NCBI GenBank assembly: GCA_021234155.1
Contig: JAJEKV010000052.1
Location: 7,053,358 to 7,117,357, forward strand
From: Isoetes taiwanensis
Lineage: Eukaryota > Streptophyta > Lycopodiopsida > Isoetales > Isoetaceae
Length of the DNA stretch: 64,000 bases
Direction: 5' to 3'
Part shown: piece after piece, positions 1 through 64,000 of the stretch
Layout of the letters: every line of letters starts with the position of its first letter
Numbering within the stretch: the first letter of the stretch is position 1
Notes under the pieces: model-generated
The model's input: the letters and a program-made list of their open reading frames with translations, nothing else
What the model was told of the DNA's origin: nothing
Database searches by the model: none
Position numbers and translations under genes: made by a program

Positions 1-120
1 AAAGATTAAGCACCACTGGATGCAGTGCTCAAAGAGATTTCCAACAAGCCCACACGCCCAAAACTGCCGCCACAGCTGATTCTGCCAGTGCAGGGGTGGT
101 GATAGCATAGCTTCCGTCCT

Positions 121-2434
121 TGCCAGTCATCTTCACTCAGGCTGATCATTTGGGTCGTTGGGCCCTAATTGTATGGCAGGGGCCCCATCAAAGAGCTTCA
201 CTGTGGGCTTCCTTGCGAAGGAAGATGCTCAGCTTGGGCTGCCACATTTCATGGCTTCTTGTTGGGGATCTTAATATGGTGGAAATGGAGTCCCATAGGT
301 TGGGGCTACCTTTAAGTGGTGTCTAGTTTTGAACGCCAGCAGTGGCTCTGTCTACTCCATGACTGCAACCTCTCGAAGATTGATGGTGAAGATGCCTTTA
401 CTTGGTGCAATGGTCGAGTTGGTGGGGGCCGCGCAATCTCTCGATTGGATGGAGCTTACGAATGCAGATAAAGTTGTGGCACTTCCAGGTCTTTTTCGGT
501 TCTGTCTCAAAGACAACTCAGTTTCTGACCACCATCCACAATTCATTTCAGACGAGCCTCTGCAGCAGCGACGGCCTGGACGGACGTGTTTTCGCTTGAA
601 TATAAAGTTCTTAAAGGATGCTGACTTTCAAAAAGGCTACAAGAACACTTGGACATTTCAGCCGACGTTGAGGCATGACTGGCTTAGTGGATGCAATTGC
701 GGCAGTCAAAGGTTTTGCCAAACAATGGGGCCGAGAGTCTGCAGCAGCAGGTCTTGCTTTTACTGGATGCCTTGTATCAGGACTTGCTCCATTCTCACAG
801 GGACATCTTCTAGGTGTTCATGATCGTGATATTTTAGCACAGATCCAAGCATTAGAGGAGGAGCAAATTCAACAGGCAAAGATGAAGGTAAGTCTGCAAT
901 GGTTTCGCAATGGAGACCGTTGTACAGGCTTCTTTTTCCGTGCGGCTAAGAGGCATTGCATGACATCAACCATATCCTCATTCCTTTTGCCAGATGGTTC
1001 GTGCTAACAGAGCCAACTGAACTCAAGCAGCATCTGCATAACCACTTCCAGACTTTTTTGGCTGAGAAACATCTTCCCTTTCAATCAGAAATGCGAGATG
1101 CTATTTTGTCTAGAATTTTTCCCATCATCTCTGATGAGCAGCGCGTGTCAATAGAGGCGGCTATGACAGTTGATGATTTAGGTTCGGCAGTCTTTGAACT
1201 GAAAAAAGGCAAATGCCCTGGTTTGTTTGGTTTTCCAATTGAGTTCTTCCAGGAGCATTGGAAATGGCTGGAGCCAGATGTGTATGATGCTTTCTATGAC
1301 TTTCGGCAGTCCACTGCTTTGGATAGAATTCTAAAGATAGGTGCCATCTCACTCATCCCCAAGGTCAAGGATCCTCAGACTATTTCAGACTGGCAGCCCA
1401 TCATCTTATTGTCATCCGCATATAAGATCTTCGCCAAGGCTTTTGCAGAGCGGGTAAAGGACATCTTGGCAGAGTCCATCTCAACAGCCCAGTCAGGTTT
1501 TCTTCTAAAACAGTGTATTCTGAACAATATTGCTGCTGCTTACAAGGGAATTTATTGGGCACGTAAGCAAAACCTTCCAGTTGTATATCTTAAGCTTGAT
1601 TTTGCAAAGGCTTATGAGAGTGTCAGCTGAGAATTCATGTGTCAATGTATGCTAAAACAGGAATTTGGGGAACAATTCACATCAGATATTATGAAGCAGC
1701 ATGTCTCTGCTCGGGTGACTGTTATGTTCCATGGTGAGCCGTCAGGTGCCTTCTCACTCGATCGTGGCATTCGCCAGGGATGCCCTTTAACACCATTGAT
1801 TTTCACAATTGTTGCAGAGGCTTTGTTGCAGTTATTCACCGTTGCAACTACAGAGGGACTTCTCTATGATCTTGCAATGGAGGATGGCACATAAGAGGTT
1901 TGCAATCAATATGCAGACGACATGTTCCTCTTCCTAGTCGCTAATGCTGAGAATCTTGCAACAGCCAAAATGCTCTTAGACACTTTTTCATTGGCTTTTA
2001 GTGTCCTTGTGGGGTGGCAGAAGTGTATAGCTTTATGGACATTGGATACTCCGACTCCAGCGTGTGTTCATGATTATCCATGAAAATTACTTGCACATGG
2101 ACAGGGCATCAAGTTGTTGGGGATTCCAATTGGCATCCATGTTACTATGGGAGCTACATGGGAGGAGATCATCAATGGTTTGGAGATGCACTTGTTCTAG
2201 TGGTCCACCGCAAAGTTGTTTCTTGCGGGTCACATTACAGTGGCCAAGTCAGTCCTTAGTAGTACCCATATTTATATGGCATCCTTACTACTAGCCCCAC
2301 AGATCAAAGTGTGTGAGCTCATTGCAATAGTTTGGAACTTTATATGGGCGGGTACTGAGGAAGGTGTTATGATTAAGGTGGATTGGTCGAAGTGCATCCT
2401 TCCAAAATGGGCAGGTGGTCTGGAATATCGATGA
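121..2434 (+). pseudogene. LINE ORF2 relic (endonuclease-reverse transcriptase), family 1
   Basis: Remains of a plant L1-type LINE second ORF, spread over several frames. The AP-endonuclease part shows WLLVGDLNMVE near 250-285 and SDHHP near 525-540. The RT part shows a GKCPGLFGFPIEFF block (about 1206-1245), ISLIPKVKDP, the first catalytic Asp in LKLDFAKAYESVS (about 1588-1626), GIRQGCPLTPLIF (about 1766-1806) and YADD at 1910-1921. The C-terminal block WNFIWAG and ILPKWAGGLEY ends at 2434. A TGA at 1627-1629 sits where LINEs have Trp right after the Asp block; another stop at 1892 precedes YADD, and several frame changes occur. No zinc-finger tail or poly(A) follows, so the 3' end is missing; the 5' end lies near or before the window start. 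The element cannot be active. Confidence 0.9.
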
Positions 2435-3738
2435 TAAGGTATGTAGATTTTTTTGCAATATTTCGACATTCTATTTTATGCATCCTTTAGTTGCCTTTGC
2501 TTGCAATAACTTCCAAACAAAGTTGTCCATGAAATTACATTTCTGCAAAGCATTTGACAAAATAGTGAAACTATTTCGTTCAATCTTTTCTCACGAGTTA
2601 TCAAGAAAAAAGCACATTTGTCCTATGAAGATCATAAATAAAAAACACGAACTTTAGGAAAAGAAATGGGATGTAGATTCAACATAGTAGAAAAATGCAA
2701 CACATTTAAAATATTGTGCTGAAACAGATATGAGACAAATAAATACCTTTGAAAATGGAGAAACTTGTCCTCATCCATTATGAAAATAGTCTCTTCTTCC
2801 CAGAAAAAATATACTTCATCATGGTGCTTATATGTGCCCAAGTAGAATAAACATTAATTGCTAATTGCCATGGACAAACTTTTTTACTTGAGGAATATCA
2901 TATCTACTAGGCTTAGAAGTTTTCTCACATATGGATGCATCATCATAGGCAATGGCATTTTAGAATGCAGTCCTTGTAGTTCATGCTAAGCAGAGGCAGA
3001 TTAAGAAAGTCTTACAACATGGAAGTTGGTCGCCAGTTTTTCCCTGAAGATTAACCCCGTGATGCCATGTGGCATCCTCTCTACAGCGGAATGGAAGTTG
3101 GGTTCAACATTCCGACAACAGCAATTTATTACCGGTTTTACAAGTCATTTTCTTTTCCCCTGTTTTTGCCCTGCTCTGTTCTGCTTCGTCTTAGAGGTAA
3201 CAGGAGTCCCGGACTTCCTTAACTAGGCCACATGCAGAGGTAAGTCCAGAGAGTTTGGTTTTGAAATATTGCTCCACCTTCTTCAGGATCACTATTCTCT
3301 GTTTCTCTATTCCAGATCTCTCTTCTCTGTTTCTCTATTCAGTCAGAAAAAATGTGTAGAGGTGTTGATACATGCCCCCTTTCTCAAGGCGCTTCTTTTG
3401 ATCCTTCTCCATAGGACTGGAACTTGGATCTTGAACCTCTCAAGGCACTTTTTTTCCTCATATCAAAGCAGAAACAAGCTTTGCCACTACTAGATGCAGG
3501 GCTCGAGAATGGGCCAAGCAAGGGCTCATTCTGTTTCCACTTCTGCACACAAAATACCCCGCAAATCATCCCATGCTTCGACAGTACAGAGCCCTCCGTT
3601 TTGTGCTGTGAAGAATACCGGCTTAGACCACTTTGTTTTTGCTTTGAACCATCGGAGTAAATCGCCAAAAGCCCCTGTTTCTATTTTTGCCCCCTGTTCT
3701 TACTGAGAAGAGTGCCTTTCAGAGCGAAGAAACAAAAA
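2435..3738. other. Intergenic stretch, no gene recognised
   Basis: AT-rich DNA after the LINE relic, becoming more GC-balanced after about 3000. Open frames exist on both strands between 3380 and 3700 but show no family motif and overlap each other antisense, so I do not call a gene. Confidence 0.5.
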
Positions 3739-3812
3739 ACTATGCCATAGCCGAGTTCCAGAGAAGCAGGGCGACGCCATAGCAGGGCGACGCCATAGCC
3801 GAGCTCCAGAGA
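3739..3812. repeat. Short direct repeat (GACGCCATAGC units)
   Basis: The segment GCCATAGCCGAG..CCAGAGAAG occurs twice, with a shorter GGGCGACGCCATAGCAGGGCGACGCC repeat in the middle (written here as units of GGGCGACGCCATAGC). It is a small local tandem array just before a long hairpin. Confidence 0.6.
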
Positions 3813-3864
3813 AGGAAGACGTCGACAAAAAATGCACAAACTGCCTCCCAACTTCCATGTTGTC

Positions 3865-3976
3865 GGGGAATGGAAGAGGGTCGCCTTTTCCGGTTTGGAA
3901 GGGACCCGCTCCCGGCTACCGCCGGTCGCGGGGCCCCCCTTCCAAACCGGAAAAGGCTCCCTTCATTCCATTCCCC
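3865..3976. repeat. Long near-perfect inverted repeat (foldback, 112 bp)
   Basis: The left arm begins GGGGAATGGAAG and contains TTTTCCGGTTTGGAAGGG. The right arm contains CCCTTCCAAACCGGAAAA and ends CATTCCATTCCCC. Arms of about 45 bp flank a GC-rich loop of about 18 bases. The structure could be a foldback MITE or a hairpin-RNA locus. No clear target duplication was seen. Confidence 0.8.
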
Positions 3977-4184
3977 TATACATCATTTCCATCAAATTCC
4001 AAAAAGGATTGTGGTTTCTGATTGCACACATACACTCTAAGAACATTTTGATGGTACCTTCCATGTTTTCCAACAGATGCAAGATGAAGGAGTGCATTTT
4101 GACAAAGTAGATATTTTCAACCTTTGTCAATCCATGTACATTATCCCAGGGTCAATATATATGTTCCATTTTGAAAAGGTCTGA

Positions 4185-4770
4185 AAATTAATAAATTACT
4201 AATTGCACATTTCTTATTAGCCATAATAACATTAGCTAAACTTGCCAGAGATTAAACCCAAAACTTTCTGTGGTTTAGCTAAACTATATACATTTTCCCT
4301 CTCATACTTTCTAACGTTTAGCTAAACTAATTCAAAATTCATCCCGAAAATTTTTGTGGCATGGTCAATGGAAAATATTAAGCTAATATCACTATACTTG
4401 TTTTCAATTGTTTCCATTTAGTTTAGCCAAGTTTTTGTGGAAAATTTCTAAGCGAGCTAAGTCTAGGCATTAAATTATTTTATAGACGCTAGAAAATAAA
4501 TTACTAGTCATATATTTCTTATAAACTAGAATGATGTTAGCTAAACTAGCCCGAAATTCATTCCAAAAGTCTATGTTTTAGCTAAACAATACAAAATTTC
4601 ACTCTCTTACTTTCTAGGGTTTGGTCAAAGAGATCAAAAGTTGGTGCGGGCGTGAAAGCTAAAATTATTATTTTTTTCTCAATTTTTCCATTTACTTTAG
4701 CCAACATTTTTTTAAGATGTGCTAAAAAATCGCCAAATAGCTAAGTTTGGCCCTTAAATTATTTTATGAT
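4185..4770 (+). repeat. AT-rich dispersed repeat, copy 1 (TTAGCTAA-rich)
   Basis: Contains many copies of the self-complementary octamer TTAGCTAA, usually as TTTAGCTAAACTA. It is built of two related halves of about 270 bp: both contain ATTTCTTAT, a TTAGCTAAACT block and CAAAATTCA/GAAATTCATTCC. A second copy in the same orientation lies at 7095-7610. No coding potential. Confidence 0.8.
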
Positions 4771-4889
4771 TCAAATGTATTCCATGTGACGCAATGTGGA
4801 AGAAAATGCTCCTGCAATGTTAGAAATTTCACTCATTTGGATGTGATCGTTTAGACTTCAATGATTACATGCTAAACTGCAAAAGTTTA

Positions 4890-5165
4890 ATGTATTCATG
4901 TGGCATGGCTGCTGATGGTGCCACATTTTCTAGTGCTAATTTTGCACGTATTCTTGCTGGGAAGTAAAGGTGATGAAGCCCATATATTTGTCTCTATGGG
5001 AGATCATTGCATCTTTCCCAAAGTGGAGCATTACAGTTGCATCATCAATCTTCTAAGAAAGGCATGTGAATTATGAGGCATGTGCTCTTGATAACATGAT
5101 GATTTTTATCCCAGAAGCAACATCCTTACGTGCAGTCTAGAATAATTATGATTGGAATGCAGCTA
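4890..5165 (+). pseudogene. PPR-protein gene relic
   Basis: Translation in shifting frames gives DEAHIFVSMGDHCIFPKVE followed by HYSCIINLLRKACEL, the hallmark of the C-terminal PPR/E region of plant organellar RNA-editing PPR proteins (family pattern: EHYxCMVDLLGRAG). A downstream piece reads MIFIPEATSLRAV, matching the family's MPxxPDATxWxALL segment. Upstream, GATFSSANFARILAG resembles another PPR helix. Stops and frameshifts break the frame and only about 90 residues are recognisable, so this is a fragment of a dead gene. Confidence 0.6.
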
Positions 5166-5228
5166 ATCATTTGAAACAGATGGCCTACATACATGTTAGT
5201 GCAGTATGATTTGGAGAAGTCGTATATC

Positions 5229-5290
5229 TATGCTGCATAAGTTTGGTTTTCCTAATCCATGCTGCATAAGCTCAATTTTCCTAATCCAAT
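5229..5290 (+). repeat. 31-bp tandem duplication
   Basis: Two adjacent imperfect copies of a unit starting TGCTGCATAAG and ending TTTTCCTAATCCA. Confidence 0.6.
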
Positions 5291-7094
5291 GAGTCTCTAG
5301 ATCGATAACTTTGTCATTTGGTTCTGTTATACAGTCCTACATAAGAAGGCAATGATTGTATAAATGATCATTAGCTGATCGCACTAACCTGATTTTTCTT
5401 CTTCTCTTGAAATGTCCAAGTCAAGAATTTTTAAGTGCCAATGGACAAGTTTACCATAGGAATGCAGTATTCCCATGGTAGAATCTAGTACATGAACCTC
5501 TGCATCATACAGTCGTGTTGTTTAACTTAGTGTGGTTTTGGTTGCTTAAGTTTTAGACTATCTCTCCATCTACCCTTCAGATGCCCTTGGCCATTCATTT
5601 AGTACGAATATGTCACTCACTCCAGTATTTTGTATTCCATTAAGTGTGCTTGACTTCAATGACTATCTCTTTTGGTGCAATCAGTTAGCAATGGAGATGA
5701 ACTTCAGTGGTAATTGCAGCACAAAAGGACAATGTTGACATGCTAAAAAACTTGAAGCCTCTGTGTGCAAGGCTAGATAGCGATGATAGATCTTTGATTC
5801 TCCTTTTCTCTCTGCTCTTGTGCGTGGTTCTATTTATGCAATCTAATGGCATGTTATTCTTTGCCACTGTTAATGTAGTCAAGTCCATAGTCTGCGCTAT
5901 GTCTCTCCTAAAGATGTACTTGCAGCTAGTTGTCCCATTGCAGGATTCAATGGGCACAGCTTTACTCGTCTTGGTGAGGCTATTAGGGGGACTTTGGAAT
6001 AGTGAAGGCACTGGATCGATGTAGGAGCAACTAAAATGGACTCCAGGGAAATTACCATTGCGTATAGGCATGCTTAAGGAACAGGATGACATAATATTGG
6101 TCAGAAACCTATGTTACAGGATGTATTTTATGCATATTTTCAAGATTGCAAATTAGTTTTGGACAAAGCAAACAAATTTAAATCTTATTCCTTCAGTTTC
6201 GTTCAGTTCTTGTATTTCAGTCTGAGTGTCCAATTCCATTTTCAGAAAAGAAGACTATTTTGAAAGTGCTTATGGTCTTTGGATGTTAAAATATAAATAC
6301 AGGAAAGCCAACCTCTTTGTGCCAAAAAATGCACTTGTTTTTTCGAATTATATCAGTTGGAAGGAGGGCTCTCATTTATTCTGATGCCTCTGCATGAAGG
6401 CCAAGGAAAACTAAGGGTGTTGATGCAATTTTTGCGATGCTCTATACAATTAGTGTTCTCAATCCAATTAGCACTGTTCATTTTTTTGGATTTTATGAGA
6501 AGATGAAACTGGAAATTTGGCATTATCAGTCAGCAGATTGTACTATTGCAGGGAGTGCATGTACAGTAAGGCTAAAGATGTTATTACATGAATGTATCTT
6601 GGCCTACTAATATGGATGTCAAGAAATTACTAACCATGCAAGCTTATTTGAATGCGTCAGTGCCCATTTATGCTATGCCCCATAAATCAGTCATTCGTCT
6701 TACAATCATGTATGATGTAAGTTACATGAGAGATGGATTGTGTCATAGTAGCACCAATTGTCCTCCCTGTAATATTTAACTCCAAGTTCGCAGCTGCCAG
6801 AATATCCTGCATAAATGCTTGAGTACTTTAGAGCTTTTATTGCTAATTTTAAAATCTTTATAAGCTATTCTTTTAAATTCTGTTTATGTTCTATTGGCTA
6901 TGTATATATGGGATTGGACACCTTATAATTATAGCATTGACAGATTGCTGTTATATCACCCTTACCACAGCCCTTACATATAGATTGGAGTTGCCCTTAC
7001 CACAACTCTTATATGCTGGCATTTTCATCAGCTTCGGATGCAATTGCTAGATGTAATATTTTGCATTTTAAACAACACTTTTGTAGATGGGACA
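5291..7094. other. Intergenic stretch, no gene recognised
   Basis: Open frames on both strands at about 5685-6092 overlap antisense and match no family I know. The rest is AT-rich with many stops. Confidence 0.45.
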
Positions 7095-7610
7095 AAATTT
7101 ACTAATCGCATATTTCTTATTAGCTATAATGGCCTTAGCTAAACTCTATACATTTTCTCTTTCATACTTTCTAGTGTTTAGCTAAACTAATCCAAAATTC
7201 ATCCCAAAACATTATGTAGTGTGATCAATGAAAAACATTAAGCTAAAATTACTATACTTTGTTTCAATTGTTTCCATTTATTTTAGTCATTTTCTTTGCG
7301 AAAATTCTAAAACAATGCCAGTTAGCTAAGTCTAGGCTTCAAATTATTCCATAGATATTAAAAAATAAATTACTAATAATATATGTCTTATAAACTAGAA
7401 TGATGTTAGCAAACTAGCCCGAAATTCATTCCAAAAGTTTCTAGGGTTTGGCTAAACAATACAAAATTTCACTCTTTTACTTTCTAGCATTTGGCTGTAA
7501 AAAAGTTAAGCTAAAATTATTATGTTTTTTCAATTTTTTCCATTTACTTTAGCCAATATTTTTTGAAAATGTGCTAAAATCTTGCCAAATAGCTAAGTTT
7601 AGCCCATAAA
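7095..7610 (+). repeat. AT-rich dispersed repeat, copy 2 (TTAGCTAA-rich)
   Basis: Same repeat as 4185-4770, same orientation, with the same two-half structure (TATTTCTTATTAGC at the start, ATAAACTAGAATGATGTTAGC in the second half, given as two parts). It carries several small indels relative to copy 1, so the two copies are diverged. Confidence 0.8.
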
Positions 7611-8895
7611 TTGGACACAGTACAAGTCATTGTATCAATTGAAATATTTATTGAATCCATTGCAGCTTACAAATGCTAGATATATAATCATAAGCTTGGC
7701 TTTCAGCCTGTGTATATTCAAGTACTCAGGTGTTTTTCATTTAGGGAGGAATAGTCTCTTTCAAACTATATATGCACAAAAAGCGACATGTATATAATAG
7801 TTCACTAAGTACCTTGTATCACACATCACATTGTTGTATATACTAGATTATCTATCTAGAATATGCTGTCCACTCACATTGTTGCATGAATCGAATTTTA
7901 ACTCATTCAAAGCAAGATTCCGAGCTTTCTAGAATGGTGAACGATAAGTTTATGTTATTTCTTTGATCGTCTTAGTGTATACGTAATGTTCATAGGGGCA
8001 TGTATATCAAGCTTGGTGACATGTGACTTGTACCATAAAATAAATCAAGGAAATAAATAGTTTGTTACAACAGCAAACACTAACCATTCCATCATAGGGG
8101 CTAGATAAACAATGTCAAAGGAAATAAACAATTTCTTACAATAGCAAGCACTAACCATTTCCTCACCAAATATACTTATTGTTTTCATCATGAAATTATA
8201 TCAAAATGATTTTGGTTCCAATCAAGCTCGTATATTAATTTCAATACTAGTCCTAGATGCAATATTTAATCTGTATACGAAGAATTGCGAGGCTAATTTT
8301 TTCTATATATTTATGAGTCAACTTAAATGTATAATGAAAGAGGTGTAAACCGATGTTATATTTCCTACATGTCTTATCTTTATAGTGCTAAACAAGCTCA
8401 AGCTACCTTAAATTTCATAAATAGCACAACGAATTACGAGATAAAGTTGTGTACCCTTCCTCCCTATGCTTTGTTATCTAACTAGCATAGACCTATGTCT
8501 ATGATCGCATGCATAAGTTTATCATCATAATTTCCCTTCCTAAACCAATTCTACAATCAAACCAACCGAATCCAACCCATTCCCCAAGTCTGTATTACCG
8601 CTAGTTCATTTTTTTTTATCACAGCTCATTCTGAAGCACATAGCAAAAAGAAGTTGAATTTATAATAAATGACAACATAAAAGGTAGACATGAAAGAAAA
8701 AATGAAGATTTGAAGAAGAAGTAAGGACTCTTGTGAGAAATTTAGTAAGTGTCAAGCTTTTGAGACATTATAAATATAAAGCATTTTAAAGTTCGATGGC
8801 ATATGCCTGCTGGTGCTGGAAAGCATTGTGTCGATGATAATGATTCCAATGTGTGTCCCCGTATATACTTGAGATGGGCCAGGGAGAGCGGGTTG
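7611..8895. other. Intergenic AT-rich stretch, nothing recognised
   Basis: AT-rich DNA with stops in all frames; no gene, RNA or repeat structure seen, apart from a short GGAAATAAA..CACTAACCATT sequence repeated at about 8050 and 8120. Confidence 0.5.
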
Positions 8896-9216
8896 CAACT
8901 TCTATAAGAAAAGATGTTGCGCTGGCTATACGCATATTATACTCATATGTATAAAGATGGTCGTCACATAGATGCAAAAAGTAGTTGCACAAGACAAGAC
9001 TCAAACTCACAATCTTCTAGTTGCAAGTCACACATCTTTGCCAATGAGCATATCTCATCATGAATTTTTCTCTAGTGACTTTTATATGAAAACATGTTGT
9101 GACGACCATACGAGTATACTCGTATGTTCAAAAACGGTCATTACACAGATGCAAAAAATAGTTGCACAAGGCAACCCATAACCTTCTAGTTGTGAGTCAC
9201 ACATCTATGCCAAGTG
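8896..9216. repeat. Imperfect tandem duplication (about 160-190 bp unit)
   Basis: Both halves contain CACATAGATGCAAAAA or its variant, AGTTGCACAAG, CTTCTAGTTG and GTCACACATCT in the same order. The first half covers about 8896-9048 and the second about 9090-9216. Confidence 0.6.
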
Positions 9217-10383
9217 GGCTACGAACACCTGTTGAGGACACTACATTGCATTATCCTCGTATATGCAATAGGTTCAGGAAGTTTTCTCATCCGTGATAGT
9301 TGCGCAATCCTGACCATTGATCTAGATATAAATAGAGGAGCCTCATCCTTGTTGAACCATTCGGTTCGAGAACCAATCCAATAGCCTTCTAGGCATCTAT
9401 CTGTATTCCTACTTGTCTTTAGGCTACTGTATCCTTGATTCCTCATTATATATCAGAATCTTTGCCAATCTTATGTCCCCAGAGCCTAAATATTCTTCAT
9501 TCCTTTATCGGTGCCCAGAGCCTAAGTGTTCGTTTGTCCATATTTGATAAGATTTCATCCTCGTCACAACACGTCCAACAGCTTGTTCAAATATGTCAGC
9601 AGTTGCAGTTGGACAATAAAGAGCTCAGAACAGACCGCTTCTCATGAGTTTCTAGCTCTGGATCAGTGTTGTTTAAGTACGCATATTTACATATGTCTTA
9701 TACCTTCCTCACAATATTATATGTACTAAACTTATAAGTTGACAAGTCAGATTGCTCTCATGTTTTATTAATACCGTACTAGAGTACTGGTATGTAAAAT
9801 ACATCCGAGATGTACTTCTAAAAAATAAATAGTTCAAATGACCGAACGATGCTAAACTATCAAAAAAATATAAATTACGCAACTGGGATAGAAGAATAAC
9901 CAAAGAGTCGTGCACTATATTTTTTCCTTCTCCTTGCACCTTTTTCCCTTCTTTCCTCTCTGCTCTAATTGCGGGCATCTGTGAGAATGATGGAAATGTA
10001 TTCTTTTCTTTTTGTTATTCCTTTCAGCATGCTCAAATGGTATACCACCAAATAAAGCAGGCTGCAAATGCTTTGGCTGCCTCTCTTATATATATGCAGT
10101 TAGCTAGGGATGCCTAAGAACTGGTTGCCTCTGAAATTGAGCAGATTGACAATCCTTCATTTCCACATTATTTTGCTTGAGAGAAATGCCTAAGGTTGTA
10201 GATCCCCCGCAATCTTAGGCAGAAGAGTGTGATGCAGCACGCTTGTAATATGCTTTAGAACAAGTTTTTACGGCTATGATCAAATGCGAAACTATGAGTT
10301 ATCAACAGATCAAGCACGACTTCAATTAATTTTTTTTGGCTTAAGCATTTTTCATGCTATATGAATATGAAACAAAACAAAAG
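9217..10383. other. Intergenic stretch, nothing recognised
   Basis: Only short overlapping open frames without motifs. No RNA gene seen. Confidence 0.45.
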
Positions 10384-10470
10384 GAATGGAAGTTATTTCT
10401 TTCTTTTTTGAAGGATGGAAAACGTTTATTAATCAAAAGTAAACATTACAAGATGTACATATCTCATCTA
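10384..10470 (-). mobile_element. 3' tail of a non-LTR retroposon
   Basis: On the minus strand the sequence ends TTACTTTTGATTAATAAACG, then CCATCCTTCAAAAAAG: an AATAAA-bearing tail followed by A-rich sequence. The same tail recurs on the minus strand at about 41800-41870, so this looks like a dispersed family. The 5' limits are not visible. Confidence 0.45.
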
Positions 10471-11929
10471 GCTCTATAAACGCTCCTAAGACACAAGCTT
10501 GAAGCACTATGAACTTACTTCAACATATGAGACAATGATAAGAATTAATTTGAAGATACTTATTTAGCATGTAGTTGCTGAAGATAGGATGCCACCTCCT
10601 TTTGGTTATTTACTATCCATCATGTTGGATATAACCTCTAACACACTCCAGGATGTGGTAGAAGATGATAATCTTTTGCACAAATCCTCAGAGAAACGAA
10701 CACCTGTAACTTGAGCAACGATGTCGGATGACCTCCAAAGGTAGAAGCCACTGTAGGCCAGAATGCATCAATAGAAGATGCAGATGCAGACGTAGAATTT
10801 GATACTGTAGTCATTTCTTTTATCCCTCTGGATGGAAACCGCAGAAAATATTCTCATCTTAAAGTAACTTCAACATGCATTGGAGGTTGCATTTGCCCAG
10901 ATGTAACACCAACATATGCAGGTTGAACAAGGTGTCCAGAAGTACTTCCAGGTTGGAGGTGCTGATGATCTAGAGCTCTTGTCAACTAATGCATGAGACA
11001 TTGCTTGTTCTGAAAGACCTCCAATTCCACCTCCAACAGATGCTTTAACATGTGTTGGAAGTGCAATGAAGCTCCACCTCTAACAGAAGCTCCAACATGT
11101 GTGGGAAAGCATTGCTCCTTGTGCAATTGAATCTTTACCACCCACACATAAAGTCTCGGCCACAGTAATATGTAGTGAAATCGCAGTTGAAGCTATAAAA
11201 AAAGAAGAGGGGACTGAGACAAGAAGCTGAGAAGAAGAAACACCTGAAGATCCAGTATCTAGAGACATGCTTGTCGAAGAGGACTGAACATGGAATAATG
11301 CAGCTAAGAGATTAAGGTGCACACATGCAGTTTCCCTTTTCCTGTCAGAGCCTGATTCATGTGTAATATTAGCAGCTACAATTGAACCTTCACGGGCCAG
11401 CCTATGAGCATCCAAGGCACCTATCCATAGAAAAAACACCACCATATAATCCTTCTCATCATTCTATTGTGACGTGTCTAGGTTACTTGTGGTGCATTTT
11501 GAAGGGCTACGATTGGATCTCATGATCTCCACCAAAAGAGGCTGAAGTGATCAGACCCTAATCCACCTACAATTTGACAAATGTTTTTGGCAACATTGGT
11601 TCCACTGAAAAACTTTCACTCCAAGCTTTCCAAAAAGCCCAAGCACAACTATAGAGATGGCATTGTCTGTAAAAAAGTGTTGCAGTCAAACCCTAGCACC
11701 AAAGTAGGCCAGAATTGTCAGACATTTTCTCAGTACCAAATCGACCGAATCAGCATCAAAATCTTATATCATTAGAAGTAGAATGTCCATTCTTTCCAAC
11801 AGGCCAAACATGACCACCCGTAGTGTACTAAACTGACAATACTGCTCTCGATTGAGACCATTTGAACTTAGAATTAGCTTGCCCCAGAAGTTTGACAACA
11901 CTCTGTCCAAGCTTCTTTCTTCATCAGCT
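10471..11929. other. Intergenic stretch, no gene recognised
   Basis: Contains a 121-codon minus-strand open frame (11080-11445) with no recognisable domain. Repeated phrases about GGAGGT and CTCCAAC give it a low-complexity look. No call made. Confidence 0.4.
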
Positions 11930-12034
11930 CTCATAGCATCTCCTTCCTTCTCCCTACGGTTTGGCCCTATTCCTGCTTCACGGTGCTTTTTCTTAGTCTT
12001 GGTAGTTGTTGCCGGTGCATCCACGCTGCTTATT

Positions 12035-12404
12035 ATGGCCCCCAAAACTGATGCGATAAAGCTCAGGAAGAGACATGCATCTGATTCTTCTGAGCATGTT
12101 CCGGCATGGCTTAAAGCAATGGAAGGCAGATTGGAAGCGAAGTTTGACAATATGAGTGGCCTTATGGAGAGCAGGTTGCAGGCTAAGTTAGATGATCTGA
12201 GTAGCTCAAAGGCAAAAATTTTTGGTTTCGTCTCTGCAGGGAGAGATCCAACAGAAGAGCAGGAGAGCAAGAGCCCCTCTCTTAAAATATCACGAAAATA
12301 TGAAACAGTATGATTTTTTCAATCAATTGGAGGACTATTTTCTGGATTTAGAGAGCCACTTACAGTCGCACAAATCCCTGGACGCAACAGCCAAAGATCG
12401 TTGA
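12035..12404 (+). pseudogene. Coiled-coil gene of unknown function, broken copy
   Basis: Starts MAPKTDAIKLRKRHASDSSE and continues with PAWLKAMEGRLEAKFD, then shifts frame near 12215 and goes on as LQGEIQQKSRRARAPLLK and NQLEDYFLDLESHLQ before a stop at 12402. The whole matches the intact minus-strand copy at 14635-15147 except for a small deletion and the frameshift. Similarity extends upstream (TTCTTCATCAGCTCTCATAG) and downstream into untranslated sequence to about 12920, so the duplicated unit is larger than the ORF. Basic N-terminus, then a heptad-like helical region; family not recognised. Confidence 0.7.
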
Positions 12405-12544
12405 TAGAGGTAAATCTTGGATTTCTAACAGGAAAAATATAATCTGCATCAGGGATAGGGAGGGGCCAAGAGTTGCGGAGTTCTACGAAATGGGGGATTT
12501 CCTTTTCGATTTGAAAAACGGCCCAAAAATAGGGCTCGAAGGAT

Positions 12545-13145
12545 CTGTGGTTACTCTGTCATAATCTTTGGCAAGGAGGCCAGCCATATCCAAAGATCTG
12601 TGATAAACAAACCCCTTTTACCATATTTCGTCTGCTTTTTCCATCCCTGTTCTCATTTAGCCTACCTAAGAGCTTTACGATTTCCTGTATTTCGGATTTG
12701 CAGGGGGTTTAACCCTATTTGATTTGAAAGACGGCCCAAAAATGGGGTTTTAAGAATCTGTGTTCTTTTTTCATTGTGTTGTTGTGGTTGGACGGAATAA
12801 AGTTATTTTTGTTTCAGTTGTATAAGGAGCAGAGTTTCAGGAAGAAGGCTACTGGAATAGTTTGGTTTCTCAGCTTGTTTTCTTAATGATTTTTCTACTG
12901 CAATCTGTCAATCTTTTTATCCACCGGCTGCATATGTTAGTTTCCTGTTGTTCTATACTCGGTCTTCTTTGGCAGCAGACGATGAAGGGTTCAGAATCTT
13001 TAGCAAAGGGGCCAGCCAAATCCAGGGGCCTGTGATAAATCAAGCTCTTTTATCCTGTCTCATCTGCACCTATTACTATATATGACCTCATCTAACCTAC
13101 CGAAGGGCTTCATGGTTCCTTTATTTCGGATTTGCAGACTTTCGA
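12545..13145 (+). repeat. Tandem duplication inside the 3' part of the coiled-coil locus
   Basis: A block beginning AATCTTTGGCAAGGAGGCC, passing through GTGATAAA and ending TATTTCGGATTTGCAG (12556-12703), recurs at about 12993-13139. Between them, the terminal segment GATTTGAAA-CGGCCCAAAAAT also occurs twice (about 12510 and 12720). The ends resemble intron acceptors (TTTGCAG). The intact copy at 14.6 kb lacks this insertion. Confidence 0.65.
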
Positions 13146-13830
13146 ACTCCAGATTCGAGCAGGTAATATGCCGAGATCGTGGGCCGGTCGATCTCCAGAC
13201 CTGTGCAAACAAAAACCTAGCTATTTTCTGTTTTGGTTTTTTTTTCATTCGTAAGTTTCTTTGTTTTGCCCTCAATTAACCCTAACGTTTTTCTTGCTTT
13301 CATATTTTAAGACTCATAGATGCCTATGTATATGTTGATATTTTGAATGTATTTTAACAAGGCATAACGACTCTTAAATGATCATTTAATCAACTCAAGT
13401 GAACTAACGGGATGAGACCACTATTTTGCAAGTGTTCTACGGGGCCAGTTATAATCTTGATAATGGGTTTACTGCTGGTTGTATGATATTATGGCTCGAA
13501 CGGTGTTTTACGTGTCTACATATGGTTGCTTCTTGTGTCGGTGGTAGGCAGAATGGTTTGTTTTCCTTTGAGCTTTGTGTCCCCTAACTCTATGTCCAAC
13601 TTGCATCTAAGATTTTTTTGCCCATTTTCTCTATATCATTATTGGTCATGTGTTCATGTTCACTAAGAGTCCGTTTCCTTTGGGATTTCTGAAAATTATG
13701 TGGCCTTCTGTGGTACTCTATGTTTTAGAAATTTTCATTGCTTATGAACATCTTCTAGCCTCTTGCTCTTGGCCGAGCTTAATTGGATTGCATCGTTCTG
13801 CCTCTTCTTCAGCAGTCTTGTCTGTGTTTT
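12921..13830. other. Stretch without a gene beyond the duplicated block
   Basis: Apart from the second duplicated block ending near 13140, I see only T-rich sequence with short overlapping frames. Confidence 0.4.
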
Positions 13831-14030
13831 CCCATAGTAGTTCTAGAAATGATGTTTTCCTTTGTTTCACCGAATAGAAGGAAAACAAGGTTCTAGAACT
13901 ACGATACAGTTAGCAGTTAGTTATTTTTGTCATTTTCCTAGTGCTCTATTTAGTATCTTGGCGTCCCTTTCTTTCTTCATCAGCTCTCATAGCATCTCCT
14001 TCCTTCTCCCTACGGTTTGGCCCACCCCCC
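13831..14030 (+). repeat. Third copy of the coiled-coil locus 5' flank (inverted relative to 15.2-15.4 kb)
   Basis: AACAAGGTTCTAGAACTACG, ACAGTTAGCAGTTAGTTA and CATCAGCTCTCATAGCATCT recur in inverted orientation at about 15240-15420. The similarity stops at a run of C residues near 14023, so no ORF follows here. Confidence 0.75.
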
Positions 14031-14069
14031 CACCCCTTCGCCTGCTTATATGACTTGTTTGTAAACTAA

Positions 14070-14200
14070 CACTTTGTTGGAGGCCTTGTGCCTAGTTGGA
14101 GGCCTAGTGCCTGGTTGAGGCCTGTGTGCCTGGTTGAGGCTTTTGTGCCTGGTTGGAGGCCCTAGTGCTTGGTTGGAGGCCTTCGTGCTTGGATGGCCTT
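14070..14200 (+). repeat. Minisatellite, about 20-bp GCCTGGTTGGAGGC units
   Basis: About six imperfect units of the form GTGCCTGGTTGGAGGCCT in tandem. Any frame through it yields only a repeat peptide. Confidence 0.75.
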
Positions 14201-14634
14201 GGTGGCTTTTGGTTCATCTTTCTTGTGAATGCAGGGTTTAGCGTGGCTTTTTGGAAGAGAGCTTTGGATTCGAAGCACAAGATGAAGATCAATGGAGAAG
14301 ACAATTCAAACATGTTTCGTCTTTGGCAACTTCATTGCTGTAATGTATTCTTGATTTATTACAGGTCTCTGGATTTGGCTAGCTCTTTGCTAATGATTCT
14401 GAGCCATTCATCGCCCGCTGCCAAGGTAGATCAAGTATGAAACAATAGGACATCAACACATGCAGCCAGCCAGTGGACAGAATTATTGACAGTAGAAAAA
14501 ACGAAGAGAAACAAGCTGAGAAACAAAACCATATCCAGAACCTTCTTCCTGAAACTTGCTTCTTACACAGCTTAAGAAAAAAATCTTATTCCGTCCATCC
14601 ACAAACCACACCATAAAACAAAGAACATAGATTC

Positions 14635-15147
14635 TTAGAGCCCCATTTTTGGGCCATTTTTCAAATCCAGCAGGGTTAAATCCCCCATTTCGTAGAACTC
14701 TGCAACTCTTGGCCCCTCCCTATCCCTCTTCCTGTTAGAAATCAAAGAATTACCTCTATCGATGATGGCTTTGGCTGCTGCATCCAGGGTCTTGCGCATC
14801 TGCAAATGGCGCTCCAAATCCGCAAAATAGTCTTCTAATTGATTCATAAAATCAAACTGTTTTATGTTTTCGTGAAATTTCAAGAGAGGGGCTCTTGCCC
14901 TCCTATTCTTTTGTTGGATCTCCTCCTGCAGAGAGGAAATCCTGGACTCCAAAGCCACAACTGTTTCTGCTTTAGTGTCGCTGAGAAGATCTAACCTAGC
15001 CTGCAACCGATTCTCCAAAAGGTCGTTCAGGTTTTCTAACTTAGCTTCCAACCTGCCCTCCATGGCTTTAAACCAAGCCGGAATCTGCTCAGAAGAATCC
15101 GATGCATGCCTCTTCCTAAGCTTTGTCACAGCAGACCTTGGGGCCAT
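14635..15147 (-). CDS. 170-aa charged coiled-coil protein, unknown function
   Basis: Intact ORF from ATG at 15147 to TAA at 14635. The N-terminus is basic (MAPRSAVTKLRKRHASDSSE). Residues 25-135 are helix-forming with leucine spacing typical of coiled coils (AMEGRLEAKLENLNDLLEN, ISSLQEEIQQ, NQLEDYFADLERHLQ), followed by a basic patch (NRKRDREGPR) and a C-terminal DLTLLDLKNGPKMGL. I do not recognise the family; it could be a small host gene or a protein carried by a transposable element, since a broken copy lies 2.3 kb away in opposite orientation with shared 5' and 3' flanks. The start is supported by conservation of the ATG and its upstream sequence in the other copy. Confidence 0.6.
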   Translation of the reverse strand: MAPRSAVTKLRKRHASDSSEQIPAWFKAMEGRLEAKLENLNDLLENRLQARLDLLSDTKAETVVALESRISSLQEEIQQKNRRARAPLLKFHENIKQFDFMNQLEDYFADLERHLQMRKTLDAAAKAIIDRGNSLISNRKRDREGPRVAEFYEMGDLTLLDLKNGPKMGL

Positions 15148-15419
15148 AGCAAGCAGCGTGGATGCACCGGAAGCAAGCTAAAAGACTAAGCAACTGAGAA
15201 GAAGGAAGGAGCCAAACCGAGAAGGAAACAAGAAAGGCCAAACCATAGGAAGAAGAGAGGAGATGCTATGAGAGCTGATGAAGAAAGAAAGGGATGCCAA
15301 AGCTCCTAAATAGAGTACTAGAAAATGGCAAAAAGTAACTAACAGCCAACTGTATCGTAGTTCTAGAACCTTGTTTTCCTTCTATTTGGAGAAACGAAGG
15401 AAAACATCATCTCTACTAT

Positions 15420-16140
15420 AGAAGAGTTGGATATATTGCTCGTGAATATCTCGTTAAGCGTTCAAATCACTCGAACAACTTCAGAGGCTGGTCCAAGTAG
15501 TAGGAGTCTCTCGATGGTTGGTCGCCAAATCTTAGACTCCTTCCATACATAATGAAGGATTTATTCCATCTGATAAGGTCAGTAAGGAATTTTTCATCAC
15601 CATATCAAAAGGTTGAATGCATTGGCAACTTGATGATAGCACAAATGCTTGATTTATGGTTACTGTATTTGCTTCTAAGTATACCATCCCTAGAAGCACG
15701 GTGAGCATCCCCATTTTGTTGGTTAAGATTGATGGATGTGATATCTCCTCGGGCAATCACAAACTATATTACACTTCTGGGGCCTTGTTTGAAGGAGCTT
15801 CTTGTAGCAGTTCCTTCAATCTCATCACTAGCTCACATGTGCCATTAGTTTTAGGTCTTCCTTTATTCTAGTTTGCATAACTCATAGCTTGATTGGCACT
15901 CTAGATCATTTTGATTTATTGATTTTATAGTTCTAGTTCCAGTTCATCTGCAGTCATGCCTCCGTGCCAACATCTACTCCAGTCCGTGCAGCATCGTAGG
16001 CTCATGATTTTGCGTTGTTCATGTTCTAGTTCTTGCTCCTGCTCTTGCTCCAGTTCTATAGACACATTGATACATGTGGTCTCTTGGATATTGTACTTGA
16101 GTGTTTCATGAAAGTTATGTCTTCACAAAAAAGTATATGT
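15420..16140. other. Intergenic stretch, no gene recognised
   Basis: Short antisense-overlapping frames at 15532-15871 without motifs, then a TTCTAGTTC/TTGCTCC-rich stretch near 15920-16060. Confidence 0.4.
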
Positions 16141-16164
16141 CAAGATGGAATAGGAAGGAAATGC

Positions 16165-16350
16165 TAATGATCGTGACACAGGGGTGAAAGAGAGGTGCCC
16201 TCTCTTACCTACACTATTTGGGATCTATATAGACGCTCTCCAAGAGTTCATAAGGAAAAAGCAGAGAGACACACATGCACCAACTTTGGGGGAAACTAAG
16301 GTACCAATCATGTTGTATACAGACGATCTTGAGTATGATATCCACTAGAA
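16165..16350 (+). pseudogene. LINE reverse transcriptase fragment, family 2
   Basis: Reads DTGVKERCPLLPTLFGIYID, then VPIMLYTDDLEYD: the RT motif GVKQGCPLSPTLFGLYID and the catalytic YADD box (here YTDD) of a plant LINE family. Its upstream RT part corresponds to the fragments at 59.9 and 63.7 kb. No start, no tail; a relic. Confidence 0.75.
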
Positions 16351-16532
16351 ATAGAGGAATGCCCTCACGGCCATGTGGACATTCAAATACTATACTATTC
16401 TATTCTATTTTATTCAAAAACCTTCCTGTAAAACTAAAAGTCTATGTCTGAAGAGGACATTGGGTCACCGAGATATGATGCTTCAAATTTCGATTACCAA
16501 AAATTTTCACAATATAAACTATTACTCATAAC

Positions 16533-16787
16533 ACTTATAATATAATCCCCTCTAAAACCCCTTCTTGTCTGGGTGCATATTCAAACGAGGGGCGCCTTCG
16601 GGCATCGAGAGCTGTTGAATGGGCTTATTTATGCCTTACTTTAGGCTGTAGATAGCGATCCTTTGTTTGTGGGGTGTCAATTTGATACATGTATTGTACA
16701 ATTGAAGAAAAAGAAAAATAGAGGTTTTTGCCCTCGTTTGAATATGCAACCAAACAAAAGGGGTTTTGTGGGGATTATATTATAAGT
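16533..16787. mobile_element. MITE with about 58-bp terminal inverted repeats
   Basis: The outer 18 bp are a perfect inverted pair (ACTTATAATATAATCCCC at 16533-16550, its complement at 16770-16787). Pairing continues inward through AAAACCCCTT and GGTGCATATTCAAACGAGGG against CCCTCGTTTGAATATGCAAC. The 255-bp body has no ORF. It abuts a poly(T) run at 16788. A relative is found at about 60262-60575. Confidence 0.85.
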
Positions 16788-16850
16788 TTTTTTTTTTTTT
16801 TTTGAGAGAGAGTAGGAGTTGGTTTCATCATTAATTATAAAAATTCATAT
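16786..16850 (-). mobile_element. Poly(A) tail of a minus-strand retroposon
   Basis: About 18 T residues on the plus strand are followed by GAGAGAGAGTAGGAG. Read on the minus strand this is a transcript end with a poly(A) tract. It directly precedes the minus-strand LINE C-terminal fragment at 17.2-18.2 kb and is probably its 3' end. Confidence 0.5.
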
Positions 16851-17199
16851 ACAAAGCAACATGCATGCTTATAGAAGCCAAGGCATGATGAAAGAAAGTA
16901 TAGTGTGAAACCACTATATAAAGTATCAGAGCCTAAATAGATACTATATTTCAGTTATATCCAAAAATAGAGTAAAATGATAACTAAAGAATATATCAAA
17001 AAAACCTCAGCATTCAGAGCAGCACTCTAATGTTGTCTCATTGGCTTACAGAAACTTATAAAGATCCGTAGAAATTGTCAGCCGTTGTTCTCAATTCCTG
17101 TACACAATACATTCCAACCAAAATAGTGAAGCAAGGTAGAAATTTAGATTAGAGCACACCATTAGGGGAAAAATCTGGAATGTAAAGAAATATCTCAGT

Positions 17200-18170
17200 T
17201 CACTCAAAAGAGGCTCCATGGGCAAATCAGAGATCTATGGCTCACTGAAAAAGATAGAATTGAAATAAGCATTAAAAGGATCAGTTGTCCCAAATGTATA
17301 GGATTTGGCAGGCCAACTATTATTGTAAAAGGGACGAAATGTATCCACATCTCCCAAGAGTATGAGTAGTGATCCATTGACATCCGCAATTTGCTTATGA
17401 TTATAGTACATCGATCTATATCTTAACAATTGCCTTTCTGTTAAGCTGAAATGGGTGTTGAATAAGAGCCCCATAAAGAGTGAACCTGGATAACCTCTCT
17501 GCAGAAAATGGCAGCCCATAAGTCTTCACTATCCTTATCATAAGGAGCCAAGCCAACCCTCATCATATTTCATTCCATTGGAGTTGCCAAATTGTTCTCA
17601 AACAAACCATCAATAGTAGATTCACAAAAAGGAGACTATATGTCAAACTTGCTTTTCCGTTCTCCTCGCAGGAACTCAAGATATTCTAGGATCATTAGAG
17701 AAGAAAATATTAGAATCCACCACACTTAGATTTGAAGCAAACATATCAAAACAACCTCTGTACTCTCAATATATGAATCCCATTTCCTGTCATAGTTAGT
17801 ACCATATCTCTTTTTATGAGCAGTAGCAAGAGTTTCAAAATCAAATTGAAAATGCAGGTTAATCCAAAATATAGAAAGATTTTTATTCTTATACAAAACA
17901 CGATTTCTTGATTTCTAGATACTCCAGTGAGGAGAATGAATAATACATTTAGGAATTTGTCATTGGATTGAATAAGAGACAAAAGATCCTGATTATAAGA
18001 GATGCCAAATTTATTACTTATCCAAGACCAGAAACCATTAAGCTTATTGCAGAAGAAGATATGACTCATAGTTTCATCATGATTACCACAGTGCATAGGG
18101 CAACTAACGAAAATATTAGGACTTCTCCTTGATGAGAGTAATGGTTTATGTTGTGAAAAATTTTTCGGCC
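17200..18170 (-). pseudogene. LINE C-terminal fragment with zf-RVT domain
   Basis: On the minus strand, sequence around 18096-18000 reads MHCGNHDETMSHIFFCNKLN then GFWSWISNKF: the zinc-binding zf-RVT motif (CxxC..E(T/S)xxHxFxxC) found after the RT of plant LINEs. A second open piece (17519-17235) follows in another frame and probably belongs to the same C-terminal tail. A poly(A) tract lies about 400 bp further on. Frameshifted and 5'-truncated. Confidence 0.65.
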
Positions 18171-19566
18171 CCTTCGGAACCTTAAAAAAATAATTGTAGA
18201 CGTTAAAATCAAGGAGAGCAATTAATATTATGGGATAAAATGATCATTCTCAATATAAAGAATATAAAACAACAGTCTAGGACTTTTGAAGCACTAAAAT
18301 GTAGTGGTGATAAAATAATAACCATATAAATTGCATTTAGTCATAGATCCTTGGTTTCGCATGGCCAGCCAACATAATGGATAAGTAAATAAGTAATTGA
18401 TAAGGACACATGTACATCCAATCGCACTGCATCGTTCAATTGCATGATGCACCTGTAAATGCATTGTGGATCCAATTGCATGATGCACCTTCATATAATC
18501 ATGCCCTGAGTGTAAAAAGGAATGCAAGATGCAATTAAAAATAGGCATTTCCAGATGTATATTTAATTTGCACGCAATTTTCCATTCCAAGATGAATGGA
18601 CTAGAGTTGTGACATCACATAATGGTCGAATTAAAACAGAAGCTTCCTAGAGTTGCAAGAAAAACTGGATTTTGTTGCATCCCCCTATTTGAACCTTAGA
18701 TAGCTCCATCCAAATATGAAAAATTATTGAGACATAATATTCTACTAACTTGGAGCGCCTTCGAACATGTTAATCTAGATAAATTTGATGAGGCCCAACT
18801 CCTTGATGTAGTAGAAGGGCTTCAGCTAGATATTGACAGTAAATATAAGAATTTGGCACCGATATATCAATCTCTGCAAGTAGCGAGCATTAAAAGGGCT
18901 GAAAAAAGGTAGGAACAGTAGTAGTTGGTTGCCCCTTTATGTAGTAGACATGCCTTTTTTTTGTTTATGATCCGAAGCTATGGCTAATTTACACTATGAA
19001 ATCCTGTCTTTCAACCTTGGCCCTTCTGTGCAAGCATAGTACATCCCAAATCTGCAGATAATAGCCCCAAAATGAAAACTCAATTGGAACTCCCACTAGA
19101 AGCCAAAATGCTCTTCTTTAGCTCAAATGCTAAACCTTAACATGCATGATCTCGATGTTTGCATATCAAAATTTCGAGCAATACAAAATACATGTTGAGA
19201 AACCATTAGGATATTCCATAAAAATTCATTCAACCTTATGTGCACTCTAGATGTGTGCATTAGTACATCCACTCGAACACACCATAAATTATAGAAAAAT
19301 CATATTGAAAAGCATACAAAAATACTAAAGCAAAAGCAAACCCCATGTTATTCTGCTAGATATTTGTTCCTTCTACCTCTTTTTACAAACCTCGCAGAAA
19401 CCTAAGGTATGGTTGCCCTCTATCTCAACTTGCCCATGTCGGTGTGATCAAAGGTCCCGTTAGCACCTTGCAAGCTCCCTCCCCCCCCCCACCGCGGCAA
19501 GATGGGTTCAATATCCATATGCATGGCCTCGAGACCACATAGGATATAAGTTCCTATCACAACACG
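18171..19566. other. Intergenic stretch, nothing recognised
   Basis: AT-rich with short frames, GCATGATGCACCT repeated at 18442 and 18478, and a run of C residues near 19480. This is the left flank of the chromovirus insertion. Confidence 0.5.
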
Positions 19567-19571
19567 TCATT
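19567..19571. repeat. Target-site duplication TCATT (left)
   Basis: TCATT immediately precedes the left LTR and is repeated exactly at 36395-36399 after the right LTR, as expected for a Ty3/gypsy integration. Confidence 0.95.
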
Positions 19572-21071
19572 TGTGACGTCCCCTACTCGTATACGATGCC
19601 CGCACCGTATACAAACAAGAGTTCATCCCCCATACCAGCTCTATACTGATACAGGGCCCTCCACATATCACTGTGACCGTACTGGGTCCCCAGTGGGAAG
19701 AGTGAAGGGGTCATTTTACCCCGTCTCCCTCAGGGCCTACCTAGCTGCGGAAGCGTAAACATACATGTCAGTAAACAATATCATCACATATCCACCTCGA
19801 AGGGTGGTCTATCAACATCTGCATAGACAAAGGTCAGCACAAGACATATGGGAATCCTACCCAAGGCTCAGACTCGAAGGGATGACTGACGGCTTGGGTC
19901 TCCAGAGTTCATTGCAAACAGAATTCATGGCAATGGATTTGGCTGGCATAAGAACATGGCTTCGGGTTGTCCGCTCCATCCGCCCCTCCTGTGCACACTT
20001 TACAGAGTAGGCTGAAAAGTGTTGGGACCTGACTATAGCCCGCCGGATGCATAGCCAAAGGGGCTATTCCTGGGTTGCATCTCCCCAGTTCCGATGGGGC
20101 AGGTAGGGATCACTCCCTCCAGAGATCTACATGCTGACTCAAGGTGACTAGAGGGCCATTGCCCTTATTCGACTGAACCCACTGGAAAGTGTACACCACT
20201 CCACGGGTGTCGAGCCCATGCCTTGCCCGCACTCAGTGGCAAGCCATTAGACCTAGTCACAATGATCCCCGGTAGGCCTTACACACCAGAGGGATCGCTC
20301 AAGAGTCAGAACACGAACCTCCTTCTTAGCCAGTCTGGCCCCTTCACCCACAACCAGGTGTGGTTCTTGTACACAGGCCGAATTTACAGTGTGCTAGAGA
20401 GGCTAATCTAGGAGCATCTACTACCAAGCTTGAGGTCTCTACCCCCCTTCCCAATACAAGGAGTTCACAGAGATACATCATCCATATACATCACAGAAGA
20501 ACTAAAGAACTAGATCTAATCTATATCATAGAGTTAGGTTCTTTAGTTAGAGTCTGGTATCTAGAGATCTAAGTGGCTACTATGGGCAATTTAATAGGCT
20601 AAACCTACTGTTACAATGACTGGAAGACGGTTTAGGCTATTAAATTGACTAAATACCTGATCCTTGGCTCGCTCCTCCTGCTCTGAGTTCGACCATCCTG
20701 CTAAACTGCTTGAATCAAGGAAAACTAATGGTGCAATTCGCTTCGACGGAGTCTGGGAGGCGGTTTTGACTCCTGGGGCAGCCAAAACAGAGCTCTAGAA
20801 CCCTATGGACGAAAATGGGCATGTGGGATAATTGGGAATGGCCCACTTGCAGGTGGCATAAATGTATCTACATGGAAAGGTGTGCACCTTAATAAATGTG
20901 CACATTGGTAAATGTGCACATTAATAATAAATGCACATACCTTGCAAGTTGCCCCCTAGGGGCTACTGATCTGGCTACACGTCGGCGTACATGTCAGTCG
21001 GGGTGGCGTGTACGCGTGACGAGGCAGTACAGTATACGCCCTGGGGCCGTATACTGTGCTGGAACGTCACA
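19572..21071 (-). repeat. 3' LTR of the chromovirus (1500 bp)
   Basis: Begins TGTGACGTCC and ends GGAACGTCACA. It matches 34821-36394 along its whole length; most differences are in the first 120 bp. It lacks a segment of about 65-70 bp and a shorter one of about 12 bp that are present in the other LTR near 36060-36175. GTATAC-containing inverted repeats lie near both ends (for example CAGTACAGTATACG and CGTATACTGTGCTG, 21025-21061). A stem CAATTTAATAGGCTAAACC / GGTTTAGGCTATTAAATTG lies at about 20588-20648. Open frames inside are not genes. Confidence 0.95.
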
Positions 21072-21084
21072 TTCTCCCCACCTT
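21072..21084 (-). other. Polypurine tract
   Basis: On the minus strand AAGGTGGGGAGAA directly abuts the start of the 3' LTR (TGTGACG). This is the expected place and composition for the plus-strand primer of reverse transcription. Confidence 0.9.
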
Positions 21085-21949
21085 GAAATGATGCTGTCCG
21101 CAGCATCGTGGGTCTCCCCACCTTGGAATCCTCCTAACCTGCAATCAACCTGATGCATACAATGTACTACTATAATACTTACGCATTTATTAAGATTACC
21201 TTAAGATAATATTTCTAGAACATTATTACGCCATTATCTTCTGAAATAACTTATCAATTCGTAACATCATTAAAATAAGTTACTCAATAATTTTCTTATC
21301 ACGCAATTTAGTTTATCAAAATTTCAATATTTCATATATATACTTAACGTGCGAGGTACTCTTCGTTTCTTGCAACACATTCCAACAAAATTTGTGTTGC
21401 AAGTCTTCGTAGCTCGACCTCCTTGCCCTCCGGAGTGCTCTATTGGCCTGCAGGTCGACACTACGTTAGTACCATTTTAATTATTAATAAAATTTTGGTT
21501 ATATGGTGACCACCCCACCTATCTACATGAATGCATGGCTAATCTCCCGGCGTAGGAAGAGGATGATTCTTCCATCGTGGCCGCGGGGACAGTGCCTATA
21601 ATGCCTATATGGCGCTCATGCCTACACCTTTAGTTGCCTAGTGTGGAGGATAGGTCCTTCCCGTATATGGGGCGTGAAAGCCAGATTCCTCCTATCAATG
21701 CATATATGGGGCTAGAGGTGCTTTTCCTATCAATGCATTCCTCAATGACCTCCTTTCTCTCGAGGTCGTCTACTTCCGTGGGACAGAAGGAGACTTTCTA
21801 ATCTACCTTCCACTCATCCAAGCGGAAACGCGGTCATGCCTACATCGACATTACACCACGCCCTAGAGATCACCGTAGTGGTCTCATCATTGCAACTCAT
21901 ACCTAGCATAGGTTGCATGCGTAGATTAATCTTAACTACACATAGAATT
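21085..21949 (-). other. Non-coding 3' region of the chromovirus
   Basis: Between the chromodomain and the polypurine tract. No open frame with motifs seen; probably the 3' untranslated region. Confidence 0.5.
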
Positions 21950-22174
21950 AATCTACACAAATCGACATGCCTGAGCCGATTTCTTCGGAGATGACCTTGC
22001 CGTCCCATTGCTCCATAAACTGTGGGTACTGCTTTAATAGATCCTACTTAAGTACCCACGTCGCGTCTTCCACCGGCAAGTGTTTCCACTTCACCAAATA
22101 TTGGAGAAATTCTGATCTCTTTGTTTTCTTGAAGGCTTTATCAAGAATCAATTCTGGAACTATTTCCAGCTGCT
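21950..22174 (-). pseudogene. Integrase C-terminal chromodomain
   Basis: On the minus strand: EEQLEIVPELILD, then FLQYLVKWKHLPVEDATWV, a stop (22044-22046), then DLLKQYPQFMEQWDGKV. This is the chromodomain of chromoviral integrases (family pattern: P..IL..R......yLVKWkg....eaTWe......fp.....f), which targets integration by reading chromatin. The stop sits in the middle of the domain, so this copy cannot make it intact. It is separated from the integrase by the 707-bp retroposon at 22183-22889; the frame before that insertion leads naturally into EEQLEIV. Confidence 0.85.
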
Positions 22175-22182
22175 CCTCCGTC
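22175..22182. repeat. Target-site duplication of the retroposon (copy 1)
   Basis: CCTCCGTC on the plus strand, next to the poly(T) run, repeated exactly at 22890-22897. Confidence 0.8.
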
Positions 22183-22889
22183 TTTTTTTTTTTTTTTTTT
22201 TTTTTTTGAAGGCAAGATATTTTTATTTTTATTAATAGTATGTAATAAATACATTTATTTAAGGCTCCCAAAAGCCAGATGCCTAACCGTGTCAACACGG
22301 GTGCTCAAAAGCCCAAGTGTGGAGATAGAAAACAAGCATCATTCCAGAAGTTCATCAAAAGAAAATATCCCATGATGTATGAAGATGCTGCCACCTGAAA
22401 AACCTCCCGAAAATACTGGTAGACAAAAGTAGAGATGAAGGGGTGTCTCCCCGCGCGTTAACTTGGCCCCAAACCCACATCTGCAAAAGGATACAACAGG
22501 AAGACTGCTTACTCTTTTCCTGCTGTACTAGGAGATAAGTAGTCTCACCGTCTTCTCCAAATGCCGATGACTTCTAGAGGCCTCCCCTTTGGGGTCCCCA
22601 AAGGGTGGTCTACTACTTCTGTCTCTACTTTTAGTCACCTGCTTGGGCATCATCATCATTATACTCAACCAACCAGCAAAACTGATAAGCAGCAATGAAT
22701 GCATTTGGCCCTCCCGATCCATATGCCTCTGGATTTTCCCTTAAGCATGGCCTTCTTTCATGATACTGCCTCCTGCAACCACACCCTTCTTCTTGCTGGG
22801 ATAGAAGTGAGCCAACATGAAAAGCCAAACTCTTTCCAAGGTACAAAATATTAAGGCTTTCAAAATCTGTTAGACTCAACACCAAATGG
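22183..22889 (-). mobile_element. Poly(A) retroposon inserted in the chromovirus (LINE end or retrocopied transcript)
   Basis: A 707-bp insertion on the minus strand, flanked by an 8-bp duplication, ending in about 25 A residues preceded by AATAAA-type signals (TTAAATAAATG, TTAATAAAAAT). Its 5' portion is open in frame from the upstream integrase to a stop at 22631 (pieces: LNILYLGKSLAFHVGSLL, AYGSGGPNAFIAAYQFCWLV, DDDAQAGD). I do not recognise this peptide. It is either a 5'-truncated LINE tail or a 5'-truncated copy of a cellular mRNA (C-terminus plus 3' UTR). Being inside the chromodomain region, it is younger than the host element. Confidence 0.75.
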
Positions 22890-22897
22890 CCTCCGTC
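22890..22897. repeat. Target-site duplication of the retroposon (copy 2)
   Basis: CCTCCGTC, identical to 22175-22182; together they bracket the poly(A) insertion. Confidence 0.8.
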
Positions 22898-23965
22898 ATT
22901 TCCAACAACGTTGGAGTGTCCAAGACTTCGTCTGGATTTGGAGTATGCTTGGAAGACCTTATGAATCTTTAGGTGTGCTGGTAGGTCTAACTTGTAGGAT
23001 TGATTACCTACTCTCTTGACTATTCTGAAAGGTCTAGCCCACCTTGGAGCAAGCTTCTTACAATTTCCGATGCGGAGCTTCGCCTGCTTCACTTTGATTT
23101 TGAGCCACACGCTGTCGCCAACTTCGAACTCCCTGACTGTCCGATGCTTGTCGGCGATGCTCTTTTGTCGACTCCTTGCTGCCAGAAGATATCCTCGAAC
23201 TTCTTCCACTAGCTGCTGCATGTCGGCCAACATCTGCTGCGAAACCTCTACTTTTGACACGGGATTGTGCCAAGTGTCTGGAGTTAGGCACTGGTAGCCG
23301 TAATTGGTCATAAACAAAGACATTTGGGATGACTCCTGCTTGGTGCTATTATACGCAAATTCCACCAAGTGAATAAATTCTTCCCACATATCTTGCTTGT
23401 TCCAGACATAGTTTCGTAGCATATCCTCCAAAATCCTGTTGGTCCGCTCCGTCTGGCCATCCGTCTGGAGATGATAGGCCGTGCTCATGGATAGCTTCGT
23501 CTGAATTGTCGCAAAGAGGTCTTGCCAAAAGGCACTCATAAACTTCGGATCCCTGTCGGAGATAATCTCCCTTGGCATGCCATGAAGCCTGAAGATTTCT
23601 TTGGTGAAGAGCTTCGTTGTATCCATAGCGGTGTCTGTGGTCCTACAAGGCACAAAATGTGCCATCTTCGACAACTTGTCGACCACTACCATCAAGGCGT
23701 CCTTCCCTCTTACTGTCCTTGGAAGCCCTGTTATGAAATCCATGCTGATCACCTTCCACTTAGCGTTTGGCACCGCTAATGGCTCCAATGCCCCTGAAAT
23801 TCGAAGCTGCTCTGCCTTCGTTTGCTGACATAGCTGACATTCCTTGATGTAGCGAGCTACCTGCTTCTTCATTCCTGGCCAATAATAGCTGCTGCGCACT
23901 TTGAAATATGTCTTCATGAATCCTGCATGGCCAAGTCGCTGGAGAGCGTCGAAATTGCATTGCAA
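22898..23965 (-). pseudogene. Chromoviral integrase
   Basis: Minus-strand frame with a zinc-binding N-terminal region (YYWPGMKKQVARYIKECQLC), a catalytic core DDE: Asp in VISMDFITGLPRT, Asp in IISDRDPKF, Glu in QTDGQTERTNR, then the GPY/F-type C-terminal module (KLAPRWARPFRIVKRVG, YKLDLPAHLKIHKVF). It inserts element cDNA into host chromosomes. After HKVF the frame departs from the one leading into the chromodomain (a one-base shift near 22935), so the C-terminal tail is lost here. The N-terminal side joins the RNase H frame through another frame change near 23930. Confidence 0.9.
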
Positions 23966-24895
23966 TGCACTCTAGTTGTCAGGGGATGCCTTGAAAGCGC
24001 ATCCGCTACCACATTGAGCTTCCCCGGCTTGTAGACTATATCAAAGTCATACTCCTCGAGGAACTCCATCCACCTTCGCTGCCTCAGATTAAGGTGTGGT
24101 TGCGTGAATACATACTGGAGGCTCTGATGATCTGTATCCAATTGGAACTTCCTTCCCAAGAGATAGTGCCTCCAAATTCTTAATGCCCTGATAACTGCAA
24201 GCAATTCTTGATCGTGCGTCGGGTAGCGCGTCTCTGCGTCGTTCATCTTCCTAGAATCATACGCTACCACACGCTCTTCCTGCATGAGCATTGCGCCTGT
24301 GGCTATCTTACTCGCATCTGTCGCCACAAGCTTATCTTTCTCTGGGTCCGGCAGGGTTAAGACGGGGGCGGTTGTTAAAGCTTCTTTCAACAATTCAAAC
24401 CCTGCTTGGGCTTTCTTGTGCCAATGCTCTGCCCAATCTTTCACCTTCTCCGCCCTCGTCAAGTCTGTTAGCGGCGCCGCTATCTTAGCAAAGTTCTTCA
24501 CGAACTTCCTGTAGTACCCTGCTAGGCCGAGGAAACTTCTGACCTCATGGACATTCTTCGGTGCCGGCCACTGAATCACTGCTTCAATCTTGGCGGGATC
24601 CGTCGAGATTCCTTCTGCTGAGATCACATGACCCAGGTATTCCACCTTCTCCGTCGCGAAGTGACACTTCGACAACTTGGCGTACAACTGGTGCCTCTTC
24701 AATTTCTCTAGCACTCTCCTTAAGTATTGTACGTGCTCTTCAAGGGATCTGCTATACACCAAAATGTCGTCAAAGAATACTATTACAAAGGTGTCTAAGA
24801 ACTCCCTGAAGATGTCGTTCATGAGCTTCATGAACGTTGCTGGGGCATTCGATAAGCCGAAAGGCATTACCGTGAACTCATAGTGTCCATACCGC
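23914..24895 (-). pseudogene. Reverse transcriptase (C-terminal half) and RNase H
   Basis: Minus-strand frame starting [18 protein letters not shown], with the RT active-site box [12 protein letters not shown] (F in place of the usual Y before DD), the connection motifs [15 protein letters not shown], and an RNase H domain ([53 protein letters not shown]). It is separated from the upstream RT half by a frameshift near 24890: the conserved YGHYEF segment lies in another frame. Confidence 0.9.
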
Positions 24896-25905
24896 TTCTG
24901 AAGGTGGTTTTATGAATATCTTCTTCCTTTATCCGGATCTGATGATAGCCTGACCTTAAGTCAATTTTGGAGAAGACTTTTGCCCCTTGGAGCTGATCCA
25001 TTAAGTCATCTGATCTGGGGAGCACATACTTGTTCTTAATGGTGTGCTTGTTCAACTGCCTATAGTCTATGCACATCCTCAAACTGCCATCCTTCTTCTT
25101 GACAAAAAGAATGGGTACTCCAAATGGCGAGACGCTAGGTCTAATGAAGCCTAGGTCGAGCAACTCCTGCAATTGCTTCTTTAGCTCTGTCAGCTCCTGC
25201 GTCGTCATTCTGTATGGAGCCTTGCTTATTGGCTTCGTTCTTGGTTCGAGTGCTATCTCACACTCGACTCCCCTGTAAGGAGGGAGGTGCTCGATCTCAT
25301 CTGGAAAGAGATCGTGGAACTCCGTGATCAACTTAGCTACTTGCTTGGGCAACTTACTGAGCACCTTGTCTTCTTTGCTTTCTTCTGACTCCGGCTCTTC
25401 AATCTCAAGCTTGAAGATGTATGCTACCTGCTCGCTTTTGATGCACTTGAACAGCTGTTTACTTGACATGCACTGCATGATGGGAGCAACTTCTTTACCT
25501 GTGATCTCGATAATCTTGCCGTCGGGCGTTGTGAAGATCACCTTCCGCTTTCCACAATCAACGATGGCCCCTACTGGTCCAAGATACTCCATTCCTATGA
25601 TCAAGTTGTACTTGCCAATATTCATTACTTATGCCCCCATCTGGATGTTGATTCCCGGCAAATCATTGTCGAAGTTTATCCTTTTGTCTGCTGTATGCCT
25701 TACTCCCCCGTTTGCTAACACGACGGGTCTTGGCTTGGACTTCAATGGCTTGGGCTTCAACATTTCAACCATTCTTGGGGATGCAAAGTTGTGGCTACTT
25801 CCCGAATCTATCAGGACTATGAAGGACTTGGCCTTGGCCTTCCCTACTGTGGAAATTACCTTATACTGGTTCTCTGCTTGTTCTGTGTCTATTGCGGCAA
25901 AGATA
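24867..25905 (-). pseudogene. Aspartic protease and N-terminal half of reverse transcriptase
   Basis: Protease active site VLIDSGSSHNF with the catalytic Asp codon at 25806-25808, and the flap-side motif [19 protein letters not shown]. An in-frame TAA lies just before MNIGKYN (about 25627). The RT follows with [34 protein letters not shown] and [15 protein letters not shown] (first catalytic Asp). It cleaves the polyprotein and copies the RNA. The upstream edge is interrupted by the 1.24-kb DNA insertion; the amino acids GER at the junction are present on both sides because of the target duplication. Confidence 0.9.
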
Positions 25906-25916
25906 TGACGCTCACC
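25906..25916. repeat. Target-site duplication of the composite DNA insertion (left)
   Basis: TGACGCTCACC, repeated exactly at 27161-27171. The true duplication may be 10 bp (GACGCTCACC), since the T could belong to the element end. Confidence 0.85.
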
Positions 25917-26304
25917 AATGTTGTTAAAAAACCCGTTTTTTATTTTTAAAGTACTTCTATAAAAATCCTCACGTACTTTAAAGGATTTTTATGATTTGGC
26001 ATGGCCAAAAAATAAAAAATAAAAAAATTGCACATTCTTTGCACTGCTTTATTGGACATATTTGCTACTGTTAAAATGCACATTATTGCTACAAGTTATA
26101 AGACATAGCATGCCAACAAGTAAATCAGAAGCTTATGCTACTATTAGAAACTATTAAGTTCAAGTACAAAGATATCGTAGTTGTTTTGCCATGCAACTCT
26201 TAAGAAAGTTCAGAAAAACATTATTATAGAGGTTAAGAAGTATAAGAATTTTATATACAAAGATAAATAAGTTTAAGAATATCATATATTTGGATAAAAA
26301 AAAA

Positions 26305-26410
26305 TCACAGTCTAAGGATTTTTAAGGATTTTTAAAGATTTTTAAGGATTTTTAAGGATTTTTAAAGAAGGATTTTTAAGGATTTTTAAGATTTTAAAGA
26401 TTTTTAACGT
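26305..26410 (+). repeat. AAGGATTTTT minisatellite
   Basis: Around nine near-identical 10-11-bp units AAGGATTTTT in a row inside the DNA insertion. Confidence 0.8.
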
Positions 26411-26844
26411 ATTTTATATAAATACGTTTTTAAAGTTTTTTTTTCAAAAATTTTAAAAATCTTCAAAAAATCTTAAAAAAACATTTTTTAAACGTACGGA
26501 TTTTGACGTACTTAACAACATTGCTGTGGATATGCATGTCTTATATATACAATATGTTAATAGATCTGAATTACATAATAAGGTACATAGGGATTGAGTA
26601 TAGATCTAATAATTGGTAAAATGATGGTAAGAAATGTACTGGTAAAAGGATGGTAAGAAATATGCTGCCCCATGAATAATTTATGCGTAATGGGGGATTT
26701 TGGTTGATCTACACATCAAGGTGGTTAAAAAACCCGTTTTTTATTCATAAAAATCTTCTATAAAAATCTGTACGTACTCTAAAAGATTTTTATGGAATGG
26801 GATGGCCAAAAAAAAAAAAATTGCCCTAATTTTTTTGTGCACAT

Positions 26845-27025
26845 TTAGGTTTAGGGTTTGAATGTTTAGAATTAAGGTTTACAGGGGTTAGAATGTTTAG
26901 GTTTAGGGTTAGAATGTTTAGGCTTACATTGTGTACACAGGTTTAGGGTTAGAATGTTGAAAATTTAGGATTACAGGTTTAGAATTTAGGTTTAGGGTTA
27001 GAATTGTAGGCTTACAGGTTTAGAA
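26845..27025 (+). repeat. Degenerate telomere-like repeats (TTTAGGG family)
   Basis: GGTTTAGGGTT occurs at least four times, mixed with GTTTAGAAT, GTTTAGGCTTAC and similar variants. Interstitial telomeric-like sequence inside unit B of the insertion. Confidence 0.7.
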
Positions 27026-27160
27026 TTTCATATTGTAATGGCTATATTGTAATTTCTATAAAATTTGTATTCTAAGGATTTTTATATTTTTTTAAAAAAC
27101 CTTTAAAAAATCTTTGCATACGGATTTTTAAGGTACGGATTTCTAAGTACTCAACTACCT

Positions 27161-27171
27161 TGACGCTCACC
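27161..27171. repeat. Target-site duplication of the composite DNA insertion (right)
   Basis: TGACGCTCACC, identical to 25906-25916. Removing the insertion and one copy restores a continuous gag-protease frame. Confidence 0.85.
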
Positions 27172-28479
27172 CTGAATATAGTCGCGGACTGGCTCGCCGT
27201 CGTCGTCAGACGGAGTGTCCCAATCTTCCAACTCCGCTAGCGCTGCACTCATGACGTAGGGGCAGTTCGTTGTCCTGTGGCCCGGCTAGAAGCACCTGAA
27301 GCAAAGCTGCTTCTCTATGCACTCCTGTCTCTTCTCCTTGGGCATGGCTTGCAAGAAGGACTGCACTGCTTTGGAGTAGTTTGACCCCTCCTGCTTGTCC
27401 TTGAAGGACACCTGCTTCTTCTCTTGCTGCTTCCCCTGGTTGCCACCATATGGGGCTCTAGCTGGACCTGGGCTGGCTGCCCTAGGGCTATAACTCCCTG
27501 TTGCCTTGCCTTTATCCTGGTAATACTGCTGCCTCTGCCCCCTATTCTGAGGCCCCATTCCTTGCAAGCTTATTGCATTGGACTCTGCTTCTGATACTAT
27601 CTTAGGGTTTATTGCCCTTACAAGCTTGCGGATCTCATCATTCAGCCCCTCAATGTAGCTCTCCATTGCATGCTTTTCACCCAACTTTGGCACATAAAGC
27701 CTTAGCCTCATGAATTCCTCTGTATATTTCTGGACTGATTTGTTGCCTTGCTGCAACCTGTAGAACTGCTGTATCATGCTGGACTTGTGCTCTCTTGGGA
27801 CGTAATGGCGCTTGAAGGCTTTAACAAACTTTCTGAACCTGCAAGCATCCCTGCTCAAGCCATGGGTCTTTGCATAACCCTTCCACCAAATGCGTGTTGC
27901 TCCTTTCAGGTTGGCTGTTGCCACCCTGCCTTTATCCTTGTCCTTCATACTATAGGCGTTGCCGTATTCACTCATCTCATCGAGCCAAGCCTCTGCTTCC
28001 ATGCCCGACCTATTCTCGCCTGAGAATTGCTCGAGCTTCATGGCCTTCCATACGTTTCCCAATGCAGAGTCTACCTTCTTCTGGTAGTCCGAGGTTCTCG
28101 TCTCCTTGTGTCTGTCGTCCCTTCGGTCCTGCACTGGTTCAGCCTCTTCCTCGGAGTCAGAGTCTGAGTCCGAGCTGGGGTCGGAGGATTCCGTACTGGG
28201 GGACCTCCTTCTCTTGCTCCTCCTCTTGTCCTTCCCTGCTTTCCAAGCTGATGCTTGTGGCAACTGAGCGTTGCCCTCCAAATCAACTCCTGCTTGTGCG
28301 GCCGGGAAAGCCTTTATCTGCTCAAGGTCCGTCCTCATCTGTGACATTTCCTCCTCTGGGGTCATGGGTCCAAATGCCTCATACAGGTTCCTTGCTGGGG
28401 GTGGCCTGGGCAGAGTCTGTTCTTCTCTATGGTCTCGGCGTTGTCGTTCCCCTGAGCCTGGGCCTCTAGCTGCATACAC
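27172..28479 (-). pseudogene. Chromoviral Gag (capsid, nucleocapsid zinc knuckle)
   Basis: About 400 residues of minus-strand frame. A charged N-terminus is followed by a retrotransposon Gag domain (AWLDEMSEYGNAYSM, TRIWWKGYAKTHG, FKRHYVPREHKSSMIQQFYR, QKYTEEFMRLRLYVP), a basic linker, then the CCHC knuckle CFRCF-x2-GHRTTNC. A TAG at about 27283-27285 falls inside the knuckle. An acidic segment (DWDTPSDDDGEP) leads to the protease. The exact start is unclear: the frame is open slightly upstream of 28479, and an ATG in another frame lies near 28495. Gag packages the element RNA in cytoplasmic particles. Confidence 0.9.
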
Positions 28480-28646
28480 AAGTAGGTCATGGCTGTACGG
28501 TTAGTTTCATTTATTCTCTTGCATTATATATGTTTGTTGGTATAGTTGTGGAACAAAATACATCAACAAAACATTTAAAGTGCAAAAGAAATTATATTCA
28601 TATTATATAATATCCTAATACAAAACCTCCGGGATCAAGAGTCTGA
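28480..28646 (-). other. Short spacer between the unknown ORF and gag
   Basis: AT-rich, with no motif seen. It could hold a gag leader. Confidence 0.4.
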
Positions 28647-30153
28647 CTATTCTTGAAATCGCCGGTAGGATGGGTTGTCCTCAAGGAACTTCTTAACTTG
28701 GGCCGTTCCTGCCGAGCGTCCCAAGTTCCTAAGGACATTGGTGGATGACCCGCCTTGCAAGGCTGTCACCAATTCTTCTACCCTGCGGTCGGAGGCGTAG
28801 GCCGCTGTTACTGCCAATCTCCCCTGCCGTCGGTAGGCCACGGCGAAGTCGAAGAGGTCAAGTGCCATCGCTCTCTTGACTAAGACAGCATAGTCGACAT
28901 TTGCAGCTATTCGAGCATGCCTGCCAAAGCCAGAGAGTGCAATGAGCATGAACACTCCTTCTTCGCCTCGTGGACTGAATTTGCGGTGTACCACCGCTAT
29001 TCTCCCATCCAGCAGCAGAGGAAGGTAGTACCTCAGTGACCTGTCGTTGTGTGTCGCAGATGATTCTCCACTTGCTTGGCCTCCAGCTCTATGTCGTCCG
29101 GCGTATTCGTCGACCTCTATCTCCGTCATTTCTTGATAGTCTCTGATTGTCGAGTCGACCCGCCTGATGTCGATCCCTGCTCCTCTTGCTGGAGGTGGTG
29201 TTGAGGGACTCGGCATCAAAATGCTCGTTGTCTTGCCGCGGATCCCCATCCATTCCTGGATGGCCAGGAACTCCTCCTCTGATGGCAGTTCTCGAGCTTC
29301 CATGATTTGTCGTATGTTGCTGTAGGCCTGGATATCGGAAGTCGACTCCCCTGTATAGGTGTCAGCACTTGAAGCGGGAAGTCTGAGACTCCCCGGACGA
29401 TGAAGTCGTCCAAGTCTGGTTGTTGCCGTAGTTGGTGCAGCAACTCATCGAGCCGAAACTCCCTCTCCCTGCATTCGGGGAAATGCTGTATGTCACTGAG
29501 GAGCAGATACTCCTCACCGTCGATGATGATGGGGGCTAGGCTTGTGATACCTAGCCCTAGTGGGGGAGCGACTCTGAGGTTTTGCCGGCTCCGCTCGAAG
29601 TTGGTGAGCTCCTCTTCTGCTTGCCGCCGTTCGTCCTCTGGGTCGAGCTCCGTATATTCTTCCTCTTCTGATTCCTCTTCATCTGCTCTTCCTTCTTGCT
29701 CTTGATGGTACTGCAAAAGCATCTGCTCTGCTGCTGCGGTTACCTCCATGGGAGGAATAGAGGTTGCTTCCATTGGGTTTTCGGCACGGTGGGAAAGGAA
29801 AATGGCTAAGGCGGCGGTGTAGGAAAAATACTTGGTCCTGTCAACTGTCAGGACCATGTAATCTGGCAGCCTCTGTGCCTTGTTCGTCAAGTACTTGGCA
29901 ATGTTCGGAACATCGCCCAAGGCTGCTTGAAGGGATGGGCGGGAACAAAATAGCCTATGCAAGGGGGTAGCTGCACTAGGGAAGGTCCTAGCCTAGCTTG
30001 GAACTCGGCTAAGACTTGCCTATATGCTGGGGTCGCATGCAGAGTTGCTTGGACATCTATCTCTTTCCTAAAGACTCGGAAGATGTCGTTGACATCCGCC
30101 TCGGCAGCATGGGCGCTGGCGCTGTACCATCGCCTGAAGTCAGCAGTTGCCAT
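28647..30153 (-). pseudogene. Element-borne ORF of about 500 aa, unknown function, two frameshifts
   Basis: Starts at ATG 30153 (MATADFRRWYSASAHAAEAD) and runs through three minus-strand frames joined near 29940 and 29360 to a stop at 28647. Visible parts: an N-terminal helical region (DVNDIFRVFRKEIDVQATLH), a middle part (VPNIAKYLTNKAQRLPDYMV, AALAIFLSHRAENPM), an acidic stretch (EEESEEEEYTELDPEDERRQ), a region APIIIDGEEYLLLSDIQHFP, and a C-terminal domain rich in R/A (GRHARIAANVDYAVLVKRAM, FAVAYRRQGRLAV) ending YRRFQE. No family recognised. The ATG follows a CTATAAATAG box by 118 bp and two upstream palindromes, the same layout as the H3-like gene, suggesting joint regulation. It lies inside the LTRs, between the H3-like gene and gag. 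Confidence 0.7.
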
Positions 30154-30270
30154 GGATCTAAGGAAGATGAGACTAACAAACGAAAGCAAAAGCGCCTCAG
30201 GGAGCTGGAAAATCGCCTAAACAGTCAAGAGCAAACTTGTAAGGTTGCTAAGTGAGGAATGGCCCCGGAC

Positions 30271-30280
30271 CTATTTATAG
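30271..30280 (-). promoter_or_regulatory. TATA box of the 500-aa ORF
   Basis: CTATAAATAG on the minus strand, 118 bp before the ATG at 30153. The identical decamer precedes the H3-like gene at 34235-34244. Confidence 0.7.
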
Positions 30281-30471
30281 AAAAAGGTAAAACCCTAATT
30301 TTTGGATGACCTGGAATTTTACTGGGGTTGGGCAATTCTGACCTATTAAGAGGTCCAAATGAGAATTTGAAGACTACTTTTAGGGTTTGAGCATGCTAAG
30401 ATTGGCTAATGAACCTATTGCAATAAACTGGAGGTCATTTGGATATGGCATGGTGGAGAAAATGCTGAGAG

Positions 30472-30538
30472 GTCTCACACGTTGCGCCCAGGCCGATAAT
30501 GAAAAGTTCATTTTCTGCCCTGGCGCGACGTGTGAGAC
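30472..30538. promoter_or_regulatory. 67-bp imperfect palindrome, copy 1
   Basis: Arms GTCTCACACGTTGCGCCCAG and CTGGCGCGACGTGTGAGAC (one mismatch plus one unpaired base), with an inner stem AATGAA..TTCATT. About 190 bp upstream of the TATA box at 30271. Contains ACGT cores (ACACGTTG, GACGTGTG). Confidence 0.85.
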
Positions 30539-30671
30539 ATTGGCTCTAATTGGGTTAAACTTGTCCAATTTGGGTGATGTAAGGGTCTAATTCTACTGGA
30601 CTCGTCGAGTTAGGTAGAATTAACCCTTTATTTGGTCAATTTGGAGCAGTTTTGGGCACTTTTGGGGCATG

Positions 30672-30738
30672 GTCTCACACGTTGCGCCCAGCCCGAAAAT
30701 GAAAAGTTCATTTTCTGTCCTGGCGCGACGTGTGAGAC
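30672..30738. promoter_or_regulatory. 67-bp imperfect palindrome, copy 2
   Basis: Nearly identical to copy 1, exactly 200 bp further upstream on the minus strand. Inner stem AAAATGAA..TTCATTTT. Confidence 0.85.
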
Positions 30739-30882
30739 ATCCTCTCAAATTTGCTCAAAGTGTCCATTTTAACTAAAACAAAAGCCAGAATTCGATATCT
30801 TAACCTACTTAAGCAATATTACACATATTACTTAACCGAAAATTGTTTATATTAACAAATGTTTTCTATTATTTACAAAATC
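30739..30882 (-). other. Spacer downstream of the H3-like gene
   Basis: AT-rich sequence just after the H3-like stop; it could contain the 3' untranslated region of that gene. No clear poly(A) signal was identified. Confidence 0.35.
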
Positions 30883-31197
30883 TTAAGGGCGCTCTCCCTT
30901 GATATGGCTAGCAAGATGCATGTCTTGCCTCATGAGTGTGACCCTCTTCGCGTGAACTGTGCAGGCCGTCGAATCTTCGAAATGCTGCACCAGTTTTTGC
31001 TCTGCTGCTTCCTGCAGGGCCAACAACATTTCGTCGGTCACCCTCATATCCGTGTTGTATTCTTGAACTACCTCTCGGACCAGGCGGTTGAACGGTGCTC
31101 GGGGGATCAAAAACCCGTAGCTTCTCTGAAAGTGCCTGATCTCCTTGAGGGCTCTCCTCTCGGTCTCCTTCCTGCCGGTCCTCTTCTTCCCTGTGCT
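30883..31197 (-). CDS. Histone H3 fold domain of the element-borne H3-like protein
   Basis: A frame of 104 codons from just after a TAG (31198-31200) to the stop at 30883. It aligns without gaps to canonical H3 from the alphaN helix onward. Basic lead TGKKRTGRKETERR; alphaN ALKEIRHFQRSYGFLIP; alpha1 PFNRLVREVVQEY; loop1 NTDMRVTDE of H3 length; alpha2 LLALQEAAEQKLVQHFED; loop2 and alpha3 HAKRVTLMRQDMHLASHI, ending KGERP (H3: RGERA). LIPRAPFNRLV and VTLM are closer to CENH3, while the loop-1 length and the C-terminus are closer to H3. The upstream CTAG could be a splice acceptor. The charged upstream ORF enters from another frame, so this copy may need an intron or may be frameshifted. A histone is not a normal chromovirus product. 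Confidence 0.9.
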   Translation of the reverse strand, partial: STGKKRTGRKETERRALKEIRHFQRSYGFLIPRAPFNRLVREVVQEYNTDMRVTDEMLLALQEAAEQKLVQHFEDSTACTVHAKRVTLMRQDMHLASHIKGERP

Positions 31198-31373
31198 CTA
31201 GGAGGCTTGGGCTTCGGTGGTGGCGGCTTCAGAGTTTGGCTCTTCGTCGGGTGTCCGCCTTCGATAGTTCTTACCCTGTTCTCCAGGTAGTACGCGTTGT
31301 ACGCCTCCCACTTCACCATGAAGGCGTTGTGCTCCCTTAGCTTCTTCTGATAGACCTTAACAGGGTCTATCAC
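31107..31373 (-). pseudogene. Linker segment of the H3-like gene (different frame)
   Basis: Open minus-strand frame giving DPVKVYQKKLREHNAFMVKW, EAYNAYYLENRVRTIEGG and a proline/lysine stretch (LKPPPPKPKPPRAQG). The frames before it (31357-31968) and after it (the histone fold) are in phase with each other, but this one is shifted. So two compensating frameshifts, or a small intron, lie here. The helical KVYQKKLREHN part looks like real protein, but I recognise no family. Confidence 0.55.
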
Positions 31374-31968
31374 GTACGCCTCTCGAGCTGGCCGGGGTGC
31401 TTTGACTCGGTCCCACGTCGGGTATGGTGGGGGGCTTCTGCGGCTGCTCGGGCTGCTCCGGGTCGGGCTGCTCCTGGTCGGGTACTACCTGCTCGACAAC
31501 TGGGGGTTTTGAAGAGCTTGCACCCTCGGTGTTGGGGACGAAGTCTTCGTCGGAATCATCGGTGGAGGGCGGGGTCTGGTCCGCTGAGGGTTCGTTAATG
31601 ACTAAACCCTTTACCCGCTTAACCTGCACGACTTTTCTTTTGCCCACCATCTTGCCTTTCGCCTTCTTCTTCTTCGGCTCCTCCTCTTCCCTCTTTCTCT
31701 TCTTTTCTCGACGGCGCTCTTTGGCTTCATGCTTTGCAATCCACGCCGCGAGCTCTTCCTCCTCAGCTGGCTCGAGCCTCGGCTCCCTCTGTTCCTCTCG
31801 CTCCTCAGCCTCCTTCAAACGAACCCAAGCTTCGAGCTGCTCCTCGATGGTTGGCTCAAGGGTCGGCTGCCTCTGTTCTTCCTTCTCTGTTCTTCTTTCT
31901 TCTTCATTTCCTGTTGACCCTAAACCTGGCTTAAGGATCAACCACAAGGAACCAACTTGAGCTTTCAC
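31357..31968 (-). CDS. Charged middle region of the H3-like protein
   Basis: About 190 residues, strongly charged. Repeated acidic-basic blocks with two related units (LEPTIEEQLEAWVRLKEAEE and LEPAEEEELAAWIAKHEAKE) are followed by a lysine-rich nuclear-localisation-like stretch (RREKKRKREEEEPKKKKAKG), then a serine/acid and proline-rich part (PPSTDDSDEDFVPN, EQPEQPQKPP). No ATG opens it, and the upstream sequence contains acceptor-like CAG/AG sites (AGGGTCAACAG near 31915). I therefore infer an internal exon between the H3-tail exon and the histone fold. The paired L-E-P-x-x-E-E-x-L-x-A-W motif suggests an internal duplication. Confidence 0.6.
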   Translation of the reverse strand: MKAQVGSLWLILKPGLGSTGNEEERRTEKEEQRQPTLEPTIEEQLEAWVRLKEAEEREEQREPRLEPAEEEELAAWIAKHEAKERRREKKRKREEEEPKKKKAKGKMVGKRKVVQVKRVKGLVINEPSADQTPPSTDDSDEDFVPNTEGASSSKPPVVEQVVPDQEQPDPEQPEQPQKPPTIPDVGPSQSTPASSRGVRDRPC

Positions 31969-33758
31969 TCAAATTGGGGTTAGAACCTCCAGATCACTTA
32001 AGGTGATCAATCTATGCAAGCAAATTTCAATGATAAGTCCAAAAACTTGAAGTTTTGTACCTTTCCCATTTCCAGAAATTGACACCTTTGTCAAAACAGT
32101 TGTGGTATTGATATGCAAATCGATTTTTTGAGTCAACCACTGTAGACTTAGTCAGAAAAGATGTAGGTACTCAAAGGTAAAGCTTCTGACCAAGTCAGAA
32201 ATATAGTTTGTGAGTTATTCGAGCTCAAAGTGCAGTCAAAATTTGGTCAATAGCAGTCAAAATCTGAAAACAGTGATTAGAGATTGGAATTTTGGAGTTG
32301 CCAGACGAGTTGTTGAGAATCTCCAAAGCAAATGTGCTTTAATGGTGATAAGGAATCTAGGCAAAAATGGTCGATTGTCATCCGGATAAGCAAAAGTAAT
32401 TTTTGTTGGATTTGGCAAAATACAGTCAAGAATAGTCAAAACAGAGTGCAAAAATTTCTAACTCAAGTTGTGAGTGGGATTTTTTGGATTTTTCAAGGCA
32501 TATAGGTTCCAGATGCTTCAAGGATTGATGGCAAATGGATCAAAGGTAATCAAAAGTACTCGGGGATTTTCTATAAAATTTTGAACAGAGGAAAAATTGT
32601 AAAGGATCATAACAGAGATAATTTCTTCAGATAGGCATCAAATTTCATTGATAGGAATGTAAATCAATCATAATAATGTTGGATAATAATAATTCAGTAC
32701 TTCAAAATCAACTTCAGGTCAATAAAAAGTTTCAATAGATAATTTCCAACCAAATCTCTTGTGACTTGATCGGGGATTACTCGAGAGACTTCCAAAATCC
32801 TTCGGTCATGCTCAAGAATGATCACAAGAAGGTTTGTAACCACGGGCCTTCAAAAAAAAAATCCTTTTGTCGAATCCCATGTTTTTATCTTAGTTTTCAA
32901 ATGTTTGCTTAATCTTAGCCTTGATTGATGGGTTTATTCGGTTCATAAAGAGTGGGAAGGTCAAAATAGGTAGATTCCGAGGGCTCTGGTGCCAAATCCG
33001 GCGAGATTCGAGGTGGAAGCGAAATTTAGGGTTCTTGGTCTGTATTTTCTCGAGAAAATAGCGATCACGATTTCGTATTTTTTTGCCCGTGATATCCATG
33101 GAATATCTTTGTATTTTTTATTTTTGCAAAGCTAGGCCATGGTTTTAAAAGGTCACTTATAGAAAATTGAAGAGGTGGATCACTTTAGCAATGGCAACCC
33201 TAATTTTTCTTTGGGAATATGCTAAGTCCTTGGGCATAATGGTCAAGAATATTCCATAAAGTATACAAGTGGCATGGCATAATGGTAAGGACTTGCAAAA
33301 GGGTCTTGGCTAGGGAAATTTGCAAAAACAAATGTCATATGAAGTGAGAAAGTATAGAGGCAATGGGGGAATGTGGATGTAATGGAGAAAGGAAAATTTG
33401 GGTAAGGCAAAATAAGGTAGACAAGGGTAAACAAAAAGGAGGGTATGGGTGTGGGAAGAAATGGCTAGAAAATCTCAATGGATAGAGATAGAATATGAAC
33501 AATGATTGGATGAGAATGGCTAAGGGATAAAATCAAGCACCATGGGGTCTTCCAAACTCTTTGACTTCCAATCTTCAAAAAATGTCTTCCAAACTTCATA
33601 ACCCAGAATCTTCTAGAGCATACTTTTTTACTAAGCATTTTGACCTCAAATAAAGTACCTCATGTAAATTTGAACCTTGAGCACTTGTTGACCTGAAGAA
33701 GGAACATCCTTTGACCTCCATATCAATGTTAAATGCCAAGGGTCTTCCAAACTTTGAC
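31969..33758 (-). other. Candidate intron or intergenic part of the H3-like gene
   Basis: About 1.8 kb of AT-rich DNA with stops in all frames lies between the MARTKQTAR exon and the charged region, on the same strand. I infer an intron, but I cannot pick its donor with confidence. No separate gene seen. Confidence 0.45.
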
Positions 33759-34133
33759 CTAGTCTTCTAAAGTAAATTGACCTAGTTTGAATGCATAGAC
33801 CACAATTAGCATGTTGCCCTTTGGGGGCAACATTTCCTCCTCGACCCGATCTTCTTCTTCTTTCTCCTTCCTTGCCACTTCTTCAAGGATTTTCTGCATA
33901 ACGTCCGGCTGCTCTTCGCCCTGGACCTCTGTTCCGGCGCCGGAGTGGGCATCCTCCTCTACCTCTGTGTCACCCCCTTCTTGGTCGTTGTTGTTGTTGG
34001 GGTGCTCTTCGGACAACTCTCCCTCGCTTTGACCTTCTTGCCGAGCGACGCGCTGCCGAAGCATCTCCTGGAGTATGGCGCTGGGAGGAGTGACACCTGG
34101 AGGGACTCTAGCAGTCTGTTTGGTCCTGGCCAT
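33759..34133 (-). CDS. Histone H3 N-terminal tail exon with acidic extension (MARTKQTAR...)
   Basis: The ATG at 34133 is in good context (AGCATGG). The first nine residues, MARTKQTAR, are identical to the histone H3 N-terminus. The canonical K9-S10 is replaced by V-P, and no equivalents of K14, K18, K23, K27 or K36 follow. The next part is PPGVTPPSAILQEMLRQRVA, an acidic region (EGELSEEHPNNNNDQEGGDT, EVEEDAHSGAGTE), and a coiled, charged end (ILEEVARKEKEEEDRVEEE) after which the frame likely leaves the exon. A TATA box lies 102 bp upstream, with two palindromes beyond it. The histone fold lies 3 kb downstream on the same strand. The pair is best read as one interrupted H3-like gene. Confidence 0.85.
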   Translation of the reverse strand: MARTKQTARVPPGVTPPSAILQEMLRQRVARQEGQSEGELSEEHPNNNNDQEGGDTEVEEDAHSGAGTEVQGEEQPDVMQKILEEVARKEKEEEDRVEEEMLPPKGNMLIVVYAFKLGQFTLED

Positions 34134-34234
34134 GCTTGACGGTTCGTCGATCCGAGCTGTGCGCCAGAAGATCGCCTTGGCAAACGAGAGCAGATTTTCT
34201 AAGGAAGAACGTGAAAATGGGGAGGGTCCTAGGT

Positions 34235-34244
34235 CTATTTATAG
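34235..34244 (-). promoter_or_regulatory. TATA box of the H3-like gene
   Basis: CTATAAATAG on the minus strand, 102 bp before the ATG at 34133; identical to the box at 30271-30280. Confidence 0.7.
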
Positions 34245-34333
34245 ACGGGCCATTTTAGGTCAAATTTCAAACTACCCTTTTGGGTCATCTAGAACACCTA
34301 AAACACCTAAATTTAAGCATTTCTAACCTCATG

Positions 34334-34400
34334 GTCTCACACATTGCGCCCAGACTGAAAATGAAAGTTTCATTTTTGGTCCTGGCGCGACGTGTGAGAC
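34334..34400. promoter_or_regulatory. 67-bp imperfect palindrome, copy 3
   Basis: Left arm GTCTCACACATTGCGCCCAG (one change), right arm CTGGCGCGACGTGTGAGAC; the core AAAATGAAAGTTTCATTTT is itself a perfect palindrome. About 90 bp upstream of the H3-like TATA box. Confidence 0.85.
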
Positions 34401-34548
34401 ATGGTGGATTCTGATGCTAAATTTTATACTTCCTAAGCATGTTTTTAGGAATGTAACATACTAATTCTAGCTAATTCCTAGTTTAAAATTCGAATTACCA
34501 AGTTATTTTTCTAGAATTCATGACTTTTTAAGGTGTTTTGGGCTCAAT

Positions 34549-34615
34549 GTCTCACACGTTGCGCCCAGCCCAAAAATTAGATTTTCATTATCTGTCCTGG
34601 CGCGACGTGTGAGAC
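34549..34615. promoter_or_regulatory. 67-bp imperfect palindrome, copy 4
   Basis: Same arms (GTCTCACACGTTGCGCCCAG / CTGGCGCGACGTGTGAGAC), a more diverged core, and exactly 67 bp like the others. It lies 215 bp upstream of copy 3. Confidence 0.85.
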
Positions 34616-34807
34616 CATCCTTCTTTTTGAAGGTTTGGATCACTAATTTTAGTCTTTTTATGTTCTCATTCACTTTAATTGTTACTATCTTAGCATATAC
34701 TACAAAAATGAGAAAAAAATTTCCCATTTTTCGAGGTTCGAGAATCCTATCAAGTTAGTACTACTGGGAGCATGGTCAGTGCTTTGCTCTTGGTCTCCAA
34801 GAACATT

Positions 34808-34819
34808 GCTCTGATACCA
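34808..34819 (-). other. Primer binding site (initiator Met tRNA)
   Basis: Minus-strand TGGTATCAGAGC, one base inside the 5' LTR end, complementary to the 3' end of plant initiator-Met tRNA. It fixes the element's orientation as minus. Confidence 0.95.
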
Positions 34820-34820
34820 C

Positions 34821-36394
34821 TGTGACGTCCCCTATTCGTATATGATGCCTGCACCGTATACAAACAGGAGTTCATCCCCTATACCAGCTCCATCGTCTGG
34901 GGCCCTCCACATATCATCGTGGCCGTCTTTGGGTCCCCAGTGGGAAGAGTGAAGGGGTCATTTTACCCCGTCTCCCTCAGGGCCTACCTAGCTGCGGAAG
35001 CGTAAACATACATGTCAGTAAACAATATCATCACATATCCACCTCGAAGGGTGGTCTATCAACATCTGCATAGACAAAGGTCAGCACAAGACATATGGGA
35101 ATCCTACCCAAGGCTCAGACTCGAAGGGATGACTGACGGCTTGGGTCTCCAGAGTTCATTGCAGACAGAAGTCATGGCAATGGATTTGGCTGGCATAAGA
35201 ACATGGCTTCGGGTTGTCCGCTCCATCCGCCCCTCTGTGCACACTTTGCGAGTAGGTGAAAAGTGTTGGGACTGGACAGTAGCCCGCCGGATGCATAGCC
35301 AAAGGGGCTATTCCTGGGTTGCATCTCCCCAGTTCCGATGGGGCAGGTAGGGATCACTCCCTCCAGAGATCTACATGCTGACTCAAGGTGACTAGAGGGC
35401 CACTGCCCTTATTCGACTGAACCCACTGGAAAGTGTACACCACTCCACGGGTGTCGAGCCCATGCCTTGCCCGCACTCAGTGGCAAGCCATTAGACCTAG
35501 TCACAATGATCCCCGGTAGGCCTTACACACCAGAGGGATCGCTCAAGAGTCAGAACACAAACCTCCTTCTTAGCCAGTCTGGCCCCTTCACCCACAACCA
35601 GGTGTGGTTCTTGTACACAGGCCGAATTTACAGTGTGCTAGAGAGGCTAATCTAGGAGCATCTACTACCAAGCTTGAGGTCTCTACCCCCCTTCCCAATA
35701 CAAGGAGTTCACAGAGATACATCATCCATATACATCACAGAAGAACTAAAGAACTAGATCTAATCTATATCATAGAGTTAGGTTCTTTAGTTAGAGTCTG
35801 GTATCTAGAGATCTAAGTGGCTGCTATGGGCAATTTAATAGGCTAAACCTACTGATACAATGACTGGAAGACGGTTTAGGCTATTAAATTGACTAAATAC
35901 CCGATCCTTGGCTCGCTCCTCCTGCTTTGAGTTCGACCATCCTGCTGAACTGCTTGAATCAAGGAAAACTAATGGTGCAATTCGCTTAGACGGAGTCTGG
36001 GAGGCGGTTTTGACTCCTGGGGCAGCCAAAACAGAGCTCTAGAACCCTATGGACGAAAATGGCAAGTTATAGTTTCCTCCTACCTAAATAGACAAGGGGT
36101 TAGAGCTAGGGTTTCCAATTATCCCTTTAGGCATGTGGGATAATTGGGAATGGCCCACTTGCCTTTAATGGCTAGGTGGCATAAATGTATCTACATGGAA
36201 AGGTGTGCACTTTAATAAATGTGCACATTGGTAAATGTGCACATTAATAATAAATGCACATACCTTGCAAGTTGCCCCCTAGGGGCTACTGATCTGGCTA
36301 CACGTCGGCGTACATGTCAGTCGGGGTGGCGTGTACGCGTGACGAGGCAGTACAGTATACGCCCTGGGGCCGTATACTGTGCTGGAACGTCACA
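34821..36394 (-). repeat. 5' LTR of the chromovirus (1574 bp)
   Basis: TGTGACGTCC to GGAACGTCACA. It retains the two short segments lost from the other LTR (near 36060-36130 and 36160-36175). It carries the same GTATAC inverted pairs and the AATTTAATAGGCT stem at about 35830-35892, and should contain the element's main promoter. Confidence 0.95.
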
Positions 36395-36399
36395 TCATT
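36395..36399. repeat. Target-site duplication TCATT (right)
   Basis: Exact copy of 19567-19571. Confidence 0.95.
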
Positions 36400-36639
36400 C
36401 ATTGTGTTGACCGTGTTGGTGCGTTCGTCGAGGCTCTTCGAACCCATCTCACGCCCTTTTACCAGATACATCATGGTCTGGAAAGCCCATCCATTTCATT
36501 GAGATACGGGAACTTCAATGCATTCTACTTCGGATTGGCGGGCAGATCGATCTACTCTTTTCCAAATGGAGTGGATTGATATTTCAAAATGTTTTGAATC
36601 CCAATTGTGCTTCTAGAGCTTCAACTAGCTCGATGAATC

Positions 36640-38060
36640 CCAATTGTGCTCTGTAATACCATACCAAGAGCTTCTAGAGCTTCAACTAGCTCGATGGTGC
36701 AGACTAGATCGAACATCAATCCGAGCACCTGCCAATACCAAGAGGGTTAGGGCAAAGCAGGTGAGGAAGAGAATGACGGATCAAACTTCGACAAGACCGT
36801 GGCAAAGCAGACTTCTACATCAAAGAGAGGCCAGTGGACGGAGCAACAGATGGAGGGCATCTTGGAATAGGTTAGTGAATATGGCATTTCAATTAGAGAG
36901 GCCTCTAGGAGATCCGGTATACTTGAGTCTACCATATGTGATTGGCAATATAGGAGAGTTACCCATAAACAAAAGAAACATCCCCATGTCCTCACTCCCA
37001 AGCAAGAAGAAGAACTAGTTGCCTGAGGTCTTGAGAGGGCAAACTCAGGTACTGGGGGTTACCATGACTGCAGTCAAGGGCAAAGCAGGCCAAAATGGCT
37101 AATGCTGAGGACATAAACATATTAGATGGTATGCCATGCAATAAGTGGTGGAAGCTCTTCAAGCAGAGGCATCCTAATATAACTTTGTAGAGGGCAAGGA
37201 CACTTGCCATGAATCAGCCAAACCTAGACATGTTCTACAATGGCCTCAAGACCATCTATATTGAGTTTTCTTATCCCCCTTCCAGGATTTGGAATGCTGA
37301 TGAAATTGGGATACAAGCAGGCAATAGGTGCCCACTGCAAGGAAGGGTGCATGAGATGTCAATGAGTTTGTCATGAACTCTAGAGAGTGGGTGACAATTC
37401 TGGTAGTGTTAATGCTGAAGGATATAGATTACCCAACTTATATATCTTTATGGGTAAAACGGTGAAGGTAGATTACATAAGCAGATGTGAAGAAGGGGCA
37501 GTCTAGGCAGTGCTGCAACATGCATGGATGACCATTGAGCTCTTTAAGTCATGATTGTCACAACTTTCGATCTAGGGTACCTGAGGAGTGTCACCAGAGA
37601 ATCCACACCTAATTTTCTTGGCTGCAAAAGCATTCGGTCACTACTCCCAGCCCACACAATCCACAAACTCCATATTGCTTGTTTTGCCCCATTCAAGGCA
37701 GCCTTCAAGAAGTTGAGGGTTGATTGGATGTGTGTGAGGAGCAAGGTAGAGCCCAAGAGAGAAGAGATTGTTGAGGTGATATCCAATGCAATTCATGCTA
37801 GGCTTAACACCTGATAACATAAGGGCAGGTTTAGTGCCACAGGCATTTACCCCTTCGATAGCACAAAGGTGGTGGCAGCTAGTACAAATAAGGCTTGTGC
37901 ACCTATGAAGGCAATGTACCTCAGCATGTTGCAAGTGACTCTCAATATACAAGTGATGATGGGAGTGACCTGGACAATGATGATAATGATGAGGATCAAG
38001 AAGAGGAGAATGGTGGTGTTGTTCGTGACGACACGTACGAGGTTTTCAACCTTGTTCCCA
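36640..38060 (+). pseudogene. pogo/CENP-B-type DDE transposase relic
   Basis: Recognisable over several frames. HTH region GQWTEQQMEGILE then VSEYGISIREASRRSGILES (about 36829-36930); CENP-B-type second helix HPHVLTPKQEEELV (about 36980-37022) and NKWWKLFKQRHPNITL (about 37138-37185); first catalytic Asp in RIWNADEIGIQAG (about 37287-37325); the conserved LLPAHTIHKLHIACFAPFK (about 37641-37705); and NIRAG..GIYPFDSTKV (about 37815-37867), followed by an acidic tail (DDGSDLDNDDNDEDQEEE in another frame). Such enzymes move Tc1/mariner-superfamily elements by cut and paste. Many stops and shifts make it inactive. TIRs were not located. Confidence 0.8.
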
Positions 38061-39170
38061 ATGCCCCTAGCTAGGTGCAAGTTGCCACAAGTAAGCAATT
38101 GTGATGTGCAGGGTGAACTGCCACCAGACTTTGAGAGAGGAGATGCATGTTTGCCATGCAGAGGCAACTGAAAATGGACTCCAATCACAAGATGGAAGAA
38201 GGAGAGATAAGGTCTCCGACGTGGCAGGATTGGTTCACATTAGATCAGCCACCTTCTGTGATTAGGGTTGAGAAAGCCATGACGGCACAACCTGAACTAG
38301 AGAAAAGCGAGCAATTGAAGACTTAAAATCGCGACAGCTAAGAAGAGGGCATTGAGAGAAGAAGAGAAGAAGAGGGTTTAAGCTAGGAGGGAAGAAAGAG
38401 ACAACAAAAAAAGAGCTAAGACCCAATTTGAGCTTGGGGCCAAGAGTTCGGGAAATTCATGTATCCACATGGCCAGTCAGAAGTGGCATCCATCTTCAGC
38501 ACTCAAAGGCCTACAGATATGGAAGTCAATAAGAGAAGGTTGGACCTTCCGAATAGAAGGAGGGTTAGAATGGGAAAGAGGCCTGTTTGGGTAGGTGCCA
38601 CTCAAACACAGGATGGAGCAACTGAAATGGACTTGCCTTCTAGCCAATCCCCAATCAGCATTGGTGGTCACATACCTGTAGTCAAGCCCATTCCAAACAG
38701 GGTTGACAACATTGCATCTCCTTGCACAAGATGGGACTTGTCATCACATGTTCAGCTTGGTGGAAGTGTACATGATGAGGTTGATCGGCTATGCTGATGT
38801 GCACTGGCCCAGCAGGTGATCAGCTCCCTGAAATTGACAAGGCAAGAATTATTAGGGGAATGGTGGCTGACGGTGTACAAGGAGATATAATATCCAAGGC
38901 CAAAGGCATGGATCTTGAATTTGCGATTGCATGGAGGAAAGAACTTGCTGAGGTAATACTAGGTCTTCAAATATTTAGTCCAATTCACTCTCTTGTGAAT
39001 AAAGGTATTTATTTCCTTGTATCAGTCACTAAACAACCCTAAATCCATGCAGGTATCTAGCTGCACACTAGCTTTTGATGTTGATGCTGAAGCAAGGACA
39101 GTGGCTGAAGATGCATATGACAGTGAAGAGACAATTGACAAAAGCAACCTGCATATCAGCAACTCCTAGT
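38061..39170 (+). other. Sequence downstream of the transposase, possibly the rest of the element
   Basis: Open pieces on the plus strand (38459-38797; 38791-39042 with IRGMVADGVQGDIISKAKG) have no family I can name. They may be remnants of a second transposon ORF or a captured exon. Confidence 0.35.
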
Positions 39171-41794
39171 ATATATATGAATGTGAGCAGGCACTCTAAT
39201 TTGGTGTCTTGTTGATTTATTGGAGCACAATTAAGTCAATTTACTCTATTATTAGACATATTGTTATTCCAGTGAATCCCAACGGTTTGAATCATTTGTT
39301 CTACACAAACTGAACCATTTGTGAACACATGGAATTCCCAACTTTATAACTGCTTAGTTGCAGTTGCATGTTTACAGTGGAATGTTGCTATGCAGGCCCT
39401 ATAGCACAAGATAAAATAGCAATCATAGCACAAACCCTTAACCTCAGGAGTTACAACACTACCATTATCTCAACATGATTGCCCCTCAACAATTTCTAGC
39501 AAATAGAACATCATCTTATTAACACTATATCTATGACTAAATCTATGATAACAAATCTGGTGCTCAATATGGTATTGTTATATATATAATAGTGGCTGAT
39601 TATAGAGTACATGCCTAGCGAGCCCTGCCAAAATAGCTCATAGAGCTTCTAGACAACAACAAAAAAATTACACAAAGGAGAAGAGGAAAAAAAAAGGGGG
39701 GTCAAAATGGCCCTTTCTCACAGAAAAAACAAGCCCACATGATAGCTTATCTTGCCACGAATCAATAACATCCGGTGTTACCAAAATCCGTGGTGGATTT
39801 GTGGGTAATTTGCAGTGGCGCCCCTTAAGTGCGCGAAAGGGGGCGACCATACCCTATTCTTTTGCAGTCTCTTAAAGTTCATGAATTTACAATGTATATA
39901 TTATTGGCATTATACCCAAAATATATAATGCATAATACCGGTCAAGGTACCAGGACCGTGACAACTGAATAGATAACTTTAAATTCCTGAAGCCTATTAC
40001 AAAGAAGAACGTCAACAATATATCATGGATATGCCATTTGTAAGCTCAAATTACCAACTAGAATTTCTTTTTGGGGCATTCCTCTAAAAAGGGGATTTAT
40101 TGAAACAAGAGAGAGAAAATTTGCCACAATAAATGTAGCAATACAAACCTTCAATTTTTTTGGAGGGTCGACACATATATAATATTGGTCATTGTCAATG
40201 GAAGTACAAGCCCTTTACACATCATTGGCTTGTTCCTTTTAATGCCCCTGTTTTGTCTCTTTCATTGCATTTTGGATCACAATTATTTGGTGAAGCCACC
40301 ATAAGCAAGGTTTAACATCTACAACTATTATAAGTAAAGAATAAGACATTTTTACCATTGTAATTAAACTCAACAATTTCGAGTAAATGGATGAAATTGG
40401 AATTTGGAAATGCATAATATATAAATTCACTAAAAAGGTATGCATCCACAGCATACAAACAAAAGTATAAGACTTTGACAAAGCACTAGCATCCAAAATT
40501 GCCATAAGAGTGAGTCCCCCACCACATGGACAAGACTATTGATTTGTTAAGCATGAGGCTAAACTTTTTTTGGGGAGACAATGATAGTCCGGATACTAAC
40601 AAAGAATGTTGAATTCCCAAACCATTTCAAATTATTATAAATGAAGACCCCACACCCTTGAAACCAAGAACTCTCCTTGGATATTTTCACTAAAGGATTA
40701 AGTCTTCTAGTCAATGATCTTTCCAAGTGTATTGATCAAAATGCAATAAGAGCGATCATAATCAAGGGGTTCAAAGTTCAAGAATGTGATTCTTGTAGCT
40801 TACACAAATTTAATTATTTATTAGTACTATGGCTAAGTGGTGAACTACTACAAGGTCATCTGTAAGACACTAAATGCAAACGTGAATAGATTTTTTAGAA
40901 CTTGCAACTTTGAGGAGGAGGATTTTTCTCTATTGCATGCTGCACAGAGCATCAAGAATGTATTAACATCTATCAAAGACCAATTAGACATTTTTTAATT
41001 TCTTCAAATTGTAGGCTGATTTTGGGTCCTAGAATTAAAAGCTAAATTCATTTTCACCTCTACAAGCCACCCTGCTTGATCTATTCCACTTTGCTTTAGT
41101 TCACTTTAATTTAGAGGGCTTCGGATTAGTTTGATTCGAGGTGCTTCATTATGGCAAAAGGTAGCAAGAAAATAGAAAATGTGTTATACATAATTGGTAC
41201 TCGATCTAGAGACAGGGACAAATCAGTGTCCAGATAACTTTATCGCCTTCTCTCATTGGCCCACAATGGCCTTTCACGGGAAAGCTATTTTGCACAAGTA
41301 TACCATCTGCTATCTTTTGTCCACAAAGGAGCTTCTTGATTGAGGAGAGAGGACTCTCATGACGTCTTGTCAGAGTACTCTCCAATCCTAGTACAACTTC
41401 CTTGCCGAAGCAGCTTCTACAAGAGTCTCTAGCACAACTTCATCTCCAATAGGAGGAGTCTTTACAAGAGCAAATGCAACCATTCATGCCAAGTAGGAGG
41501 GAGACCCAACAAAATTCTGCAATGGAATAGCTTCATGTTCATAAGGAGGAATTTTGACCAGCACAAGCTCTAGATGAATGTGTATGATATGCTAGTGCAT
41601 TAGAAGAGTTTAAGAAGTATGTGGGTCTTATAGATCAGTCGATCTTAATGGACACTAAAAATGCTCTTCTTGAATGAAGGCACTGTAAAAAAAGAAGAAG
41701 TTAGTGCATGAGTTACTAATGTTCTTTCACGTCATAAATGAGCGATAGAGAAGAAGGTGCTACCACATGGAGGTGGCCCTTTGTATGTTGAAGT
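39171..41794. other. Intergenic stretch, no gene recognised
   Basis: AT-rich DNA with stops in every frame and only short frames without motifs (for example 40677-40865). Confidence 0.45.
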
Positions 41795-41875
41795 TCCCTT
41801 TTTTTTCTTTTTAATTTTTGAAGGATGAACAAAAATATTTGTTAATCAAAAGTAAACATTCTCGTGTTGTGATTC
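41795..41875 (-). mobile_element. 3' tail of a non-LTR retroposon (same family as 10.4 kb)
   Basis: Minus strand GTTTACTTTTGATTAACAAA, then TTCATCCTTCAAAAATTAAA: the same end as at 10384-10470. Confidence 0.45.
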
Positions 41876-42429
41876 ACAAGATACAACGATATCCCACATA
41901 TAGGCTTTTCATTCATCTCATTAGTTTTCTACAATGATTTAGATTGCGTACTTGCACATTTGCAAACTACCCACAAAAAAATAAAAAGCACATGGAATAT
42001 CCAGTCACATCACCTGGATCTCAAAATTAAAAATTCTACAGATGTTGGATATTGTACCTGTTGAGAGCTAATCGATGGGAGAAAAAACATTGGCCTTTCA
42101 AGTTTTCTAGGAAAAACCCTAGCGATAGATAAGCCCTTGGTAAGGGGCTTGGACAAACTGCAAGGCTGCTAAATATGCTCCCATAAAAAATCCCACGATG
42201 CAAGGAGAAATCGGAGTCCCATATCCCAGTATACCATGCACATCACTAATACTAAAACACAATGATAAGAAAATAAATCCTGGAAAAGCGAGGATTTGTT
42301 CAAGTGTCCCATGCTAGAAAACTTCAAAAAGTGAGAGGCTAGTCACCCGTCCCACCCGAACATTTAAACACAACATTTACATGGATATACAAAATTAAGG
42401 GAGATATGGTGGGAATCAAGGGTATTGCA

Positions 42430-42903
42430 GAGAGATGAGAAAGCGTCAATGAAGAACCCTGCAATACATAGCGATCTCACCATTGGATTAGCAGCTCAAA
42501 ATGCATGCGATGCATGCATGCGACACATGCAATGTATGGATGCTCATCTTGCACAAGAATCCAGATCCAATAATCGAATTGATTGCATTCTTGTGGTGCA
42601 ACTCACAAGATATACAACAACATCCCAATACCAAGAAACTTCTAAGTTTTCACAAACTAGATTCAAGGCAAAGACCGAAGCATTGTCCTACGCAGGACAA
42701 ATAAGGATGAGATAGAAAAGGCTATAAAATAGGATAAGAAACGCCAAGAGAGATTAAGCTATAAAAGAAGAAGCCGCTTCTCTTCTACATGGGATCACAA
42801 AAAAAAATAAAAATAACTAAATAAATAAATAAAATCAACAGTACTGCTGAGAGATGCAAAAAGCGTCAATGAAGAACTTTGCAACATATAGCGATCTTCC
42901 CAT
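42430..42903 (+). repeat. Direct repeat of about 55 bp, 420 bp apart
   Basis: AGCGTCAATGAAGAAC-CTGCAA-ACATA-AGCGATCT occurs at about 42430-42483 and again at about 42849-42903. Between them is a purine-rich stretch and, near 42500, an ATGC-rich self-complementary run (GATGCATGCATGC). Confidence 0.7.
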
Positions 42904-42904
42904 C

Positions 42905-43110
42905 TCTTGCCTCTTCAAAGGGCAGCCCTTGATTGCCACATCATCTACTTTCAGAAGAGGGTCAACATGGATGAGTCTACTCCCCTCAACTTGGCTTACA
43001 TCGTGGCAATGGGGCCACAACGCCTCAAGGCCTCTGGAAAGAAAGGCGAGTTCAATGGCTCACCAAGTGGAATGTGCAGCACAGGTATATACAGGCACAA
43101 ACAGAAGTAG
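42905..43110 (+). pseudogene. Unrecognised coding fragment shared with 63.3-63.5 kb
   Basis: Translates LQRAALDCHIIYFQKRVNM, then LNLAYIVAMGPQRLKASGKK and SPSGM. The region 63320-63490 gives LERANLEHHVIYCQKVVNM, LPNLAYIMTWVHNILKIVGS and SPNGM in the same order. The two are clearly related protein-coding sequences, probably from an unidentified mobile element or gene family. I cannot name the family. Confidence 0.5.
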
Positions 43111-43139
43111 ATCACCATACCTTGAAGCAGTATCTTGAC

Positions 43140-45175
43140 GCTTGCTTCCTTTGCAAGCTTTAGATTGCCAGCACCCTTGAATATGTCAAGATAACACATT
43201 ACCAGCACCACATAAATCCCACGCACAGGATCCACAATGCTACTCACATACCCATCTACCTATGAAGAAGTGCAAACTCATTGCCTCGATTTGCACAGGT
43301 GGCACACTATCACCGTCTCCGTATTGAAATAGACAGAGGACAGGGTTTGTCAGTGTTGCCAAGGGGAAAACGTTGAAGATGAATGTCCTTATTCTACAGA
43401 CCTATCCAGCATAAGAACAAATCCGGACACGCCATGCTGAGTTAGTCACCCGACCAGGCGCTGCATGTGCTATTGAAGATGATTTTGGTACGGATGTTGG
43501 GACCGTACCTTTAGGAGGTCATGGATATGCAGGCTCAGCAATGATCTCGGACACTCACCTAAGATGTACATATATTTCATGATGTATATATTTGTACAGT
43601 TTGTCAGCATCCTTATTACAGCCACAGGTTTTCCCTCGGAAACCCTTCAAGGTGGGGTTTTCTTAAATCCAAATAGTAAGAAGTCTGTTGTGCTCCTTTA
43701 TTGGGTCCAATAGGCCAATTGGTTTCCATGGACAATAAAATCCATTCAAATCAATTCAAGTTCGAACTGGAAAATTTTAATGTATGAGACAATGTAATAA
43801 CCAATTACACCATGAAACCAATATTGAAAGTGGCCATTGAAAAGTTAATCAAGGATTCCTACTATTAAAATTGCTACAGAAACACATCAACCTATTTGTG
43901 TACAAAAATGAACAATGTTATTTTTGTACATTGTTTTGTGGTGTAGTTGGTGATTGTGCAAGGCTAATACACGAGAGAAGAAAGCCTCCATGATAAATTT
44001 CTTGTAACAGAAACTTGACAAGCTTAGTCTCCTCCTCTTAAGACTATTTCTAAGTGCATGTCTAACCCTTCATTTGGATGGCACATCTCTAGGGGAACTA
44101 TCCTAAAATAACCAAAAAACTATCTATTACATTGAACTAAACACATCTAATTCTCATGCACTCACAAGAATATTCACAACAGTACAACTTTAACGTAGCA
44201 TATGCTCTACGATAGATTCATCACAAATCCGAGCGCCCTATTGCTTGCAGATTAGTTTGATATCATTTGGATTCTAAGGAGACGGCTTCATCGTACCATA
44301 CACCCTTCTACTATTAGCTCATGGGTAGAGGGTAGACTAACATCTTCATAAAGGCAACCCATGATACGTTAACATCTTGTTACTGCTTGTGTGATGGTTG
44401 TTGACGTGGAGTTGTTGAACTTCAGATTTTTTATCAGCATCTATTTATTATCATTTTTTTTTTGCTCCTATGAGGCATGTCTACCACACAAGTTATTTGT
44501 GGTATATGATTTAAACAAATGGGTTCAGTGATAATGACTCGTATAAACATAAGTTGTGGTGTAAAAGTTAAACAAGTGTGCTCAATTTGACATGTATATG
44601 AGTCGTGTCTGTCTGTAACTGAACGGGCTCAATTTACCATGTTGTTAAGGGGACAAAAATTATAGAAAAAAGAAAAGGTCAATGTTTTAAAGTGAGTTTA
44701 AGTCCAATGAGTCTTTTGTGGTGCAATTTTTTTGCAATGAACCTTGTAGAATGTTCTTAAGATCGTTTGTATCCTCAATGTTTACCATCTAGCACGCGTT
44801 AGAAGATTTAAACCACAAGCAAATATAAATAGTACTTAAACTTATATACGGGGCTATATAATTTCCATAAATGGTGTCCATTTGCCATCAAATTGGCTAG
44901 TTTAAATTTGCATCGAAGCAACTCTAGGCATGTTAGAGACATGCTTTACAGGGTTGATCCAATTTTGCCATCCTACAATATTTATATATGTTCAAAAATA
45001 TAGTATTTTTCTTTATCAAATGTCCTTTTCTAATATTTGTCAAGACATTTCTTGTATTCTAAAGAAACGTTGTTCGTTAGTTTTATGAATAAGAAAAGGC
45101 ATCAATTTAAGACATCATTTACTAGAGGACAAAGTCTCAATTTTATAAGGTCTCCATAATATGACAACCAATTTC
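43140..45175. other. Intergenic stretch, no gene recognised
   Basis: AT-rich. Near 43690-43770 there is a tail-like sequence (CCAATTGGTTTCCATGGACA, AATCAATTCAAG) resembling the retroposon end at 57765-57830. Confidence 0.4.
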
Positions 45176-45179
45176 GAGC

Positions 45180-45535
45180 GAAATATTGGCTCCCGAAAGG
45201 GGGTTGGATTCCAAAAAATGGCGAGCCGAATACGCCGTGCATAATAATCATATTTCATTGTGATATGAGAATCAAATTTATTGTAGTAATGTTGTGTGTT
45301 GCAGATGGCCAGTTCGTTTGGTTTTCAACTTTCTTGCGCGAGTTCGAATCCATCTTTTCACATTTTTTACTTTAGACAGGTATTCGACTCACACAATATT
45401 TTTTGGGCGTATTTGACTTACATAACTTACATGCGAATCTACGAGTTGAATACCCCATTTTTGCAAAATAGAACCCAATCTACGAGTCTAATACCCCATT
45501 GGAATCCAACCCGAACCAATCTAATGCACCGAACC
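45180..45535 (+). mobile_element. Candidate SINE or foldback element with tRNA-like boxes
   Basis: GGGTTGGATTCCAA near 45196 has an inverted partner TTGGAATCCAACCC near 45497. Inside, ATGGCCAGTTCGTTTGG (45304-45320) and GAGTTCGAATCC (45340-45351) resemble the pol III A and B boxes of a tRNA-Ser, with SINE-like spacing. No complete cloverleaf forms by eye. Low confidence. Confidence 0.3.
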
Positions 45536-45539
45536 AATT

Positions 45540-46429
45540 TATCCTCAATGAAATGAGTGCACATATGTTACTCATATATTGTATTTTTTGTACTTCCAAA
45601 AGGACCTTTGATATTTAATTTCGTAAAAATTTCCTTAGTAGGCCATGTGAGTATATCTACTTATTTGGCTATGAATGGGCTACTAAATTCGACAATCTAG
45701 TCAAAGTGGCAATGACATGTTGTAAATTCAACGGAAGTATCTGCATTTTATGGGTCATGGGTGAGTTGGGACTTGCTAAAAGGGTCTTGCAACATGAGTT
45801 CCATTGATTGTAGATTTTACCATGCATAAGATGGGAAGGTGTTAAAAGGACCTTGTCACATTCAAGAACTTTGGTTGTACTGTGATGTTTAGACGTATTA
45901 GTCTTAGATAAACAATTATAACTCGTTGGTGACTCGCCTGCCCATACCTATGACGACAATATAAGATTATAGGATCTCCTCGACAAACTTATTGAGCCTT
46001 AATCAGGTCTAATGTCATCTTAAATCAATTCCTACCTTACAAGAACAAAGAAGCATTCCAGGACCCTAGCAACTCCTGTCCAGGTGGAAGGTCCTGTATG
46101 GGAATGGGACCACCAGGCTGCATTAAATACAACTCCCGACAATCCAGGTCCGATCGCAACCCATATCTCCCCTCGACCCATGTTTGTTAGGCGCCCGTCT
46201 TCGAGTATAGGGCGACCAATAAGAAATGAAAGTTGAGTAGAGACCCTTGCCCCCAACCAAAATAGTTTGAAGCACGTTTGATTATTGTCCGAAAAAAAAA
46301 AATTCCATATATTTATGAAAATGCCCTTGTCTTAAGGGTATCCTTTATCTATATACAAGTTTATTAATATTTAGGGCCTACACATTTGGAGAAATTTGTG
46401 ACAAAAATGTGTGAAAAATAACCTACAAA
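45540..46429. other. Intergenic stretch, nothing recognised
   Basis: No motif-bearing frame or RNA seen. Confidence 0.45.
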
Positions 46430-48733
46430 ATATACCCAGTGTGAAAGACTCTCCTAGAAGATTCTACATAGATTCCCCTAGATTTTCAAAAACTATCCCA
46501 AGGTTCCTCTACATTTCCCAAGATTCCATGTATATTCTCCTAGATTCCCTTGGATTATATGAAAATTCCTCAAGATTCTCCAGGATTCTATTAAGATTCC
46601 TCTATATTATATCATAGATTCCATTAAGATTCCAAGATTCACCCTGCAAAACATATACAGTGTGAAAGATTCTCTTACATTCTAAAAATTCTATATCCCA
46701 ATATTCTTCTACATTTCTCAAGATTCTATGTATATTCTCCTAGATTCCCTTAGATCATATGAAAGTCCTCAAGATTCTCTAGGATTCTATCGAGATTCTC
46801 CTACATCATAAAAGATTCCTCTAAATTCCCCAAGATTTTATGTAGATTCTCCTACATTTCCTTCGATTCTATGAAGATCCCCTTAGATTCTCCAAGATTC
46901 CTCTAGATTCTCTCAAGATTCCCATATATTCCCCAAGAATCTATGTAGATTCTCGTAGACTCTCTAAGATCTTATGAAGATTCCCTTAGGCTCTCCAAGA
47001 TTCCATCAAGATTCCCCTAGATTCTCAAAGTTTCAGGGTTTCCCTAGATTCCCAAAGATTCTCTCAAGATTCACATGATTCCCCAAGATTCTTCTAGATT
47101 CTCTAAGATCCTATCAAGATTTCCTTAGATTCTCAAGTATTCTACGAACATTCCTCAGATTCCTATAGATCCTCTTGAGATTCCCATAGTCCCCAAGATT
47201 CTCTTGAGATTCCCCAAAATTTTCAACAACTATCCTAAGATTCCTAGAGATTCCTCAAGAATCTATGTAGATTCTTTTAGCTTCCCTTATATCTTATGAG
47301 GACACCCCTAGATTCTCAAAGATTCTCTCAAGAATCCCATAGATCCCCCAAGATTCTATGTAGATTCTCCTAGATTCTCGAAGATCGTTTTGAGATTCCA
47401 CTAGATTCCTTGAGGTTCCTTTAGATTCTTTAAGATTCCTTAGATTCTCAAAAAATTTATGAAGATTCCCTTAGATTCCTCTAGATTCTCCCAAGATTCC
47501 CATAGATTCCCCAAGATTCTATGTAGATTCTTCTAGATTCTCTAATCCTATGAAGATTTCCGTAGATTTTCTAAGATTCCATCAAGATTCCCCTAGATTC
47601 TTAAAGATTTATGAAGATTCCACTGGATTCCTCTAGGTTCGCAAAGATTCTTTAGATTCCTAAAGATTCTAATGAGATTCACTTCGTGTACCATAGATTT
47701 CGTTAAGATTTATGAAAATTCCAAAGATTCCCCTAGATTCTCTTAACATACCATAGATTCCATTAAGATTCTAAGATAAGATCCCATGTAGATTCTCCTA
47801 GATTCTCTAAGATCCTATCAAGATTTCCTTAGATTCTCAAGTATTCTATGAAGATTTCCCAGATTCCCATAGATCCTCTTGAGATTCCCATAGTCCCTAA
47901 GATTCTCTTGAGATTCCCTGAAATTTTCAACAACTATCCTAAGATTCCTAGAGATTCCTCAAGAATCTATGTAGATTCTTTTAGCTTCCCTTACATCTTA
48001 TGAGGACACCCCTAGGTTCTCAAAGATTCTCTCAAGAATCCCATAGATCCCCCAAGATTCTATGTAGATTCTCCTAGATTCTCAAAGATCCCTTTTGAGA
48101 TTCCACTAGATTCCTTGAGGTTCCTTTAGATTCTCTAAGATTCCCTAGATTCTCAAAAAATTTATGAAGATTCCCTTAGATTCCTCTAGATTCTCCCAAG
48201 ATTCCCATAGATTCCCCAAGATTCTAGGTAGATTCTCCTAGATTCTCTAATCCTATGAAGATTTCCCTAGATTCTCTAAGATTCCATCAAGATTCCCATA
48301 GATTCCCCAAGATTCTAGGTAGATTCTCCTAGATTCTCTAATCCTATGAAGATTTCCCTAGATTCTCTAAGATTCCATCAAGATTCCCCTAGAATCTCAA
48401 AGATTTATGAAGATTCCACTGGATTCCTCAAGGTTTGCAAAGATTCTTATGTGATTCCTATAGATTCCTAAAGATTCTAATGAGATTCACCTAGATTCTC
48501 AAAGATTCCAGGAAAATTCCCCTAGATTCTCTTCGTGTACCATAGATTTCGTTAAGATTTATGAAAATTCCATTGAATTCCACTAGATTCGCAAAGATTC
48601 TCTTGTGATTCCTATAGATTCTTTAAGATTCTATTGAGATTCCTCTAGATTCTCAAAGATACCTGGAAGATTCCCCTAGATTCTCTTAACATACCATAGA
48701 TTCCATTAAGATTCTAAGATAAGAAGATTCTTA
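46430..48733. repeat. AGATTC-rich minisatellite with higher-order repeats (about 2.3 kb)
   Basis: Built almost entirely of short units such as AGATTCCCCTAGATTCTC and AAGATTCTATGTAGATTC, 15-25 bp each with drifting sequence. There is higher-order structure: a block starting CTCTAAGATCCTATCAAGAT at 47101 recurs at 47805. The end marker TTCTCTTAACATACCATAG occurs at about 47742 and 48682. A unit of about 93 bp is tandemly repeated at about 48199-48385. No coding potential. Confidence 0.95.
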
Positions 48734-49640
48734 GGATCCGATCAAGTTGGCTCCAACTATGACGGAACGATGCCAAAGCACCACTCATTGGAAAGTTCTC
48801 GACGAGAGAAATCCAAAGACGTGGGCCCCACCTTAATCCGACCCCTCTAGTGCAAGTTACAGGCCTTTGAATGCGATTAAGAAAAAAGAAGCTTTCTAGA
48901 AAGTGCATCTACTAAATGCTTTGCCATCTCACTACATTTTTATTAATGAGGATGCCACCTCACCTCATTTAAAAGAAAAAATGTAATTTAATATAAAAAC
49001 TTAATGGCTAGGATTTATCCTAACCTTTTGATCTAACGGCTAAGATCTCCTACACCAAATCGCCTTTAAGGAACCTTCCTTGCACCTTCCCTACATTTGA
49101 TTCGATAGTTCACAGATGGGGTGCATGCCCCCATGCATGCCCATGCATGTACACACATCTAAATATGTGGCCGAGATTTAACCCCTAAAATTCGACGGCA
49201 CAGATAGAAAGGAGCAACCGATGTGTCCACACATCAAAGTGTGTTTATATATATAATGATATGGAAACAAGTGTAATTTTTTGTGATGATCCAAATGGGA
49301 ACGTGTCCTGTAGATTAACTGTAAATGTGGAAGATTGATATTTTTCCATCAAAGTTAACATCACTTTCGGAGTCCAAAATTATGGCCTCCTGAATCTTTG
49401 CCCTTTTTGTATATTGAAAATAACATAGCTTGTGATTTTGGATTTTGATTCAGGTGATTTTAGATTTCATGGGAAGATATCATCCTCACCTATTCCCAAT
49501 TGGATCAGGGCATTTTCACAATTTTGCAAATATCTAACTACTAGAAAAAGTGCCCAGCGTTGCTGGGCTTTTTAATGGGATATATTCAAAAACTAATAAA
49601 AATATAGTTGAATGCTACGCCTTCTTGATTTTGGGATGTT
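48734..49640. other. Intergenic stretch, nothing recognised
   Basis: AT-rich and non-coding by eye; the inverted pair AGCTTTCTAGAAAG lies near 48890. Confidence 0.45.
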
Positions 49641-50010
49641 CCTTATTAGTTTATGCGTTGTATCAGTCATTGTTGAACAATGATACTTGGGACTTGTGTC
49701 GCCTCCCTACTAATAGAAAGGTTGTTGCTTGCAAATGGGTATACAACGTAAAGTGTGATGAACGTGGAACATTGATAGATCAAGGCACGTTTGGTAGCCA
49801 AGGGAACTCACAAGTGCCAGGCGTAAATTTCTATGGAACATTTGCTCCGGTTGCCCGCCTCACCTCTGTTCGCTTGGTGATTGCCTTAGCAGTAGCCCAT
49901 GGCCTAGACTTATAGCAGATGTACGTCAAGACTTCTTTTCTTAATGGTAAACTCAAGGAAGAAGTCCGCATGAAACAAGCAGCAGGATTTATCAAAAGCC
50001 AAGAACAATT
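49641..50010 (+). pseudogene. Ty1/copia reverse transcriptase (RVT_2) fragment
   Basis: WDLCRLPTNRKVVACKWVYN and FYGTFAPVARLTSVRLVIAL match the start of the copia RT domain. The catalytic block appears as QMYVKTSFLNGKLKEEV, where the invariant Asp (QMDVKTAFLNG) is Tyr (codon 49922-49924), preceded by an in-frame TAG. The region between WVYN and FYGTF has lost the KARLVAKG block. A short, dead fragment. Confidence 0.85.
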
Positions 50011-50088
50011 AAGTGTACAAGCTTAAAAAGGCAATTCATGGACTCAGACAGTCATGACGGCAGTGGTACCACACAATTCATCAATTCT

Positions 50089-50415
50089 TCACCCAAATAG
50101 ACCAGTGACCAATTCATGTGCCTTCATCTGTTTGATGAGAGGGTAGTTGGCATGGCATAATCGTTCATGCCATGTCTTGGCCTTTTGCATTTCTATTGTA
50201 GTCAATGCTATGCTAGAGTTGGCAGTCCAGCTGAGCTGGTATATGTTGCCAGCCCGTTTTCCAGTGGCAATGATATCGTTTTTGTCCTTCACAACACATC
50301 TGCCATTTCCAAAATTAATGTAAAATCTCGCATCATCCATTTTTGATATGGAAAGCAAGTTCGCTTCAAGGTCTGGCACGTGAAGGACATTATTTAGGTG
50401 CAACGTTCCCTATGG
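50089..50415 (-). pseudogene. Ty1/copia GAG-pre-integrase fragment
   Basis: Minus strand: LHLNNVLHVPDLEANLLSIS, a hydrophobic middle region, and KTWHERLCHANYPLIKQM, the GAG-pre-integrase signature (WHxRLGHxNxxxLKxM). In a copia element this lies upstream of the RT on the same strand, so its opposite orientation 90 bp from the RT fragment shows rearrangement or two separate insertions. Confidence 0.8.
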
Positions 50416-51700
50416 CATATTCTTCTAGGATGTTATGATGACTTCATGCTAAGACCCTAGGAGAGTATAAAATTTGGGCCAGTCAAATGTTATTAGTTGG
50501 CAACAAACACTTCAATCAATGATTAAAATTAAATCTCAAACTATAAACCCAAAAATCAGGATGTTAAGGACCCATGGAACTCCTATAATTCATCATGATC
50601 CCTAGACATCCAACATTCACATAAAACCTAATGTGCATATAAACCATGACTCTAACAATTGAACAGACATTTAGTTTTACGGTATTACCCCATCTATCTT
50701 CAATGCTCAAGCACTTGCCATCTACCTCCTTCCTCCCTCTCAAACATATGCATACACCCCCAATAAACTTTTTGTCGAGTCAATATTCAACCATTAATGT
50801 TCGACATTGTTGGGCATCTATTTAGAATAGATTCTAATCATTAAATCAGCAAACTAAGTGATGAAATTGAGGTGCTAATGTTCATTAAATCAAAATTATA
50901 CATTAATAACCTAGGCAAAGTGCCTAATAAATTATCTAAAAATGCCATTAATCCAAATTTCTCACCATTGTGTTAACACTCTGACATATGAGTACTTATC
51001 TCTATACATTGTCTTTAGTCAACTCTTTCTATACAAGTTTGACGTTACATGTTTATTTCCATATAAAAAACAATATATAACACAAGCTTGCTTTCCTAAG
51101 GATGTTCATGGTGACATGAAAATTGGCGGCTTTGCTCAGAAAACTCCGAATATGAGCAAAAGACACAAAAAAATTTCTTTATCATAAACAATCCCTTAGA
51201 AGTACAATCACCTGTATCCAGATTGCATAGAAGCTCAAACAATAAATATGGAACATAGAAATGGACATGGGACCTAGCAATCCCTGCCAAAGAACGATCT
51301 TCAACGACACAAAGCCTTTCTTTAATATTCTTCCTCTTTCACGAAATGTTAAGAGTAGCCAAAAGAGGATCAAATTTTACAATGGATGATGGCATTTTGG
51401 CGGAAGCAAAGCAATCAAAATTGGCAGAAAGGAAAGAATTTGGTTGCTTGTGCCAAAACCCTAACCTCAACATAATTAAAACTGAAAAAATTATTTCCGG
51501 GTATATATTGACGAAACTGGAAAATGGCTTTTGGTAACATTTCTATATATTTTTTCAAAGGAACCGTTTCCTGCTAAAAATTTTGGGCAATCAGAATTTT
51601 CAAATTCCAGCAGGTAGTCCGCAAGAGCTCAGTTCCTCGGAATCTGTTTGATAGAAAAGGCACAACAAAATGGGGCCCCGAGTACCTTAAGCAAAACTGC
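50416..51700. other. Intergenic stretch, no gene recognised
   Basis: AT-rich, with short overlapping frames without motifs. Confidence 0.45.
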
Positions 51701-51702
51701 CT

Positions 51703-51795
51703 GCAACCAGGTTTGAAGCTGTTGTATGCCTGCAATCAGATTTGAAACCGTCGTAAGCCGTGGTATGCAACCAGATTTGAAGCCGTTGTACAGAT
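51703..51795 (+). repeat. Short tandem repeat upstream of the U1 gene
   Basis: Three imperfect units of GCAACCAGATTTGAAGCCGT followed by TGTA-type ends, about 40 bp before the upstream element of the U1 gene. Confidence 0.7.
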
Positions 51796-51830
51796 ACCCA
51801 TTTTGCAAAGTTTGCTGGGTTTTATTAAAT

Positions 51831-51841
51831 ATCCCACAGGA
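51831..51841 (+). promoter_or_regulatory. Upstream sequence element of the U1 snRNA gene
   Basis: ATCCCACAGGA resembles the plant snRNA element RTCCCACATCG and lies 71 bp before the RNA start, its usual place. A weak TATA-like ATTACAAAAC follows near 51869, roughly 30 bp before the start. The spacing fits a pol II-type snRNA promoter. Confidence 0.6.
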
Positions 51842-51901
51842 ATGTGCCATGGAAGAAGGCAAGGGAGAATTACAAAACAAAAGGATGGGGCACACTGAAC
51901 T

Positions 51902-52059
51902 ATACTTACCTGGGCGGGGTCTATCGGTGGTCCAGAGGGCCGATGGCCTAGGATGGTTTATGCCATTGCACTAGGGTGTGGATCGTCCTAGCATCTCCTC
52001 AAGGGGAGAGTGCACGTCATAATTTGTGGTAGTGGGGGCTCGCGTTCGCGCGGCCCCCT
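51902..52059 (+). ncRNA. U1: U1 spliceosomal snRNA
   Basis: About 158 nt beginning with the invariant 5' splice-site recognition sequence ATACTTACCTG. Stem-loop II carries the U1A-binding loop ATTGCAC within CCTAGGATGG..ATCGTCCTAG. Stem-loop III is TCTCC-TCAA-GGGGAGA. The Sm site is AATTTGTGG (52021-52029). The 3' stem is GGGGGCTCGCG/CGCGCGGCCCCC. U1 pairs with intron 5' ends in the nucleus. The loop of stem-loop I reads GGTCCAGAGG where plant U1 usually has GATCATGAAG, so U1-70K binding may be altered. Stems II and III differ from the common plant sequence but remain paired, which argues for a functional variant. A clear 3' box was not seen. Confidence 0.85.
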
Positions 52060-52108
52060 TCAATCAATCCAACTCATACTTCTAGCATAATCTAAGGTGA
52101 GTCTTTTA

Positions 52109-52348
52109 ATCAATTCAATTTGTTATTTGTTAGTTTAGTTCTAGTTTTCTCTTTCGGTGCATCAAGAAGTAAAACAGGCTGGTATTTGTTAGAAGTGGTA
52201 TTTTCGAACTCATTATCCTTGGAATAGTATCAATTCAATTTGTTATTTGTTAGTTTAGTTCTAGTTATGTCTTTCAGTGCATCAAGTAGTAAAACAGGCT
52301 GGTATTTGTTAGAAGTGGTATTTTCGAACTCATTATCCTTGGAATAGT
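52109..52348 (+). repeat. 120-bp perfect-register tandem duplication
   Basis: TCAATTCAATTTGTTATTTG to CTTGGAATAGT is repeated immediately with only a few substitutions (52109-52228, 52229-52348), just downstream of the U1 gene. Confidence 0.9.
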
Positions 52349-53460
52349 TAGTTCTATAGAAGAATGGCTGAATTTGGTTTTCCATTGAATCAAATAGAAA
52401 GACAGCCTGTTGTAAATTTATAGGTTAGTTTGAAGTGTTGATGGTTTCTCATATACAGCTTAATAGCTTAATATCTGTTAGAAATGGTTTTGAACTTGGA
52501 AATCCCTTACATGTGGGGCCTTTAAATAAAGATACAAGGTTTTTTTCCCATTCTTGCTGAGAGGAGGTTCGTTTGAACAGTCTCCACATTATGCACGTAA
52601 GTTGATTCATATCATCTAAAAGATGTATTTTCTAGAAGCCTTTACATTGTCTAGACTGATTAAAACCTGCCTTCTCCTCGGCAGAAGACAGCTTAAAAAA
52701 AAGCAGCAATTGGTGACTGTAATGATTGGAATGATGACATGAATGTCATGAATGTTTTGACAAACAGGGTCCGTCGTCCTGTATAATGCAGAAGCATGTT
52801 TTGGGAAAATGATAAAAGCATGTGAATACATGCTATCTTGCAGTTGTAAAATAATTGTCATAGTTGAAAATTGATATAAAATTAATGGCAAGATCATTTC
52901 ACTGGCCTGATGCTTAGGTTTTTTTGAGGAACTTGAAAGAAATCTAACAGTAGTTAGGATAAGCTGAGGCAGCAATGAATTCAAAGATTATCTTCTAGAC
53001 AAAAAGGGAGTTCAAAGATTATAAAGCTAGGGATCATAATAATATTGGCTGCAAGAACACTGGACTAATTCATGCCAGATTGGACCGTATCAGATGAGAC
53101 TATCAACCTTTGGCTGTTTATTCAAGAGATGATGTTGGTAGTTTAGCAACTTACATAGCACAATTGTTGGTTTGGAAGAGCTTGTACTACGGGCATTGCA
53201 TGTGTTTGAAGATAGACATTGTCTTTTGCTCTTTCTTTAGACTACATTACGAGACTATTTTTAAAGGAGTATTTGTATCAAGAAAAGAGCGTGCTTAATA
53301 TGTGGTTGATGGAGGTTGTCTTGATATCTTTATGTTGTCCAGGAAAAGGTATTGGTGTGAATGAAATCGTGCAGAAATATGGTTGTTGTCTAAAATGAAG
53401 ATTGGTTTTATTTTTTGCTGATACGTGAGATGGTTGATTATTATTTTTATTAGAAAGTTC
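52349..53460. other. Stretch without a recognised gene
   Basis: T-rich and AT-rich, with small frames on both strands without motifs. Confidence 0.45.
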
Positions 53461-53465
53461 AGATT

Positions 53466-53745
53466 GGTGTAGTAAAAGCATAGAGGCATGTACAGTGTGG
53501 AGCTGCAAATTTGGGCAGAAGACATTCCAGTGTTCTAAGAGCTCTGCTCTGAAATTCTACCAATGAAAGTCTTATTGTAAAGACCGTTACAATATAGCTT
53601 TTGCGGTGTAGTAAAAGCATATGATAAGGTATGTACAAGTGTGGAGCTGCAAATTTGGGCAGAAGATATTACAGTGTTCTAAGAGCTCTGCTCTGAAATT
53701 CTACCAATGAAAGTCTTATTGTAAAGGCCGTTATAATATAGCTTT
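53466..53745 (+). repeat. Tandem duplication of about 140 bp
   Basis: GTGTGGAGCTGCAAATTTGG, GTTCTAAGAGCTCTGCTCTG and CAATGAAAGTCTTATTGTAA appear in both halves (about 53466-53601 and 53607-53745). Confidence 0.9.
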
Positions 53746-54129
53746 CTCTCCACACATACATGATCGTATTTGCACCATTAATCAAGAACTAGAACCATGC
53801 AGCCACATAATGTTGTAAGAGGAAATTCCATAAAATTTATTGCTTTTAGAAGATATAATTGCAGGAGGAACATACAGTTCCAAGTTTCTGGGATTACCTT
53901 TCTGTAACCAATTGTGTCAGCAGATTACTACCAACTGCCCAAGTGAAAGGTGATGTTCAAATAATGATCCAATTACATTGGCAAACACTATCAACAAAAC
54001 AAAGTGTCAACAATTCTGCAATAAATCTTATTGAGTGGAATATCAGAAATGGATCTGCCATACTGCTATAAATCTTATTGAGTGAAATATCAGAGATGGA
54101 TTGGGTTAGCAGCCTGCACTGCACGTCAT

Positions 54130-54295
54130 TGCCCAATGATTTACGTTAACAATTGACCAAATGTTTAGAACAAATCACAATAACAATTGCGTAAATGTCA
54201 TAAAGTATTTTGCCCAATAATTTACGTTAACAATTGACCAAATGTTTAGAACAAATCACAATAACAATTACGTAAATGTCTAGAGTATTTACATT
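54130..54295 (+). repeat. 83-bp tandem duplication
   Basis: TTTACGTTAACAATTGACCA and GTTTAGAACAAATCACAATA occur in both copies, about 83 bp apart. Confidence 0.9.
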
Positions 54296-54541
54296 AACAA
54301 GTTCTGTATTGAGCGTATACAAGGTAAGGTCTTCAAGCAATTTGTTCACTCCATTATTATAGAGCTTAGATCATAACACATTATTATAACCTCTACAAAT
54401 ATCACATTTGAAGCACTTGAACAATTTTTCCATTTATGCTAAATTATTGTACCTTCGAAATGGCTATGACAATTGGACATTCTAAGGCACTATATCATAA
54501 AGTTACACATAACCAACCCATATAAACAAGTGTGTATAAGA

Positions 54542-54640
54542 GAAAGCCCCTCCGGGCTTGATTCCGGAGGGGAAAGCTGGCCGACGCGCGGAGCGCGGAG
54601 GCCTGCTTGACCCTCCGGAATCAAGCCTGGAGGGGCTTTC
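54542..54640. mobile_element. Foldback element (about 99 bp)
   Basis: Arms GAAAGCCCCTCCGGGCTTGA.. and ..TCAAGCCTGGAGGGGCTTTC, about 30 bp each, pair around a GC-rich centre containing GACGCGCGGAGCGCGG. No ORF. Confidence 0.8.
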
Positions 54641-54642
54641 AC

Positions 54643-54880
54643 CTAACGTAGAGGACGGCTGGGCCCAATCCAGTCGTGACACGTGTCAAAATCCAGGTGA
54701 AAATATCAAGAAAAGCAGGTAAGAAAAGTAAGAAAGGCAGTAAAAGTGGCGGAATGCGAGTAAAAGCGGCGGAATGAACAGTGAAAAACTTGCACGGTTT
54801 TTCAGATAAAGAAAAAGCGACACGTGTCACTTATTTATTGGATGAGACGGTTGGATTGGGCCCAGCCGTCCTTTACGTAG
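54643..54880. mobile_element. MITE with 27-bp TIRs and paired CACGTG-type motifs
   Basis: The TIR left part ACGTAGAGGACGGCTGGG plus CCCAATCCA (54646-54672) matches the complement of 54852-54878 with one mismatch. GACACGTGTC occurs at 54678-54687 and 54819-54828, a G-box-like palindrome near each end. The body contains a GTAAAAG(T/C)GGCGGAATG direct repeat. Flanked by TA on both sides. Confidence 0.8.
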
Positions 54881-54965
54881 AGTTGAAATGTACCTAACGC
54901 CGCTCGCGGCGGCGGCGCCTGCCGGTTTACCAGCCGGAAACCCCGAGATCCGGACGGCTACCTAA

Positions 54966-55804
54966 CGTGAACCGACGCTTGGGCAAAATTCCGTTCTTGG
55001 GATTCTTGCAAGCAGGGCCGATTTTGGCCTTCAATCTCTGCGGCTATGGCCTGGAACGGGATTTTAAGGAAGGTCTTGGCCCTTCACTCTCTGCGGCTAT
55101 GGTCTGGAATGTGATTTTAAAGAAGGTCTGGCTATGACCTGGCTATACCCTGGATATGGAACGAACAAGATATTTTAAGGAAGAACAAGAGCAATGCAAG
55201 ATCCGGCTAGCATAAACTCACAGAGGATCTTGCGAAAAAGGCGCCACTTTGAGGGCAACATAACCTCTGAAGCCGGATCAAGGTATTTGCAGAGTTGTTC
55301 TTGAATCTGCGGAGCAGGGTATCTGCGATGGAGATGTTCTTGAAATTCTTAAGAAACAAGCCAACGGCTAGGCTACTACTACACTAATAGTTCGTGCTTT
55401 CCTTCAAAAATACCCATAATACCACCATGCTTTTTTTCCTCTTCTTTGTGGTGCCTGTGATAGGCTCTGCCATAGCATGTGAGAGCTCTGCCTGTGTATT
55501 ACCTTTTGCATGGTATCACAAAAGATAGCACCATAGCTATGGTGCCGGCTCTGTGAGAGCTTTGCCTGTGTATTACCGAACAAAAGCACCGGACAATCCC
55601 AGGGGCCGCTTGAATGGGAAGCTGGAATGGCATGGGAAGGTCTGCCGGCCGCTCGAAATGGCAAACTCTGCTTGAAATGGGAAGCTCGAATGAATGGCAG
55701 TATGTCGGCGCTGTAAGCGGCGCCACCAGACAGTCGTAAACCAAAATTACCTAAATAAACATATAACGAATATTCCAGGAATTTTGCCCAAACGGCGGTT
55801 TACG
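54966..55804. mobile_element. Non-autonomous TIR element (about 839 bp)
   Basis: End sequences CGTGAACCGACGCTTGGGCA.. and ..TGCCCAAACGGCGGTTTACG are inverted over about 27 bp (54966-54992, 55778-55804), with a few mismatches. The interior has a GC-balanced, repeated structure (TCTGCGGCTATGG-CTGGAA twice near 55040-55110; GCTCTGCCTGTGTATTACC near 55480 and GCTTTGCCTGTGTATTACC near 55560) and no transposase. Short minus-strand frames inside are not credible genes. Confidence 0.75.
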
Positions 55805-55937
55805 ATGGACTAGTTTGCCCCCTCATGAGCTTTTCACTAGTATATCGTAAAGTTACACATCATAACCAACCCATATAGACAAGTGTGTAGAGTTGAAATG
55901 TAATGGACTAGTTTGCCACCTCATGAGCTTTTCACTA

Positions 55938-58900
55938 AGGACGTCTCAAGTTTGAGGCTCTTTGTGGTCCTTGATGGTTCTAAGAGCGTAAAGGTTGATT
56001 TGCCAAGTAGTTGTACCAGTCGAGACATGAGAAGCTGAGTGGCATATGTTGAACATCTTATTCCCTTCAAAAAAAAAAACTAATTGTTCCTAGCATAAGG
56101 TATCGCGGCTAGGTAGTGGATTGGCTTCCATGTGATATGTAGAATGTGATGTAGCTACTGTACTCATGATGTGATGGTGAATAGACTAACGTCCTTCAAT
56201 AAAAAAAAAAAAAAAACTAATTGTAGGGCAGGCTTGGGCTAGAGAGTTGGCAGGCTGTTAACTCAAAGGGTAGCAAATTGCCAATGTTGTAGGAATTTTC
56301 CCAATATGTTAATTGTTTGACCATATGATCCATTTGTGAAACCCCCACAAGTTGTTAAATTGATAAATGTAAGGGTGTAAAATGAGTCATGAGTAAATTT
56401 TTAAGCTAAAGCTTATGAATTGATTAATGTAAGGATGTAAAATGCTTATGCTACAACTTCCTCCACTGGGCCTGTTTAGCATAAACCATCATAGACATTT
56501 GGTCAGCTTTTTGCAAAGGCATCTAGTTAAGTCTAGTAAAAGTGAATGAATCTAATAAATAACATTTTTTACCGTTTCTTTTACAAGCAATTGGGCATCC
56601 TTCAATCTTGAACTTCTAATCATTCCTAAGATAAAGGCATTAAAGATGATTACCCAAAAAGCATCCAACCTTTACTAGATGCAAATTTAGATAGTTTTAT
56701 TTCATTTAGTGTTTGGGACTCACTATGATGTAGCCAAGCTTTCACATAGTATTATTTTATTTTAGTGTTGGGACTCGCAACGATTTAGTTATGGTTCCAA
56801 TTGTACCACGGTGGCATTTAACCTTAAGTTAACACTCCAAGCAAAGCTGATTTTGACAAAAACACCACTTACTTTTGTTTTTCAAGGTATATCCAAGCCG
56901 AATAAACCTAATCGGAATCCAACTCTAACACTAGGGTTCCTCCTGAACTACAACTAAATAACACAGGAGCTTTCATTCCAAGTAGGTCGTTACAATAGTG
57001 CACATGACTTTTTCTTTAAGGAGGGAGAAGATATGTTTTGAACATGCATTGGAACCGCATGCCCAAGAACAGTAACACAAACACTCTAAATATGAACTCC
57101 TCCATTATATTGTGCACAAAGGGGTATATGCCACGAGCATCTGGTTGTACAAAAATATCAATCTGCATATGCACATCACCACTTCTCACTTCTTTATTTC
57201 CTTTAACATGCTATATATTGTCATTCTTGCACTTCTTGACATTAATAATAGGATTTGCTTCTGTAATTGCCCTGCTCCTTTGCAATGAAATGTGGAACGT
57301 GCTTATATATAAGGTACAAAATAGTAATGACAAGTGCTAAGATATTTAACAGCCTAAATTGTCTCACACATGCTAATGCATATCCTGCAATTAGTGCATT
57401 CCAAAATACAATAAGTTGATCTTCCAAGCAGAGGTGTTTCTGCTAGTCTACCTGCCTAGAGAGTGGCACATATAAAAATACTTGCCACTATTCTTAGCCG
57501 ATACTAACATGTTATCATATAATAAAGGAGTTTTCTTGCCTTGTTTAAGCACTTGGTTTCGTTATATTATCAAATGTTTTGTTTGTTTCTGTCAAAGTGA
57601 TAGAGCATGTGAAAAGTTAAATAAGATGGTTGCCTAGAGCAAAATTTTGTATCCAACCCATTGGCAACTAGAAGAAGCTAAAGCCCATGGTGGTCTTATT
57701 GCTGCCACGATTTTTCCCTCGAATATGCCTATTGCGCTCCAGTACTAAGCCTATTGCGCTCCAGTATTTGGTTGCATAGGTCGATTGGTCTTCGTGGACG
57801 ATAAAAGCCATTCAATTCAATTCAATTCTTATATGCATTCTTGTAATAGAAAGTATTAATCATTCCTGCTTAAAATGGATGCCACATATTGAATCACTTA
57901 ACTGAAGAGTACCTGCAATTTGAAAACCAAGATTGGATTCATATTTGTGTGAAGCATAGGCCGAAAGAATGATATTATTAAATTGATTACAAAAAGATAT
58001 TGAACAAGGTAGCATTGGATTCTAGAATCTAAGCCTCTAATCAGTAAACACATTTGTGTAGTATAGGCACTTACCTCATTTTAATTCCCTATAAGTTCAA
58101 GTTCATCTTAATTCCAAACAACAATTGAACCCTAAGGAAAACATCAAAACATACCTTCTCGACCATATTCTGGAGGTCCAGCGCCAACAACATACGATGG
58201 ACCTATAGCAATACGATCTCTAACAATTGAAAAAAAATTAGCGTATAAAAGTACAGTCCTTCAACTTGAGAGCTTTATAGGCCATTCGTAATTTTCCATT
58301 GTTTCTATCCCTTTTTGAGCCACAATCCAATTCTATATTTAGGTGCTACATTTTTCAACATACAGTCTCTGTAGTCAAATCCGGCATTCGCATTCTGAAG
58401 CACTCTAATTCTTCAACGCATGCTTTGAGTCTGATCTGCCGTAGAACATTTGGCAAAGCTATTTGGGCTCAGATCCATAGAAGAATCTAAGCAATAGCCA
58501 AAGCCAAGGCCGATGGTCTACTCAAATGGCAGATGGGAAAGAGATGATTTCATTAATTAAGCAAAGACCCATTTTCACATCTTAATTCGTTGTTCTATTC
58601 TATTCTATTCTATTCTATTCTATTCTATTCTATTCTATTCTATCAATCTATTTGCAAATGCTCCAGAAGAACATCCAAGTTGAGAAAATGGTAGATGATG
58701 GAAGCAGGATAGACGACTAAGATTGATTAGGAGGTTTATGAGAAGACCATTGTGATATTTAAAATATGTTAATACGTTGCAGCATTGTTGGAATCTTGTG
58801 ATGTTCCATTATTTGTTAGCTTGAACTCATTAACTACTATACTTTTCTGACCCCATATAATAACACTTAGGCAATTCATGTTGCAAATGCCCACTGAGCT

Positions 58901-59936
58901 TTTTGATTTGAGATAGAGTAGCAACACATAAAACGGCCTACAATTAATGACAGGTGAAATATAGTATTGAGAAAGTTGCTCATCCCTCATCAAGTAAATT
59001 TGGACTTTTCCAAATAATATAAACTGTTCAAAAAACTCATGATGAAAAATGACGGGGAAGACAACTATATATGTTTAAAAATAAATAGGTCACGGAGGAA
59101 GCCAATTTTGCTCGTAGTCATAAAGGGAAATCCCCTTGATTCATGTAACGGGCTCAAGCAAAGGATAGGAGGGGATTAGAAAAGAGAAATGTTTGCGATG
59201 GCCTTGGCCGCTACGATAAATTTCTTGTATATGTGATGCATTGTGCACTCTTCTTACTGTTAGAGAAGCTTTATAGTTAGGAAATGCATATGTAACCATG
59301 AAATCTATATTTTAAGGGCATAGATAACCATAGAATTTGTACGGTAAGGGCATGAACTCTTTTGGAAACTTTTTCGTTAGGCTTTTATTTAAAGTATAAG
59401 TTTTTTTTTTAAAGAGTCCTAAAAGATCTAACGATGTTAGTACATCGGATTCAAATTGGTTTTGATTGCATAGCCGAGTTATTGAATCTTAATTAAACAA
59501 TCCAATGACGTGAATGATATGACAATTATAATCAATGATGTGAAAGGTGTGTGATACTGCAAACCACAATCGTGAAGGTTCAGTCAATTTTTTAGACCAA
59601 GCATCAAGTCTCATGGGAAACCGCATGGTTGATAAGGATTAGTATTTTTATCCTATGTATATGTGAGTGAAATATTAACTATTTCATAAGTAATTAATAA
59701 CACATCTTGGATCACCACTTTGTCACATGCAACAACTTCTAAGATTGAAGATGAATCAAGCCCTTTCGGTTCTCTAAGGCATGACTATAGAAACGACAAT
59801 AATTATGATAATGACAAGGAGGACAATCTCAATATACATGCATTTTGTACTACTCCGTTGCAAATTTTTTTTTTTTTTTTTTTTTTAAACTCTTTTTAAT
59901 GTTCATGATGCTTTGAAGCTATTTTCAATGCGATCT
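55938..59936. other. Intergenic stretch, no gene recognised
   Basis: About 4 kb of AT-rich DNA. Contains A-runs near 56075 and 56205, a CCTATTGCGCTCCAGTA repeat near 57728/57748 with an (ATTCA)n retroposon-like tail (57765-57830), a (TTCTA)n array at 58595-58643 and a T-run at 59867-59886. No supported gene. Confidence 0.45.
58595..58643 (+). repeat. (TTCTA)n microsatellite
   Basis: About nine to ten perfect TTCTA units. Confidence 0.95.
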
Positions 59937-60285
59937 ATTGCCTTTGAAAGCTGTACAGAAACAATTTATAGAGATTGCATAAGGTATCGTATACCATATA
60001 TTTATGTTGCATGCCTTGATAGAAGATAATAAATACAAACGACAAGATTTGTATTGCTACTTTGTGGACTTTGTTAAAGCTTTCAACACAATCTCACTAG
60101 AGAAGTTGTGGGAAAGATTGATGAGGTTTAAAATCCTCAAGAAAATGCAAAATGCAGTTTATAGGTCCTATGAAATCTGTTCAGCTCAAATGCCACCTTC
60201 AGGAAGGGTTATCAACAGTAGTATTGTTCGCCAAGGGTGCCCACTCTCTCTTACATTGTTTGGGTGCATATTTACACAGAGGTGA
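59937..60285 (+). pseudogene. LINE reverse transcriptase fragment, family 2, copy A
   Basis: Starts at TTGCCTTTGAAAGC and encodes MLHALIEDNKYKRQDLYCYF, VDFVKAFNTISLEKLWERLM (first RT catalytic Asp) and VINSSIVRQGCPLSLTLFG. The RT frame then ends in MITE sequence (GGTGCATATTTACACAGAGG) instead of the YADD part. An earlier in-frame stop precedes the Met. It matches the copy at 63664-64000, which breaks at the same base. Confidence 0.85.
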
Positions 60286-60575
60286 CTCTCGGCATCGAGA
60301 GCTGTTTAATGGATATATTATCCAGTTATTCTCTCGATCTAGGCCGCAAATAGCGATCCTCGTTTGTGGGGTATGTCTGTGCAATAGGTATACTGTATAG
60401 CGAGACTTGCAAACTACTATAAGGTTTAGGGCAATGTACTGGATTTATTTTATGCATGTATTATACAGGTTTAAGGAGTATAAAACGTGCTCTCGTTGCC
60501 CTATGTTACCCTCCGTGTGAATATTGCAGCTAAACAAAGCGGATTTTTGAGGGAAGATTTAATTTAAGACGTTGA
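60262..60575. mobile_element. Diverged MITE joined to the LINE fragment
   Basis: GGTGCATATTTACACAGAGG..CTC, GGCATCGAGAGCTGTT and ATAGCGATCCTCGTTTGTGG match the 16.5-kb MITE interior. The right end CCTCCGTGTGAATATTGCAG..AAACAAAGCGGATTTTT..ATTTAATTTAAG matches its right TIR (given in parts). The left outer TIR is absent and replaced by LINE sequence, so the junction is chimeric. Confidence 0.7.
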
Positions 60576-60599
60576 GAATTATGATTTATAATATGTACC

Positions 60600-61900
60600 G
60601 TGTGTAATAAAGAGAAATTCAAGTCCCTTCAGGCCCAAAAAATAATAATTGGATGAGTTTGTTCGATGCAAAGCATATGATCGAGATGTCTTTTTCATGA
60701 ATGTGCATGTGTGAAGACCTTTGATTTTGTAGTCCCTCCTTTCCATTCCTTTGAACATAAATATCCTTTTTTTAAGGCTTTTTTCTTTTTGTCCTCAGGT
60801 TCTTTCTTTTGTTTGTTTTTCTCCTCAAGATAGTTGAACCTCAAATCAAGAAGAATGCCAATCCATCCAAATTTATTTTGCTTGGCACTATGAAGGTTGG
60901 ATTCTCTGCAATACAAAAGCCATTGCTCATCTAGTTATACAGTCTAGAATAGCATGGAGTTCAATCCAAGCACTACCAACCTTGGCTAATAATTCTTTGC
61001 AGCTGAAATTTGGTTATTTTATGACACTCTTCAATGCCCCTTGCATGCATTTTAGGCTCTGTCAAGCCCTGACATATGGAGAACAAATCTAGGATTTTTT
61101 GTCACATCTAATAGTTTCAACTTTTAATTTTGTCATAAAATGAACATGGAGAGAAATTAGAAAAGTGATGATCGTCTCGGAAAAAGAAGTATATTATTTT
61201 TACTCAATGTCCATATCAAAAGATCCACAGATAAGGAAAGAACAAGGCCCCGTCAATATTTATTGCAAACCCTTCTGACATCTGGATCTAGAGAACCATA
61301 TCCAATTTGAAGGAAATTAAATTAGGCCTACTATGATTTCAAGCCAGTAGAAATTTTAAAGGATTTCAAGCAAACAATGCAGCACCTCATGCTAAACGCT
61401 TATTACTTATCTCAAAGTATATGAGTTAGCTTTACACTTAATTCACTGGAATATCTCAATAGCGCAGCCAATATGTCTGGCAGCAGCAAGTACAACATCC
61501 TACGAGCCAATAGAACTTATTATTTTATTTACAAGCTCAAATCAACATCTTAACCCATAAACCTTGTCATAAATAAGGTGGTTGGCAAGCCTCTTATAGT
61601 AGCAGCATTCGTGCAAAGAATACATCAATAGAAGTTCTACACCTTTATGTCTGAAAGCAGCCATCCATAAGCAACAGGATGTAATTGAACTAGCTAAAGT
61701 CACATGAATATGTAACCATACCTGATGGCCTATATGTATCCTATGCAACTTGATTTGTACCATCCAAGTGAAGCAAAAGATATGCTTTCAGCTGCCACAA
61801 AAGCATAACTAATAAGGTCGTTTGTGATATTAAAATTCATAAACAACATAGAACCATAAAAAACTTGAGACTGCAAAGCTATCATATATTGTCAACAAAG
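60600..61900. other. Intergenic stretch, nothing recognised
   Basis: AT-rich, with no motif-bearing frames. Confidence 0.45.
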
Positions 61901-61929
61901 GCCTAGCAAAAAAAAATGAAAAATCGTAA

Positions 61930-62136
61930 CAAAATTCGACTAGTGTTCCTAATTTGCCCTCTTGCTGATGTGGCATCATATCCGACCATTGAATGCCCGA
62001 ATTGGTTGGCCAAATTTGATGCCACGTCAGTCCAGGAGTCCAATGGATACACTTCTTTCCTGCCCACTCTGATGGCAAAAAAGACTGACTCAAGCTCTGT
62101 TAGTACTTCAGGTGTCCAAAGTGAACGATTGCACAC
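61930..62136 (-). pseudogene. MYB/SANT-like DNA-binding domain fragment
   Basis: Minus strand: LWTPEVLTELESVFFAIRVG, SWTDVASNLANQFGHSM. The spacing W-T-P-E..L..L..F..I..G..W..VA..L..FG resembles the MYB/SANT-like domain of plant transcription factors and of Harbinger-type transposon partners. The expected next helix (CRNKFxxM) is replaced by an unrelated sequence. Only about 60 residues; uncertain. Confidence 0.35.
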
Positions 62137-62209
62137 ATCAAAACCTCATCTTCAATGCCGTGATCAACAAGCATATGAGCAAATGCTGCAATCCAGGAGC
62201 GCATAAATG

Positions 62210-62695
62210 TTTTTCTTGGCCACAAAAATCTTCTCCAAAGAACTAGGTCTGGCAAACGTCCCAAAGAACCATCGCAAAGAAGGATAACGTATTAGAGGGA
62301 TAAGGCATACTCTATAGAATCAAAATGGGGACTATGTTTCGAGCCCGAGCAATATGCCTCTCTTACCACATGAAAAGGACTTTAAACAAAAATTCGATAT
62401 AGTGCTTGGAGTTAGAGAGGCTTCAAGCTAGAACCTCAAAACACAATCTGACCACATTCTCTTCACAGCCACAATCTCCAGACGCATGAACCCTAAAATA
62501 ATAGGTCGACCTTTTGCATGCAAAGAGAATAAGCATCGTATGCTCTAAAAAAAGGGGGACAAGGGACTAGACCATTGAAGAATGCCATTAATAATTAATG
62601 CGCACTCTAGATGTACTACTTGGTAGGCCTTGTGCAACATGCCTAGCAAAATGCGTATAAAAATACAAAGGAAACCCTTCATTATTATGCTAGAT
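62210..62695. other. Intergenic stretch, nothing recognised
   Basis: No supported feature. Confidence 0.4.
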
Positions 62696-62699
62696 ATAT

Positions 62700-63290
62700 T
62701 GATCAGCTTGAAGATTGGCTTACACAGTACGGAGGTGGGTGGGTGACTAGCTGGCTAGGGGGAGGGGCATGCTTCCCCACTATATCAACCGACAGCTAAT
62801 ATATGTGGGTGACGTGGACCTCTTAGCCGTCGTCACCCCAGCGAGAATGCAGCAGCACCTGGATGCCTTGAGTACTTTCTGCCAACTTACTGCAATCTAC
62901 ATCAATTTGGTTGCTCCTTGTGTCATCTTTGTGCAACAAAAGTAGCCTTGCTTCACGTACCAAGGTCAAGATGTGGAAGTAGCGCAGACATATATATATC
63001 TAGAAGTGGAGTTCACTACAACAATATTTTGGGATACTAGTATTAGGTAATAGGTGGCAGCAGGTTGAAAGGCTTTCTATGCCATGTTGAGCAACAATCA
63101 CAAAGTTGAGCTTTACGTCTCTCACATCAATCGCACTTGTTAAGGATGTTGACAGAGCCGATGCCCCTATATGGAGTGGAAGTGTGGGTTCTAGTGACAT
63201 CGCTCACCACTTGGGAGGACTAAGAATGGGTACAAAAAGCTTTCTTGACCCAAGCACTTGAAGTCAAGTCCACGGCCGCCCCATATTAAA
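62700..63290 (+). pseudogene. LINE RT C-terminal region, family 2
   Basis: In broken frames: LQQHLDALSTFCQLTAIYIN, then FTYQGQDVEVAQTYIYLGVE, as in the region after YADD of this LINE type (family pattern: LQ..LD.L..FC....L.VN..KT....F....FTYQG..i.....FKYLGVEF). Degenerate echoes of the following segment run to about 63250. Many stops. Confidence 0.7.
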
Positions 63291-63319
63291 TTCTTCTACA
63301 AGAAACCGGCGTTCTACCT

Positions 63320-63560
63320 CTTGAAAGAGCTAATCTGGAACATCATGTCATATACTGCCAGAAAGTTGTAAACATGGGAGACTTACGCCTTCCAAACCTT
63401 GCCTATATAATGACATGGGTCCACAACATCTTAAAGATTGTTGGAAGTAGAAAGGAGCAATCTAGTTCTCCAAATGGAATGTACATGAACAGGGGTTCAT
63501 ATAGGTGCTTAGCAATGAGCATGTACAACGGTCTCCATCACGAAACCACTACAAACCTGC
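63320..63560 (+). pseudogene. Unrecognised coding fragment related to 42.9-43.1 kb
   Basis: LERANLEHHVIYCQKVVNM, then LPNLAYIMTWVHNILKIVGS and SPNGM; counterpart of the fragment at 42905-43110. Family unknown. Confidence 0.5.
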
Positions 63561-63569
63561 CTTCATCTT

Positions 63570-63655
63570 TGCTTGCTGGATTTGCTCCTCCTCCAATGCT
63601 TGGATCTGTGCCAAAACATCTCGATCACGAACACCTGGAAGAAGTCCCTGTTGAG
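63570..63655 (-). pseudogene. LINE family 1 fragment
   Basis: Minus strand GVRDRDVLAQIQALEEEQIQ then QAKMKAGL matches the family 1 LINE at about 810-895 (GVHDRDILAQIQALEEEQIQ). It lies head to head against LINE family 2 copy B. Confidence 0.8.
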
Positions 63656-63663
63656 TGACCAGT

Positions 63664-64000
63664 TGCCTTTGAAAGCCGTATAGAAAGAATTTATAGAGGT
63701 TGCATACGGTATCGTATACCATATGTTTATGTTGCATGCCTTGATAGAAGATAATAAACACAAACGACAAGATTTGTATTGCTGCTTTGTGGACTTTGTT
63801 AAAGCTTTACACATAGTCTCACTAGAGAAGTTGTGGGAAAGATTGATGAGGTTTGGAGTCCTCAAGAAAATGCAAAATGCAGTTTATAGGTCCTATGAAA
63901 TCTGCTCAACTCAAATGCCACCTTCAGGAAGGGTTATCAACAATAGTATTGTTCGCCAAGGGTGCCCACTCTCTCTTACATTGTTTGGGTGCATATTCAC
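63664..64000 (+). pseudogene. LINE reverse transcriptase fragment, family 2, copy B
   Basis: Starts at the same base as copy A (TTGCCTTTGAAAGC) and matches it through VDFVKAL, INNSIVRQGCPLSLTLFG and on into the GGTGCATATTCAC MITE junction, where the window ends. Contains a few substitutions and a small deletion relative to copy A. Confidence 0.85.

Follow-up and report, generated by a model that had tools for sequence, protein, structure and literature searches.

H3-like (H3L) genes sit in hAT DNA transposons of the fungi Pyrenophora and Pseudocercospora, according to the available excerpts of two reports (PMC3538342, PMC6710886). The excerpt on Pyrenophora also describes an extra ORF of unknown function in the element (PMC3538342). 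In Pseudocercospora the element captured an H3 transcript, and all copies except the original are given there as inactivated by RIP (PMC6710886, excerpt). A Gypsy element of Phalaenopsis contains an ORF for an m6A demethylase, and its authors place it near Ogre-type elements (PMC9289625, in the part available). Among viruses, single H3 genes and the bracovirus H4 are cases in which one core histone is encoded with its tail altered or extended; the bracovirus H4 is incorporated into nucleosomes of the host and alters expression, as far as the accessible text of the source goes (PMC9145170).

Here we describe an H3-derived gene in an LTR retrotransposon of Isoetes taiwanensis. It was found in a window of 64 kb, by which we mean the whole stretch of DNA that was analysed. 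The element resembles the fungal H3L transposons in being a mobile element with an H3-derived gene and, as in Pyrenophora, an additional ORF. It differs from them in having LTRs and gag-pol where the hAT elements have terminal inverted repeats, and in the long linker between the histone tail and fold. Like the Phalaenopsis element, it is large, is of the Ty3/gypsy kind found in plants, and has captured a regulatory domain of host type, which here is a histone rather than an RNA demethylase. We found no report of a histone gene in an LTR retrotransposon in open-access full texts. The initial annotation of this locus knew of no standard Ty3 element with this cargo, which agrees with those texts for LTR retrotransposons; for transposon-borne H3 in general, the excerpts on the fungal hAT elements provide a precedent (PMC3538342, PMC6710886).

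The element is a Ty3/gypsy chromodomain LTR retrotransposon of about 16.8 kb on the minus strand. Its LTRs (5′ LTR at 34821-36394, 1574 bp; 3′ LTR at 19572-21071, 1500 bp; both minus strand) are bordered by the target-site duplication TCATT, with the left copy at 19567-19571 and the right copy at 36395-36399. The primer site adjoining the 5′ LTR is GTGGTATCAGAGC. The primer-binding site, TGGTATCAGAGC (34808-34819, minus strand), is presumably of the initiator tRNA-Met type, and AAGGTGGGGAGAA is the purine (polypurine) tract ahead of the 3′ LTR. The minus strand also contains an open frame for gag (27289-28500; PF03732, 1.3e-17) and pol pieces in several frames (22634-25988) that include a reverse transcriptase (PF00078, 1.8e-11), an RNase H region, and an integrase (PF00665, 4.2e-9, and PF17921, 6.2e-16). 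A further open frame (22047-22304, minus strand) encodes a chromodomain (PF00385, 9.8e-8). The gag, reverse transcriptase, and integrase genes are in Ty3 order and the chromodomain is C-terminal, in an open frame that follows the integrase piece. We take the element to be of plant type from its primer site and domain types, in part an assumption. The LTR-bounded element with a perfect 5-bp duplication and the Ty3/gypsy chromovirus that had been annotated are thus both confirmed.

The present copy is a recent insertion and is partly decayed. The two LTRs are identical in 1465 of 1491 ungapped columns (98.3%), with 92 gap columns besides, and transitions make up 20 of the 26 ungapped mismatches. 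There are nine gap events between the two LTRs of about 1.5 kb, so this copy would be expected to have gained frame breaks once it was inserted.

The H3-like gene lies between the primer site and gag in the present copy, where the initial annotation had placed it. Its first coding piece is an ORF of 124 amino acids on the minus strand (33759-34133; beginning MARTKQTARVPPG) that starts with MARTKQTAR at 34133, in accord with the ATG-started ORF noticed earlier. Across all six frames of the 64-kb window there is a single ARTKQ motif. The next 1.8 kb (31969-33758, minus strand) have no long ORF on the minus strand and may be an intron. A highly charged linker follows as an open frame of 203 amino acids (31360-31968, minus strand; D+E 26%, K+R 16%). 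The pre-fold piece, which begins YVIDPVKVYQ (31269-31376, minus strand, within 31484-31110), is in a different frame from the linker. A donor-like GTAAG at 31274 after this piece, and an AG read by eye ahead of the fold piece, suggest another, small intron. The H3 histone-fold piece (30886-31197, minus strand) encodes 104 amino acids and ends at a stop codon at 30885-30883, with 2.9 kb between the start of the tail and the fold. In our model, the tail, linker, and fold pieces likely form one spliced protein of about 430 amino acids. A single linker-joined protein of about 450 amino acids had been proposed; the tail, charged linker, and fold are all present, but the 1.8-kb gap and the frame change mean that they are not one ORF. 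The interval originally marked (30883-34133) contains the H3-like pieces, but a second gene (30153-28647) and the two promoter-like regions described below lie outside it.

The fold (31197-30886) matches the Pfam family Histone (PF00125, 3.5e-26). In the PDB, 177 distinct sequences match it at E≤0.001, the best of which is H3.3 (9.3e-26, 101 residues ungapped). It is of the H3 type with an alpha-N helix. These profile matches point to H3, the identity that had been proposed as open to refutation by profile searches. Plant H3 residues kept at contact positions of the fold include R69, R72, R83, C110, H113, K115, R116, T118, D123, and L126. Two changes, R63 to P and F84 to V, are at sites that contact DNA in H3, so entry into nucleosomes may be weak. 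Also altered are positions 87-89 of the chaperone-recognition stretch. Overall, the fold shares 48 of 89 residues with a plant H3 (54%), compared with the 73-87% identity to the host given for the folds of single H3s of DNA viruses in the accessible text (PMC9145170).

The tail has H3 residues 1-8 exactly, K4 included. It then continues V, P, P, and positions 9, 10, and 14 are V, P, and T, with K9, S10, and K14 lost. A long acidic-then-basic linker replaces the rest of the H3 tail, and the K27 region is missing. The earlier description of a captured and remodelled H3 gene is therefore accurate in that an H3-derived gene lies within a chromodomain element; the single protein is a model.

CENH3 has a longer loop 1 than H3. 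No extra loop 1 residues relative to plant H3 are present in the window fold, whereas Arabidopsis CENH3 (P0033) has them. We placed the fold in a tree of H3 and CENH3 with 66 rows (one of 67 was dropped beforehand, having fewer than 70 filled columns). The row from the window forms a long branch, and in the AU test its placement was acceptable both with canonical H3 (p 0.288) and with CENH3 (p 0.542). Of the "H3 or CENH3-like" identity first suggested, the profiles support H3 and the tree rejects neither.

The fold appears to have been under constraint for much of its history, as stop-free and conservatively changed folds are rare in neutral simulations. When a plant H3 fold drifted neutrally to the same identity, it acquired a mean of 2.1 stops and was stop-free in 10.4% of 5000 runs. 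Replacements as conservative as those observed occurred in 9 of 3000 neutral simulations. As a caveat, those 10.4% of simulated folds are as free of stops as the real one.

Between the H3-like gene and gag is a second accessory gene, ORF2 (28647-30153, minus strand), which encodes about 500 amino acids and is in three frames in the present copy. A protein search that scored the 8000 candidates sharing most words returned at least one relative, P0164 (501 aa), with 45% identity over 99% (E 6.6e-131). By this comparison, ORF2 encodes a conserved protein of about 500 amino acids. No Pfam domain was found in ORF2, and its structure prediction (four rows) has a mean pLDDT of 40.5, below useful confidence. 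P0164 comes from a contig of 2007 nt; this length would fit a single transcript, which is a hint at most.

Both accessory genes are preceded by related promoter-like regions. Two hairpin repeats lie 5′ of the H3-like gene (34333-34636, minus strand) and two lie 5′ of ORF2 (30471-30759, minus strand; RNA fold z = -10.7). The hairpins are built on TCTCACACGTYGCGCC, of which the window has eight half-sites, all ahead of the two accessory genes (0.22 expected). A TATA-like TCTATAAATAG occurs about 100 nt ahead of the ATG of the H3-like gene (34235-34245, minus strand) and again about 118 nt ahead of the ATG of ORF2 (30271-30281, minus strand). These are the only two exact copies of the 11-mer in the window, compared with 0.12 per shuffle, and none of 60 shuffles reached two; with one mismatch allowed there is no excess over chance (3 found, 2.06 expected). 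The two core promoter-like regions align locally with a score of 18 (shuffled mean 8.3; reached by none of 1000 shuffles). Without the TATA box the score is 14, which 5 of 1000 shuffles reached.

The hairpin-bearing direct repeats on either side of the H3-like gene are 70% identical, while the LTRs are 98.3% identical. The repeats thus diverged much earlier than the LTRs did, which indicates that the element already had the module when the present copy landed. The element thus seems, from these comparisons, to carry a two-gene accessory module older than the present insertion. Direct repeats flanking a gene could also mark a one-off nested insertion, in which the H3 gene reached a single copy inside a different element that had hairpin repeats of its own, and our comparison rests on one element copy. 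We regard this as highly improbable given the divergence of the repeats relative to the LTRs. In addition, the downstream repeat precedes ORF2 with a matching TATA region, and no further sign of insertion was seen around the H3-like gene. A one-off insertion after this copy landed, for which the initial annotation would have taken an insertion signature specific to this copy as grounds, is accordingly disfavoured.

It is also conceivable that a host H3 fragment and the second gene were transduced once and have since been carried without function. Gene capture by transposons often yields pseudogenes, for example the Pseudocercospora hAT elements in the excerpt cited above (PMC6710886), and the present copy has frame breaks. 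The breaks fit decay after insertion, given the nine LTR gap events, and a functionless passenger would not readily account for two genes with paired promoter-like regions, the similarity of ORF2 to an outside protein along nearly its whole length, or the conservative replacements in the fold. We consider such a passenger origin quite unlikely.

Host silencing of transposons acts largely via histone H3 marks. The explanation we prefer, with about even confidence for the whole, is that this chromodomain element has two accessory genes and that its own H3 variant keeps the element expressed. Each accessory gene would be transcribed from its own internal TATA-type promoter with upstream hairpins. 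The basic tract of the H3-like protein may allow nuclear entry, after which the protein would pair with host H4 and join nucleosomes on or near the element. In the resulting chromatin H3K4 marks would be possible, silencing marks at K9 would be impossible, and the K27 region would be missing. With such a tail, the element's own chromatin would be kept open in the proposed mechanism, and this silencing-resistant chromatin would let the element stay expressed. An element-made H3 that keeps K4 and has another residue in place of K9 would strike host silencing at its substrate. Such a strategy is known from a few histone-encoding DNA viruses, and for LTR retrotransposons no report of it was found in open-access full texts. 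More generally, an H3-carrying retrotransposon suggests that a mobile element may bring its own chromatin protein.

Two other roles for the H3-like protein can be considered. It may act outside nucleosomes as a decoy, with a free ARTKQTAR tail and the acidic linker sequestering chaperones, methylation readers, or demethylases of the host. The exact tail and the charge of the linker would suit this role, as would R63P and the altered positions 87-89 in the chaperone-recognition stretch. A tail mimic has no need of a complete, conservatively changed H3 fold, however, and we find a decoy unlikely. Alternatively, the element's H3 may mark chromatin to which the integrase chromodomain or its partners steer new insertions. 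The same element does encode a chromodomain, and chromodomains are known to bind H3 tails, according to the available text of two sources (PMC6317226, PMC3350952). Here, K9, the residue read by HP1-type chromodomains, is V, and when the residues of the element's chromodomain are read by eye, its aromatic cage is missing the first and last positions. A role in guiding integration is therefore very unlikely.

ORF2, with its related promoter region, is a candidate partner of the H3-like protein in the preferred explanation of an H3 variant that keeps the element expressed. A stronger version, which we treat as speculative and rather improbable, is that this retrotransposon lineage evolved a two-gene chromatin module. 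The module would consist of an H3 that keeps K4, offers no K9 or K27 for methylation, and is expressed from a private promoter. Its partner would be ORF2, perhaps a chaperone or loader, and the module would build chromatin on the element that the host cannot silence. If so, finding the tail-linker-fold plan again in multi-copy proteins that are unrelated would mean that mobile elements reached such histones more than once.

A read-through H3 query returned 163 matches, and each of the 120 matches listed covers 19-26% of the query. We examined 22 of the 163. Thirteen start with MARTKQTARK and have a long linker ahead of the fold; the others are two N-terminally cut forms of such proteins, three with an extension before a MARTKK tail, three apparent gene-model fusions with canonical H3, and one other. 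The 13 look-alikes are 360-440 amino acids long with a near-canonical H3 fold, and belong to clusters with up to 212 member sequences. Scans of viral contigs with P0109, the window fold, P0164, and A2 found no relative, and a search of a viral fold library returned nothing at E≤0.001, with viral histones as the best rows. A scan of genomic contigs with A2 gave eight loci in records labelled as bacterial MAGs that match residues 294-392 (the fold) only, and these were set aside.

The ENA proteins P0045, P0049, P0057, P0109, and their kin share with the window protein a MARTKQTAR tail, a C-terminal H3 fold, and a linker, which in them is about 250 amino acids long. Unlike the window protein, they keep K9 and have a nearly canonical fold, and their linker is unrelated. 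Homology between the window linker and this family, first suspected by eye, was rejected; hhalign aligned the fold alone, and local alignments of the linker and of the pre-fold piece were at chance level in eight of eight proteins each. Neither method found a relative of the window linker in the ENA family. The tail-linker-fold plan thus seems to have arisen at least twice, perhaps independently. K9 is kept in 12 of 12 aligned look-alikes, so its loss is not a general trait of the plan.

Among the matches read for the read-through H3 query, three database proteins (P0046, P0072 and P0104, the last in a cluster of 16) form a second H3 protein group, in which MARTKK is preceded by an N-terminal extension; these proteins are 239-262 aa long.

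The gag and pol of the Ty3/gypsy element are separated by a 1.3 kb AT-rich gap (window 25988-27289) that contains tandem TAAGGATTTT units.

Elsewhere in the window there is a long and diverged minisatellite array (46446-48743) with a unit of ~31 nt, AAGATTCCCCTAGATTCT..., and a pair of inverted copies, 11913-13044 and 14350-15289, with 77-79% identity. Each copy contains a similar ORF, MAP..KLRKRHASDSSE...WLKAMEGRLEAK / WFKAMEGRLEAK. A direct repeat with 94% identity (59938-60275 and 63663-64000) reaches the window edge, and the two repeats are perhaps the LTRs of a further element. On the plus strand we also found an ORF that, judged by eye, resembles a LINE-type reverse transcriptase (956-1630), and a U1 spliceosomal RNA, either a gene or a copy (51902-52060; Rfam RF00003, 127.5 bits).
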